DNA of 64,000 nt. Source: Chrysemys picta bellii. Taxonomy: Eukaryota > Chordata > Testudines > Emydidae. Every line of letters begins with the position of its first letter. Positions within the stretch are counted from its first letter, which is position 1. Position numbers and translations under genes: made by a program. Shown piece by piece: positions 1 through 64,000 of the stretch. A model generated the notes under the pieces. It was not told the origin of the DNA, did no database searches, and worked only from the letters and a program-made list of their open reading frames with translations. The stretch is from assembly GCF_011386835.1 (NCBI RefSeq), contig NC_088809.1, positions 19,188,637 through 19,252,636 of the forward strand, read 5' to 3'.

Positions 1-489
1 GGGCAGCTCTGTAATGCTGTAGGACGGCACAAATCTAAACAGATCCAAGGAGGGTGGGGAATTGACCACAGCTCCTAGACTCTGCTGCTGGGGAATGACA
101 CGCCCCTCTCTTTCCTCGAGACCTGCGGCACTATCTGCAAAGCCTCCACCAGGAAAGAATTGTGCAGCAGACAACCTCGCTACTCCGAGTTAGACAACAG
201 CACCATGAAAGGGAGGTCCCAATGACCAGGGACACAGAGCCCATCCACGGACTCCAGGAACTGTCCTTCCCCTCGGCAGGATTGCTTCCACGGCATCCCC
301 GCCACACTGGCTCGCAGCTGATGGAGAAAGCCCTGCTGTGGCAAGCTGGGTAGCCACCACCATCTTTAGCAGAAGAACAGTAGGCCTGGCTCTCTCCCGC
401 GTTAGCCAAACTCCAGTGAAGGCCCACGTATCAGAACGAAAAAGACTAAAGCATCAGACACAAGAGATGCCTTCAAGGCGAATGACAAC
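1..489. other. 3' flank of DTX2, no recognised feature
   Basis: Intergenic sequence downstream of the predicted DTX2 poly(A) site. Short ORFs occur on both strands but none has a recognisable domain, and no clear repeat is seen. Confidence 0.4.
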
Positions 490-1023
490 TCTCCATAGCA
501 ACGCAGCGTTTATTAGGAGCACAGCACATGTATTAAGTCAGCTACCCGGGGACGTGGGGGAGAAAGGACGCACTCGGAAGTGTCTGAGCAGAGCCTCGGT
601 GCATTAGCCAGAGGAGGACAGACATTTCTGGCCACTCGTTGCTGATCCAGAGTACAGCAAGCCGTCCCCCTACGCAGCGAGGGAGCAGGACTGGGACTGC
701 CCGAGTGCTTCGAAAGCGAGTTGATCAGCCACCTAGGGAACACATCCCGAGCATGCCCTGGCTGCAGCAGGAGCGCTCCGGCGTCACGCCCGAGACCCCA
801 GCATCAGGCCCCTTTGCTTATACAAAAATAACCTGCTCTCCAGAAAACAGACTGTACAGAGCACGTGACCCCCAAATCCAATGTTATTGCTCAGAACACG
901 ACAAGTGATTAGAGACAGGAACTTAAGGCAACAGGAATAAGTGCACTAGCCGCCCGCCAGAGGCCTGAGTGGGCATTCGCCGTGCATTGCACAGCCGGGA
1001 CGCGGAGCCGGGACAGAGGCGAG
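490..1023 (-). other. DTX2: DTX2 3' UTR (predicted)
   Basis: Sequence from the TAA to just past the AATAAA at 509-514 carries no conserved ORF or obvious repeat. Cleavage is expected about 10-25 nt after the signal. The extent is inferred from the signal alone. Confidence 0.6.
509..514 (-). terminator. Polyadenylation signal AATAAA for DTX2
   Basis: Canonical AATAAA on the minus strand about 510 nt after the DTX2 stop, followed by a GTTGTC-containing stretch that could serve as the GU-rich downstream element. It is the best-placed signal between the stop codon and the window edge. Confidence 0.6.
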
Positions 1024-1248
1024 TTACTGTCTCAAGCAGGCCTCGGTGACGCCCTGAGCCGCCAGCTCCGCCAGCACGTTGTCCAGGTAGTTGGGGTCGG
1101 GGTAGCCGTGGCCGCTGAGATTGGTGTCCATCTCTGTCTTGTGGTGGATCTCGTTCCACACCACCGTGTTGCTCTCGCCGGTCGTGCTGGAAGTGCCCAC
1201 GGTGAAAATCAGACGCCTCTTCCAGGCCACCCTCAATAGATCCAGGAC
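1024..1248 (-). CDS. DTX2: DTX2 coding exon 9: C-terminal DTC, stop codon
   Basis: 225 nt, 74 codons plus TAA at 1024-1026. Encodes [20 protein letters not shown], then [20 protein letters not shown] and [29 protein letters not shown]. The histidine pair in NEIHHKTEM and the GHGYPD loop belong to the conserved face of the DTC fold that binds ADP-ribose in studied family members. Acceptor is GTCTCTAG|GTC, phase 0. Confidence 0.96.
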
Positions 1249-4200
1249 CTAGAGACGGCAAAGGGGAAAGCTCGATTATCCACCCAAGTCCAGGGCCCAT
1301 TTCCCTCCCTGGAGTTCCCTCCTTTCCAGGCTCTACGGCCACATGGTGGGAGCGCTGCCCAAGTGGTGAAGGCAGCATGGCCTAGTGGTTGGGGCACCAG
1401 GCTGCGAGTCAGGAGTCCTGGGATCTACTCCTGACCTAGCTGGCGCAGATCACGTCCCCTCTCTGGTCCCGAGTTCCCTGGCTGTACAATGCGGGGAAAT
1501 GACACTTAACCCCTTTCGCCCGAGGATCTCAAAGCACTCTGCAAAGGTGGGTAAGTATCAGTATTAATGACCCGCAGCACCAGCAGGCCGACTTCCTTCC
1601 CTCCCAGAGAGGCAGGAGACGCAAGCCCTGCTCCCTCCGGAACCATGCAATATCCTCCATTTCTAGACATGTGTCAATCCTTAACAGTTACCCGTAGAGG
1701 AGACACAAGGAGGGGGCGGTGTCCGGATGAACTCCAGGGGGCAGATTTCTCCAGTGACATAGCTGGTTAAAATCTAACTGATTCCACAGCCTCCCTTATC
1801 AAACTGCTCCCTTACCAAAGGGACCCACCCTGCCAGATACTGAGTGCCAATACCCACTTAACTCAGTGGAAGTCCAAGGCACTCAGACCCTGGCAGAAAA
1901 CACTTCACGCCTCCTACGATCAGGCAGGATGTACCAGCCATGGACTAAGATTGCAAGTCACTTGTGGTTTGCAAACTTAAGAGCCACCACGTGAATTCAG
2001 TTACTGCACAGACAGGGAGTGAGGGCGTGGATCTTGTAAGACTTGAAGTAAGTCCATTCAGCCCCACTGGAAAAAGGCCAGACTCCGGTCAAGCGCCGGT
2101 TACTGGCGCAGTCACCACTTGGATCAGGACTTGCATTACCTTTCTGCCCTTCTCGTTATCGGGAAGGTAACAGTACCGGGGAAAGCCTCTGGCAGTGTAT
2201 GGCATCCCTGGGTTGGGGTGCTCCGGTCCCTGCAACAGATAAAGGCAATCAATCAATTCTGTACCAATGCCGGCTCCTTTCACAGGCTGACGGCACTGAC
2301 TGATTTTTCCAACAACAGGGTGTGTGCAGGAGAACAGAACTGTATAGACCTGCCCCCTCCCTGCTGCACCGAGTCCTGGGAGAGGAGGGGGGGGGGGGTT
2401 TACCCCCACCACGATCCTCCTCCTGTGGCACACCAGGCGGCCTCTCTGCTGCGAGTGAGAGCACAGGCGGACCACCTGGGAGACCTGGGTCCAGCCCAAG
2501 CTTGGTTACTTGCTCAGCTACGTGACCTTGGGCAAGCCATGCCTCAGTTTCCCCATCTGGGAAAGAAGGGTTCATCTCTTCTCAGCATCCTTCCATTGAG
2601 GGTTTTTCTATTCTCACTCGTCACCGTAATATCCGGGCACCTTCCATACTAAGTTAGCAGCGATGGCTAAGTCTCCGGTGGACTTCATGGAATCTCCGGG
2701 GTTTCTCCCTTTCCAAGGTGAAAAAGCCCAACGCTGCTGCTTAGGGCAGGACGCAAGACAGGTGAAAATAGTTCATGGCTACACAAATGCCACATGTCAA
2801 CCAGGCTAAGCAGCCCCCACAAGATATAGTCTCTCAACGGATCATTACGGGAGTGATGAAGCCAGCCTTGTCAGTGCATTCTTAACCATAGGTGTATGAA
2901 TCGAATGCCCCACACAGCACAGAGGTAGTTAGTACATAGATGGATTTACAAGTGTGTTAGCAAGCTCTTTGGAAAAAATGTAGCGCCCAGACCCCCTGGG
3001 ATCTTCCATTAGATAAACCCAAAATTGGGGTAGGTAAGAGGAGTTAAAGACGTAGGACTAGAAGGGACCTCCTGGGTCAGAGGCTAGTCTCCTGCTATCA
3101 ACCCCCATCATATAATCCCAGGCAGAAATTTATCAAGATCCATCTTAAAATTAGTTCTGTTTCTGGCCTCCACTAATCCTACGGGGAGGTTGTTCCGGAA
3201 CCTCACTCCTCTGATGATTCAAAACCTCCTAATTTCCACCCTAAGCTTAGTCATGTTCGGTTTATCCCCATTTGCTCCTCTAGCTTCAAACTCTCCTCCT
3301 CCCTCCCTGTGGTCCATGAGGATCTGAAGCGGTCTAATCCAGGGGTGGGCAAACATTTTGGTCTGAGAGCCACATCGGGGTTCCGAAACTGTATGGAGGG
3401 CCGGGTAGTGAAGGCCGTGTCTCCCCAAAGAGCCTGGCCCCCGCCCCCTATGTACCCCCTCCCACTTTCCACCCCCTGAATGCCCCCCTCAGAACCCCTG
3501 ACCCATCCCCTGATCGCCCCCTCCTGGGACCTCCCGCCCCTAACCGCCCCCCTGGGACCCCACCCCCATCCATCCCCGCCCCGCCCCCTATCCCCCCACC
3601 CCCTGATAGGCGCCCCAGGACCTCCTACCTCATATCCAATACCCCCCACTCCCTGCCCCCTTACCATGCCACTCAGAGCGCCAGGGCTGGCAGCCGCGCC
3701 ACCTGGCTGGAGCCAGCCACACCGCTGCGCAGTCTAGAGCACTGGGGCGGGCTGGCGGCTCTCGCAGCCTCACTGCCTGGTAGGAGCTTGCAGCCCGGCC
3801 GCCCAGAGTGCTGGTGGCACGGCGAGCTGAGGCTGCAGGGGAGGGGGGATAGCAGGGGAGGGGCTGGGGGCTATCCTCCCTGGCCGGGAGCTCAAAGGCC
3901 GGGCAGGACGGTCCCGCTGGCCGGATGTGGCCCACGGGCTGTAGTTTGCCCACCTCTGGTCTAATCCTTTGAAGCCCAATCCAATCTTTTTTTTTTTTTT
4001 TAAACACACACAAGCGTTGTGACATGAGTTCCACCATGGCAGACACTCGCTTTAGTTCATGGTTCTGTTTGTTAGGCGCATGACGACAGAACCTAGATGT
4101 CTCAGCCATAGAGCAGGGCCCGTACAGACAGAACCGGAGCTTACAGCTGCCCACGTACCTGAATTCCCCTGCTAATGGAGTACACGATCTGTATCGTCCC

Positions 4201-7200
4201 ACAGTCCTGGTGGCCGGGAAGGGACTGAGTGAAAGTTGAAACCTCCATCTTCCCTTTCGGCTGAGTGCCGGTCTTTTCACCATAGATGGTTTTACAGGAG
4301 GGGCATTGCAAGCTGCCATCCTGTGGGTGAAAAGGGTCACCGTCAGTGGGATTTCACAACAGTCGTGAGGACACTGGCACTAGTATCTTATTGCCATCCT
4401 GGGCCCTACTCATGGGTCAGGACCCCGCCGTGCTAGGTCTCGTAGGGAAGAGTGGGCCGGGCCGGTGCAGTACCTTGTTCCCGTTGGCGTACATGGCCAG
4501 CACACAGAGCAGGTGGAAAGCGTGCTGGCATTGGGTCAGTTGCCCCACCGCTTCCGGCTTGATTGTCTTGCACTCACAGGCATCACTGTAGCCAGAGGGC
4601 AATGCCAGCTTTTCCATACAGATGATACAGTCCTTGAAACAGAGCAAGAGACGCCATTTACCGTCAGCATCGGGCTGCATGGAACATTCGCTTTGCGGAT
4701 GCATCAGCGTGCCAGAGAGACCATTTAGAAATTATCTTCAGTGGCATTAAAACCCCACTTTGAAGTCTGAGGAAGTCTCTGCCCTCCCCCCCCCCACCCC
4801 CCAGAGCTTTTACCTGTTGGGAAAACACTGATTCTTCTAGTTTGACTTGTCTATCAGTGTGATCTCTAGAGGCCTGTCCCTATAATCTAATAATAAAAGT
4901 ATTTCTACAACACCTCCCATCCTGAAGGATCCCAAAGTCCTATACAGTAACTCCCCACTTAATGTCCTCTCGCTTAACGTTGTGTCGATGTTACGTCCCT
5001 GCTCCGTTACAGAACATGCTTGTTGAAAGTTGTGCTTTGTCCACGGCTGGCAGCCACCCCCCCCCCAAATCAGCTCCCGCCTGCCAGCAGACCCCGCGGA
5101 TCAGCGCCTTCCCCCTCCTCCCCCCCGCCTCCTGCCCACGGCAATCAGCAGGTTTGCGGCGTTCAGGAGGCAGGGGAGGGAGGGGGGAGGCTGCGCACCG
5201 CGTCCTTGCTCCTCCCCCCAGCCTTCTGAACGCCACAAGACAGGTGATTGCTGCATGCAGGAGGTGGGGGGAGGAGGGGGAAGGCGCTGATCTGCGGGGT
5301 CCGCTGGCAGGCGGGAGGTGCTGGGGGGGGGAGAGAAGGGGGTGCGTAGGGGAGCTGGTAGGGGGGGCTGCCAGCCGGTTTAATACTGGTTTTAAATTGC
5401 GTGTTTAAAATGTATATAATGCCTTTTGTCTGACCAAAAAAATGTCCCTGGAACCTACTGCCCCCGCCCCCCATTTACATTAATTCTTATGGGGAAATTG
5501 GATTCACTTAACATCGTTTTGCTTAAAGTCGCATTTTCAGGACCAGAACTACAACGTTAAGTGAAAAGCAACAGAGGGTCCTGTGGCACTTTTAAGACTA
5601 ACAGAAGTATTGGGAGCATAAGCTTTCGTGGGTAAGAACCTCACTTCTTCAGATGCAAATCATCTGAAGAAGTGAGGTTCTTGCATCTGAAGAAGTGAGG
5701 TTCTTGCCCACGAAAGCTTATGCTCCCAATACTTCTGTTAGTCTTAAAAGTGCCACAGGACCCTCTTTGCTTTTTACAGATTCAGACTAACACGGCTACC
5801 CCCCTGATACTTGGAACGTTAAGTGAGGCGTTACCGTACATACCCCCTGAAATCCTACCAACTAATGAGTGCCCAGCCCAAGCGGGGCTAGCCTCGAAAG
5901 GTTACACCCTGGAGTTGTTGGTGAAAGGTGGAGGTGGGGGGACGAGACCGTTTTCGTAGCTACGGGATGAGAGCGCCCTGGAAAGCTGGGCCACCCCAAT
6001 CTGGGAGCGGGGTTTGCTAGCTGGCCTCTGTCCATGAGCAGCCTACTCCTTGACAGATTAAAAGAAGCCAAACCTCTTCGCACTTGAGTATTAGGCTAAA
6101 TAAGGAGGCAGCCTTGTATAACTTCCTATCTGAAGAAGCAGTGTGTATCCCTCCTCAGAGCTCCTGGAGCCAAAGCGGACTCGGGGGCACTGAAATGTAT
6201 TTTGTTAGCTGCTGAGCAAGGCCGTTTTCCCCGGGAGATCTCTGCAGGCAACATGCATTTGAGATGCAAATATTCTGCAGAGAGGTCCCATTGCAGCTGT
6301 CTCCTCCGAGCATTACAGTCTGCACATGGGACCCTCTAAATAAACGTCCCAGCCTTTTGGGGCACTTTTACCAGTCTAAGGTCCCATGTCCGCATCCATC
6401 ACTGCCTCCCATTCGTTTGGGTGCTTCCTAACAGACAGGGAAGTTTGGGCTGCTTCAAACTCTGGCTGTGGTGGAGTCTGGAGAAGCTCCAGTTCACACA
6501 CACCACAGAAAGGCAGAGAGCAGTGGTGTCCTAGGGTAGGAACAGGGACCCTGGAGCATCACTCACATGCGTTGTTCGGTACTGTCTGAGAGCTCAAGGC
6601 AGCGTACAGGCCTTGCAGATACAAGATATTCCAACCAACAGGCCTTTATTGCTGACAAGACCGTTAACAGGGGGTCCATTGGGAAGTCATCTATGGGCCA
6701 GACCCTCAGCTGGTGTGCGTGAGCATAGCGTCCGTGACGTGACCAGCGGAGGATCTGGCGAACAGTCTAAAGAACTGTGTAGGTTTCACACGAGCCTTTC
6801 CCAATATGCAGTAAGGCGGCCTCTTATCCAGCCCACAACTGCTTTCGTTTCTTCCAGTCTTCCCCCCTTTGGGGGAAAACGATGTGGTCAGAGACTCCTG
6901 AGATTCCTCGCACTCACCTCATCAGCGGGGGCTCCTCTCAGCTCTTCCAAGTATTTCCTCACCACCTGCTCAGGCTCGCTGGGGGTCACTGAAGAAAGGG
7001 AGGGAAGAAAGAAAAAGAAAAAAAAAAGACCATAGGGAAATAAAGATTCCAGGAGGTACAACATGAGCGAGAGGCGGCTGAGGAGGGAGGAAAGCGAAGC
7101 AGTGGCAGGCCGGCCTGCCGAGGAAAACGGTTAAGGGTGAGAGTTGGAGCAAGTTAGTTCAGCAGGGGCCATTCTGACCGGTCAGCGCTACTCTACTGAG

Positions 7201-10200
7201 GGCTCAGATGCTACGGGTGCAGGAAATGTGTCCATCTCAAGGCCAAAACAAGGGCCCAGTGCTCACATAGTCAGACGTCCTGCAAAACACAGGCCAGAAA
7301 ATGTCACCCGGTAAATGCCAAAGAGATAAAGAATCGGGTTGCAAAAGCTACCACTGCGCGGGGCGAACAGCCGCGGCTCCGTCTGAAGTCAATGGGAGCT
7401 GCGGATGCTCAGTCACTCTCTAGTCCGCCGATACTTTGCTGTCCTATGCTCTCCCCTCATACTAGACACTGACTCCTTTCAAATACCAGTATTTTGCAGC
7501 CCTGTGTCTCAAGGACCAGACACACTACAATGGTGGAAGTGTGTCATGGATCCTACATCATTAAAAAAAAAAAAAGCATCACACGGACACATACTATACA
7601 GATAGTACATATTTAGTCTGAAAACCATTATCTATATGCACTAGGGCTCTCATACCAAAGAGAGCCGGGCAAAAATCTTAAGTGAAGACACAGCCAAGGT
7701 CAGATCCAGCAATTGTCAAGGTGTTCTCCATATGCCACGAGGCAGCACAAGAGCGTCATAAGTGTCACTGCTGGAGATTGCATTCCTAGCAGGAAAGCAA
7801 ACCCTTCTTTGGAAAGGAAAGGGCCTTTCTTGTGAACGTCTCATGGCTGATCTTGGCCGGCACCTCCCATGGAGCACAAGTCACTGGGGTTTCTAAAATA
7901 AGCGGGTTTCTGAATAAAATGAACACAAGTCTCCAGAATTAACAACTGGGCAGAGGCCCAGCTCCACAAAGGTACTGAGGCATCCCACTGATTCCATGTA
8001 AGTTGTGCCCAGGTACCTTTGAGGATCAGGGCCTGAAATCCTTATGTTGACCGGAGCTCTCCTTAAGCCGAGAGCTGGTGCAAGCGCGTATGCCCCACTG
8101 CGGTCCCAGGGCTTGCCCTTTAACACAGGAATGGATTTCCTCCCTGCTGGTACCTCAGGGCATCCCTCCCTCCCTCCCCACCCACCGCCCTACCCGGACT
8201 CTGGTCTGGGACCACCCTGGGACTGGGGCAGTCCAGTGCTCTTCACTGAGCTCACCTACGTGGCAGAGAACACATAGTGCCACAATGGTGGGCACTGGTC
8301 CATGAGGCTCTGAATGGAGACTTCTGGCCCCCCTCAGGTAGGACATCAAACAGCTGTCAAAGACCAGCTTCTTGCCATTCCAGCATGGGCCGTGGGGCCA
8401 GCCGCTCCAGACCAGCATGCTTATGGTGGCATTTCACCACATTCCTTCCCACAGGTGAAAACCCCCCAGGAGGTTCCCCCACCCCTGCTCTGAAACATCA
8501 TAATAAAATAACAACAACATATGGAAATATATCTATCTCCTAGAACTGGAAGGGACCCTGAAAGGTCATTGAGTCCAGCCCCCTGCCCTCACTAGCAGGA
8601 CCAAGTACTGATTTTGCCCCAGATCCCCAAGTGGCCCCCTCAAGGGCTGAACTCACAACCCTGGGTTTAGCAGGCCAATGCTCAAACCACTGAGCTATCC
8701 CTCCCCATGGGGAGAAGGAGGAAGAATCCCAAGTCATGGTCCTGACCCAGCCCATGTGTAGGAAGAGAATGAACTCCTCCCTTTGTACCCAGGAGATGGG
8801 ATGAACCACCCTCTCCCCCAATGGCAATGCCACCCCCAAACACGCACACAAAGCTCAGGTGGCATTTCGCAGACCACCCCGTGAGCTGCCTGCTGAATGG
8901 GTTTGGCAGAGGGACCTCGGGGCATCCACTGAAATGCAGCTCGAGGGGTCACCTGCTCTAGCAGACATCTTGACCCTGCAATGCAGCACTCAGGGGGGCC
9001 ATAAAGGACAAAGGGGCTCCATTAAGCAGCTCCCTTGCCTCCCAAACGGGTTAGACTGGGATCGCTCCTTGCGGGACGGGGGTGCTCAGGAAGCCCCCAC
9101 CACACAGCTGGGAGCCAAGAACCTGTGACGGGTCCCACAAGCCAGGGGAACGTGGGCCGGTGCCCCTCGCGCTATCACCAGGTGCCACGCGACCCGATGG
9201 CAGGGCGACAAAGCTCCTTACCAGTAACCGTGTCCATCATAGACGCCATCAGGCTCTTCCACCAGCCTGTAAAGGGAAACATTTGCACAATCGACGTTAT
9301 GACTCCACCTAGCAGAGGGCAAAAGAGAGGACTAGTCACTCAGCTGGTCTAGAGCCCTCGGCCACTCCCTCCCCACTCAGCCCTTCTGTAAAGCCGAACA
9401 GACCTACGGACGAGAGGGGGGCCAGAGGGGTGCTGGGTGGGGGAAGAGGAGTGCCATGACAAATGCTATTACCAGTAAGTAATTCTTCCTTGCCCCTTCT
9501 CCTCTTCCTCCATCCCAGCCAGTAAAGCTAGAGGGGCCCACAGGACCGGGCAAAGGCAGCTTTCGGTGAGGAACTCAGGCCTACCACCAGGCAGAGGAGT
9601 TTCAGTGGCTGACGCTCCAGGCCCTTCCACCCAAGAGGACACCATGTTCTCAGTGTCCCTGGAAGGGGACTCTGGGGATCTACGTTGGCTGGCTCGGAGC
9701 GTCCCCGGGTCAGGTTTCCTCAGTTTACTACTCCAAAAGGCATTTCCCTAAGTACCGCAAACATGCCCTATGCACCTCCTGCAGGGTCCCCAAGAGTGAA
9801 GGCTCAATACAGCAGTTCCACCTGGGTGACCCTGTCTTCTTCCAATTCTATCACCCTGTTAACCCCACCACTGTAGAGCGGGATGCAGGCTCTTGGGCTC
9901 AGGTGTGGCCAAGAGCAGTATCTCTAAAGGCAACTCAAACGACCCTACCGCCGATGAACAGGCCAGACTAGGTTCCAGCACTCTCCCTGACAGCTCGGAA
10001 ACGCTAACACGAAAACACAGGAGTTACAACTTATTTTGGTCACTGAAGAGAGCAGTTGTGGTTACACAGGGATTGGGTCTGACGGGCACCATTCCTGCAG
10101 AGTAGAAAGTAGTTTTAGGAAGCGGACAGAAAGGACCATCCACTTTTATGCAAAGGTGACATTCCTTGATCAAGTGGGCAAAGGTTCTGCTGTCTCAGGT

Positions 10201-13200
10201 CCCTCCCTTCGCTCCGGATGTCAGACAAATTGGTCTCTTCAGTTCTTGAAGACCTGGTTTTGGGTCACAAAGAACTCCAGGGGCGCTCGACAGCCAGGAC
10301 AGCTTTCACCCAGAAGACGTGGCTGGATTCAAGGCTACATACTGACCAATGAGAAAGCGTGAATGAATAACCCTTCTGGACAGTGAGAGGGGAAGATGAA
10401 AAGCTACCTTGTCTGGTAAGAAAGATCAACGTGTAACGATTCCATTGCATCTGCCTTCTGGGATTAAGAAAGACCAATTGAAAGGCTACTTTCTGAGGGC
10501 TAATTCGGACTTGCATTGAAGTCAATGGCTAAACTCCCACTAATATCAAAGGGACCAAGATAAAGCCCAAGGCCTGTAGCTCCAGGCAAACCAGTCCCAT
10601 CAAGACAAGAGACCCCCCCGCCCCCGCAGCAGAGTTATGCTAGCAACAAAGAGTTTCTAGCTGATGGTCTGGAACAGAGATTCCTAGATTTTAAAGGCCA
10701 GAAGGGGCCATGACGACCCTCTCATCTGACCTCCTGAAGAGCACAGCACGGAGAACCTCACCCAGTGATAACTGCAGCAAGCCCATAACTTCGGACATGA
10801 AGGAATAAGCACAAGAAACTAAGGTCCAGCCAGGCTCAGGCTCCCCCCTAGCACGAATGGCTGCTGTTTACACCCCCACAGGGCTAGTCCGTGAGGAGCC
10901 TGGTCTTAAGGAAACCCCACTGCACGTTGTGAGACGGGATTGGGGACCAGGAGCTCAGGCCTGTGCCAAGAAATCCCATCCTCACGCTGCCAGCCATCAG
11001 ATTCCCTGAGGTGGAATGCTCGGGGGGGGGGGGGGAGTAGAGGGGAGAGAAGAAGTGAGGGAGATCTTCCTGACTGACCTGACAAGTAGACTCAGGGCCA
11101 GAAAATAGGGTTACCATATTTCCACAATCAAAAAAAGAGGACACGGGGGAGCCCCACCCTAGCCCCGTCTCGCCCCATCCACTCCTTCCCACTTCCCACG
11201 CCTTGACTTCCCACCTCAGAACCCCAACCCCCTCCGCTTCTTGTCCCCTGACTGCCCCCTCCTGAGAACCCCCCACCCTAACTGCCCCCCTAGGACCCTA
11301 CCTGTCCCCTGACTGCCCATGGGTGGCAGGTTTGTAGAAGTTTTGGTGGTGCCCAGAACCCGCCCCCCCCCACCTGCCTAAGGCTCTGGGAGGGGGGTTG
11401 GGTGGGGGGAGGAGGTCTGGGGTGCAGGTCCTGGGCTGGGGATTAGGGTGCAGGAGGGGTGCAGGCTCTGGGACAGAGTTTGGGTGCTGGGTGCAGGCTC
11501 TGGGCTGGGGCAGGGGGTGGGTGTGCAGGAGGGGGTGAGGGGTGCAGGCTCTGGGATGGAGTTTGGGGGTGGGAGGCGGTGCAAAGGGAGGGGATGCAGG
11601 CTTTGGGACGGAGTTTGGGGATAGGAGAGGGTGCAGGGGTGAGGGCTGTGGGTCTGAGGATGAGGGGTTCATGATGCAGGGGGGGCTCACGGATGGAGCA
11701 GAGGATTAGGGTGCGGGGGGGTGAGGGCTGGGGCTGAGGGGTCTGGGGTGTTGGAGAGGCTCAGGGCTAGGGTGGAAGGGCAGGGTAAGGGCAGCCTGCC
11801 TTGCCATTAGTGGATGGGGGGCATTAGGAACCTGGGGCAGCAGACAGCAGTTGCTGCATGGAGCAGGGTAGGAATGTACACAAGCAGGCAGGGGAGAGGG
11901 GCCCGCTGCTTTCTTTCAGCCAGGGACAGAGGGGGGACCCACGGTGGGAGTGGGCGGTGGCAGGTGGAGGCCGGGGCCCACTCCAGGTAGGGCTGGGGGA
12001 GAGACCCAGCTCCAAATATTGCTGGAGCAGGGCCCCCGGCCGTGGATATTGCTGGAGCTCGGGCACCACAAAAGAATATAACCCACCACCCCCCCACCCC
12101 ATATTCACCCCACCACATAGGCCCATCCAACCCTCCCCCTGCTCCCTGACTGCCCCCGGGACTCCCCTTACCATACCCATGCCGGCTCCATGCGTAGGCA
12201 AAACACGCTGCAGGTGGGACTGTTTGTGTAGTTGTGTGGCAGGCAGCGGGAGGGAGGGGGGGAAATCAGGGGAGGGGCTCTGGCTGCTAGAGGCCAATGG
12301 GAGCGACGCAATCAGGCCCAGCCGCCCAATCACCACGCCGCACTCTGCAGGGAAGGGAGGGAGGGGGAAAAATCCCGGACCTTTTAACCTTGTTACCAAT
12401 TGCTCCCGGACGGCTATTTAAAGACACAGAAGCCGGACATGTCCGGGGAATACAGATGGATGGTAACCCTACAGAAAACCATGATGGCCAGAGCCAGCCT
12501 GGGACGGAGCAGATGGCAAGAGCCCTGCCTCAGTTTGCTTCTTACTCTCAGAACAGGAGGAGGGAGGCTGTTCCCAAGGACCTCACTTAGATAATGGCTT
12601 AAAGGGTCTGGCAAAGACGCTTAGCATCTCTGCTTGGCCAGTACAGATGCGATCTAGCTGGGCAGTTTCTGGGCTCATCCCAGAATTAGACCTTGACAAA
12701 CTTAGCACCCCGCTCCAGGGGAGCACAGACAGTCCCATGGACAGGAAGTAGCGGCTTGGCACAGCCACAAGAACTGGGGAATCCCAGGAATTCCCCCCTC
12801 CAGCGGTGGGTACAACTGCCTGTCTCAACAAGCCAAGCCACAATGACCACACAGGGAAGCCTGGGTGGCCAGGCTAAAGCTCATGCTCCTAGAAGGCTGA
12901 GACACCCCACAGAACCCTCCAAGATCCTAACGGAGGAACGCTCGCACTTATCAGCTGGGCCTAGAGGAACCAGAAACCCACCGCAGCACAAACGGATACC
13001 AAGGTCCCCACTCTAGGCAGGTCCATACCTGAGATGGCATCAGGAACCTGTGAAACAGACACTTCAGATGATTTCAATACAAATAGCTCAGAGGCTCCTC
13101 ACCAGAAGCCTGCCTGTGTTAAGGAGCCCTTTTGAAAGAAGGCTCTGTTGCCCCTGTAGATCGCAGCTGGACCCAATTTCTGAAAGGAAGCTGCTTGCAC

Positions 13201-16200
13201 TGACCTTTGAGGGAGCTATTAAGAGGAAGAAGATTCACCTGTGGGAGAGGCCATCCCTGATTGGGGAGGAGCCATGGGAGATTATAAGGAGGAGTGTGTT
13301 TGGGGGAGCAGACCAGGGCTACTCAGAGAGTAAACACTCTCCTTGTCTTAACTGATAACACCACTCTTGTATTCAGTGCTGAGGGGAGTCAGGGGCTGGA
13401 CTGGCTCAGGGAGGGTTGTGTGGTGGAGGAAAGATGTGTTCCTTCCTCATGGAGTTGGTCGGTCGGGATCTTCATGAAGCTCTTAAAGACGCCAACCCAA
13501 AGGTGGGGGATACAAGTGACCAGCTGCCAATCACTTGGCTAGGTGGAGAGGGGTGAATACACATCCTTCAAACGAAGCCAACAAAAGTAATCCTTAGGGT
13601 ACCGACCTTGGGTCTATTCCCAGCTCCACCACAGGCTCATCTGTGTGACTCTGGGCAAGTTCCTAGCTCATTCTCCAAGTCCCTAACTCCTCCCCCATCC
13701 CGCGGACGTTTGGGCTCTCCGGGCTGAACGGCTCTCTCGGTATGAAGGATCACTGTTCAAGGTCAGGATATGCTTGTGCAGGACGGCCCTGACCCCAAGT
13801 GTTGGTGGACTGTGAGGTTTATCCTGGCCGTGTCCTGGGACAGAGCATGAAGAGATGAGAGAGGAGACAGAGATACAGGCAAGGACGAGGCCCTGACGTT
13901 TCTCGGTCTTCTCCACTACAGCTCGGTTCTTTAGGGAAGGGCCGTGCCTTGGCTCTTCCGGTGGGCCTGAGTTCCAGCCCTTTAACCGTAGGTGGGGTGA
14001 CATACACAGCAAGTGTGAGCCCAGGGGACTCGGAAGGGGTCAGCGAGAGGATCTACCCCGTGCCCAACGGACTGGTAAAGCAGCGTGTGTATCTTCAGGT
14101 CTCTCTTTCCAGCCCGCTGAGATTAGATCCGGCTGCTTGTGCTCCTGCCGTCCTAGAGAGGGCGTAGTCACCTCTACGGAAGCTGAGACGCTCCTTTACT
14201 TTCTAGCGCTCACGTTTGGTGGGAGCAAGACGGCACCATTCACGGGAGCCTTCGCTGCGATTCTGCTGCCCTCTGAACGTTCGTAGCCTGGCGCTTGTCC
14301 AGAGGAGATAGAGGTAGGGGGTGCTGGGCTCCTGGCACCAGCACTGCGAAAATCTTACCCAGCGGTTTATTTGATGGCTGTAGACTTGGGTTCTTCTCCC
14401 AACCAATCGCCACCTCGCCAGGGCTAAGACAAGCTGCCAGCAGGTCGGATGGGATGGGGAAGGGGAAGGGGAAGGAACTCTGCCCAGCCATGCTGTCAAA
14501 ACCATCCCCCTGCACTCCTGGACTGGTCTAGCCCCAGGGACATGATGGAGTCTAGCCTCTCGGAGCCAAAGGGAGGTCTGTGGGCCCTCGGGCGGCAGGA
14601 AAATCTCAGCTTCAGCCAGGGGTAGACGCTGGGGGGTGGGTGTTTCCAGCTGCTTGGTACCAGCTGGCAGGAGCGGGAAGGTTGAGTTACCCTGCGTGGG
14701 TCCAGGAGTGTTTCCAAGCAACTCCCCCGCTCCCCCCCCCCCCCCAATTCACAGGGGCAGCGCCTGCACCCGGACCAGGCTGACTCTCTTTGGTGCCAGA
14801 AGGGGGAGACCCGGAGCCGAGCAGCGCTCGCTATGGCATGTCCCCTCTGCCAGTCCCAGGGTGAAGAGAGGGGTCCCAGCTCCCCCTGCCCAGCACTTAC
14901 CCTGCCAGAAGATCCCCCCGGGGGGGAAGGGGGGGGCGAGGATGTTCTTAGAAGGCAACTGCCACTTTAGCCCAACAGCTGTGGAATGCAGGGGCTGGAG
15001 GAGCTGGGGAGGGGATTGGGTTCCACGCACGGCTGGCAGGTGGGACCAGCCGAGCAAGGGCAGTAAATCTCTCAGGTGGTTGTGGTTGCTGCAAAGACAG
15101 CAGCTCCAGCTTTCCTTGCAGGGAAACAAGCCTGCTCTGCAGGTTCTGGGGCCGGCTTGGGGGCAGACAACCGGCCCACAGGCTTGGGAAGCGCTTTGAG
15201 ATCTATGGCTGGAGAGCACAGGCTGAGCCCTAAGGAGTAGATCAGTTACGTGCCTGGCTGCAGGCGATGCTCAACAGCGCCCACTTCTTCCAAGCTGGCC
15301 CATTCTGATAGCACGTCAAGACCAGTCTCAGGCCCGTGGCTGGGATCTTGAGCTCTCACTGCGGGATCAGGCACCAGATACCTCACCCTGGAACGTTTCC
15401 TTCTGGGCTGTTCCCTTTTAAGATTCTTCTTGTCCTCTGGGCTGGGAGCTGGAGAGGGAAAGGAGGCCGACATGGAGAAGGCGGCAAAAGGACAGAGGGA
15501 AGCAGATGCCTGGAGTTACGCCAGCAGCCAGGTCTGCTCAGGAGGCACCATAACACCATCGCCCAGTGTGTCCCTTTCTACAGCACAAGCCAAATGAAAG
15601 CGGTTTGCGAGATTCACCCACGTGCGGAAATACCGAGGACGCTCCTTGCTCAAACCTTCCGCGGCCCAGACGCATAAACCCTGGGTTCTCCCGAATGATT
15701 AATGGAGCACCACACCGGAGCGTGGGCTTTTACAGAGCAAATAAGGAGAGATTCCCCGCCCAGAAGAACCCCCAGTCTCTGTTAAAACGAGGACAGGAAG
15801 AGGAGGCAAACGCTACAGAGAGGGGCTAGGACAATGGGGTCATGCAGAGACTTCGAAAGCTAGGATGTCTTTTGCTGGTTACAGCAGCTGGGACCCCCAG
15901 CTCAGAACACTGATGGTTCTGCCATCTCACAAGCTGGAGACTAGTTCCTATGGTGACTCCTCTGAGCCTGGGGTATAAAATGATCCTACACTCCTGTGCT
16001 GCTGGCCCTCTGACACCTGTTGCTACAAACACCAGCTGAATTCGTAGCCTCCCGCCGGCTCTTTTCGCTTTGCAGCTCTGCGCCGATGGAGGAGAGCAGG
16101 GTTTTTGCTGGCCTCAATGCTGCACAGACCTGAGGGCCCTGTAGGAATGGGTATGTAAAAAGGCATCACAATTTGGCAGGATGTAACCTAGTGTCCATAG

Positions 16201-19200
16201 GGAGGAGCGGCTTGGGTCACCTAGGCAATCCCCTCTCGCACTGCGCCATCCCACAGCACCAAGAGGAAGATGCCAACAGGGGAATGTTTGAGAGCAAGGG
16301 GCCCCCCATAGGTTCTCTCTCCTGCTCTGAGCAGGATGGATTCATTCACTGGAGGACTGGCTGGTTTTCTACCAAAGAGGCACCAGATTTTGGCACAATA
16401 TCCCCATCCATTAGTATTATGCCAATAATTCCCATGAGAAGCTACAAGAGCCCTGAGAAGCTCCCTGCAAAGCTAGAGCATCGGGTTCAAGGCAGCTGGA
16501 GACAGGTTTTCAAAGATCTCTGCCCCCATACAGGCACCACGGGAGGTGACCAGGTTCTCCAGGAGATATTAGTGTGCCTCATGCAGGCCAGCTGCTTAGC
16601 TCTTTTGAAAATTCAGCCCCAATAGTGGGTGCTGAACATTTGGGAATTTGGAAATTTTGAAAGAGCGCTAAAAGCAGAGACCTAAGCAATGATGATACCT
16701 ACCAAGAGGTCAAGACACAAGCTGAGAACCACCACATTTGATTCAATAGATGTACCACCTTATATTACCCCAATCGGTACCTTAAGGATATTTGCTTCGA
16801 GGCCTTTGTCCAAATCTTCTTTAATCTACCCCCACCCTGGTTCATAGAATCATAGAATATCAGGGTTGGAAGGGACCTTAGGAGGTCATCTAGTCCAACC
16901 CCCTGCTCAAAGCAGGACCAATCCCCAGACAGTTTTTTTCCCCCAGATCCCTAAATGGCCCCCTCAAGGATTGAGCTCATAACCCTGGGTTTAGCAGGCC
17001 AATGCTCAAACCACCGAGCTATCCCTCCCCCCTAAACACTCTTCCATGGCTCTTTGGAGTCAACACTGGGTTGAAAAATACTCTAATAATGTTGTCTGTC
17101 TCCCACCGGTCCTTTGTTCTTTACTGATCATTTGGGAAGGGAAGAAAGGTTCAGCGTTCCTTCGTTTAGAGGCGTGAGGATAAATTATTTTCCTAACGCT
17201 GCCCAGTTGCTGGCGCGAGTAGGAGGTTTATAAGATGAGGACTTTCCAGGGATAACATTTAGCAGCTGTGTTTTGGAGGCTTACAGCAATAACGCACCTC
17301 CTTCTGGAGATTAAAAGGAGCCATATGGTTTGCAGCAGCTATTATTTCACACACGACACATGGAGACGTTATTTCTAATTAAAGTCAGGGAAAGGGATTT
17401 CTCCCCTCCCCCAAATATTTTTACACAGCGTTCTCCTGGTTTTGAAGCCAGGGGATTTAAGCTTCAGCTACACTGAGGGCTTGCACACGTCACTGGGGTG
17501 TGAATAAGCCCCCTCCCTGAGTGATGTCACTTACACCGACCTAAGCGCAGGTGGGGACAGCGCTATGGTGGCAGAAGAACTTTTCCTGCCGCCCCACGCG
17601 GAGGTGGATTTGTTGTGCTGACGGGACGGCTCTCTCCCGGCGCCATAGAGCGTCTGCACTACAGATGGAGCGTTTCTAGCGTAGACTCGTCCTCCACCGA
17701 AGAACCCGGCTGGGCCTGACATTTCCTGAGGTGTTGGACATGCTTTAGGGCAGTCGGTTTTTCCTGTTCTTTGGCATGGATGATTCCTTGCGTGGAGTTT
17801 TTATTTTATTTTCCTCTTGCTAATCCCATGTCTCTAGTGACCTCAGAGGAAGGACTTCCCTTGAGGCAATCGGGAGAAGCTAGAAGACCAACGAGGCACG
17901 GGACCCTTGGTGGAGGAATCCTTCCCCATTGTAACAGGGTGCTCGGTCCCTTTAAGAAGGAGTTTTGAGCCCCCGCACCCCCATTCAGCTCTTTCCAGTG
18001 GTGTGAGTGTGAAATGAACCACGTACAGAAGGAGGTTCACTTTCCTTTAGTTCATCACTGCCACGGTCTGCAGCTTTCTGCCCACCGAAGGACAACAGGC
18101 AAATGCTTACACCCGCCTGAGAGCGGGCGTGGGTGAGTTGCTGGACTATGACAGGCAATGGATTAGCCACGCCCCCATGGAAACACAGGCCAGCAACTGG
18201 GAACATGAGGCACAGAGATAGTGCAACCACACCCTGCTCCTGCCCCCCAAAAGCCCCCCTCAGGAGAAGGGGGACAAGCAGGGAAGCTATGGCTGAGTGC
18301 TAGCTAGCGAACCTTGTGCTACGAGACGTTGTGGTTGTGCTGTACTCTACCATAACCTTGGCTGTGTCCTCTGGTCTCTTCCCCCAGGGAAGGACGAGCA
18401 TTCAATTTAATCTACCCTATGTGGGCTGCTGCACTGGTTTTCTCCATTGAGCCAACCTAGGTGGTAGGTTCTGAGACAACCAGGAACAAGAAATGCTGGG
18501 GGGGACCTAATCTCGAGGTACTCACTGTATTACTTTCCCCTTTGCATTGATGGATTCCGATTCTCTTGCAGATTTAGTGCTGTAGCTTTATACTAAAGGT
18601 AAAAATGTTGTGTTCTCTGTTTTACATAAGGCAGAAATGCTGAGGCCACTTGAAATGCACTAGCTGTATGATTCATCTATACCAGAAAATCAGCGGCAGA
18701 ACTGAGAGAACAACAGGGGATCCGCTAATTATCTTCCTCAGTCAATACAGGCTGGGCATTTGCAGAAGATCACCATAATCCAGTTTGGGTTTCTTCAACT
18801 CTTTCTTTTCAACAGCATGTAACTTGGAATTGCTGATGCACAGCCCTGATCTCTTCATTAAAACGCTCTGTGTGATCAGCTGTGAAATCCCGCAGTGCTG
18901 CTATGGAAACAAACTGCCACAACACAGGCATTTGGGGTGGCTGATGGAGGACTTAAAACCAGCCATCAGAGAAATTGACAAAGTTCAGCCTCCTGGGTGC
19001 TAGGATGCTAGAAGCGACTGATGTTTAGGTTCAGAAAGCAGCCCACTACCACGCCTCTAGGCGCCTCAACAGAGAGATTCGAATTATTTACACGGTTTAC
19101 TGATGCCTTCACGCAAGGATGCATCAGTTTACAAATCTCTCTGGAATACAAGAATGGGTGTGTTTGTGATACAGCAACTTATGAAGCATAACAGGACCAA

Positions 19201-22200
19201 CGGGATAAAACTGTCATTTCTGATCTTTACAGCTACCAGGTCTACAAAGAATGGCTGGGCAAAAGAATAATTACAATGAAACACACCCTTCAAGTAGCCC
19301 TGGCTTATTTCCATGGCAGTAATGGCTAAGGATCTCCAGCAGGGACAGTTTAATCCCAGGGAGCTGAATGAATAAATCATGCTCCTCTTCCAGGCCGGAG
19401 CCACCCAACTGTTGTGTATTAATATGGGACATCTGTGCTGGAAAAGGCCTGGCTAGGGAAGTAGGTCCATGCAGCACCCCCCAGGCCAGGCCCAACTGCC
19501 ATGAGCGATCATTCGCCCACTGACGTGGTACCACCCCTCACTCTCTTTGCAACAAGAGGCTGGAAGAAAAGCTTGTATGTCCTCCAGCAGACAGAGGTGC
19601 TGGTACCCTGAGGAGGGTCGGTCCATGCGAGTTACCCGGCGGGCAGTGAGGTGAATTCCCACAGTCGGGCTGGCAGGCAATTGGCAAGTCCCAGCAGGCA
19701 GACTGGGGCAGGAGGATTCAGCTAAGCGTGTGTAGTCTAGGGCCAGCTCCATGCAATGTCAGAAAGCCCCCAGCTATTCCCCTGCCAGGCTGGAACTGCT
19801 AAACTCATTCAGTGACTCTCACATTTGGGCCCAAGGCACGGCTGCGGGAAGCACGGCTCCATATTTGGGCTCAGTGAAGCTAACAGCTCTAGGCTGCACG
19901 GGAGGATCACTACAAAAGAGATCTCAGCCAGGGCGGAGCTAAACGCCCTCAGCAAATGGGGGAGCATGCCTGCTTTCCCAGGGGGGCCCTAGGGCAATAC
20001 ACACAATGCTCCAGCCGGATCAGATGGAAGGAGCAGGGCTAATGGATTAGGCAGGAGGGCGACATGACATCCGTCATGGAAACACTGACCCCTCCGTTCT
20101 CCCTGAGACCGACACCCTCCTCCCCCTTCCTCTGGCCCTTCTGTCGGCTTCCTGGCTCATTCCCCATCACCTTGAAACTCCCAGGCCCTGAGTCCGGCAC
20201 AGCACTGTCTTCAGCCCACTGTCCTGGCCCCATTACCACCCCTCCCGCCCTGCAACGTGACATCCACCGAGCTCCTGCTTCACAACCAGTCACTCATAGT
20301 GCGATGGTGCTTAGAGGCTCCCCTTGCGCTAGGCGCTGTACAAACCTACTGTCGCTGCCCCACAGAACTTACAATTGGACCGAGCTAGGAGGATCTGTCT
20401 AGGGCCGGAGCCTCAGCTGGGGTAAAGGAGAACAGCTCCATTGAAGTCAATGGGGCTATGACCAGAGTCTAGACCTAATCACCCATTACACCCGCCACAC
20501 CCGTTCATTGTGCTCGGCCTGTTTCAGCCCCGCCTGGTGCTCTCCTCCGCCCTGTTCCTTCATGCTGCTCACTGTCTGTGGGAAACCTCCAGCAGGCCAA
20601 GCAACCTCACTCCCTCTTCAATTCCTCCAGCTGCAACTTGCCCTCCTCGGCCTTTAATGCAGCTCGAACTGCAGCAGAATAATTCAGAGTCCTAAACAAG
20701 TCAATCTGGGACCCAGGGAGCCCAATTTAAGCTTGTGGGCCCAGATCCTCACAAGAATTTCGGCCCCCAACTCCCATTGAAATCAATTCGGTGCCTAAAT
20801 ACCTGTGAGGATCTGGTCCTCAGTCACTTTGAGGGCATCTTCCCGCCCCCCAATTAGATCAGAAGCACGTTGGCACAGGCACGCCTCTCTGTATATGGGT
20901 GAGACGTGCCAGGCAGCTGTTTCAATCCTCCACATTCTGTAATAATTAATGCCAGGAGCTCAATGCCCACACTGCCAGGGCGGAGCTCTTCACCCAGCTC
21001 GGCCCTTCGTCACTGCTCTCCATTTCCACGCTACGTCTCTTCTCCACCTCTTCTCTCTTGTTCCTCCTGCCCATTCCGAAGTCTGGTGTCCCCCACTCCT
21101 TGCTCACCCTCCCTTCCGTCCTCTCCTCTTCTGTTTCGCAGCCTGATCTCTCTGTCCCCTTTCCCTTCTCTTCTGTTCCCCTCCTTTCATTACTCCCCCA
21201 GCATCACTCTCCTCCCGGGGTGGTGTATGCCCATTCCATCTCCCTCTTTAGTCCTCCCTCTAGGGTCCCCCGATCTTCACCTTTCTCTCCCCAGCTCCCT
21301 GCAACCCACTTCCTCCTTCCCTCCATTGACTGCCAAGATCTCCAGTATCTCCACCCACCCCCCCACGTATTCATAGAACCTTTTCCCTCTGCCCCTTTAG
21401 TGACCCCATTTGGGTTTCCAGATAGGAGGGGTCGCCAGTGGCACATGGTTGGACAAACACCTGTCAGGGAAGGTCTAGGTGTACTTGGCCCTGCCCTGCC
21501 TCAGCACAGGGGGCTGGACTAGATGACCTCTCCAGGTCCCCTCCAGTCTGACATTTCTATGAATCTATGCTGCTTAAACCTACTGTGTTGCCTCTCTCAG
21601 CCCTCCTCCCCCATTTGCAAACAGCCCAAAGTGCAGAATGGGGGAGAAGGGGGTCACTCTGATGGGAGGCGTGGCCAGGCAGAAGTGGCCCATCCCTATG
21701 ACACTCCCTTGCAGCTCAGGCTGCAGCTTTGGGTACAAGACCCGTTCTTTCTGATAGTGTAGTTCCACGCCAAGTGCCCTCTTCAGGCAGAAACCTGGGC
21801 CCAGCAGCTTCACCCAGGCCGAGCAGCTTAGCTTGGGCCGGGAAGGGAAACTATCCCAGTGGCTGGGCTGGCAAGCAGAGTCAGCACACTAGTGCCAGGA
21901 TGGAATAACCGAGATTTCCACCTTAGCTCTGCCGTTGGCTTTTCCCCATGGTAGAGCCCAGGGCTGGGCTGGCACACACAAACACGCAGGCCCGGCTCTC
22001 CGGTGGCTTGGGAAACAATGACCTCCACAAAGCTGCGGCTGCACGGCTTGGGAGATGGGGAAGAGCAGGAAGCGGAGAAACCACGGGGGAGATGACTAAG
22101 CCTTGCAGCAGGGCCCCAGTAGCTGCTACTGCTGGATAGAGATACTGGAATCCAACAGGCAGCCGGCCCCGTTCCACCTACTCAACCCAATGCTGAGCTG

Positions 22201-25200
22201 TAGGAAGTGGGTTTAACACATTTCATCCAGCAAAGCCCTAAATGGCCAGGGACTGAGTTGTCTGAAAGGCACCTCTTTCCCTGTGCTCAGGGAGGACCAG
22301 CAGGGCCACCCAAGCTGAAGACCCACTGGAGAGCAGCTGAAGGATGTATTCCACAAGAGGCCCCCAACTCTGGAACTCACCAGCTCCCTGATCAGCAAGG
22401 GACCCTAGCACATTGAGTCCTGGGCCATGACTCTCTTTGGTGCTACAATAATACAAATAATAGATAGTAATCACTGACCTTCAGAGCCCTGGCTGTCAGG
22501 GATAGAGGATCCCGGTGGGACAGGTCTGCACTAAGTGTCTGGCTGCCGGGTTATTCAATATGTTAATTACCGGTTGAAAGGGGCTGGGTTAGTTAGAGGC
22601 ATGGTCTATTTTTACAAGCTTATTTTCCGATATGTCAAGGAGCGTTTAGCGCAAGGGAGACGAGCTCTGCTTCTCTTTATGAAATGAGTGCACCAATCAC
22701 GGCAATTTAGACAGGCAGGCCAAGGGGGGGAAATGAACAGTGAGCGCAGAGATAAAGAGAAGGAGATTGAAGCAAATACCAGAGAGTTTGAGCAGCAACT
22801 ACCTTTCTTGGACACTTTCCTCCCTTCCTTAACTGAGCGGTTTTTTTTAGTGGCTCTACGGGTGCTGGCAGGTTGTGGCGCACAGGTCAGACGCACAGGA
22901 AGTCCAGTGGCTGACATCAGCATAGCCGTCATGCCTACAGGGGACACGAGGTCAACATGCAGGAAGGAAACAATGCGGAAATAAATTTATTTAAAGGGGG
23001 AAAAAAAAAAGGAATAAATTTTTCAAAGAAAATAAAAAAAACCTTGATTCAAAGAACACAAAGTATTTGTAAAGCAAATAAATGGGAAAGGTGATTCAGT
23101 TTGATTTCAGTGCAAGGACAGGAACTGGAGAATCCAGACGAGGAACGGCTCGGATGGTAAATTAAAGCGGAGGAATGTGTTCATGAATCTGATAAATGCT
23201 ACCTGAAGCCGCTGTTTTAACAGAAGGCCTGTCTTCACCTCGGACTTGGAGCCTATGGATTAGCGGAGACGTAGGACTCCGCTAGTTAGATGGTAAGTGC
23301 CTCTACGGCTCAGCTCTGCAAGGTGGGGAGTACTTTTGACTCCACATTAAGAGGCTCGGCACTTTCCAAATTTGTTCCTTCGGCCTGGTCCACACTAACC
23401 CCCCACTTCGAACTAAGATACGCAGTACCTTAGTTCGAACTTACCGCGGGTCCAGACGCGGCAGGCAGGCTCCCCCGTCGACTCCGCGTACTCCTCTCAC
23501 CGAGCAGAAAGTACCGGCGTCAACGGCGAGCACTTCCAGGATCGATCTAGGATCGATTGCTTACCGCCAGACCCGGAGGTAAGTGTAAACCTACCCTTAG
23601 ATTGTAAACTCCTTGGGGCGGAGACTGAGGGCCCTGCTTTCATTTACGCTGGTGTAAACCTGGTGTGGCTCAACTGGTTTCAATGGAGTTACACTGGAGT
23701 CACACCAGTGCAACAGCAGAATTGGTCTCACTGTCATATTCTAGGCCTCATACAGCTCGGGACACGTCGTCTGCACATTGACCCCGATTCATTGAAACAC
23801 TTAAGCACATGCTTAGCTTCAAGCATTACGGCACCCCATTGACTTCAGCCGGATCTCTTCGGGGCTTTGCTAATCAAAGCCACAGGAAAGCACTGTCCTA
23901 CGACGGATTTGTTGAATTCGGTTAATTATTCCTCTTAAAAGAACACCTGTTCCCTAAAGGGAAATTGGCACAGACAGAACTTCAGGGTTGACTCTATCGA
24001 TCTAATGCTGCAACATTCACTACTGAAATACAGGCCAGTTACAATCCTGTAATGTAACGTAATGCAATCTAATGTAATAAAACTACCCGAATGCGGATAT
24101 ATTCAAGGAACCGCCTGCCTGCCTCACTCCCCAACAGAAGAGTATTCTACCCTGACAGACACCAGGATATTTAGAAAATCCCTTTTAAATGCAGCTCTTG
24201 ACAGTGGTCAACATTTAGCAAGAGTTACCCACCAGGGTAGTACATGAGATGTAGCGATGTGTATTTCCCTATTAGGGTTTCCCCTACATGGGGAGTGTTG
24301 GTAACCAATGGCTTATAACTCTGTTAGCTGATATTTTAAATATTTTGTTTTTCAAACCCTTGTTCGGTTGGGGAAGGAAAGGCAGCATAAAAGATGCACA
24401 AAATGAAATCGTTCTTTAACTAGTACAATAAAATATCAGATACATGCACATAAGCTATAAGCAACTGAAAACAGGGTATTAGCATGGGACATCTCAAGAA
24501 ACCTTAAGTACAGGGGGACACTACCAGCTCGGCCTAAAATATAAAACTCACTAAGAACATCTATGGACTTTGCAGAGTCAAACACCCCCGTGAAAGGTCA
24601 GGGCGAAATGCTATCCAATAAGAATTCTCCACTCACAGCAATGACCGCATTCTGTACACACTTTACAACACCTTACAGTGACTCCTAGGGTTCCTTCTTA
24701 TACAGCCCCTAAGACCTGACAACCTTAGGGTCTGATCCAAAGCCCATGGAAGGTGGGAGACAGGAAAGATTATTAACCCCTTTTACAGATGGGGAAGTGG
24801 GGCACAGAGATTAAGTGACTTGCCCAAGGTCACCTGCAACACCTATGGCAGAGCTGGGAATTAAACCGAGCTCTCCCAAGCCACAGTCCATCATCTTAAC
24901 AACAAGATCATCCTTCCTCTCTAACAAGTGACTACCAGAGATGCAAGGCAGTGAAGAACTGGGCCTGATATTTGTATCCTGTCTACAGCACTGCAAAAGC
25001 TATCACAAATTGTTACTCTGACAGGCAAGTATTATGGTGATGGGCATTTTAGAACTGCATGTCAGACTAAAACAGAGATGATTTCAAAGGCAACCCCTTT
25101 GAAATGGAAGATTGAAGGGGGGAAAATGAGAGAAAAATAAAGGGAAGAGGAAAAAAGGATAGAAGAGAGAGGAGGGAAAGGATTGTAGGAGATGAATGAA

Positions 25201-28200
25201 GTTCTATCAAAGATCTAGACACAGAGTACATGGATAAACTACAAGCCACACTCCAACAGACAGGAAAGATCATTTTTAACGAAATCTCTGAGGAATGTCA
25301 ATCTCTGGGTTTCCTTTCACATCACTCCTGCTTACCAAGAGACATGAGAAAACGGAAGCTCTCTGCCTTCTCACCAGCTAAGGGCCTCTGCCACACACCG
25401 TGCTGGAGGCCAGCACTCCGGATCTCTAAACAGCTTCCACCGTGGTGGACTGTGACACCACAACACACACGCACTCCTTACGCAGCAGCCGTGGGACAGG
25501 AAATGCAGAGAGTCCCCAGCAGCTGTGGGGTGTTGACAAAGGGAGACTCTTGATTTTTAGTGGGTGAAAACATTAAGCTATTAACCTATTGTCCGGTAAC
25601 GATACCAGAGCTAGGTTCTCAGCGGTTAGAAATCAATGTAACAGTCAGAGCTACGCCAGTTTACACAAAGCTAAGAATCAGGCCCATAAACTCACCAATG
25701 AAAAATGCCAGTCAGAACCGAGTGTCTTTTTAATCCTGGACTAAAAACCTGGTTCCTGCAAGACTGCTGGTACTCCTCAATTTTCAGGAAGCACCGAGCG
25801 GGACTAGACCCGAAATCCTTTTGCATTTCCACAGCAATGGGACACGGCCTTCTTTTCGTTAATGGCGAATATGTGGATCATTTTTATTCCAGCCTCCTTA
25901 ACCTCACCATTGCAACCACGCTATTACCGACTGGCTGCACGTACGTTCCACCGGCCACTTTTCATTGGCTGGAGGGCGAACAAATTCTTAGCACTGGTGG
26001 GTATGGACCCAGAACAGCATTCAATTTGCTTTACCACGTTTATTAAGGGTTTTGGCTACAAAAACTGAAGTGTTTTGTGCCTCTCTAGACTGTCAAAATG
26101 GTACTCAGGGGCAGGAAGATTCACAAATCCACACTGGAATATTAGCCCTAGGAATAATACACTTTCGTATTCAGAAGGAGACAAGATATTTTGTTCTCTG
26201 TAGTACCAAGGCATCTACTGGTTACATTTTCGAACAAGCCCTTCGCACTGTCTCCCATGCTGTCCCTGGCTCTTGGGAGGAGCTCCCTGTAAAGGTCTGC
26301 AAAGCTACCTCATTAGCCTCCTTCAAATCCGTCCTCAAAACTCCCCTTTGCCATGAAACTTACACTTGACAACCGTTGGAGTGCTGGTGTGCTGAGTCCA
26401 CTGCCTGTCACCAAGAGCGCTTCATTGCTTCCCTGTACATCCCTATTGGTCTGAATCCATTTGCCTCTTGTCATATTTAGATTGTAAGCTCTTTGGGGCA
26501 GGGACTATATTTTTGTTCTGTGTTCGTACAGCTCCTAGCGCAATGGGATCCTGATCCATAACTAGGGTCCTAGGTGCTATGGTAATTATACTAGCTCTCA
26601 ATACAGAGCTTTTCATCTGTAGATCTCAAAGCACTTTATAAAGGAGATCAGTGTCATTATCCCCATTTTACAGATGGAGAAACTGAGGCAAGGTGTGCGG
26701 AAATGACTTGCCCATGGCTACTCTGCAGGCCAGTGGCAGAGCCAGGAATAGAACCCAGGTCTTTTGAGCCCCAGTCCAATGTTCTAGCCACTAGGCAAAA
26801 TTGCTTCTGATAAATAATAAACTGATAAATAATAAATCAGCCTACAAGTTTCTGATCAGGCAGGGATGTAAACACAGTTCTTCCGCTTGCCACAGAAGGA
26901 GAAATGATAGAGCTCCTCTTAACTGGACAATTTGATTATGTTAATTAATCAGCTAAAGTTTGTAAGGAACTTTGAACAAAGTGCTACACAGGATCATCTT
27001 CAAATGTACACAAGTGATACGGAACTGAGAAGTGAATTAATGATCTAAGCTTAATGGCTCTAGAGAAGATCACGGAAATATTGTGCGTATGCCATTAGAA
27101 AGCACAGGAGCTGAAGAACTGTGCATCTGAAAAAACGGAGTTAACAGATTTTTACGGCCACAAGGGACCATTAGGATAATCTAGTCTGACCTCCTGTAGA
27201 AAACAGGCCATAGAATATATCAGTTTCATTATCAGAGGGGTAGCCGTGTTAGTCTGAATCTGTAAAAAGCAACAGAGGGTCCTGTGGCACCTTTAAGACT
27301 AACAGAAGTATTGGGAGCATAAGCTTTCGTGGGTAAGAACCTCACTGACTTGCATCTGAAGAAGTGAGGTTCTTACCCACGAAAGCTTATGCTCCCAATA
27401 CTTCTGTTAGTCTTAAAGGTGCCACAGGACCCTCTGTTGCTTTTTTCAGTTTCATTAGTTAATCTTTATCAGTGCAATATTGATCCCAGTGTGCATCTGG
27501 GACAATACACTAACAACGCATATTAGAGGTGAGGAATCATCATAAATAAAATAGAAATGAATGACATGAACTTTATACCCACACAGCACGTCAGGAGGTG
27601 AAACCATATCTACTATTCAACACAGACAGCAATGATCACATGACATCACGAGCGATTCCTCCTTGGAGCATCTATAATGAAGGCAGGAAGATGAACTACT
27701 AGGCTGTCCTTCTCCTCTACTGTCTGTTGTCTTTGGGGAGGACACGTGGAAGAGGAATCAAACGCAGCACGAACTGAAGCACGCAACAGTGACAAAGCAC
27801 ATCCTTCCTGAAACCAAGGAATCACTGAGCAAGCGGCCAGTCACTTGGTGCATCACTGTTCGGGCTCACTCACATTTGAATCATTTGCGTAGCCAGCAGC
27901 TGTTTTTCCCTTAAGCTTCTAATGTAACACAGGAAATCTCAGCACTCAGCAATCAACCCTTGTGGAGCCTGCCGGTAAAAATGACTTGTGATGCTTCCTT
28001 ATGCAGATAAGCCGGCTTTGCTGTGGCTTATCATGCTCGACTCCTCTTCAGCACCCGGAAATCACTGGGTACGTCCACACTGCAATCAGAGGCGTGACTG
28101 CAGGTTGGGTAGACAAACCCACGCGAGCTTAAATTTAGCTTGCACAGCTAAAAAGAGCAGGGAACCAGCAGCAGCCCAGACTGTACCAGCCCACCTGGAA

Positions 28201-31200
28201 CCCGGGGTACGTAACCACGTTCCTAGCTCAAGTCCGTGCCGCGGTGGGCTCCTGGCTATTTTTAGCTGTGCTGGGCGGATTAAAGCGAGCGCAAGTACGC
28301 CTACCCGAGCAGCCCTCTGATTGCAACACAGGTCAACCCAGTGCCACTGTTAACTCTGTCTCATCACTGGGGCTCTTGGCATCAATTTAACAAGACGAGG
28401 GAGCCAATTACGTTCGTATCCATTAATGACAAGTATTTATAGGCATGCGCTCAGCCTTAGAACCAGGGCACATATTACAAGGCTCAAAGAAGAGATTTCT
28501 GACTCTTTCTATGACCACGATGATCTACGTGGGGATGAAACAGAAGCAACAGCACACGAGGAGGAGTCGTGATTTAAACTCCGTCTTCCTTAAAGTTGGC
28601 TAGTGAGTGGCAAGAGCTTTTTAAGGAATGCAGATTTCCCACTGCAGGAGAGCGACAAATGAGGGCTAAGCTTTTGTCTAGGGACAGGACGGGTTTGTAT
28701 TTTCAGAGCTACGCAGCGGGTTAGCCATGCGACACATACAGCACTGCAGCGGCACCAATGCATGTACTCCCCTGCCCGGAGGGAGAGTGGCTATATCCCA
28801 ACATAGACCAACCCTTAGGGTACGTCCAGACTACCCGCCGTATCGGTGGGTAGCGATCGATTTATCGGGGATCGATATATCGCGTCTCGTTAAGACGCGA
28901 TATATCGATCCCCGAACACGCTCCCCGTTGACTCCGGAACTCCACCAGAGCGAGCGGCGATAGCGGAGTTGATGGGGGAGCCGCGGCCGTCGATCCCGCG
29001 CCGTGAGGACCCAAGGTAAGTCAATTTAAGATACTTTGACTTCAGCTACGCTATTCACGTAGCTGAAGTTGCGTATCTTAGATCAATCCCCCCCCCCCCC
29101 CCCCCCCAAGTGTAGACCAGCCCAAAGTGTCAGAGCCAAACTGACATAACTCCACTGACTCCAGCAGAGAATTTGGCTGCTGTTATTGGATCTGTGTTGG
29201 AATTTGAAAATCTACCTCCAGTGCAGTGCAGATCTTAGCATGTTGTTTGTGCATACAAACTACACGTGTGTTGTAAGCCAGGTTAGTCTTACTCTGGCAA
29301 TGGTCACAGCAATCAAGGATCTAACTGGTCTCCCATTCAAAGAAATTCTTACTGTTTGGTGCTGTGCAAGGACGGAGGATGGGGAGCACCCATAAAGAAA
29401 ATGAAGTGTGGCAGGGTGTGTGCATACAGGCTGGATACGTGAGCAAGCTATAACACGTCACTTTGTCCGGCTGCCAGTTTTTGTTCAAATGTACTTTAGA
29501 GTTAAGCCTTGCACGGGGACCAGAACTTTCCTTTGAATAACAATGGAGATCCTATGCAGTATTGCCAACTCTCACAATGTTAGACTGATATTGATCTTGT
29601 GATATTGAGGGTTTTTTTTTTCCAAAGCCCCAGCCCCTGGAATCATGTGAATACATGAGAATCTCAGCTTGCATTTTAAAAAAAGATCATTCCTGACCTC
29701 CATGGTTATGGAGATTTAAAGTTGGAAACCAGGGGCCATGTGCACCTTAACGTATCAAAAACCAGAAGGTAAAGACAGAGAACCCCAAAGTGTACTTTTA
29801 GTTACAAGGCCCGTTCAAACATGTTGAGGAGCATCTCTGACTGGTAGCCAAAGCTCCTAAGACACCAGTCCATTTGTCCCAGAATATAACTAGTTTCCTA
29901 ATGAATGGACAAAATGAGAGAGAATCCAGCATAGCAATAGATTTATTACTCTACAGCGGCTGGCTAGCCTTAGTTTTGTGCCTGTTTTTTTCACCCCAGA
30001 AGGGCCTCTCTCTGCACAGCCAACAAGATTGGTGGTATAGACCATCACTGAACTGCCTCGGTGAGGTTCTCACATGGCTCTATGGATCTCCTGGGACCTG
30101 CACAGCCCTTCCCGCTGATCCACAGAACAAAATCGTTTGAGAACTGCGCAGTGGAGCTCAGACGGTGTCCAAGGAGGGGATCTTCGCCTTATTAAGTCAT
30201 TTGAAGCATGAAAAGTTGGGGAATCAAGATCAACAGAGGCTTTTCAAGTTTCCAAAGAGAGGTCCTAAGGTTACCCAAGACACAGTAGCCAAATAAGACG
30301 GGAAAGAGAGGTCACCAATTAAAGGCCGTGTCAAGTAAAGCCTTGATGAAATTCAGTATTCTTGTCCCCAAAACTCCTCTGCCTGGTGTTCTTCATAGAT
30401 GTTCCTGGGCATCTATGGTTCGACGGGGACAGGCGAGCAAAGCCCACAGGTAAGTGGGGAACATGGAGACCGGGGAGATGGGTCGGAAACAAGAGGGAGT
30501 GTGGGCTATATTGGCAGAGAGAAAGGAGAGTCAGGACAAAACTGGGAGGAAAGATCAAACCAGTATCTTAGATGCCTATATACAAATGCGAGAAGTATGG
30601 GGAATAAGCAGGAAGAACTGGAAGTGCTAATAAATAAATACAACTATGACATTGTTGGCATCACTGAAACTTGGTGGGATAATACACATGATTGGAATGT
30701 TGGTGTGGATGGGTACAGCTTGCTCAGGAAGGATAGACAGGGGAAAAAGGGAGGAGGTGTTGCCTTATATATTAAAAATGTACACACTTGGACTGAGGTA
30801 GAGATGGACATAGGAGACGGAAGTGTTGAGAGTCTCTGGGTTAGGCTTAAAGGGGAAAAAAACAAGGGAGATGTCATGCTAGGAGTCTACTACAGGCCAC
30901 CTAACCAGGTGGAAGAGGTGGATGAGGCTTTTTTCAAGCAACTAACAAAATCATCCAAAGCCCAAGATTTGGTGGTGATGGGGGACTTCAACTATCCGGA
31001 TATATGTTGGGAAAATAACACAGCGGGGCACAGACTATCCAACAAATTCTTGGACTGCATTGGAGACAACTTTTTATTTCAGAAGGTTGAAAAAGCTACT
31101 GGGGGGAAGCTGTTCTAGACTTGATTTTAACAAATAGGGAGGAACTCGTTGAGAATGTGAAAGTAGAAGGCAGCCTGGGTGAAAGTGATCATGAAATCAT

Positions 31201-34200
31201 AGAGTTTGCAATTCTAATGAAGGGTAGAAGGGAGAACAGCAAAATAGAGACAATGGATTTCAGGAAGGCAGATTTTGGGAAGCTCAGAGAGCTGATAGGT
31301 AAGGTCCCATGGGAATCAAGACTGAGGGGAAAAACAACTGAGGAGAGTTGGCAGTTTTTCAAAGGGACACTATTAAGGGCCCAAAAGCAAGCTATTCCGC
31401 TGGTTAGGAAAGATAGAAAATGTGGCAAAGACCACCTTGGCTTAACCACGAGATCTTGCACGATCTAAAAAATAAAAAGGAGTCATATAAAAAATGGAAA
31501 CTAGGACAGATTACAAAGGATGAATATAGGCAAACAACACAGGAATGCAGGGGCAAGATTAGAAAGGCAAAGGCACAAAATGAGCTCAAACTAGCTACGG
31601 GAATAAAAGGAAACAAGAAGACTTTTTATCAATACATTAGAAGCAAGAGGAAGACCAAAGACAGGGTAGGCCCACTGCTTAGTGAAGAGGGAGAAACAGT
31701 AACAGGAAACTTGGAAATGGCAGAGATGCTTAATGACTTCTTTGTTTCGGTCTTCACCGAGAAGTCTGAAGGAATGCCTAACATAGTGAATGCTAATGGG
31801 AAGGGGGTAGGTTTAGCGGATAAAATAAAAAAAGAACAAGTTAAAAATCACTTAGAAAAGTTAGATGCCTGCAAGTCACCCGGGCCTGATGAAATGCATC
31901 CGAGAATACTCAAGGAGCTAATAGAGGAGGTATCTGAGCCTCTAGCTATTATCTTTGGAAAGTCATGGGAGACGGGAGAGATTCCAGAAGACTGGAAAAG
32001 GGCAAATATAGTGCCCATCTATAAAAAGGGAAATAAAAACAACCCAGGTAACTACAGACCAGTTAGTTTAACTTCTGTGCCAGGGAAGATAATGGAGCAA
32101 GTAATTAAGGAAATCATCTGCAAACACTTGGAAGGTGGTAAGGTGATAGGGAACAGCCAGCATGGATTTGTGAAGAACAAATCATGTCAAACCAATCTGA
32201 TAGCTTTCTTTGATAGGATAACGAGCCTTGTGGATAAGGGTGAAGCGGTGGATGTGGTATACCTAGACTTTAGTAAGGCATTTGATACGGTCTCGCATGA
32301 TATTCTTATCGATAAACTAGGCAAATACAAATTAGATGGGGCTACTATAAGGTGGGTGCATAACTGGCTGGATAACCGTACTCAGAGAGTTGTTATTAAT
32401 GGTTCCCAATCCTGCTGGAAAGGCGTAACGAGTGGGGTTCCGCAGGGGTCTGTTTTGGGACCGGCTCTGTTCAATATCTTCATCAACGACTTAGATATTG
32501 GCATAGAAAGTACGCTTATTAAGTTTGCGGATGATACCAAACTGGGAGGGATTGCAACTACTTTGGAGGACAGGGTCATAATTCAAAATGATCTGGACAA
32601 ATTGGAGAAATGGTCTGAGTTAAACAGGATGAAGTTTAACAAAGACAAATGCAAAGTGCTCCACTTAGGAAGGAAAAATCAATTTCACACATACAGAATG
32701 GGAAGAGACTGTCTAGGAAGGAGTACGGCAGAAAGGGATCTAGGGGTTATAGTGGACCACAAGCTAAATATGAGTCAACAGTGTGATGCTGTTGCAAAAA
32801 AAGCAAACATGATTCTGGGATGTATTAACAGGTGTGTTGTGAGCAAGACACGAGAAGTCATTCTTCCGCTCTACTCTGCTCTGGTTAGGCCTCAGCTGGA
32901 GTATTGTGTCCAGTTCTGGGCGCCGCATTTTAAAAAAGATGTGGAGAAATTGGAAGGGGTCCAAAGAAGAGCAACAAGAATGATTAAAGGTCTTGAGAAC
33001 ATGACCTATGAAGGAAGGCTGAAAGAACTGGGTTTGTTTGGTTTGGAAAAGAGAAGACTGAGAGGGGACATGATAGCAGTTTTCAGGTATCTAAAAGGGT
33101 GTCATAAGGAGGAGGGAGAGAACTTGTTCACCTTAGCCTCTAAGGATAGAACCAGAAACAATGGGTTTAAACTGCAGCAAGGGAGGTCTAGGTTGGACAT
33201 TAGGAAAAAGTTCCTAACTGTCAGGGTGGTTAGACACTGGAACAAATTGCCTAGGGAGGTTGTGGAATCTCCGTCTCTGGAGATATTTAAGAGTAGGTTA
33301 GATAAATGTCTATCAGGGATGGTCTAGACAGTATTTGGTCCTGCCATGCGGGCAGGGGACTGGACTCGATGACCTCTCGAGGTCCCTTCCAGTCCTATAA
33401 TCTATGAATCTATGAATTTCCTTTCCTTACACAGACTAGTTAAGCTACCCACACCTTTCCTCTGTGACTTCTTTTACAGTCACATTCTAATATAGATTTT
33501 CTGCTGAAAAAGAAAAATTGTGTACTGTTGTAGCTCCCTCAGACCTTTTAAAGGCTGCTACCCTGAACCAACGGCAACATGGTGCTTCCGTTAAAGATGA
33601 CCACCCTCCGCTCCAGTCAAAGGCAGGCCCTGTAAAGATTCAGATCTAAACAAGAAGAGCGTTTGCCTTTTAGGAGCTACCATTTGCCCATCGATCACGC
33701 CCTCGTCGGAGCATTTCTGGACTCCAGTAGTGCAGAGTGCATCTTGTCAGACCTTGGCCTCATTTTTAAACTAAAGAGATTTAAAAAGTTTTAAAAATTC
33801 TCGTTCCTGCATCCCCTGCCTCCAACAAGAGTAGAAGAATTGATTGCAAAAGTGACTTTTTAAACCAAGGGGGTGGTAAAGGGCTGGTGCTATTGGTTAC
33901 CTCCTGGAGTTCCTCTATATTAAAACAGGCCACCAGATGAACAATTTGATCAAGTCCAATTGCCTCTTCCAAACTGAGAACGGATGACCCGTATATGGAA
34001 CATACCAGCGGCCAATTCAGCTTTGTTGAATCTAGACCTATATGGTTAACCCAGGCGTTTCCTTTGTAACAGTGCCTATACAATAGGTCCATTTGACACG
34101 TCGCTGCATATAGTAATGAGCCAAATTCAGAGCATGTATAAAAGGTGAAACGCCACTGAGGTCAGCCACTCACACCAGGCCTGAGTCTGGCCCAATGGCT

Positions 34201-37200
34201 CATGTCCATTAAGTAGGTTTGAGAATTTTTAGCAGAGGGAGGGATTGGATTGGCTGAACATTTCGAGGATTTCCAATATGTAATTGCTACGACTAACTGG
34301 ACAGCACCAATTGTGCACTAGGCGCTTTCTAGATGTACAAGACAAGGACACGACTACAAACATGCCCCCAGTGCTGGAGGACGGACACACCCAGGTTGTG
34401 GAGTATTCACCTCGGTACGCTGCAGAAGAGCTTACAGTCCAAACAGACTGAATACAAAGGATGGGAGTCGGGGAGAGGAACGGAGGATGTTCTGTTATGT
34501 ACTCAAAGATGTCCTGCCATGCAAGGGCAACATTGGACAACACCATATGGGCCTTGTGGCCGTTCTGTCCCGGGATAGTGACACGGTATTGTGCTATTAT
34601 TAAAGTGCATGGACTACATTAGTATGCAGAAGACATCATGTGATCAGCAGAACATCTAGTTTCAGAAGATGCCACCAAACTAGAATCCCAGTTGCTGTGC
34701 ACTAGCTGAATTAAGAGATGGCAAACGTACCGGCAAGCTTCCCACCCTCTGGGACACAGACTGGCAGTTACATTGCAAACCACACGGGTGTGGGATCATT
34801 ATCCAGACAATGCCATAGAGTCGCAAGGTGCAATTCTACTCTGAAAGGCAACTATGTACAAATGGATTCCTCCTTCCCTAACAGATCTGCTCCCTGGGAG
34901 TATTCAGAGTCAGAGCTGCAGACTTCAACGGCAAACGTAAGCACCTCCTACTTACTCCCGCAGTTACAGGAGAACTCATGCTTCATCCACAGAATTACTA
35001 ACCAAGTTCCAAATGCTTGACTCCACCCCCTAGGCTACAGTGCCTGACTTCCCCTCTCTGTCAGCCTTTGCCCTTACAGGCAACAAGTCTACACACTGTG
35101 GCATTGTAGAAAGACAAGGGTGGGACCATTCCCACCCTATTACCAAAGCAAGGACAGCAATTCAAAACCAAGTAGGTACTTACCGCAATGCGGTTGAGAA
35201 AAGCCAACCAGCTGCTGGTGTGTGCACTTTCTATACATTTTCAAACACACTAGCTTTATTCTCTATCCCGTGCTAGGCCCTGTCTACATGACAGGACACT
35301 CTACATTCTTATCAGAGGCTACATGAGGAAGCAAGTTACAAAGGAAAGGAAAAAACCTAGGGAGAAAACGAGTAATCAAGGAGTCATTACCTGCCAAAGC
35401 TTGGTTCACTTTGCTGGGCTTGGGCATCTCAACCGGCAGATTTGGGACACTGGGGAGAAAAAACAACAACAAAACAAAACGTTTAACATCACCGCACGGA
35501 TGACAGACAAGATGGGGCAATTCAGCGGCACGTGGCATTCTGTCCAATGGCCACTGAAAGTACTGTGCTTGTGATCGTTACATTTTCCCATCGTACCTAG
35601 CCAAGTCAATCACTGCAGAATTAGGTCTCAAGTACATACCAAAGTACAGCTGGAGATACAGCAAAGGCAGAAAGGCATTAGACTTTCCAAGTGACTTGCT
35701 GCACTGGTTGTTGAGGATAGTGAAAATAAAAGCAATCTCACTGCATAACACCACCACCACCTACTCTCATATAGTGACTTGCAGCCGTAGATCTCAAAGC
35801 ACTTTGCAATGGAGATGAGCACCACTTTACAGATGGGGGAAAATGAAACACAGGGAGGTGAAAGTCGCAGCAGAAGTCTGGTGGGAATCCCAGTCCAAGC
35901 GCCCTATCCACTGGACCGCACTGGGACACGGGAATGGGAACACAATGGGAGGCCTGAGAGACCTAAAGAAGTGAGGTGTCCAATTTCCCTTGAGTCTGAC
36001 CACCCCGCTTGGAAATCCCAGCCTACCTCCTTTAGGAATTTGGTGGGGCGGGTTTCCAGTGGCCTGCAAGGGGACGGAATTTCAAACCAAGGTGAATTTG
36101 GAATACCTGGGCATGGGCCGCAGAAGCGTGTTCTGCCGACAACAACGATTAGGAAGGAGAGGGAGGGAAGCAAATTGAAAACACACGGAGACAAGAGGTG
36201 ACAGCAGGAGGAAGAGGGTCCGGGTTATGTGGAGCGGGGAAAGGAGACCAAGGGCTTGTCTACAAGGACAGCAAGCCAGGGTGTGAATCTACAGCACGCT
36301 AGCTGGCCACGTAGTCATGTCCCGTGTGGACCCTGCTATAGCAGGGTAGATTCACACCCTGGCTTGCCGCGTGGTAGCATCCCATGTAGACAAGGCCCGT
36401 ATAAATGGAAAGGGAACATCCAACTCTGATGTTTCAGGTACTGGGGTTGTGAGACCACTTCAGTCTAGGATGGAGCATTAGCCAAGGAGGACAGGCAGCC
36501 ATGCTCTGCATCAGTGAGATAGTCAGTCAATCCCAATTCACTCAATGTAAGATAGGAATAATCATGGTTTTACACTTACCCAGTGCCTGTCACCTCAAAA
36601 GAACCTGACAGGGCATCACAAACTATACACATACAAGACTACTGAAATGCAGCCATCTCTGGGGTGGAGGGAAGAAAGCAAAGCACACAGCACAATGGAG
36701 GGGAGGGGCAATTTTGCAGAGGATATTAGAGCAAGAGAAGCGGCAGCACCACTTTTACAAAAAGCAAAGGCCACGGGGTCTTTGGGTTCAGATTATTAAA
36801 GTGGTCTACGGGCTCTGGGACGGACAGACCGATCCCTCCCCCCCGCACACACAGGCCAAGAGAAGCTTCTGTTTCTAGGCCAAAAGAAATGCGATCGACC
36901 GGCGTTAAAAATCAGATTCCAAATATTGCACAAAGCAGGTTCTCTATTAAATAACTTTCAAAACCCACTTTCCTGTTTTCTCCCCCCATTGCTCCTCCTA
37001 CCTTACATGCCTTGAGACGCACTGTAACTCAAACAGAGGTTATGGGCTCGAGGCAGGAATCCACTGGCTGAGGTGCTATAGCTTGTGTTTTGCAGGCAGT
37101 CAGAGGAGAGGATTATAATGGTTTCTTCTGGCCCTACAAATCTGCATCATGGTGGTTTTCCCATCCGGCTATTTCAGTAGCTGGGTTTCCCCCGTCACAC

Positions 37201-40200
37201 TAAGCTGTTCGGAATGTCGCAATCTTTTCAAGTGACACATCACTTCGCTGCTCTCGCTAAGGGCATGACCCAAAGCCCACCCAAGTCCCTGGAAAGGCCC
37301 CAAGGGATTGCCAAGGGCTTGGATTAGACCCTAAAATCCATTTCATTCTTCACAACATTTCTCTTCTGATTTGGCCTCTTCCCAGCAGTTCTCTTCTTGG
37401 TGTTTCTTTCCTCTCTAGCCCGATCTCTTCCCACGCCCCATTTCTAGCCTCCACCACCCCCCTCCTCGGTCACCTCTCAGGAGCAGAGCCACAGCGAGGA
37501 TGCGTCTCGCCCTCCAAACGCGGACAATGAACGTTTTTCGAGGCTCAATGAGGGAAGGCGAATTTGAGGATCGCTCTACCAACGTCAACGAGCTGACAAC
37601 CCTGAACCAAAACGGCTCGCCTCCTCCCTCGCGAGCACCGCACAGGACAGAGGGACGTCCCACCTGGAAGAGCTGTTCTCTCAAGTTCTAAGCTTTGGGT
37701 CCGTGATCCTATCATGTGACTGCCCGCTCCACCGCACCTCCATGTCATCACACACACACACACAGCGCTAGCCTGGTTCATCCCCCGTGCAGAGTGGAGA
37801 GTTGCAGACTCGTGCTATCACTTCCCTTTTTTTCCTTCTTGTGGATGGCAGAAAAGATTAAAGAATGCAACCAAATCCTGGGCTTAGCAGGGAAGATGGG
37901 TGGATAAGTGAGGCTCTCACAAGGTGCGTCTCCAGAAAATGACACAAGAACGGCATAGGTCTCCTCCCCGTTTGCAAGAGTACTAAAAAGCTCCCGAGAG
38001 GCCTCTACAGAGGAGAGAGAGCAGCAGAGGTGCCTCATCTGTAATTCCTCGTAATTCAATGGTGGTAACAACACTGGAAGCTCAAGAGTAGCAGGGCTCA
38101 GGTGTTGTTACCACCCTGCACTCGTGGGCACTGGCAGTGAACTGCACGTCCCATTTTGGCCAGCTAAGGAAAGATCAAGTAATGCAGATACCACTTGATA
38201 CCAGACGCCCCTGTGTTCTTGGGGAACCAGGGTGCAGTATCCAGCCTGACTCATGAAAGACGCCACCCTCCCCCCGCTCCCCAGCCTCTGCTTAAACCAA
38301 AACCCATCAGAGGAAGAAAACTTGCAGAGAGCAGTGAAGGGCGTTGGGAGACACACCTAGACCCCTCCTGACAAGGGTGACAAGATTAAGACATCCCCAT
38401 TAGCATACAGAATGGAGAGCAGAGACAACTCCCCTAGCCTCATCTGCATGAAAGATGGGACAGGAAGATATCTCAATTTACATACAGAATGGAGAACAGA
38501 GAACCACACTGAATTCTGGGACCAGAAAAAGCAGGGAAGCACGGCATCATGGGAATCTCTGCTCCAGATGCTAATGAACCTACGCCTGCCCACACCCCCA
38601 GCTCAGCAGTTATCAGACCAATTCTAGTAATGAATCCTTAAGTGATAGCCAAATACTGAAGCAGCCTAGTTGTATTGTGAGCTCCCTAGAAGAAAACACC
38701 ACTCATAGCCAAGAGTGATCAGCTCCTATTGTCTAGTCTAAAGAAAACCCCTGAGTCATCAGTTTACCTATAAACAAATCTAGTGTTCTCCCTTGAACCA
38801 TTGTATTTTCTCTACAAAAATCCCTACTCACCCTCTAGTCAGGGTTCTGATGCTTAGGCCTTGGCTACACTCGCGGATTCACAGCGCTGCCGAGGCTGTG
38901 AAGAGTGAGTGTAGTCGCACCACCAGCGCTGCGAGAGAGCTGCAAGTACTCCACCTCTCCGAGGGGAATAGCTTGCAGCGCTGCGAGTGTGTTTTTTCAC
39001 ACCCCTGAGCGCAGCAAGTGCAGCGCTGTGAATTGCCAGTGTAGCCCAGGCCTTAGATCCAAACTAGGCATCAGTTCCACTGGAACTCCATCATCTCCTC
39101 ACTGATCGTGCTGGGGACTCTGCCTGCCTCTTGCCCTCAGGACCCTCAGCTACCACCATCATCTGGGAACCCCGACCAGTTCAAGCTTCAGGGAGCGGTG
39201 AGACCCCCTTCTTTCTTTCTCTCTCTCTCGGTTTTCCTATCTACCTTAGGTATTAGCCTTTAATCATGTATGTTATGTTGGTTTAGTCCTCCTTGTGTGG
39301 TTATCCCTATTATTCAATAAATAACTGCTATGGTTAAGTTGGTTGCTTCTCTCTCTCTCGCTGAACTTTACTCGTTTGTGGTTTTAGCTTCCCCCATTCA
39401 CTCTACAGCAACGCTTCTTTGACTTAAGCTAAAGATCCCTGCAGCGCCCAAAATACTGTGGGGTTTGCTCATGGAGTAGGTTACTGCCAGTACAATTGTG
39501 TTGGGGGAGTGGGGATTGGGACGTGCTGAATTTGGGACGCATAAGGGTAACAGCTTGAAAATGCTGCTTGACCCAATCCATGGAGCCCAGGGGCATATAA
39601 GGAGAGACAGCTTGAAAGTGCTGCTTCCTCCAGCCCAGTGAGTCCAGAGACATATAAGGGGTCAGCTTGACAGTGCAGATTGACCCGGTCCGCTCAGACT
39701 TGCTCTGTTAATGTACGCGTGGGTGTGAGTGTTTTCATCCGGTTCTGGGGTGGGAGTAACCCAGTCCTAGGGACCCTAGGTCCTGCAAGATAGCTCCATT
39801 GGGAGGGGACTTGCAGAAGGGAGAAGTAGAGCTCCATATGTAAACACAAGTGACCCAAGCAGTACATTGATAGAGTTACAGAATCCCCTTCTCCAGAGGA
39901 GTAACCCGAATAAATGAGCATACCCCAAAGTAATGGGCACATCTGGTAACACAGGCATCCACTAAGTACTTGTACGCCCACATCGCTGGAGTAACTGAAC
40001 TGGCGAAAGCACCACTGCCCCCTGCAAAGCAGAAGCAAAATCCCTCAAGTGGAACAAACATATCGAGGTTTCCTGTCGCTGCTACAGTACATAGAAGGGT
40101 GGAACATTGGGTAATCTGGGCTCAAAACGTGTGCTGGACACCCACCAGGACAAGCCAGGAGCCTAGACAAACCATGCTTTGTGAGAGTAGGCAGGGACGT

Positions 40201-43200
40201 TTCGCATACTGCTCAACCACTGCAGGAGTCAGGGCCCTCGTGAAAGGACAAGTGACCTTGGGATTTCACAGCGGGAAGAACACAATCTCCTGTGCCCAGT
40301 ACGTGTTTTTTCGTTAGGGTCACAGACCCAAGCCTGGTGAAATGGAGCGAAGTGATGGGTTCCTCTTGCTGGGGAGACTCCTCACCATATGGTTTTGCGG
40401 GTGTATTCAAAGCCACAGTACCGGGTATAAAGTTTTGTTATGCCAATGAGTCACTCACCAAAGACTGACCCTAGATCTGCGAACCACAGGGCAGGCCAGC
40501 TGACCAAGCTGCCAGGGTGCAGTGAAATGAATTGGGAGCAGTGTGTCATTCAGCTACACAAGATGTTAAGGAGTTGGGCAAAGGGGAGTGGGATGGATCT
40601 GCCCGGAGCAAAGCCTGAGACGCCTGCCGTTGCTACAGCAGAAGTAATATTTTGGGGGGCAGAAAACGCCCCCAAAGACTCCTCTCATCTACTGATATAG
40701 TCAAGCCCACGGAGCAGTATTTCCCTCGGTCCATGTCTCCGACAGATGCCCGCTCACCGATATGTCTCCCCAGACTTCCCGGACGCTTGTCTGAAGCTGC
40801 ACGAGAAAGAGAGGCCTGGGCGTGAGATTACTCACGGTTACATCAGCGGCATCTTTGTTTTAAGAGCCCGTATGTTAAAGCCTCTCTCTCTACCTTGGCA
40901 CGGGAAAAGCTGACTGGGTTTGACCCAAACTAAGTAGTTCTGAACGAGTAAAGCACCTGCCATACATTCATGCTCAAAGAGAAAAAGGCAGATCTGACAA
41001 CACTGCTTCTCCTTCCTTGCAGGGACAGAGGCACCGGGGAAGAAATCAGATGGTCTTTGACAGGTTTCAGAGTAGCAGCCGTGTTAGTCTGTATCCGCAA
41101 AAAGAACAGGAGTACTTGTGGCACCTTAGAGACTAACAAATGGTCTTTGACATCCATTTCTAAATGGAAAGGTCTGCAGTTGCCCGTTTAGGACAGAGTG
41201 GATTTTACTCCCATGACACCAGAGTGGAAAGGACTCTGGGTAAAAGGCTACATGCAAAAGTTGGGCAAGTCCCACTAACACGTCTAAAGCTCGGGGTTTG
41301 TATCACCCCCTATCCAGCCAAAGTACCGCAGCCCCCATCCCCACAGCAGCTGAGCCTCTCCCGGTCTTTAACGTAGCAATCCTCACAGTATCCCTGGGAA
41401 ACAGGGCACGTTCCCAGGGAGGGGAAAAGGGGGGTCAACTCCCCTCACTGAGCCAGCCCTTGCTAAGGTTCAGGACACAGACACTTCCCTAAAGAGCATT
41501 AGGGAAGCAGTGCGTAGCAATACCCCTCTGAAGGATAATTAAACCGACCTAAGTCTCCATAGGGACAGCGCTAGGTCGGTGACAGAATTGTTCCATGAAC
41601 CCAGCTATCGCCTCTCCGGGAGGTGGATTACCGACGCCAATGGGAGACCCCCTCCTGTCGGCGTAGGCAAGGTCTACACGCCACTGGAATTTGACCCACA
41701 TGTTTCTACCCAAAACAGTGCCAAGCTGGGGACCAGTAAAACTGAAAGCTTGGATTCAAACCCCAAAGTCAAATAACTCCAAGGCCTTCGAAGTACAATA
41801 GTTCTCTTATGTTTTGCAGATGCACGATCATTTTGTACCACCTGCCCGAACAAACAGCTGCTCATAGAGTGATGGTGGAGGCCTGTCAAGCAGAAGCCTG
41901 AACAGCTGCAGAACTGTTTTTACTGGGGCACAAACAGGAAGGATTCATTGCAACAATTTACCTTAAAGTGCCTTGGCTATAATGGGGACATGACATGAAG
42001 CATGGTTTTAATGGTAACCGTAATACCTAGCTCTTTTCAGCAGTACATCTCCAAGCACTATTCAAAGGAGGTCAGTAGCATTATCCCCATTTTACAGATG
42101 GGGAAACTGAGGCACGGAGCAGCAAAGTGATTTGCCCAAGGTCACCCAGCAGGCTAGTAGCAGAGCCAGGAATAGAACCAAGGTCTCCTGAGTCCTAGTC
42201 CAGTGCTCCATCCACTAGGCCACACTGCTATTCTGTAAGTACACTGAAGCTGGGGGAGGTTTGACTCACTCAAGCTAGCCACCTGAGCTCAAACCCCGGG
42301 GGCTGGGCAAGCATTGACTTGTGTGGCCAGCAAGGTGGTGCAGTGGCTATAATTTATCAATGGGCTCTAATGAAAACTCTTCCCACCCACCCCTTAGTAG
42401 CCTGAGAAAACTCCTCATGTACCCACCCAGTTGGTCTTCCATCCATGCTCTGAATACCTAGAGCTAAAGCTGCCGATGTGAATAAGGAAGAAACAGCAGG
42501 ACAGAATCACAGCCTTAAACACTGGGCTTGGGAAAACTCTTCCTACAGAAGATCGGTTCCTCTTTCCACCAATGTTTTAAAGGTTGCCCAGGTTCTCTCT
42601 GCAGCACTCTGTATTGATCTATTAGGATGCAAATGGCCATGCCCGACCTGATTCTGAACTTGCACTTCCTCAAAGAACAAAAGAAGCCAGACTGAGCACT
42701 ACAAACCCAGGCCCAAAAATACATTTCCTGCTTCGGCCTGGCCCAAACTCGCCGTTACTTGTGTTTTTACAGAGGACACAGCAGTCTAAATCAGATCTCA
42801 CTCGAGAGAGACATTTTGCGTTGTGATACCCGGCCACGTGGGGATGGCTACACTCCAGCTGGGAGGCGTGCGCCCCAGATTCGCACTAGCTGCGCTCAAA
42901 CTAGCGCCCTGAAAACAGCAGCGTGGATCGCCGCCCAAGTCAAAGCCTGCCCAGCCCCCTGGGTCTGAGTGCAGGTGGCTAGCCCGAGACTGCGCATGCC
43001 GCAACGGCCAGACTGCTGTTTTCGGCAGGCGAGCTTGAGCGAATCAAACCTCCCAGCTGCACCCCTGGATTGTGAGCGGTTAATCCTGAACAACATCGGG
43101 AGTAAAATCACCTGCCCATGTGAGGCCCCACGGCTGGGTATGTTGAAAATTCTGGACTCCCATTTCACCGAGTTAACATCACACTAGCTAGATTTCTTTA

Positions 43201-46200
43201 GTTTTTTTTTTTAACAAAATGGGAAACAACAAAGTGGTTTGTTATTTGTTGTATCTCAGCTGAGCTCAGGGCTTCACCCTGCTATACAAAAACAGCGAGA
43301 AAGTCCCTGCCCTAAAGGGTTTACCTCCTCATCTACAGACAAGGCGGGTGAATGGTGGGAGAGGAAAAAGAGTAAGTTGCAGAGCAGGACTAGAACTCAG
43401 CCCTCATTCCCTCCTCCTTGCCCCAGCCACTAGGCCCTGCTGCTTCTCACATAGTGCTCCATCCTGACAGATGCTGAACATCTGCCCACTTCCAGGAAAG
43501 TCAATGCAAATTGTGGGTATTCGGCACCACACCCATAATCTGCAAATACGGTGTATGTCAAACCACTGTAAACTCACCCCCCTTTGATTTTTAAACACAC
43601 AAACTAGCTTACAGCTATGAAAGCCTCCTGCCACCACATGCGGCTGAACTGAACGTTTGGGGCCAGAGCCATCCTTGGTTTAATTTCAGTCACGTTAATG
43701 GAGTTGCACCGGGGATTACGTTGGTCCGCTTTATAATTATTACAGTGTTAGAGCTGCCTTTATTACATCAAAGACACTTCTTACCAAACTTCAGCGATTT
43801 ATCCCTCTCTGTAATTAACTAGAGTGATGCAAAGAGCATTACTACGCGGCGGTTCCCATCGCTTTGAAATCCACCCCTTCCCACTCCTGGTGTTATCTTC
43901 AGAAAGCAGCTAAGCTCACAACAGGCCCATGGCACCAGCAATTGTAAGGTGCTGACTGTTCTGTAGTTTCTCTCTGCTACACATCCAGCTGGCAGTGGGA
44001 ATAATAAATGCACCGTTCTTACAGAGAGTGCTTTGCAAAAGAAGGTTGGCGTCCCCCACCCCCATGTTACAGATGGAAAATAAGGCACAGAGAAACGAAA
44101 TGACTCCCAAAGGCAACCCAGCGGGGTAGTGGCAGGGCCAAGAATCGACTCCCCGCCCCCTGAGTTCCAATTCGGTGCCCTACCCGTTGGGCCACACTGT
44201 TTCCTGCTCCTCTCTGGAATTACCTTGATCTAGCAATGATTCAAGGGAATCCGGAATGTAACCGACCTTTGAAAAAGGTGTTGAACCCCCCTGCCCTGCC
44301 CGGGATAAATGTAAAATTAATGCATTTCGTTCAACTGCTTCCGCTGCTGCAAAAGAGCAGACCCCATGTTCAAACCATATTATAACCTGGCATGTGCTTG
44401 CCAGTGTAGAGAGAACTACACGTTCTCAGTGTGTTTCAGACCTAGGTATCCTCCAGGGGTGATGCACGGTTGCAGCTCTGCCTATTCCTTCATTCAGTTG
44501 CATTCAATTAAAGCTACACTGATCTGCGGCCACTTTAATTCTGAATATGAGCATCCACACGGGGGTTTAATGTGATTTAACTACTCCACTTTCAATTCAC
44601 ACTTTCATTCACTCGCATTAACTTTCCTGCGGGCCCCCCTCTCCTTGTGTAGAGGAGTCTTTGGACAGGAAATACCCAGAGATGAAAGGGGGGCAAACCT
44701 GTTCATTGGGTGGCCGCTCTGGAGACCGAAATCTCTTCACTGCCCCTTGTACACACAGGCCAGTGTCACAAAACCCAGCCTCAGAACAGTCGGGGCTCTG
44801 AGCCTGGACCACAAAACTGGCAAGGGTACGTCACAACGGAGATGCATCAGCAGAGCTCTGTGTTGGGAGCTCACACAGACACCCAGCTCTTGCCAGGGTA
44901 ATTAGTCCCTTATGTTCACTGACACTGAATCAGCCACAAACACTAACATTTCCCTGAAATGTACAAGCGACAAAAGGAGGAGACGCATATGGACTGTGAG
45001 GGAAGAAAAGAAGAAACATTTTGCAGAAACAAACCCTAGCTGAGGAGGGAAAAGGGAGGAGGGGGAAACCCAGGAATGTCACAGCTAGAAGTAAAATGAA
45101 ACACATTGTGAGAGTCGGCTGCTCAGGGTTCCTCTAATACATGGGTATTAGAATATTTTCTGTTGGAAAATGGAATTTCACAAGCCGGAGAACAGAACCC
45201 CAGACAGGAAGAATTAACTGGGCTTCCGACTCGAGTCCATCATGTGGAAAGAAAGGGAAAAGCCATCCAGGGCTGTCTGCTTGGGGTGAAATTGTCCCTT
45301 TTCCATTTGCTGCTATTTGAGGCCCAAATTCCCCTCACTGTCCCCCTTCCCTCTGAATCCCTGCGTGTAGGGTTAGACCGGGGAGGGGGAATACAAGAAA
45401 ACCCCACAGAGATTCAAAATCCAGAGTTAGGAGGATGCCACAAGGCATCCAGAAACATCCTCTGACAAAGAGTTGCACTGCCCATCCTTTCCTGAATCAC
45501 GGGGTAGGAGCTTGCTCCTCCAATGCTACAGTCCTCCCCCCATCAGTGCAAGAGCATGGTCTCTGGACCCCTCCCCAAAGTCTCCCCCAGCTCTACTGAT
45601 AGACATCTGCCAGCATCAAATAAAGGAACAGCTTTTCACATGGAGTGCACCGGAAACAAATGACAAGGGTATGGCTAGGATACAGGCTAATATTAGACAT
45701 TGCCCTCCCCACCCCCCAAAAAAACCCCACAGCTAAGGCAGAAACCTCCACAGCCAGACGCTCACAGGGTAAAGGAAGCCAACAAAACTCTCACCTTCCA
45801 AACCAAGTTCCAGTCCCCCAGAAAGTTAGTCTGACAATCTCCCCACAGCAATGTCAAGGGGCTCTCTCCTGCGCCAGGCACTGACTCTAACAGCCGGACG
45901 GTGATCTGGAATGGAGCTGGCAGCCAGGAGGGTCAAGCCACAAAGGCAGATTTCATAGTCTGCAGGTAGGACCACTCCTGTCTCACCATTTGCAGGTGTG
46001 TCTAGTCTCTCCCACACCCCTCCAATGACCCTGAGTATAAGCCATATTCCCTGTGGTGTTGCATTGTTCCCAGCAGATGCCTGATCAAGTAACCCCTCCG
46101 CAGCCTCTAAAAGGCTTAATGGGCCATGGATTACTGTGAATGTAGTGGGCACCACACTGTCTGCAAGTAAAGTCAGCAAGTTTCATGACTTCACTGATGG

Positions 46201-49200
46201 GCACCCTCGTCTGCCAAGTTACGGACCAGCTTCCTCCAAAGCCACCTTCAATATACTAACAGCTCACAGCCCTTGGGCCCTCCAGGAATGTGGGACTCAG
46301 TCCAAATCCTAACCAGGGCCCTCTTGAAAACTGCCCACTTGGTCCCAAAAGCTTAGTCCACATGGGCAAGAGAAGGCAATGCAATGGCTCTTGGGAGCTC
46401 TGGTACTGTGCTGCTGGGTGTGGATTAAGAATCAATCCAGTCCAGCATCAGTGACAAAGCATATTAGTTAGGAGCGAGCTTATCTGAGCATCCCTTAATG
46501 CTCCTGAGAGGACAGAACAGTTTGGTTCTGTTTGTGAACCAGTGTTTCCAAACCGGCTGTGTGTTTAGTACAGGAAACAGTAGCCTACGAGACATATGAG
46601 AGGGGTTGTATTCTTCCAGAGGAATGCCTGTCTTCTGCTTGCACGAATCCACAGAGGTAGCAGAAATGAGGCGGATCTGGAATCAGTTACTCCCCCTCCT
46701 TGATTTCACGGCAGCCCTCACCCCACAAAGAGCTCACACCACCCTACTGACAAACAGATTTATCTGGATATAAGCTTTTGTGGGTCAAAAACCTCACTTC
46801 TTCAGATGCATGGAGTGAAAGTTACAGAACTCCATGCATCTGAAGAAGTGAGGGGTTTTACTCACGAAAGCTTATGCCCAAATAAATCTGTTAGTCTTTA
46901 AGGTACCACCGGACTCCTTGTTGTTTTTGTGGATACAGACTAACACGGCTACCCCCTGATACTTGACCACCCTACTGTTAGTACCTAACCTAGTCTTAGG
47001 GAAGGTCTGTCTTCGGGTGATGTCTGCAGTACCTCTCTGGTCATTCCTAAAGCTTCCTTCCACAAGGATCAGTATGCACTTTGCAAACGTTTATATATAT
47101 ATATATAGACACACACACACACACACCACTGAAATGCAGCCACCTCTGGGGAGGAAAGTCAGCAGCCAACTAGGCCAATAGCCTAGAGCTCTGTGTAGTA
47201 GTTTGGAAAGAGAAGGGGAATTTGGGACAGGAAGAATCTTTTCCTCGTATGCAAAATCCTAGAGATATTTAATGTTCAGACAGGGCTTCACCTGTAAGTG
47301 TCTCGTCTGAATGTAAACTAGAATACTGCACTATTAGAAATCAGAGTAACTGTTTCTTTTTAAAATCAGGACACTGAGGCTCAAAAATAATTTAAAAAAA
47401 CATTCATATTCCCCTGACTACCATCCTTTTGTATTAACCATACAAAGCACTTTAAAAGTCCAATAGACTATTCAACCTTCACGTTTTTTATATTTTTACA
47501 TTGGATCAGCCTGGACAATTAAACTAGCAAGTTCGTGTTCAGCTTCTCCTGCTGATATATGATGTTCCAATGTCTGGGTTATTACAGTGAAACACACCTA
47601 GCTCTGTAGACGTACACAGCACTTTACAAACACATGGGCTCAGGCAAACTTTTACTGGATGAAGTTCTCCCACTTTCTTTCCAGGAGGCCACTCACATGA
47701 GTAACAGCTACACGAGTAATACTTTGCAGGATCGGGCCCATAGATAAATCACGGGCCCATAGATAAACCACAAGCAGCTTTGCAAATACTGCTAGGGGAG
47801 GTTTAAATCCGCAACAGGGAATTGTTGTCACTGGAAATCAGACAAACACTGTCACAAAAACATTTCCATTAGTCCTAGTTCTGGTAATGTCCTTTTTAAA
47901 CCACAAATCTAAGAGCCAACAATACTTAGTGCTTTTCATTTCTATATCTCCAAGCATTTTACAGAGGAAGGTCAATATTATCCCCACCTGGAAAATGGGG
48001 AAACCGAGGCACGGTGTGGAGCGGTGACGTCCCAAGGCCACACAGAAACTCAATGGCAGAACAGGGGAAAGACCCGAAGTCTCTTGGCTTCCAACCCAGT
48101 CCCAAAGGAGTTCTTTGTATTCTGCTGGGGGCAGGGGAGTTGCAGAGAGAGGAAAGAAAGCACCCAGATAGCCAAAGAGATCCCTTTGGAGTCATTGCCT
48201 GGGTCCTGGCATTGTGATCGTCAGACCATGCAGACTGCACCTTTCAAGCATCAGGCCAGGCAGAAAGCAAGCAATACGGAGAGATGGAACGCAACGGTAA
48301 CAAACTGGCCTATGACTTGAGGTAGTCCTTGCAGCAAAGTGTACAAACCACAGTCTTTATGTAAAAAATGAATTGTTGGCTATACAATAGATACACGACA
48401 ACTTGTAAACAGCAAACCTGCAGAGGTTTCTGGGCAATGCCCAAAATAGTTGGACAGATAAGAAACAGCTGAATTTCTGAAACAGTTTTCAGAAATCACT
48501 GCCTGCCGTTATTTTGGGATCTCTATTCAGCCGTCCTCTCCGCTACTGGGGAGTGCACATGATACCACACTGCACTTCTCCGCATGAGGCCTGGCCAAAC
48601 GATGCATAGTAGGACTGAGAAAATTCAGCTCTTTAGAAAGCAGAGAAACTAGAACAATTCCAAGATCAGAACAGCTGGGAAATGAGCCCCCTGACTTCCG
48701 AATGCTTTCCAGTGGGACATGAATTCTCTCAATCCGATTTTGCACCACAACAAGGCTGCTGAGACAGCAGTTTCCTCTAGGAGTGTTAATTGCACCTCAG
48801 AGACTTTAAAGCAGGGGTAAGCAACCTATGGCACGCGAGCTGATTTTCAGTGGCACTCACGCTGCCCGGGTCAAGACCACCAGTCTGTGGGGCTCTGCAT
48901 TTTAATTTAATTTTAAATGAAGCTTCTTAAACATTTTAAAAATCTTATTTACTTTACATACAACAATAATTTAGTTCTATATTATAGACTTATAGAAAGA
49001 GACCTTCTAAAAAGGTTAAAATGCATGACTGGCACGAGAAATCTTACATTAGAGTGAATAAATGAAGACTCGGCACACCCCTTCTGAAAGGTTGTCGACC
49101 CCTGCTTTAAAGAAACATTATTTAGTGATCAACTGAGCTCTGCAGTTTGATGCAGTGACCACATTACATTGGCGTTTTCCTTTCAACTCATTTTGATTGT

Positions 49201-52200
49201 CCATCAGGAATAGCTTTGTGTAGAGAATTAGGGAATCATTCCCACTTTCAACGCTTCCTTATTTGTTCTGTAGTTTGAGAGAGGATGGGAGATGTTATTT
49301 GTTGATGGACCTGAAGTATCATCAAGCATAAAGGCAGCACACAAGCTACATACAAGAGCAACAGCAGTCAGGAGATCTGGAGTACCTCTACACTGGAAAA
49401 ATATGCCCCCAGCCAGTGAGTCTCAGGGTTTGTCTACACAACAAAAAACCACACCAGCCCCAAAACAACACACACAACTGGTGGTACAGTCTCAGAGCCT
49501 GGATCCACTGACCAGGGCTTGCTGGGCTAAAAATAGCATTGTAGATATTCAGGCTTGGACTGGCGCCTGGGCTCGGAGACCCACCCTGCTCACTGGGTTT
49601 CAGAGCCCGGGGTCCAACGTCTATCCTGTTATTTTTAGCCCGATAGACAACTGGGGCTCTGAGCTGAGTCTCGCTACTGCAGGTTTCCCCCCCACCTCTT
49701 CTCTTCAAGTGTTGATAAACCCCTACAGTGTATTCCTGACTCTTGTGGCTGACTCGCTGTGTGACCCTGGAGAAGGTCCATCTGTGCCTCGGTTTCCCCA
49801 TTTGTAAAATGGAACGTACATCTACCTCCTGGGTGGGAGGGGTTTGCGGTCTTAGCTCTTCGCTGTTTGCGAAACACTTTGAATGAAGGGTGCTTTACAA
49901 CTAACAATCCACCTATTACTGCTGCTACCCTTGTGAATATTTGTAAAGGGACAGAATCCTGCGCAGGTTGGAATGTTTTTTGGACATCAGCTTGTTCCAC
50001 TTGGGGAACTGAGTCAGGTTGACACTTCTGCTGCTGGGAGGGAGCAAAAACGGGATGTGGCACAAAAGATCCGTATCACACTAAAACCCAGAAAGGAAGC
50101 AAGCAGGAGAACAGAGATGAGAGGTGCACGTTGGCTTGGTAGTTTACAGAGCCTTATCAGGTCAGGTATACACTGGAGTCTCCTCCCTAGAGCACCTCAG
50201 CTTCATTGCTTTCCTGGGGAAGGGGCCATGAACACGGCCAGCTGAGCCACTCCAAGAAATGTAACACCACGACACAGAAGTGGGGCAGCTGTTAAAGGCA
50301 GAACAATGAAATGATCGATAGGAACTCCTGCACCCACCTCTGCACCGTTACAACACAATCGCCCCCTCCCCAACATAGCCGCAACACCCATAGAAACACT
50401 TCTCTTGTAGCGTAGGCAGGAACCAAACATGTCCCCCACACGGTTCCCTTTGCTCTTTGTCGGGCTGTAGCCCAGTTCAGGAGACACAGCTAAGAGTCCA
50501 CTTACACCACAAGATGGAAACCTGTCTCACCTGTGTCAGGGAACAGCCAAACAAGCGATGGCTGTAGCATGAACAGAATTCTACAACGGGGTGAAGCAGA
50601 ATCAAGAGAGGCCAAATCCCTTGATAGAACAAGGGACCAAGTGCAGCACTTCTGCTCCACCTCGGCTACTCCCTCGAAAACATTCAGAAGCTGCCCAAAA
50701 GCCCCCACCAGAAAGTGACCTCAGTGGAAAGGGGAGAAAACAGAAGCCCCAAGCAGCCAGCCTTCACAAGGCAAGCCTCAGATTGTGTTTGCAAAAAATG
50801 ACGTTTTTGCTGTGCTTTCCTTCCTTTATCATATCCAACCACTGTTATGTGGGTCTGGATTCAAATGCCTGCTACATGGCAAATTCTAGCAGGTTGGACT
50901 ATGCTCTCTCGAAGGCCCTCAATGCAATCGGTTTCTGTACCTGACTCCGTTCGACGCCGACAGTCCTGGGCTCGGGGCTCCGGCTCCCACAGGCTGAGGC
51001 AGCGCCCATGCACTCTGTGTATTGAGTCTCGGCGCTGACCTGGCTCCAGACAAGGTTGGTTTGTTATAGGGCACAAAGCTGAGACCAGAAGAGCTTAGTG
51101 CAGCTGTCCGACTGGAAACCTGCGGCACAGCTGATGAACTGGGGAGGTTTATCATGGAGTGCCGATAGCGCGTGGTGATGGGGCCAGTTCCACTATTCAA
51201 CAAGCACTGTTGACAAGAACAAGCCATTGCCGTGTGAAGGGGCCCCGTGGCCGTGGTCACCGGATACGGGGTGTCCATGCGCCTCTGAATACCTCGTCGG
51301 AACCTGGAGGTCTTGTTGGTCTGGACCAGCGATACAAAATCAATGTCGTAGTTGTAGCCCAAGGAGCTCAGGTCTACATGCCGAAGGCCATGCGTGAAGG
51401 CTTGCTCCAGGAACACACAGACCTTCATCTCATATGGAGACCACCCGCCTTCGTCATTCTGCCACTCCCACACGATGCCCTGCCCGGCCGCGGAGTCTTG
51501 AGCGAAGAGGTGTCTGCGGACGGATCGCATGGTTCCTGGTTCAAGAGAGAAAGACACTGGACGTTAGTCAAAACCACGCAAAAACATGGCAATGCAGTAT
51601 CTATGGAGAAGCGGCACCTTAGGGTGCTTTAAAAGTGCTTATGTGAGTCAAGCACCCAACTCCCTTTGACTTTCCATGGGAATTCTGCATCCACTTCCTT
51701 AGGGCACTGTAGGAAATCACACGCAAAAGGGACAGTGGAACTTTTCCGAAGTGACTGCCAAAGGGCCAACCACCCAGGTCTGGTTGCTTAGCAGATGTGG
51801 GTCTTTCGGAGATTGAACAATCCTGGGAAATGCTTTTAAATGGCCACTTTGCCAGGTACCACACCCACACGTGTGTGCAACAGTCCGGGAGAAAGGCAGA
51901 GGCAAAGCTGGGAAAGCAGTTTGAAAAGTCTAGAGAGAGCAGCTGTTCAGACAGAGGGAAGGGGAACAAAACCACAGCAGAGTTGCTGGTTCAAGGGTTA
52001 TTCTAGACCAGCAGCGGGAGCTAAAGCCTGCTCACATATCAAAGGCTCTGCTTCCCAGCAGCAAAGTGATCTGAGAAGCACATTTCCCCTGGTTATTTTT
52101 ATTAAAACCTGCTCAAGGAGGATAGAGTCCAACCAATAAAAGGGGAAATTAAAAGTCAGCAAAAATGTCTTCCCCTAGCAGGGACTGAACCAGCCCAGGC

Positions 52201-55200
52201 ACCGGCAGCATCAAAGGGGCCCCCAGAACTCCACTCCTCCATGGTGCTAGTGTCTTTCAATGCCTCCTAAGTGCCTATGTCACTTTGGAAAATGGGACTC
52301 GGGAGCCTAAGTCACTTAGATGCATTTGAACATTTTAGTCTCATGGGAACTCCCCTGGAGTCAGCCTCTTCCTACATTACTCTGTGGGTTTGGTTTGGAT
52401 TCTGGTATAATGTGTTTGGTTAATCATATTTTGCGCTCTTTGGATACAGCACTGTGACCAGTATTGGGCTGTAGGGATCTGACTTTCAGGTGTCTGACTT
52501 CAAGACCCTTTGTAGAGGTGCAGAGCTGTTCTAGTGACTCACTATGGCAACTAGATCAGGAGGGTCTCATTAGCTCCAACTCCGACGCATAATAGGCTGA
52601 GAATTCCTTCAAGGTAAAAGAACCAGAAGGAAGGGACAGGCAGGTCAAGGAACATCCCTAGGAACAGATGGCTCAAGCGAAGGCTTAGGTCTGTAAGTGC
52701 AGTCCTGCCTCAGGGTTCTATTACATAAATTAAAAATAAAGAAAGATTATGGAGCATAATCTATTGAGAGAGCTGCAGAGAGAGTGGGGTGGGGACTTTC
52801 CTGATTTACAAGAACCTGTCATCCACGAATGCCCAGACGCTTTGCAAACATTAAGCCTCATGACCCTGTGAGGTACTCATTTTATGATGGGGAAACTAAG
52901 GCACGGTGTCAAAGTGACTTGCCCAAAGCCATCCAGTGAGTCAATGACAGGACTAGACAGGAAAAAAACCCAGGAGTCCTCACTCAACCACTGAACAACA
53001 CGGCCCCCTCACATATCCCATGACATGTGTCCACATGAAAAGAAGAGTTTCATAATTACTGTCAAGCACCATCTCCAATTAATACGACCTCAGTATCTCA
53101 TACAATGGCTGTTTTGTGGTCCTCCAGCATATTACGGAAATTGGTTATGTGGCTCTGGGGGCTTAGAAAGTTACAGATCATTGCTTTAGAGGTTAGCTCA
53201 GCAAGTGACCTGCTCCGTACAAGAGCACTGACTGCTCTCGGTTTACTCTCCTGTAGCAGCCGAATACTGACCCATGACAAGAGAAAACATGTGACCAACG
53301 CTACTTAAGAGCTACTGAAAGCAAAGGAGCTCTAGGATCTTCCCCAGGGCTATCTTAGATCCAGGTGGAGCCCTTGTAGCTCAAACATCAGGCTTGGAAA
53401 TCCTAGTGCCGTGGTCCCCAACCTTTTTTGTCTGGCGGGTGCCAGACGAGCCACGGAGGACCGTGAGCATCCGCTGAAATGTCACCGACAAGCGGCGTCA
53501 TCCAGAGGCGTCGCCGCCGAAATTCAGCGGCATTTCGGCAGATGCTCATCTGCCGGCCAGTACGCGGGCGCACTTAGATGCCATGGCGCCCGCGGGCATC
53601 GCGTTGGGGACCCCTGTCCTAGTGGGTCAGATTCTCAGTCGGTGTAAATCAGTGTATCGCTGACACCAAGGGATAGGCTGACGTCCACGAGCTGAGGAGC
53701 CGGCTCTGGGATGGGGGGAAATCAGAGTACGTGCCCCAAAGCAAGTTCCAGGAACTGCTCCCTGAAAACGAAGCGAAGGAGGGGGTGTTATCTTACAGCA
53801 CACCTGGATCCGCAGCGAGACACACAGGTGAAGGAATGCGTGGGGGGGACGTGGACACTGTGGGAAAACGATGGGGGGAGACAGGTGCTCAGCTGGGGGC
53901 TAGCGATCAAAACCAGCAGGGACATCCTACTGTCCTAGCAGACTGCAGGATAATAGCAGCACAAGGGTTTCAGAGCACGCAACCGCAGCACCCACTACCC
54001 CCCCGCTGTGGGAAGAGGTGGCTTTTGGCACTCAACATACAGTGCGAGGTGTACCGCCCTGGGATACCCAGCGGGCGGGGCACTGGCCGTTCTTATCTTG
54101 GCCACACAGACAGTGGTAGCTTTAGGACAGTTCCTGAAGCCGCCCGATATTTACTTCTAGCTACGCTGCGCTGACCAGCAGCTGAGGCTCGCTTCTAATC
54201 CAGCGCCTGAGATCCGCCTTTGCAGCTGTCGCTCCCCTTCTATGGGGATGTTGGACCTGTTAACACTGGCTTCCTGTTATTCTTCCTCGCTTCCTTTGAA
54301 GAGCCTACTTGTCTGTCTAATAGCAGCAGGGAGAACGCAGTGGCCTCTTTTTCGCTCTGTTTAAAGATTTTCAAAGGAACGTTTCCTGCAGCGTTTATTT
54401 TATCTCTAGCGCATTACAAAGGTCAGCGGGCTGATCATTTACAAAACGTTCATGTCTAAAGGCAGGGAGCCTTGCTCAAACCGGGGAGCTTTGACTATAT
54501 CTGCACCAGCAGAAGGGGAGGGAATGGGGACAAGAGAGTTTGAAAGGATCATACTGAAATGCAAACCGAACAGGTGGCAACGCGTCCGCGGTCCCTGCAG
54601 CAACAGATCCAAATCCCAGCCAGGCCATCTCGGTCCATCACCCCTTCAAGATCAATTTACTGGGCCCCATGCACTCACGGGGAGGGGACTTTCGGATAAG
54701 ATCCTCAAAACTGAGTCAGCAGCCCCAACATTAAAGGTTCCATTATAGTTTCATATGAGTAGAGGTTTGATCCCCAGGGTCCTTTGCCAAAACGTTCACT
54801 CCGCCACCCTCGCTGCTCCCCTCCCTCCATCCCAGAGCTGGCTGCATTTCGGCAGCCCCTGCATGAATATAATTTGTGAAGCGCTGTGGAACCTTTTCCA
54901 GTGAAAGGGACTAAAGAGAAGCAAGATAATATAGAGCATCAGTAGCTGCTTTCAGAGAGATTGCCCCTCTCCTGGGGGAGGATATTCCATTCACAGTTTG
55001 GCCATTAGGACTGAATGGTGCTCCCTAGGTGGTCCTCCAGCCCAGCTGCTCACAAGATTCCATCTACACTAAGAACCAGACCCACTGCTGAGTGCCGTAG
55101 CTGGGACTAGCCCATCATTTTTACTGATTCAATCACCCTGCTGTAGCCCTGGTCAGAAAAAGGGCCAATTTCCGAGAGTCAATGGGGGGGTGGGGGCTAG

Positions 55201-57898
55201 AGAGAGGGGGCCATTGGCTATTGCGGAGAGCAAGGCCTGAGAGTTAGGACTTCTGGGTTCTACTCACGGCCTGGTCACTGAGCAGGATGGAAAGAGGCTG
55301 TCCTGGTGCCTGCTTGGTGATCTCCACGGCAGTTTTCAGAGAATTATAAGCCCCATCCAAACAAGGCTGCTGGGCGTCTAAAGAATATTCAAAGCTCCTA
55401 GTGCTAAGCCAGTGACAAACACTCCCAAACACACTCCTCGTGCTGATGAAATCTCTCACCCGGGACACCTTCCTAGCCAGGTTTCAAAGCTCCAGGTACT
55501 TTCCAGAGCGGTGCCCAGCCTAGCTGTGTGCTACTCACCCTAACATTAGGGCAAGAAAGTAGGACTATGAGCCGGGAACATGATCAAGACGGCCATGTCC
55601 GTCCTTGCTTACAGACCTGTTATTTAGCAATCATCTTCTCACCTCTCACGCTCTGCGAACACAGCTGATTTACTGTATTCAAGAAATCTGAACATTTCTG
55701 CCCTTCTCTAAGGCCCTCAGAGCGAACCACGCCTTGCCACCTCGCGGGAGGCAGGTGTTCGCTCCGTTTTACAGATGGGTAAACTGAGGCACAGATAGGC
55801 TTGTGCTTTCAGAAGGCGCCACTAATGCTGGCTGTCCACTTTGAGACACCCAGGCCTGATTTTTCCAGAGGTGATGAGCCCACAAAAACCCCATCGACGC
55901 TGTAGGTGCTCACTACTTCCAGTGGGGAAAAAAAGTCAGCCCCTAGGTGCTAAAGGTGATCATCCAGATGTAATGGCCACTAAACTGTTGGCCTGAGTGA
56001 CCTCCGTGGGTCGTGCAGTGAGTCAGGAGCAAAGGCGGGAACAGAACCCAGATTTCCTGGCAACTAATCCTGCACCTTGCCCTCAAAAGCCAAACTCCCT
56101 CCACCCTGGAAGAAGGGGGAAAAAAAGCGGGAAAGGAAAATCAATGTGAAGGGGCAGTGTTCTAGCACCGCCCTACGTCATTCTGTGCGGATTGCAGGCA
56201 TTAGCTCAGCTGTGTCCACAGGGCGCTAGGCCAAGCCAGAGCGGCTGGTCCTGCAGCCGGGAAAGGGTGGGGACAAGGGAATCAAACATGAGTGTTTTAA
56301 TCACAAAAAGGCCTTTTTATGCAACTCCTCTGAAGGGATGTGCACAGGAAGGGGTGGGGGGGTAGGGTGACCAGATGACAAAGGTGAAATATCGGGATGC
56401 GCGGGGCGGGGAGGGGGAAGCCGCCGGAGGGCCCCCCCGCACCAGCTCGCCTCGAGACCCCTTGGAAACCTGAGGCATAGTCTGTGGGCCCCCAGATTAA
56501 AAACCACTGCCAAGTTCAGCCAGCCCCTCCAACCGCACCCCAGGTGTCAGGGGAGCCCAGCAAGGGACAGGCATGACGGGGACCACAGCCGAGCAGTGCA
56601 AAGAGGAGCAGAAACGGGGTCCCAGCCGCGGAGCTGCGCCCACAGAATTCTCCAGTGGTGGCTGCAGCGGGTGGGAGCTGGGCTGGGGGGAGCTGAGCTG
56701 GGCCGAAGGAGGAGCGGCAGCTCCCTGCAGCCCGGCTAGACCCCCTGCAGCACTAGATGGGGGGGCTGGCGCGCCTGCAGGGCAGAGTCTTTTTGTGACG
56801 GCCACCGCCAGGCGGCACAGCCCCGTCTCCACCCGACTCTATGGTGGCCACAACAGCTGAGCGCGCCCTGGCCCGGAGCTGCCAAGCCCACATGCTGCGC
56901 TAGATCCCCGGGGCAGCCTGGCTCACTTTCTGGCCACCCTCCCAGCCCGGGCCGCTCCGTGAGCCCTGGGCGCGGCGCAGGAGACCCAGGCCTGCCTCGC
57001 CTTCTACCGGGGGCTCGGGCGGAGGGAGCCACTGCGGGATCTCTGTCGGGCCATCCTCACCTTCCTGGAGAAGCTGGAGCAGTTCGCAGGGTGAGTGCTG
57101 GGCGCCACCCCCTCCCTCCAGCGCTTGCACCGTCATACAGCTGATCAGCGCAAGCCTGGGAGGGAGGAGGAATGCGGCGTGCTTGGGGAAGAGGCAGGGC
57201 CAGGGCGGGGATTTGGGGAGGGATCCAATGGGGCAGTGAGGGGGCGGGGCTTGAGGCGGGCCAGGGCGGGGATTTGGGGAGGGATCCAATGGGGGAAGGA
57301 AGGGGTGGAGTCGGGGTGGGTGCGGGGGCACGTGAGCCCCTCCGGGCTCCGCCTGTGCACCGGAGCAGAGGGCAAAATTGCTTGTTTGTCCAGTGAATAT
57401 TGGGACAGTCCCGATAAAATCGGGACATCTGGTCATCCTGGGGGGCGGGGGGGGGAGGGAAGAGGGCATACGGTTCTAAGATCCCAACCTTGCAAAGCAT
57501 TTAAGCACACGTGCAATTTTAAGCACGAGTGATCCCAGTGAAGCTTTAAGTGCCCAGCGATCTGAATACAGCCGGGAAAGAGGGTTCTTACCTGTGTCCT
57601 GTCGGAACTGCATCAGGCTTGGTATGTCGATGACGTAAGGGGCGAGCGTGGCATCTGCCTGCCCCAACGGGATACTGCTGCTGGCCAGCCCGGTTCCCGA
57701 TCGTCTCCCCTTCTGCGCAGGGGCCTGGAGAGCCTGTTCGATAAAGCTGCATACGCTCCCTCTGTATGGCCTCCACCTGCCGAACTCGTCCTGCCATTCC
57801 CATACAGCCACTGCGGGCAGGGCGGCATGCCCTGGCACGGAATTGGAGAGCCCAGGCGGCCCAGCAGAACCGCTTCCGGCACCCAGCGCTGCTGCCAT
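1024..57898 (-). CDS. DTX2: DTX2, Deltex E3 ubiquitin ligase 2 (nine coding exons; gene span)
   Basis: Nine exons joined through GT-AG junctions give 1,800 nt, 599 residues plus stop, close to the 622 residues of human DTX2. Order: WWE1 (about 25-102), WWE2 (about 113-185), Pro/Ser-rich linker with a short conserved [12 protein letters not shown] block (about 311-321), basic segment (about 345-365), RING (390-450) and DTC domain to the C-terminus. The family is known to bind Notch ankyrin repeats through the WWE pair and to act as RING-type E3 ligases; the DTC domain binds ADP-ribose and supports ubiquitination or ADP-ribosylation of ubiquitin. DTX2 rather than DTX1/DTX4 is chosen because of the VAVWEWQD start of WWE1, the short linker without a long poly-Pro tract, the [12 protein letters not shown] block and the C-terminal [13 protein letters not shown] ending. 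All exon phases are compatible and no frameshift or internal stop is seen, so the gene looks functional. Confidence 0.95.
1249..2139 (-). other. DTX2 intron between exons 8 and 9
   Basis: Contains one tRNA-derived SINE (about 1372-1567). The rest, about 1570-2139, is unique-looking sequence without recognised features. Confidence 0.7.
1372..1567 (+). mobile_element. tRNA-derived (MIR/CORE-like) SINE
   Basis: A head of the form GGCCTAGTGGTTGGGGCACC then GAGTCAGGAGTCCTGGGATC resembles Pol III A- and B-box regions. It is followed by a SINE body ending in ATCTCAAAGCACT and a tail GTATTAATGA. This layout is that of the amniote CORE-SINE/turtle Pol III SINE type. It has diverged from consensus. 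Confidence 0.7.
2140..2229 (-). CDS. DTX2: DTX2 coding exon 8: DTC core
   Basis: 90 nt, 30 codons (496-525) encoding [20 protein letters not shown] and [10 protein letters not shown], the hallmark Deltex C-terminal motif. Acceptor is CTGTTGCAG|GGA and donor AGAAAG|GTAATG, phase 0 on both sides. Confidence 0.96.
2464..2600 (+). mobile_element. tRNA-derived SINE fragment
   Basis: Contains GGGAGACCTGGGTCCAG, GTGACCTTGGGCAAGCCATG and CCTCAGTTTCCCCATCTG, the middle part of the turtle/CORE-type SINE. The 3' body is lost. Confidence 0.65.
3040..3995 (-). mobile_element. CR1 LINE 3' fragment, interrupted by a hAT element
   Basis: Read on the minus strand, 3967-3995 and 3055-3339 encode decayed remains of the CR1 ORF2 C-terminus (LRVEIRRF, then [14 protein letters not shown] and DLDKFLPG) and the CR1 3' end with its GACCTCCTGGGTC-type terminal motif. 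The copy is old, with several stops and frameshifts. The hAT at 3340-3958 was inserted into it later. Confidence 0.7.
3332..3966 (+). mobile_element. Non-autonomous hAT element with perfect 8-bp TSD
   Basis: Terminal inverted repeats CAGGGGTGGGCAAAC (3340-3354) and GTTTGCCCACCTCTG (ending 3958) flank a GC-rich, C-tract-filled interior. GTCTAATC is duplicated exactly at 3332-3339 and 3959-3966, the 8-bp duplication expected for hAT transposons. No transposase is encoded. Confidence 0.88.
4159..4320 (-). CDS. DTX2: DTX2 coding exon 7: end of RING and start of DTC domain
   Basis: 162 nt, 54 codons (442-495). [18 protein letters not shown] supplies the last zinc-ligand pair C447 and C450 and then the Deltex-specific [14 protein letters not shown] that opens the DTC domain. 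It continues through [22 protein letters not shown]. Acceptor CACCCACAG|GAT and donor ATTCAG|GTACGT are strong and phase 0. Only 153 nt separate it from exon 6. Confidence 0.96.
4474..4632 (-). CDS. DTX2: DTX2 coding exon 6: first half of the RING finger
   Basis: 159 nt, 53 codons (389-441), starting DCIICMEKL and ending LAMYANGNK. Zinc-ligand candidates are C390, C393, C423, H425, H428 and C431. The remaining pair lies in the next exon, giving a C-C-C-H-H-C-C-C pattern. The ligands recruit E2-ubiquitin in RING-type E3 enzymes. Acceptor is TTTCAAG|GAC and donor AACAAG|GTACTG, both phase 0. Confidence 0.96.
5079..5310. repeat. GC-rich imperfect palindrome, about 90-bp arms
   Basis: Arm 5079-5170 is matched in reverse complement by about 5219-5310, with about 50 bp between them. 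Shared blocks include GACCCCGCGGATCAGCGCC, and GGCGTTCAGGAGGC against GCCTTCTGAACGCC. It lies inside the Tigger-like element. Confidence 0.8.
5553..5826 (+). mobile_element. Penelope-like inverted-repeat insertion with 12-bp TSD and hammerhead-like motif
   Basis: AACGTTAAGTGA is duplicated exactly at 5553-5564 and 5815-5826. Between them are a forward arm (about 5685-5814) and an inverted partial copy (5565-5655). The forward arm runs from CTGAAGAAGTGAGG through CCCACGAAAGCTTATGCTCC, CTGTTAGTCTTAAAAGTGCC and CAGACTAACACGGCTACC. The 5' inverted partial copy plus a 12-bp TSD is typical of Penelope-like retroelement insertions; the class is inferred because no RT or GIY-YIG remnant is present. 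Confidence 0.7.
5687..5725 (+). ncRNA. Candidate hammerhead ribozyme motif
   Basis: CTGAAGA (5687-5693) fits the conserved CUGANGA. An imperfect stem II (5694-5711) follows, then GAAA (5712-5715). A three-pair helix III AGC/GCT closed by a TTAT loop (5715-5724) leads to C5725, the expected cleavage position. An inverted copy lies in the left arm on the minus strand (about 5613-5652). Helix I pairing is not convincing in this copy. Confidence 0.5.
6918..6988 (-). CDS. DTX2: DTX2 coding exon 5 (71-nt linker to the RING)
   Basis: Acceptor CTTTCTTCAG|TG and donor GATGAG|GTGAGT bound 71 nt. The exon completes Val365 and encodes [23 protein letters not shown] (366-388). This matches the acidic EPEQV-KYTEEL linker that precedes the RING in DTX2 homologues. 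It ends in phase 0, as exon 6 needs. Confidence 0.92.
8526..8706 (-). mobile_element. tRNA-derived SINE with CR1-like 3' tail, copy 1
   Basis: On the minus strand the 5' end reads GGGATAGCTCAGTGGTTTGA (A box) and then GTTGTGAGTTCAGCCC (B box region), as in a tRNA-derived Pol III head. The 3' end reads GACCTTTCAGGGTCCCTTCC and AGTTCTAGGAGATAGAT, the CR1 LINE terminus. The shared tail implies mobilisation by CR1 reverse transcriptase. Confidence 0.85.
10676..10790 (-). mobile_element. CR1-type LINE 3' end fragment
   Basis: Plus strand reads TTTTAAAGGCCAGAAGGGGCC, then TCTGACCTCCTGAAGAGCAC, the inverse of a common reptile CR1 3' terminus. Decayed, no ORF. Confidence 0.55.
11099..12478. mobile_element. 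hAT-like element, TAGGGTTACCAT ends
   Basis: Perfect 12-bp terminal inverted repeats TAGGGTTACCAT (11106-11117) and ATGGTAACCCTA (12460-12471). CAGAAAA flanks both sides (11099-11105 and 12472-12478), a 7-bp duplication that may be an 8-bp hAT site with one base changed. The 1.3-kb interior is GC-rich with GGGTGCAGG-type degenerate tandem repeats (about 11390-11760). No transposase is recognisable. Confidence 0.75.
11390..11760 (+). repeat. Degenerate G-rich tandem repeat
   Basis: Irregular reiteration of GTGCAGGCTCTGGG and GGGTGAGGG-type units inside the hAT-like element. ORFs reading through it on both strands are low-complexity artefacts. Confidence 0.75.
13597..13690 (+). mobile_element. 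tRNA-derived SINE fragment
   Basis: CCTTGGGTCTATTCCCAGCTC followed by GTGTGACTCTGGGCAAG, matching the centre of the CORE-type SINE. Short and decayed. Confidence 0.5.
16841..17031 (-). mobile_element. tRNA-derived SINE with CR1-like 3' tail, copy 2
   Basis: Same family as the copy at 8.5 kb: minus-strand GGGATAGCTCGGTGGTTTGA head, GAGCTCAATCC B box, and a CR1-type tail CTAGATGACCTCCTAAGG with CCCTTCCAACCCTGATATTC and TATGATTCTATGA. It contains a T-rich insertion between head and tail. Confidence 0.85.
17464..17705. mobile_element. MITE-like element
   Basis: Blocks CTTACACCGACCTAAGCGC, GGGGACAGCGCTATGGTGG and GCGGAGGTGGATTTG are shared with the element at 41.53-41.70 kb, and the ends carry CTACACTG- and GTAGAC-type motifs like the other Harbinger-like repeats. 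No ORF. Confidence 0.55.
20285..20400 (-). mobile_element. SINE/LINE-tail remnant
   Basis: Contains GCGCTAGGCGCTGTACAAAC and CCCACAGAACTTACAATTGG, which recur in decayed form at 34.30-34.45 kb. The family is not certain. Confidence 0.4.
20405..20820. repeat. Short palindromic repeats centred on TTGAAGTCAA
   Basis: One palindrome centres on CATTGAAGTCAATG (20439-20452). A second has arms GCCCAGATCCTCACA (from 20740) and TGTGAGGATCTGGTCC (to about 20819). Similar decayed palindromes occur elsewhere in the window. Confidence 0.6.
21425..21570 (+). mobile_element. CR1 LINE 3' end fragment
   Basis: GGTTGGACAAACACCTGTCAGG, CTGGACTAGATGACCTCTCC and GAATCTATG follow the CR1 ORF2 end and 3' UTR, matching the terminus of the large CR1 copy near 33.4 kb. 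Confidence 0.8.
22190..22410 (+). mobile_element. Possible LINE reverse-transcriptase C-terminal remnant
   Basis: Broken reading frames give [13 protein letters not shown] and PQLWNS-type phrases similar to the ALHGL and LWNSLP motifs of L2/CR1-type RT C-termini. Short and decayed. Confidence 0.3.
22803..22934 (-). CDS. DTX2: DTX2 coding exon 4: conserved [14 protein letters not shown] block and basic tract
   Basis: 132 nt. Acceptor CCCCTGTAG|GC completes Gly321, then [21 protein letters not shown] follows, matching the conserved AGMT-LM-A-GLPV segment of Deltex proteins. A Lys/Arg-rich stretch comes next ([17 protein letters not shown], to about 364). The predicted donor is AAG|GTAGTT, weaker than consensus at +4 to +6, but it is the only one that keeps phase 1 for the next exon. 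Confidence 0.9.
23379..23599. mobile_element. Harbinger-like MITE
   Basis: Ends GGCCTGGTCCACACT (23382) and AGTGTAAACCTACCC (to 23596), with TTC/TTA at the flanks, a decayed 3-bp site. The interior has a hairpin, TTCGAACTAAGATACGCAG with TACCTTAGTTCGAA (about 23407-23439), and repeated GGATCGAT motifs. Confidence 0.65.
23630..23870. repeat. Cluster of decayed short palindromes
   Basis: TTTACGCTGGTGTAAACC, CAATGGAGTTACACTGGAG, CACACCAGTGCAAC and CCCATTGACTTCAGCCGG resemble arms of the small ATTGACTTCAAT-centred palindrome family seen elsewhere in this window. Confidence 0.45.
24763..24900 (-). mobile_element. tRNA-derived SINE fragment
   Basis: Plus strand shows TTTTACAGATGGGGAAGTGG, GTGACTTGCCCAAGGTCACC and GCAGAGCTGGGAATTAAACC, the inverted body and B-box side of the CORE-type SINE. 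Confidence 0.75.
26205..26585 (+). mobile_element. L2-like LINE 3' end with RT C-terminal remnant
   Basis: An open stretch ends [20 protein letters not shown] and LKT, matching the WNSLP-(x)-SLxSFKxxLKTHLF pattern at the end of L2/CR1-clade ORF2. It is followed by TTTAGATTGTAAGCTCTTTG, CAGGGACTAT and ACAGCTCCTAGCGCAATGGG, the L2-type 3' UTR. Confidence 0.65.
26600..26800 (-). mobile_element. tRNA-derived SINE (near complete)
   Basis: Plus strand reads GATCTCAAAGCACTTTATAA, CCCCATTTTACAGATGG, GAAACTGAGGCAAGG, GGAATAGAACCCAGGTC and CTAGCCACTAGGC, covering the core, B box and A-box side in reverse. Confidence 0.85.
27148..27215 (-). mobile_element. CR1-type 3' end fragment
   Basis: TTTTTACGGCCACAAGGGACC and AATCTAGTCTGACCTCCTG match the inverse of the reptile CR1 terminus also seen at 10.68 kb. 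Confidence 0.55.
27220..27457 (+). mobile_element. Penelope-like inverted-repeat insertion, second copy
   Basis: TCAGTTTCATTA is duplicated exactly at 27220-27231 and 27446-27457. The inverted left arm (27232 to about 27347) begins with the terminal TAGCCGTGTTAGTCTGAATC; the forward right arm (about 27351-27445) is truncated at GTTGCTTTTTT. Sequence is nearly identical to the 5.6-kb copy, so the two are recent relatives. Duplication length and inverted partial copy fit Penelope-like elements. Confidence 0.72.
27356..27394 (+). ncRNA. Candidate hammerhead ribozyme motif, second copy
   Basis: CTGAAGA (27356-27362), imperfect stem II (27363-27380), GAAA (27381-27384), helix III AGC-TTAT-GCT (27384-27393), then C27394. 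The inverted left arm stops just inside stem II and lacks the CTGAAGA box, so only one strand carries the full core. Helix I is not well paired. Confidence 0.48.
28067..28339. mobile_element. Palindromic MITE
   Basis: Starts GGGTACGTCCACACTGCAAT. The left half (CAATCAGAGG, then TTTAGCTTGCACAGCTAAAAA) recurs in reverse as TTTTTAGCTGTGCTGG and CCCTCTGATTGCA. Whole element folds on itself. Ends resemble the GGGT(A/T)-GTC-ACACT repeats at 28.8 and 49.4 kb. Confidence 0.65.
28866..28914. repeat. Perfect 22-bp inverted repeat, 5-nt loop
   Basis: Arms 28866-28887 and 28893-28914 are exact reverse complements around CGTTA. Each arm contains GATCGATATATCGCG, itself locally palindromic. Confidence 0.9.
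29088..29107 (+). repeat. Poly-C run (20 nt)
   Basis: Uninterrupted run of C within the MITE, prone to length variation and sequencing error. Confidence 0.95.
30370..33418 (+). mobile_element. CR1 LINE, nearly full ORF2, 5' truncated
   Basis: About 3 kb in sense orientation on the plus strand, antisense to DTX2. It contains the ORF2 endonuclease and reverse transcriptase and ends with the CR1 3' UTR (GGACTGGACTCGATGACCTC, CCAGTCCTATAATC) and terminal ATCTATGA-type repeats at 33401-33415. ORF1 is absent and the 5' junction is only approximate. High ORF integrity suggests a fairly recent insertion. Confidence 0.92.
30399..33327 (+). pseudogene. CR1 ORF2 (endonuclease-reverse transcriptase) with two frameshifts
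   Basis: Three consecutive frames cover one polyprotein. Frame 1 (to 31118) has the APE-type endonuclease: [27 protein letters not shown] and [11 protein letters not shown]. Frame 2 (about 31100-31420) has the SDHE catalytic motif. Frame 3 (31420-33327, stop TAG) has the reverse transcriptase: [35 protein letters not shown] (Asp about residue 283), [10 protein letters not shown] and FADD (residues 369-372), then the C-terminal [20 protein letters not shown] region. Frameshift 1 lies near a G run (31097-31112); frameshift 2 near 31413-31432, where an AAAAGA-type codon pair seems to have lost one A. The catalytic residues are intact, but the element cannot make the full protein as written. Confidence 0.92.
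34295..34450 (-). mobile_element. SINE/LINE-tail remnant
   Basis: CACTAGGCGCTTTCTAGATGTACAAG and GAGCTTACAGTCCAAACAG resemble the remnant at 20.3 kb. Decayed; class uncertain. Confidence 0.35.
35391..35449 (-). CDS. DTX2: DTX2 coding exon 3 (59-nt small exon)
   Basis: Acceptor TTCTCCCCAG|TGTCCC and donor GCAG|GTAATG bound 59 nt. Phases fit both neighbours: the first base completes Ser301 and the last base starts Gly321. It encodes [19 protein letters not shown] (302-320), the conserved PKPS-QALAG segment of Deltex proteins. The exon stands alone between introns of about 15.5 and 12.5 kb. Confidence 0.93.
35758..35930 (-). mobile_element. tRNA-derived SINE
   Basis: Plus strand: GTAGATCTCAAAGCACTTTG, CACTTTACAGATGGGGGAAA, GTGGGAATCCCAGTCCAAGC and CCACTGGACCGCACTGG, the reversed CORE-type SINE from core to head. 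Confidence 0.75.
36252..36398. mobile_element. Short palindromic MITE
   Basis: Ends GGGCTTGTCTACA and TGTAGACAAGGCCC are near-perfect inverses. A perfect 22-bp inverted pair lies inside (36271-36292 with 36346-36367). 147 bp, no ORF. Confidence 0.8.
38854..39055. mobile_element. Harbinger-like MITE with TTA duplication
   Basis: Terminal GGCCTTGGCTACACT (38857-38871) and AGTGTAGCCCAGGCC (39038-39052) match at 14 of 15 positions in inverse and are flanked by TTA on both sides, as for PIF/Harbinger elements. Interior has repeated CAGCGCTG motifs. No transposase. Confidence 0.85.
39530..39700 (+). repeat. Minisatellite, about 55-57-bp unit, 2.5-3 copies
   Basis: CAGCTTGA-(A/C)-GTGC begins at 39551, 39608 and 39663. 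Each unit is followed by TGCTTGACCC/TGCTTCCTCC/GATTGACCC, and the first two also by GCATATAAGG/ACATATAAGG. Copies are diverged. Confidence 0.75.
41050..41152 (-). mobile_element. Truncated Penelope-like insertion with 13-bp TSD
   Basis: ATGGTCTTTGACA is duplicated exactly at 41050-41062 and 41140-41152. The 77-bp insert reads, on the minus strand, TTGTTAGTCTCTAAGGTGCC, ACAAGTACTCCTG and GGATACAGACTAACACGGCT. It is truncated just downstream of where the hammerhead-like core would sit, and belongs to a different subfamily from the 5.6- and 27-kb copies. Confidence 0.78.
41530..41700. mobile_element. MITE-like element
   Basis: ACCGACCTAAGTCTCC, GGGACAGCGCTAGGTCGGTG, GGGAGGTGGATTACCGACG, GTCGGCGTAGGCAAGGTCT: same family as the 17.5-kb element. 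Partly self-complementary. Confidence 0.6.
42015..42235 (-). mobile_element. tRNA-derived SINE (near complete)
   Basis: Plus strand: CCAAGCACTATTCAAAGGAG, CCCCATTTTACAGATGGGG, GAAACTGAGGCACGG, TTTGCCCAAGGTCACCCAGC, GGAATAGAACCAAGGTCTCC and CATCCACTAGGCCACACTGC. One of the best preserved SINEs in the window. Confidence 0.88.
42841..43070. mobile_element. Palindromic MITE
   Basis: GGCTACACTCCAGCTGGGAGG near the start is answered by CCTCCCAGCTGCACCCCTGG near the end. CGCACTAGCTGCGCTCAAAC and GCGAGCTTGAGCGAATC are inverse arms. Confidence 0.6.
43237..43450 (-). mobile_element. Decayed SINE
   Basis: GAGAAAGTCCCTGCCCTAAAG, GGACTAGAACTCAGCCCTC and CAGCCACTAGGCCCTGCTGC correspond to a reversed SINE head with a diverged body. 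Confidence 0.5.
43990..44215 (-). mobile_element. tRNA-derived SINE
   Basis: GAGAGTGCTTTGCAAAAG, CCATGTTACAGATGG, AAATAAGGCACAGAGAAACG and CCTACCCGTTGGGCCACACT: reversed CORE-type SINE, diverged. Confidence 0.7.
46738..46977 (+). mobile_element. Penelope-like inverted-repeat insertion, third copy
   Basis: ACCACCCTACTG is duplicated exactly at 46738-46749 and 46966-46977. The inverted partial copy (46750 to about 46810) is followed by the forward copy from about 46830: CTGAAGAAGTGAGG, CTCACGAAAGCTTATGCCC, AATAAATCTGTTAGTC, AGGTACCACCGGACTCC and CAGACTAACACGGCTACC. The inverted arm ends at a different internal position from the other copies. Subfamily differs from the 5.6/27-kb copies. Confidence 0.75.
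46840..46879 (+). ncRNA. Candidate hammerhead ribozyme motif, third copy
   Basis: CTGAAGA (46840-46846), then stem II with perfect GTGAG/CTCAC pairing (46848-46852 with 46861-46865), GAAA (46866-46869), helix III AGC-TTAT-GCC (46869-46878, with an A-C mismatch at the closing pair) and C46879. Best stem II of the three copies. Helix I pairing remains weak, so activity is uncertain. Confidence 0.52.
47091..47127 (+). repeat. (TA)n(CA)n microsatellite
   Basis: Alternating TA (47091-47106) runs into alternating AC (about 47109-47127). Likely length-polymorphic. Confidence 0.9.
47925..48110 (-). mobile_element. tRNA-derived SINE
   Basis: AGTGCTTTTCATTTCTATATC, CCAAGCATTTTACAGAGG, AAAATGGGGAAACCGAGGC and CCCAAGGCCACACAGAAAC in reverse orientation to the SINE consensus. 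The head end is lost near 48110. Confidence 0.72.
48804..49112. mobile_element. Non-autonomous hAT element with 8-bp TSD
   Basis: CTTTAAAG is duplicated exactly at 48804-48811 and 49105-49112. The insert begins CAGGGGTAAGCAACCTATGG and ends AAAGGTTGTCGACCCCTG, with an AT-rich middle. hAT TIR and duplication pattern; no transposase. Confidence 0.9.
49426..49695. mobile_element. Palindromic MITE
   Basis: Begins GGGTTTGTCTACACA. GGGCTAAAAATAGCATTG and TGTTATTTTTAGCCCG are inverse internal arms (about 49522 and 49627). The right end is indistinct. Confidence 0.55.
49730..49905 (+). mobile_element. tRNA-derived SINE fragment
   Basis: GTGTGACCCTGGAGAAG, GTGCCTCGGTTTCCCCATTT, GTAAAATGGAACGTAC and CGAAACACTTTGAATGAAGG follow the sense order of the CORE-type SINE. 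Confidence 0.75.
50941..51535 (-). CDS. DTX2: DTX2 coding exon 2: WWE2 and Pro/Ser-rich linker
   Basis: 595 nt, residues 103-300 plus two bases of codon 301. Acceptor AACCAG|GAACC completes Gly103 and gives [15 protein letters not shown] across the junction, the conserved link between the two Deltex WWE domains. WWE2 carries VWEW at 124-127 and runs through [25 protein letters not shown] basic stretch RFRRGIQRR, a Cys-rich ACSCQQCL motif, RYRHSM and [21 protein letters not shown] follow, all typical of DTX2. The donor is GTCAG|GTACAG. The tail after NTQSAW is shorter than in human DTX2 and accounts for most of the length difference between the proteins. Confidence 0.94.
52800..53010 (-). mobile_element. 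tRNA-derived SINE
   Basis: CGCTTTGCAAACATTAAGCC, ATGGGGAAACTAAGGCACGG, GTGACTTGCCCAAAGCCATC, CCAGGAGTCC and AACACGGCC in reverse order to the SINE head. Confidence 0.75.
53401..53624. mobile_element. Non-autonomous hAT element with 8-bp TSD
   Basis: TCCTAGTG is duplicated exactly at 53401-53408 and 53617-53624. The insert begins CCGTGGTCCCCAACCTTTT and ends GCGTTGGGGACCCCTG. The interior holds inverse GCCGAAATTCAGCGGC and CGCTGAAATG blocks. Recognised hAT terminal pattern. Confidence 0.9.
55700..55810 (-). mobile_element. SINE fragment
   Basis: CCGTTTTACAGATGGGTAAAC and TGAGGCACAGATAGGC, the core of the CORE-type SINE reversed. GGAACAGAACCCAGATTTCC at 56038 may be its displaced head. Confidence 0.6.
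56963..57090 (+). pseudogene. Possible captured exon fragment inside the hAT-like element
   Basis: An open frame of about 42 codons, [20 protein letters not shown] and then [20 protein letters not shown] plus FA, runs into CAGG|GTGAGT, a strong splice donor, at 57090/57091. The frame continues upstream past one TGA (56960-56962) as [15 protein letters not shown]. The amphipathic, non-repetitive composition looks protein-like, but I do not recognise the gene. It could equally be a chance frame in GC-rich DNA. Confidence 0.3.
57201..57300 (+). repeat. Direct duplication, about 61-bp period
   Basis: CAGGGCGGGGATTTGGGGAG and GGATCCAATGGGG occur at 57201 and again at 57262, inside the hAT-like element. 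Confidence 0.85.
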
Positions 57899-57980
57899 TT
57901 TCCACGGTCTGAAAGCGAGCCAAGTCAGATCACGTTGTTCACCCACTTCAAACCATCCTCTTCAAGGGCGGATGTCAGGC
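57592..57980 (-). CDS. DTX2: DTX2 coding exon 1: 5' UTR, start codon and WWE1
   Basis: Coding part is 57592-57898. ATG at 57898-57896 has A at -3 and G at +4, a strong Kozak context, and an in-frame TGA lies upstream within the exon, so this is the first usable ATG. An in-frame GTG at 57946 would add 16 residues but is not a normal vertebrate start. Encodes residues 1-102 plus the first base of Gly103. WWE1 has its signature VWEW at 32-35 and continues through CSFIEQ to [16 protein letters not shown] pyrimidine-rich acceptor ending TTTGCAG precedes 57980, so at least one non-coding exon must lie further upstream. Donor is CAG|GTAAGA at 57592/57591, phase 1. The first 20 residues are Ala/Gly-rich and differ from mammalian DTX2, as expected for this poorly conserved N-terminus. 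Confidence 0.93.
57948..57956 (-). promoter_or_regulatory. Minimal upstream ORF in the DTX2 5' UTR
   Basis: ATG-GTT-TGA lies 58 nt before the DTX2 start codon, out of frame with it. A two-codon uORF of this kind can lower initiation at the main start or favour reinitiation. It is seen directly in sequence; any effect on translation is inference. Confidence 0.4.
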
Positions 57981-58016
57981 CTGCAAAGAGAGAGAGACAC
58001 ACACAAGACATACAGA

Positions 58017-58072
58017 GCTAATAAATACATTTGTTGGTCTCTAAGGTGCCACCAGGACTCCTCGTTGTTAGA
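58017..58072 (+). mobile_element. Penelope-like tail fragment
   Basis: TAATAAATACATTTGTTGGTC, TCTAAGGTGCCACCAGGACTC and CTCGTTGTT match the segment just downstream of the hammerhead-like core in the 46.8-kb copy. The rest is missing. Confidence 0.6.
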
Positions 58073-60109
58073 GCGAAGAATGACAGCCCTGAGCTAACAG
58101 CAGGCAATCCTGCAGGTAGGTGGCAAAGTCTACGCACCCGGGGGGAGGAAATGCATGTGTCTCTCCATGAAAGATAACTGGGAGGTGAAATCGCTGAACA
58201 ATTCACGGGGCAGTGGTAACTCAGAAGCGAATCAATTTCAAAACCAGCGGGTGAGATGTAGTTTGGGGGTCCTACCCAGGCCTGAATCCCGCTGCCAACA
58301 TTGGGGGGTTTACAATCAAACCGACAGCGTAAGCATTTGGGGGCAAAGACTCTCAGTGTTAGACCCCAAGCACATGTCGTCAGCACTGACAAGCAGGCCA
58401 ACATGGGGCGTAACAGGAACCCAGGAGTTCCAGTGTTATTCGTTGTGGGTGTTGCAATAGATCTAGAGGCCCTGATCTGGGATCAGACCCCCATTAGCCA
58501 GGCTCTGCACGCGCGCGCACGCAACCAAAAACCAATCACTACCCTCCCGCCAGTGCCACAGTCAAAGGGTCAATCTGTGTATCACACGGTATGCTAGCAG
58601 CCTTCTTAAAACAACACGGGACCTGAAGAGCTCAAGAGCAGGGCACAACTTAACCAACAGAGCAGCCATCAGTCGGCTGGAAGGTTTCTTCCATCACAAT
58701 CAGAGGCGTGTATCCGGTGAGATGCAGGTAGCAACGGAGCGTCCACTGGTGTACACAAGCGCTGCAGAGCTCTTTGGGATGTAGGGCAGCCCAGGCTCCC
58801 GTGGGCGCAGCACCCACCCCTCACCCTGAGGGGTAGGTGCTGTGGTTTGTTATTTCCAACTCATCCATATGGAATAAAGCATAGACACCCAGATGGCTGC
58901 GTTCACAAGAGCAGAGCGATGCATTTTAAAGAAAACGATAGCTAATGAGTCATTCCTGTGCAGTTCTACCCAACGCCCCCGGGCGTACGAGCCGCCACTG
59001 GCAAATGAGACCCCCCCCCCACGATCATTTGATTAAAAAAAAAAGAAAGAAAAGAATCTTGAGACATTTGCTGCTATCACTTAGCACCCCCCAATGCCCC
59101 AGGGATGGTTATTTTACAGCTTGGAATTACAAGTCACTTCAACAAACCCCAGGTGCAAAATCTCGACACCTGCCTCGTGCGCTATTTTTACGTTGGATTT
59201 CACACACTACTACTCAGCATTGCCGAGCTCAGCTTGGATCATCTCAGTTCAGAGCTCTGCTGCAGCGTTTTCTATCCCATCTGGTGCACAACGTTTGCAA
59301 GCAGGGGGTATGCTGCACCCCACAGGAAAGGGACCCCCGGACATAAAGGGCTCCTGCCTTTCCAAATATACAGTGGCTTGGATGCCCATCAGCAAAGCAG
59401 GCCATCAGGGGGAGGCGCTGCTTTGGAGGGGGTCACACAATTGGTTTGTGATCCTTTTAAAATGTAGTGGCAGCAGAACGAAAAAAAAAAAAAAAAAAAG
59501 ATCACAGCAGAAATAGATCTATTAACACTTTCTCTTACGTGGTAGCTTTCTCCCAAAGTACTACAGCCTCAAAACCCAGGTGGGGGTAACCATCCTCCTT
59601 ACCTACTGTACAATGAAATCCTGGGTCATGATTGGCTGAAAAGGGTCATGTAACAAACAGTCTACTGTTGGCCTCCAAGGAGGTCAACAATGCTTAGCTA
59701 TCTGAGGAGCAGCAGCTGCCAATCAACACTAAATATGCAAATCAGGACATCCTGATTGGCTGCAAGTGAGTTCAGTGTAAATGAAAATTCACTTCCTAGT
59801 AGGTAAGGGATACTGTTTCCTGGATCAGAAAACTGACAATCTAAAGGGGTGGGGGCTTCCAAGTTTATGCACCTAAATGGAATTCTGGCCTACAGCTGTT
59901 TGCAACGATTGTGAAAAAACAAACGCAAGTTCCACGTCTTGGGCAAAGTGCTTGGGCAACTTGAAGTTAAGGCTGTATGTTTCTATTAGTTACTGAAGGG
60001 TATCGGGGTAGGGGATTCCTAAGAGAAATCTGTAGTTTCCTTTTCGTTTTCATTAAAACAAAACACTCAACTCTACACTCAATCCTTCCCCCCCCCCCCT
60101 CCCAAACAG

Positions 60110-60165
60110 TGACACACAAATTTTAGAAAGCCTAACACGGCTGTTACTCTGAAACCTGGAAATGC
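60110..60165 (+). mobile_element. Decayed Penelope-like terminus
   Basis: GCCTAACACGGCTGTTACTC and TGAAACCTGG match the GACTAACACGGCTGCTACTC-TGAAACCTG terminus of the 41-kb insertion. Confidence 0.55.
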
Positions 60166-61699
60166 AAAGTTAACTGAACTGTGATCCTCACCCCTTGCAT
60201 ATCTACCGTTATCGCGTGTAAGATGGAAACAGTTTGAGGTAAATTGTGATAAGGACTTTATGAACTTCTCAGTCTGGTATCTAACATCCACTGCATGTGT
60301 GTCACTGACCTGTAGAGTCATGGAACCGTGAAGAATACGGCTGTGGTTTTTTATGAACGTATCTACCACAGATCTCCCACAAACCCACATGCCTATTGTG
60401 TCAGCTACTAAATTCAATGGTCCAGCTCTTCAGAGATCTGCAGGCCCAAATCTAGTAGCTACATGTTCTGCTGTGAGATTTAGCACCGACAAGTTTGCTT
60501 TTAGTTTTAAAAAATACCTTCTCCCCTGTTAACAGCACTCTAGATTGTAAGTTTCTAGTTTATTTTTCACCATTTATACTACTTGATTATTAACTTGAGC
60601 TCCCATCCAGCAATCTGACCCGCACGGGTGGATCTCTGCCTCTGGGGCAGAGCCTCATGTAAGGATCCACCCACCTGGATTTGACTGGAGGACTGGGGAC
60701 TCTGACAACAAAAGAAGTTTGGTAAGTTTCCATTTTTTTCCTTCTTCACAGTCACTTCCTGCTTCTCAAGCACTAGCAGAGAGCAGCAGAGCTGGGTTCA
60801 CAGCATTACCATGCAACCTTCAAGCCAAAAGTCTGTTTCCACTGAAATTTAAAACAAAAGCTGGAGAAAAAACAAACAAACCCAACTACTATTCAGTCGT
60901 GTAAAAGCCTTTTTAAATGCATAAAAATCTGAACTTTGGCTCTACAATCCAGCTGACAATGTCCCTTTAAAATGTCTGAATTGAACTCATCAGTGGTAAT
61001 AAAACCTCAATGACAATGTATCCTGCCTCACAAGTGGAAAAGAAAAGGCCAGGGAGCCCTAGATCCGTGCTGTGGACGTAAGCAGTTTTCAAGTGCCAAC
61101 AGAGTGGGATTCTTTTAAAGCACAGGGCTTTTCAGCGTGTTATTCGAACAGGACAATGCCCAGGAAAGATTTGCAAGGATCACCAACACCACACTTAGGA
61201 AACGCAAGGTCTGCAAACAAGCGACTACATATCGTCACAGTGAATGGATTATATTTGAATTAAAAGATTCCTGGGTGTCTAGGTTACACTAACCCAGGGG
61301 GTCTGCAACGGGCTTACAACTCAGCATCAGGAGGGCGCGTTTGTTACAGGACTGCAGGCGGCCCATACCCTGTGCCGTTTGGAAACCCCAAAGGGAAGAT
61401 CAAACTAACAGCCCCGCTGCTACGTGTGGTGCTTGCCAAGCCCCACAGCAAATCAACTGAAATTTTAGTTTCATTCTGCTGTGAATTTACAGAAGCCACA
61501 GAGGCACTACCATGACTTCAGCCATTGTTCAGGGCTCTCCTGTGGGTGCCGGGGGAGATACCTGGAAAGAAACAGGAGTTTCCACAGTTGTAGAGAAATC
61601 TCAGGTACTTGTGCTGTTCCTGGGCACTGCAGGCCAAATCCGGCCCGGCCTGATCCCACCTGGAGCAGCCAGGTGAAATTTCCTAGGATCATATCCGTT

Positions 61700-61812
61700 T
61701 TATTCATAGAGTTTAAGGCCAGAATTCTGATCACTGGATGAGGGTCCCTGGTGTGTGTTATGCAGGAGGTCAGACCAGGTGATTTTTGCATCAAACCCTT
61801 AACTTCTATGTG
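61700..61812 (+). mobile_element. CR1-type 3' end fragments
   Basis: TTCATAGAGTTTAAGGCCAGAA (reverse) and TATGCAGGAGGTCAGACCAGG (forward) are the same CR1-type terminus in both orientations, heavily decayed. Confidence 0.4.
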
Positions 61813-61924
61813 GGCTACAGTATATCTTGCAGAAAGATATCCAACCCGGGCTCTGGAGTTCAGGGAATGCTATGGCCTGTACCCCCAACTTGACCTGGGA
61901 TTCATGGGCAAGAAATGACCATAA

Positions 61925-62100
61925 CCCTTGCTTAGGAATCAGGAGACCTGGGTTCTAGTCCCAGCTCTGCCACTGACCTCTAGTGTGACCTTGATCAACT
62001 CGTTACCTCTCTGAGCCTCTGTTTCCCCTCCCACCCTTTGTCTGCTTAGACTATAAGCTCCTTATTGTTTCTGTCTAGTACCTAGCACAACAGGCAAACA
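61925..62100 (+). mobile_element. tRNA-derived SINE with L2-like tail
   Basis: GGAGACCTGGGTTCTAGTCCC, GCTCTGCCACTGACC, TGTGACCTTGATCAACTC and CTCTGTTTCCCC, followed by GACTATAAGCTCCTTATTG and TACCTAGCACAACAGGC, an L2-type ending. Confidence 0.8.
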
Positions 62101-62689
62101 GAACCAGTAAAATGATTAGCAAGAAAGAGGGGTGAGAGACCCTGAGCAAAGAGGATAGAAGACGAGATAGAAGGGGTTTTGGTCAATTCTAGGGTAGCAT
62201 TTGTGTCTGCATTTCTCTTGGCCATCAGCGACACTCACGCATCGGAAGAGATGAACATTGCATTGCTCATATCCACTTGCATAAAGACTACTGGGCATTT
62301 ACAATCATCCGTCGATAATTCGCTACCCTCAAGGTTCCTTTCAGAGCTAATCTCCGGCTGTAATACCAAAGGGAGTTTCCGAGGTAGAAATGCAAAGACC
62401 CACCTGGATACTAGAGAAAGTATTATTAGCCAATGTAGAGAAGGAAATCAGACAAGAGAGAACTGAACTGAACGCTAGTTCTCCACGCTATGCAATGATA
62501 GCGCTTTCACAACAATTACAAAATTAAGACTGCAACCTGATTCAAGGACATCGGAATGACTTTCTAACTCCAGAGCCTTCTCACCATCATCATGAATCAT
62601 TAGTATTTACAGAAGAGGCCACAACCACGCTCAAGAGACACTAAGGCTACACACACAGCGAGCTGGGGTTTGAGTCCCATGCTCATGTG

Positions 62690-63667
62690 CCCATTGTACC
62701 CATATTCTTCAGAGTGATAGTATTATATGATTACGGCATAATTATGATGCATTTTGTACAAGGTGGTGTCATTGGAAACGTTAGGATTTTGCAGAATATG
62801 ATTATGTTATTTGTATGCATGTATCATTTTTGTATCTGAAGTTACGACTATCGACTGTGTATCTGTAGGCACACCCGGTAAGTAATGGCTGCTATAATCC
62901 AGCAAGGTAGGTGGCCAGGCTACCTGACACGGAACTCCAGCTCGGAGACCAGTGTTGTTCCACAAACTGAGTTTGGGACCAAGGGTTCCTGCCATATGCT
63001 AAAGCTATACAAGGTAGAGTGTGGCCTCACTGGTTGTCCTTCACTCCCCCCGCCCAGCTGAACTCCTAAGAGAAGCTCCTAAAGAAAAGGACTTGGAACG
63101 GGGGCGGGAATCCCAAGATGCAAAGCAAGTGCAACTTGTCCCTTAAGAATTGGCAAGCCTGCTTGTATCATCAGAGAATTTGCTAGTTTATATCCGACCT
63201 GTCTAGTATCTTAGGCTTAGTTTATTGTTTATTTAGTAGGTAATCTGCTGGGATCTGTTTGCTATCCCTTATAATCACGGAAAATCTTTTTTGTAATTAA
63301 TAAACTTCTTTTATGTTTTCATCCAAACCAGTGAGTTTGAATGAAGTGCTTGGGAATCTTAGCTCAAGGGGCGGGGGCATTTCCTCTCCACATTGAGGGG
63401 GAGGCGAACTGGATAATAAATTCATACTGGTCGGGGTTTGGACCAGGGCAGGACGGTACAGCTCCGGGATCCTAAGCTGAGAAGCTGGTGGTTATTTGGC
63501 TGTAGCCTCTCTCTTGTTGGTGTGTACGCTGGTGGAAGTGTAGGACCGGGAGCGGGTCTGCAGCTTCTCACAGCAGCACAGTATGAGAGGGAGCCCAGGC
63601 TGGTGAATCAGAGGGCTCAGTGGTACCCCAGTTCCAGGTGGCACCCTGGGGGGAACCCGTCACACCC
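62690..63667 (+). repeat. LTR-like repeat, unclassified
   Basis: AATTAATAAACTTCTTTTATG near 63296 looks like a retroelement polyadenylation region, and the block ends GGGGAACCCGTCACACC. The organisation resembles a solo LTR or LTR end, but no second LTR, primer-binding site or coding remnant is visible. Confidence 0.35.
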
Positions 63668-63835
63668 ATACTCGCAGTGTTCAATGAGAGCTATCACACG
63701 TGTTACTAGCAATATAGCCACGGTAGCACGGACAGCAGCAGCAGAACCAGAGTTGAGTACACACTCATGGGTTTCAGTGTGTGTACATGAGCAGGGGAAT
63801 CACGCCCCTAGCTCATAGTGTAGACATACTTAATA
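63668..63835. mobile_element. MITE fragment
   Basis: CATGAGCAGGGGAATCACGCC followed by CTCATAGTGTAGACATACTT, the GTGTAGACATACC-type end of the MITE family at 28.07 and 42.84 kb. The left end is unclear. Confidence 0.4.
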
Positions 63836-64000
63836 CAGAGCGCTCCCTCAGATCATACCAGTCCAGAGACCAGCCCGCAAAAGACTAAATTCTCTCAACT
63901 ACTACCGAAGCCAAGGGGAGCTGAAAGCACTCCGCACCTCCCAGGATCAGACCTTTCATCAGGAAGGTTTGCACTCAAGAAACAATGTCAACCCGAAGCT

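Follow-up and report, generated by a model that had tools for sequence, protein, structure and literature searches.

The window analysed here is a stretch of 64,000 nucleotides of Chrysemys picta bellii, and it contains a gene of the Deltex family on the minus strand. WWE domains are encoded at 57476–57961 and 50919–51563 and a DTC domain at 2089–2505. Four repeat copies, A to D, lie between the WWE and the DTC exons, which, judged from these exons, places them in introns. Copy A carries a hammerhead-like motif which is antisense to the Deltex gene. A sequence-only reading of the window had suggested that this motif may lie in introns of DTX2, antisense to the gene; the position between exons, the orientation and the Deltex family hold. 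The name DTX2 is tentative; for one exon, DTX1 gives the best match in the PDB. Frames of a non-LTR retrotransposon, with an endonuclease/exonuclease/phosphatase domain in a 239-aa frame and RVT_1 in a 636-aa open frame, are found at 30399–33327 (plus strand).

Copy A, an insertion of 216 bp, is very likely a 3' tail that comes from a Penelope-like element (PLE). The 12-bp duplication and the inverted partial copy seen earlier are both real: the former is the target-site duplication, and the latter belongs to the insertion itself. The parts are as follows.

46738–46749, no strand: left target-site duplication ACCACCCTACTG, a 12-nt exact repeat
46750–46965, plus strand: PLE-tail insertion of 216 bp, inverted and sense arm (BLAST, outward reading)
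46750–46828, minus strand: inverted arm, head to head with the sense arm, with its own decayed motif in which G12 is changed (CACAAAAGC)
46829–46965, plus strand: sense arm with motif, tail body and terminal tail ...GACTAACACGGCTACCCCCTGATACTTG
46836–46839, plus strand: 5' strand of stem I, GCAT (pairing in 96.9% of the cells over 64 distinct rows)
46840–46846, plus strand: core CTGAAGA (C3–A9), read from the sequence and variable within the family
46847, plus strand: extra A ahead of stem II, found in 80 of 80 copies
46848–46865, plus strand: stem II, GTGAG (46848–46852) and CTCAC (46861–46865) with loop GGGTTTTA (fold, copy alignment)
46866–46873, plus strand: GAA (G12–A14), AGCT (A15.1..U16.1) and U17, read from the sequence in the putative register
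46874–46877, plus strand: 3' strand of stem I, ATGC (fold, copy alignment)
46966–46977, no strand: right target-site duplication ACCACCCTACTG, a 12-nt exact repeat

A BLAST search of 46755–46975 against the window revealed relatives at 5.6, 27.3, 41.1 and 58.0 kb, so that five related PLE-tail places are present including copy A. Inverted partners were found at copy A and at the 5.6 and 27.3 kb places.

5565–5814, plus strand: copy B, head-to-head PLE tail with 12-bp target-site duplication AACGTTAAGTGA, CTGA core in both arms and an A.C mismatch in stem II
27232–27445, minus strand: copy C, head-to-head PLE tail with 12-bp target-site duplication TAATGAAACTGA, the intact core being found on the plus arm only
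41063–41139, minus strand: copy D, short tail of another family with a 13-bp target-site duplication, truncated before the motif
58023–58069, plus strand: copy E, tail fragment (BLAST)

The origin of these tails is indicated by related loci elsewhere in the 2.37-Gb genome. The search with the tail yielded 741 candidates at first look; 40 of these were scored, with 47 matches in the list. The search for the GIY-YIG family gave 10494 candidates; 150 of them were scored, 87 matches were listed and 30 of them were taken as loci. A BLAST match to the tail is present in all of these 30 loci, and the motif is found by pattern in 29. In the 28 loci with the C-terminal word EWLSHY, which is absent from L137 and L154, the motif starts without exception 197–254 nt behind the word on the same strand; for an additional EWLSHY, in L128, no motif lies within 600 nt. 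A related locus encodes RVT_1 and GIY-YIG in a single frame of 603 aa, and another from the GIY-YIG list (L185) bears the B/C type of tail. Reverse transcriptase (RT) and GIY-YIG endonuclease thus stand in one frame beside the repeat in related loci, the window copies being tails only. Since the same tail trails RT/GIY-YIG reading frames, the PLE origin is solid, as the sequence-only reading had supposed. Target-site duplication, 5' truncation, inverted arms and an optional tail are likewise found, as is known from PLEs. A check of 12 regions of 7.5–9 kb for a tandem arrangement of pseudo-LTR (pLTR), ORF and pLTR gave no clear 5' pLTR and one upstream tail match (L183, 2733–2800).

The hammerhead-like string that had been quoted for 46840–46879 is present at these window coordinates with all its letters: CTGAAGA (46840–46846), GTGAG/CTCAC (46848–46852/46861–46865), GAAA (46866–46869) and GC-TTAT-GC (46870–46877). 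The window copy itself carries all hammerhead core positions (CTGAAGA ... GAA). The claim that these elements follow each other in the exact order and spacing of a minimal type-I hammerhead is true for the order, not for the spacing, as the A at 46847 separates CTGAAGA from GTGAG and thereby adds one base ahead of stem II. A pattern of CTGANGA, 0–1 base, a 5-bp stem and GAA matches once in the window on both strands together. In 60 dinucleotide shuffles of the window the same strict core (CTGANGA, 5-bp stem, GAA) occurred 0.117 times per shuffle, and never when a 4-bp stem I was added. A looser hammerhead pattern with 2 mismatches gave 71 matches in the window versus 69.7 in the shuffles and is therefore uninformative. 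These last numbers are what a chance resemblance in unrelated sequence would produce; the rarity of the strict pattern and the recurrence of the motif in homologous PLE tails make that explanation scarcely credible, and we attribute the match in the window to descent. No match to the motif was found in a scan of viral contigs, and a 15-base pattern, too short to be informative, gave at least 117 stretches in bacterial and archaeal genomes.

The fold of the motif was set from the copies of the family. Altogether 110 copies were found, 80 of them distinct, and 64 distinct rows were used for the pairing counts; all values of conservation are inflated, as the copies were chosen by the motif or by likeness to the window copy. 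In RNAfold the isolated sense arm pairs GCAU with AUGC around the core with a z-score of 0.02, no better than shuffles, so that energy alone proves nothing. Both stems are paired in most copies (stem I 96.9%, stem II 92.8%, all nine pairs 94.6%), as opposed to 17–55% when the whole structure is slid by 1–3 columns. The helix I of the sequence-only reading is paired in 38.3%, with A15.1–U16.1 paired in 28 of 64 rows, and the two good pairs of its helix III use the same two bases as stem I GCAU/AUGC. This assignment was given up, as the 80 copies are better described by stem I GCAU/AUGC, stem II and no helix III. The weak helix I and the A-C closing pair noted earlier are indeed seen; they arise from parsing the fold in another register, GCAT at 46836–46839 being paired with ATGC at 46874–46877. 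In the corrected register the description as a type-I-like, minimal hammerhead-like motif is retained.

The corrected reading would thus have GCAU/AUGC as stem I, together with stem II and U17, and would lack an internal helix III. The AGCT within 46866–46873 is self-complementary and forms no internal helix III; as RNA (AGCU) it could be available for a dimer. With GCAU/AUGC as stem I, AGCU-U would agree with A15.1–U16.1 and with H17 at the cleavage position, and the putative cut would fall between 46873 and 46874 (GCUU^AUGC). In L157 the distance from the extra A to this putative cut is 26 nt, which may indicate that the extra A is an old feature.

The covariation behind this fold is thin, since stem II pair 4 is broken in many rows (G-C in 28, A-U in 14 and unpaired in 21 of 64) and no pair of stem I is changed on both sides; the sole both-side exchange lies in stem II. 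That exchange is nevertheless of the compensatory kind whose absence from stem II the earlier reading would have counted against itself. In the shuffle control, 500 of 500 shuffles reached the single pair with both partners changed and the 7 further pair types. None of the 500 reached the observed values for paired cells, for cells with both partners changed or for the covariation score, a result that relatedness alone can give.

The core varies within the family. Only 26 of the 78 classed copies have retained U4, so that the family as a whole does not hold the core C3 U4 G5 A6 N7 G8 A9. The other core positions are kept across three families (of 78: C3 77, G5 75, A6 78, G8 77, A9 78, G12 72, A13–A14 78). 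The extra A is a constant feature, and stem II does not directly follow A9 in any of the 80 copies; the low share of U4 and this A may set the turtle copies apart from the published PLE hammerheads. In family D, C3–A6 reads CCGA in 28 of 31 copies and CTGA in one. The 42 copies of family A are divided into CCGA (20), CTGA (19), CCAA (2) and ATGA (1), and the only five motif copies seen of family C all have CTGA. The CCGA/ACT group is tighter, with a mean pairwise identity of 0.959 (n=15) versus 0.934 (n=16) for the CTGA/ACC group. With only 2 copies for family C, the majorities of the three families agree in 35 of 42 columns of the motif, in 52 of the 76 columns downstream of it and in 3 of the 12 upstream.

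Stem II pair 4 follows this division. In the A set including the minus arm of the window copy (43 rows), pair 4 is A.C in 16, A-U in 3 and G-C in one of the 20 CTGA rows, and A-U in 15 and A.C in 5 of the 20 CCGA rows. It is A.C in 5 of 5 C copies and G-C in 30 of 31 D copies. The window copy has the CTGA/TCCAT markers, and the ten other rows of that kind, including its own inverted arm, have C in place of its T; nine of them show A.C and one (L174) G-C. Judged from this alignment, the A-U pair that completes stem II of the window copy is probably due to a private C-to-T mutation. The perfect stem II, which had been taken as evidence, thus loses its weight, and what makes this copy look best is probably in part a private change. 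A single decayed copy can mislead a hammerhead call, and it takes the family to establish the fold.

Rfam models give no additional information in favor of a hammerhead. At gathering scores none was found in the whole window. At E≤10 none was found in two window copies, in L121 or in 20 of 38 family loci; these stretches (301, 75, 101 and 101 bases plus the 20 loci) were scanned as single copies without a positive control, and the models may not fit a form without helix III. Lack of covariance-model support had been named as a ground for abandoning the motif; such lack is what we see for Rfam models on single copies, the earlier statement having concerned the family consensus. The Rfam matches at the insertion itself are mostly miRNA families, which reflect inverted-repeat hairpins or simple sequence; all those listed are below gathering scores. 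The only gathering-level match in the window is tRNA-like (42158–42229, minus strand, 35.2 bits) and may be the head of a SINE.

A closer look at the insertions reveals how the tails are joined. Among 69 tail ends, 30 have no repeat of at least 9 nt, 12 have one of 9–11 nt, which is near chance level, and 27 have one of at least 12 nt. Two of these 27 were set aside as artefacts, namely a 22-nt repeat in L128 and a match inside the tail itself in L140. The remaining 25 duplications measure 12 nt (12 cases), 13 nt (9) or 14 nt (4), and an inverted arm is present in 16 of these insertions. Together with L152 there are 17 inverted arms, of which 14 start in a T-rich stretch about 35–42 nt short of the tail end; those of L122, L157 and window copy A start further in. 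For the PLE of Anolis, PMC11167929 describes that the tail is delimited by two start sites of the RT and that both DNA strands are cut and extended; a difference in start site between the strands was not seen there. For Adineta, head-to-head inverted pLTRs, palindromes and an optional 31-bp tail are described in part of PMC3846280, where self-priming is the authors' explanation. The arm starts fit the two start sites and the both-strand cutting and extension of the former as well as the optional tail and head-to-head palindromes of the latter. We infer that the unequal arms come from differing start sites on the two strands.

In four separate loci (L122, which recurs as L156; L157; L158; L160) the junction lies exactly on ATGCAT, a palindrome that marks the 5' edge of the motif, as though the ends of two cDNAs had annealed through it. 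Cleavage by a ribozyme was considered as a source of the truncated copies and set aside: none of the 21 listed adjacent head-to-head pairs (19 places) joins at the putative cut, a weak test, as most copies were found through the motif region.

Minimal hammerheads in PLEs have been published (Cervera & de la Pena 2014; Lunse, Weinberg & Breaker 2017; as cited in PMC7761336 and PMC6155905), and according to the relevant passages of these two articles they are of minimal type I without helix III and may act as dimers. As far as described there, the turtle motif resembles them in its pseudo-LTR position, in stems I and II with little or no helix III and in its many dispersed copies. The element also resembles PAc (Poseidon, Anolis carolinensis), for which PMC11167929 describes, in part, a frame with GIY-YIG and RT and a hammerhead with stem I, stem II and loop II, and whose two RT start sites and both-strand cutting and extension fit the turtle tail ends. 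The motif of PAc is described there as overlapping the ORF start and as cutting together with protein, whereas the putative motif here lies behind the frame in 5'-truncated copies. With the Penelope elements of Adineta vaga, as far as PMC3846280 describes them, the turtle copies share head-to-head inverted pLTRs, junction palindromes, a short tail on one arm and short target-site duplications, the latter being 8–10 bp there versus 12–14 bp here. Hammerheads from amniote introns, as outlined in PMC6155905, are similar in that the motif lies in an amniote intron and probably stems from a retroelement; they are conserved at single loci, in contrast to the present single decayed copy of a large repeat family. 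HH9 and HH10 are presumably names for such intronic amniote hammerheads.

We consider copy A to be an old insertion of a PLE 3' end with a degenerate, minimal hammerhead-like motif that is dead under its own inverted arm, and give this reading a probability of about 0.8. An endonuclease-bearing PLE would have left its 3' end (pseudo-LTR plus tail) in 5'-truncated form; target-primed reverse transcription, starting on both strands at a staggered cut, would have produced the 12-bp duplication and the two head-to-head arms. Head-to-head insertions with 12–14 bp duplications are in keeping with what was seen of the Anolis element in vitro, where both strands were primed. The tail would bear a minimal type I hammerhead-like motif without helix III, likely a degenerate form of the published kind and presumably descended from a hammerhead. 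In the living element it may cut as a dimer or helped by the protein of the element, and in the window the arm folding over it would have silenced it.

It is conceivable, though unlikely, that the motif is no longer a ribozyme or never was one in these lineages, and is a hairpin for another use of the PLE, e.g. protein binding or the joining of nascent cDNAs by ATGCAT. The prevalence of CCGA in family D and in nearly half of family A, the tightness of the CCGA/ACT subfamily, the junctions on ATGCAT with none of the listed pairs at the putative cut, and the normal insertion in vitro of Anolis hammerhead mutants (in part of PMC11167929) would all agree with such a use. The Anolis motif does cut with the protein, according to the same part, and the remaining core positions are kept in 72–78 of 78 copies, mostly picked by the motif, in all three families. 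A narrower version, which we regard as rather doubtful, would have the motif past catalysis here: C stands at U4 in the tighter A subfamily and in family D, both of which are spreading, and the sequence would be kept for protein binding or for joining two cDNAs by ATGCAT. The subfamilies, which differ in the core (CUGA or CCGA) and in stem II, offer a natural test of whether ribozymes are needed for the spread of PLEs.

Returning to the degenerate motif in copy A, an active ribozyme, cleaving a transcript within the Deltex intron, would explain why this copy combines the CUGA core with pairing in both stem I and stem II. Such activity is very improbable in view of the antisense orientation to the gene, the missing internal helix III, the lack of an Rfam hammerhead at E≤10 and the hairpin with the inverted arm. 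The RNA of 46741–46975 is predicted to form a hairpin of -106.7 kcal/mol (z -13.3) that encloses the motif, and the arm on the gene's own strand has lost G12. Hairpin and loss of G12 on the gene strand make self-cleavage at copy A unlikely. The idea of a self-cleaving intronic RNA thus finds no support here, and the earlier caution that this copy may be inactive was well placed; on this predicted fold, it is likely inactive at this place.

Two further copies deserve mention. In L121 (2096–2158, plus strand) a single copy of another type lacks an Rfam hammerhead match and is, with CTGATGA, a 5-bp stem II of GTGGG/CCCAC and the extra A, the closest to the textbook core among the copies seen. The minus arm of copy B (5605–5668, minus strand), which is on the same strand as the Deltex gene, keeps its CTGA core intact and shows GAAAGCTTATGC; its stem II is interrupted by an A.C mismatch, and another arm faces it.
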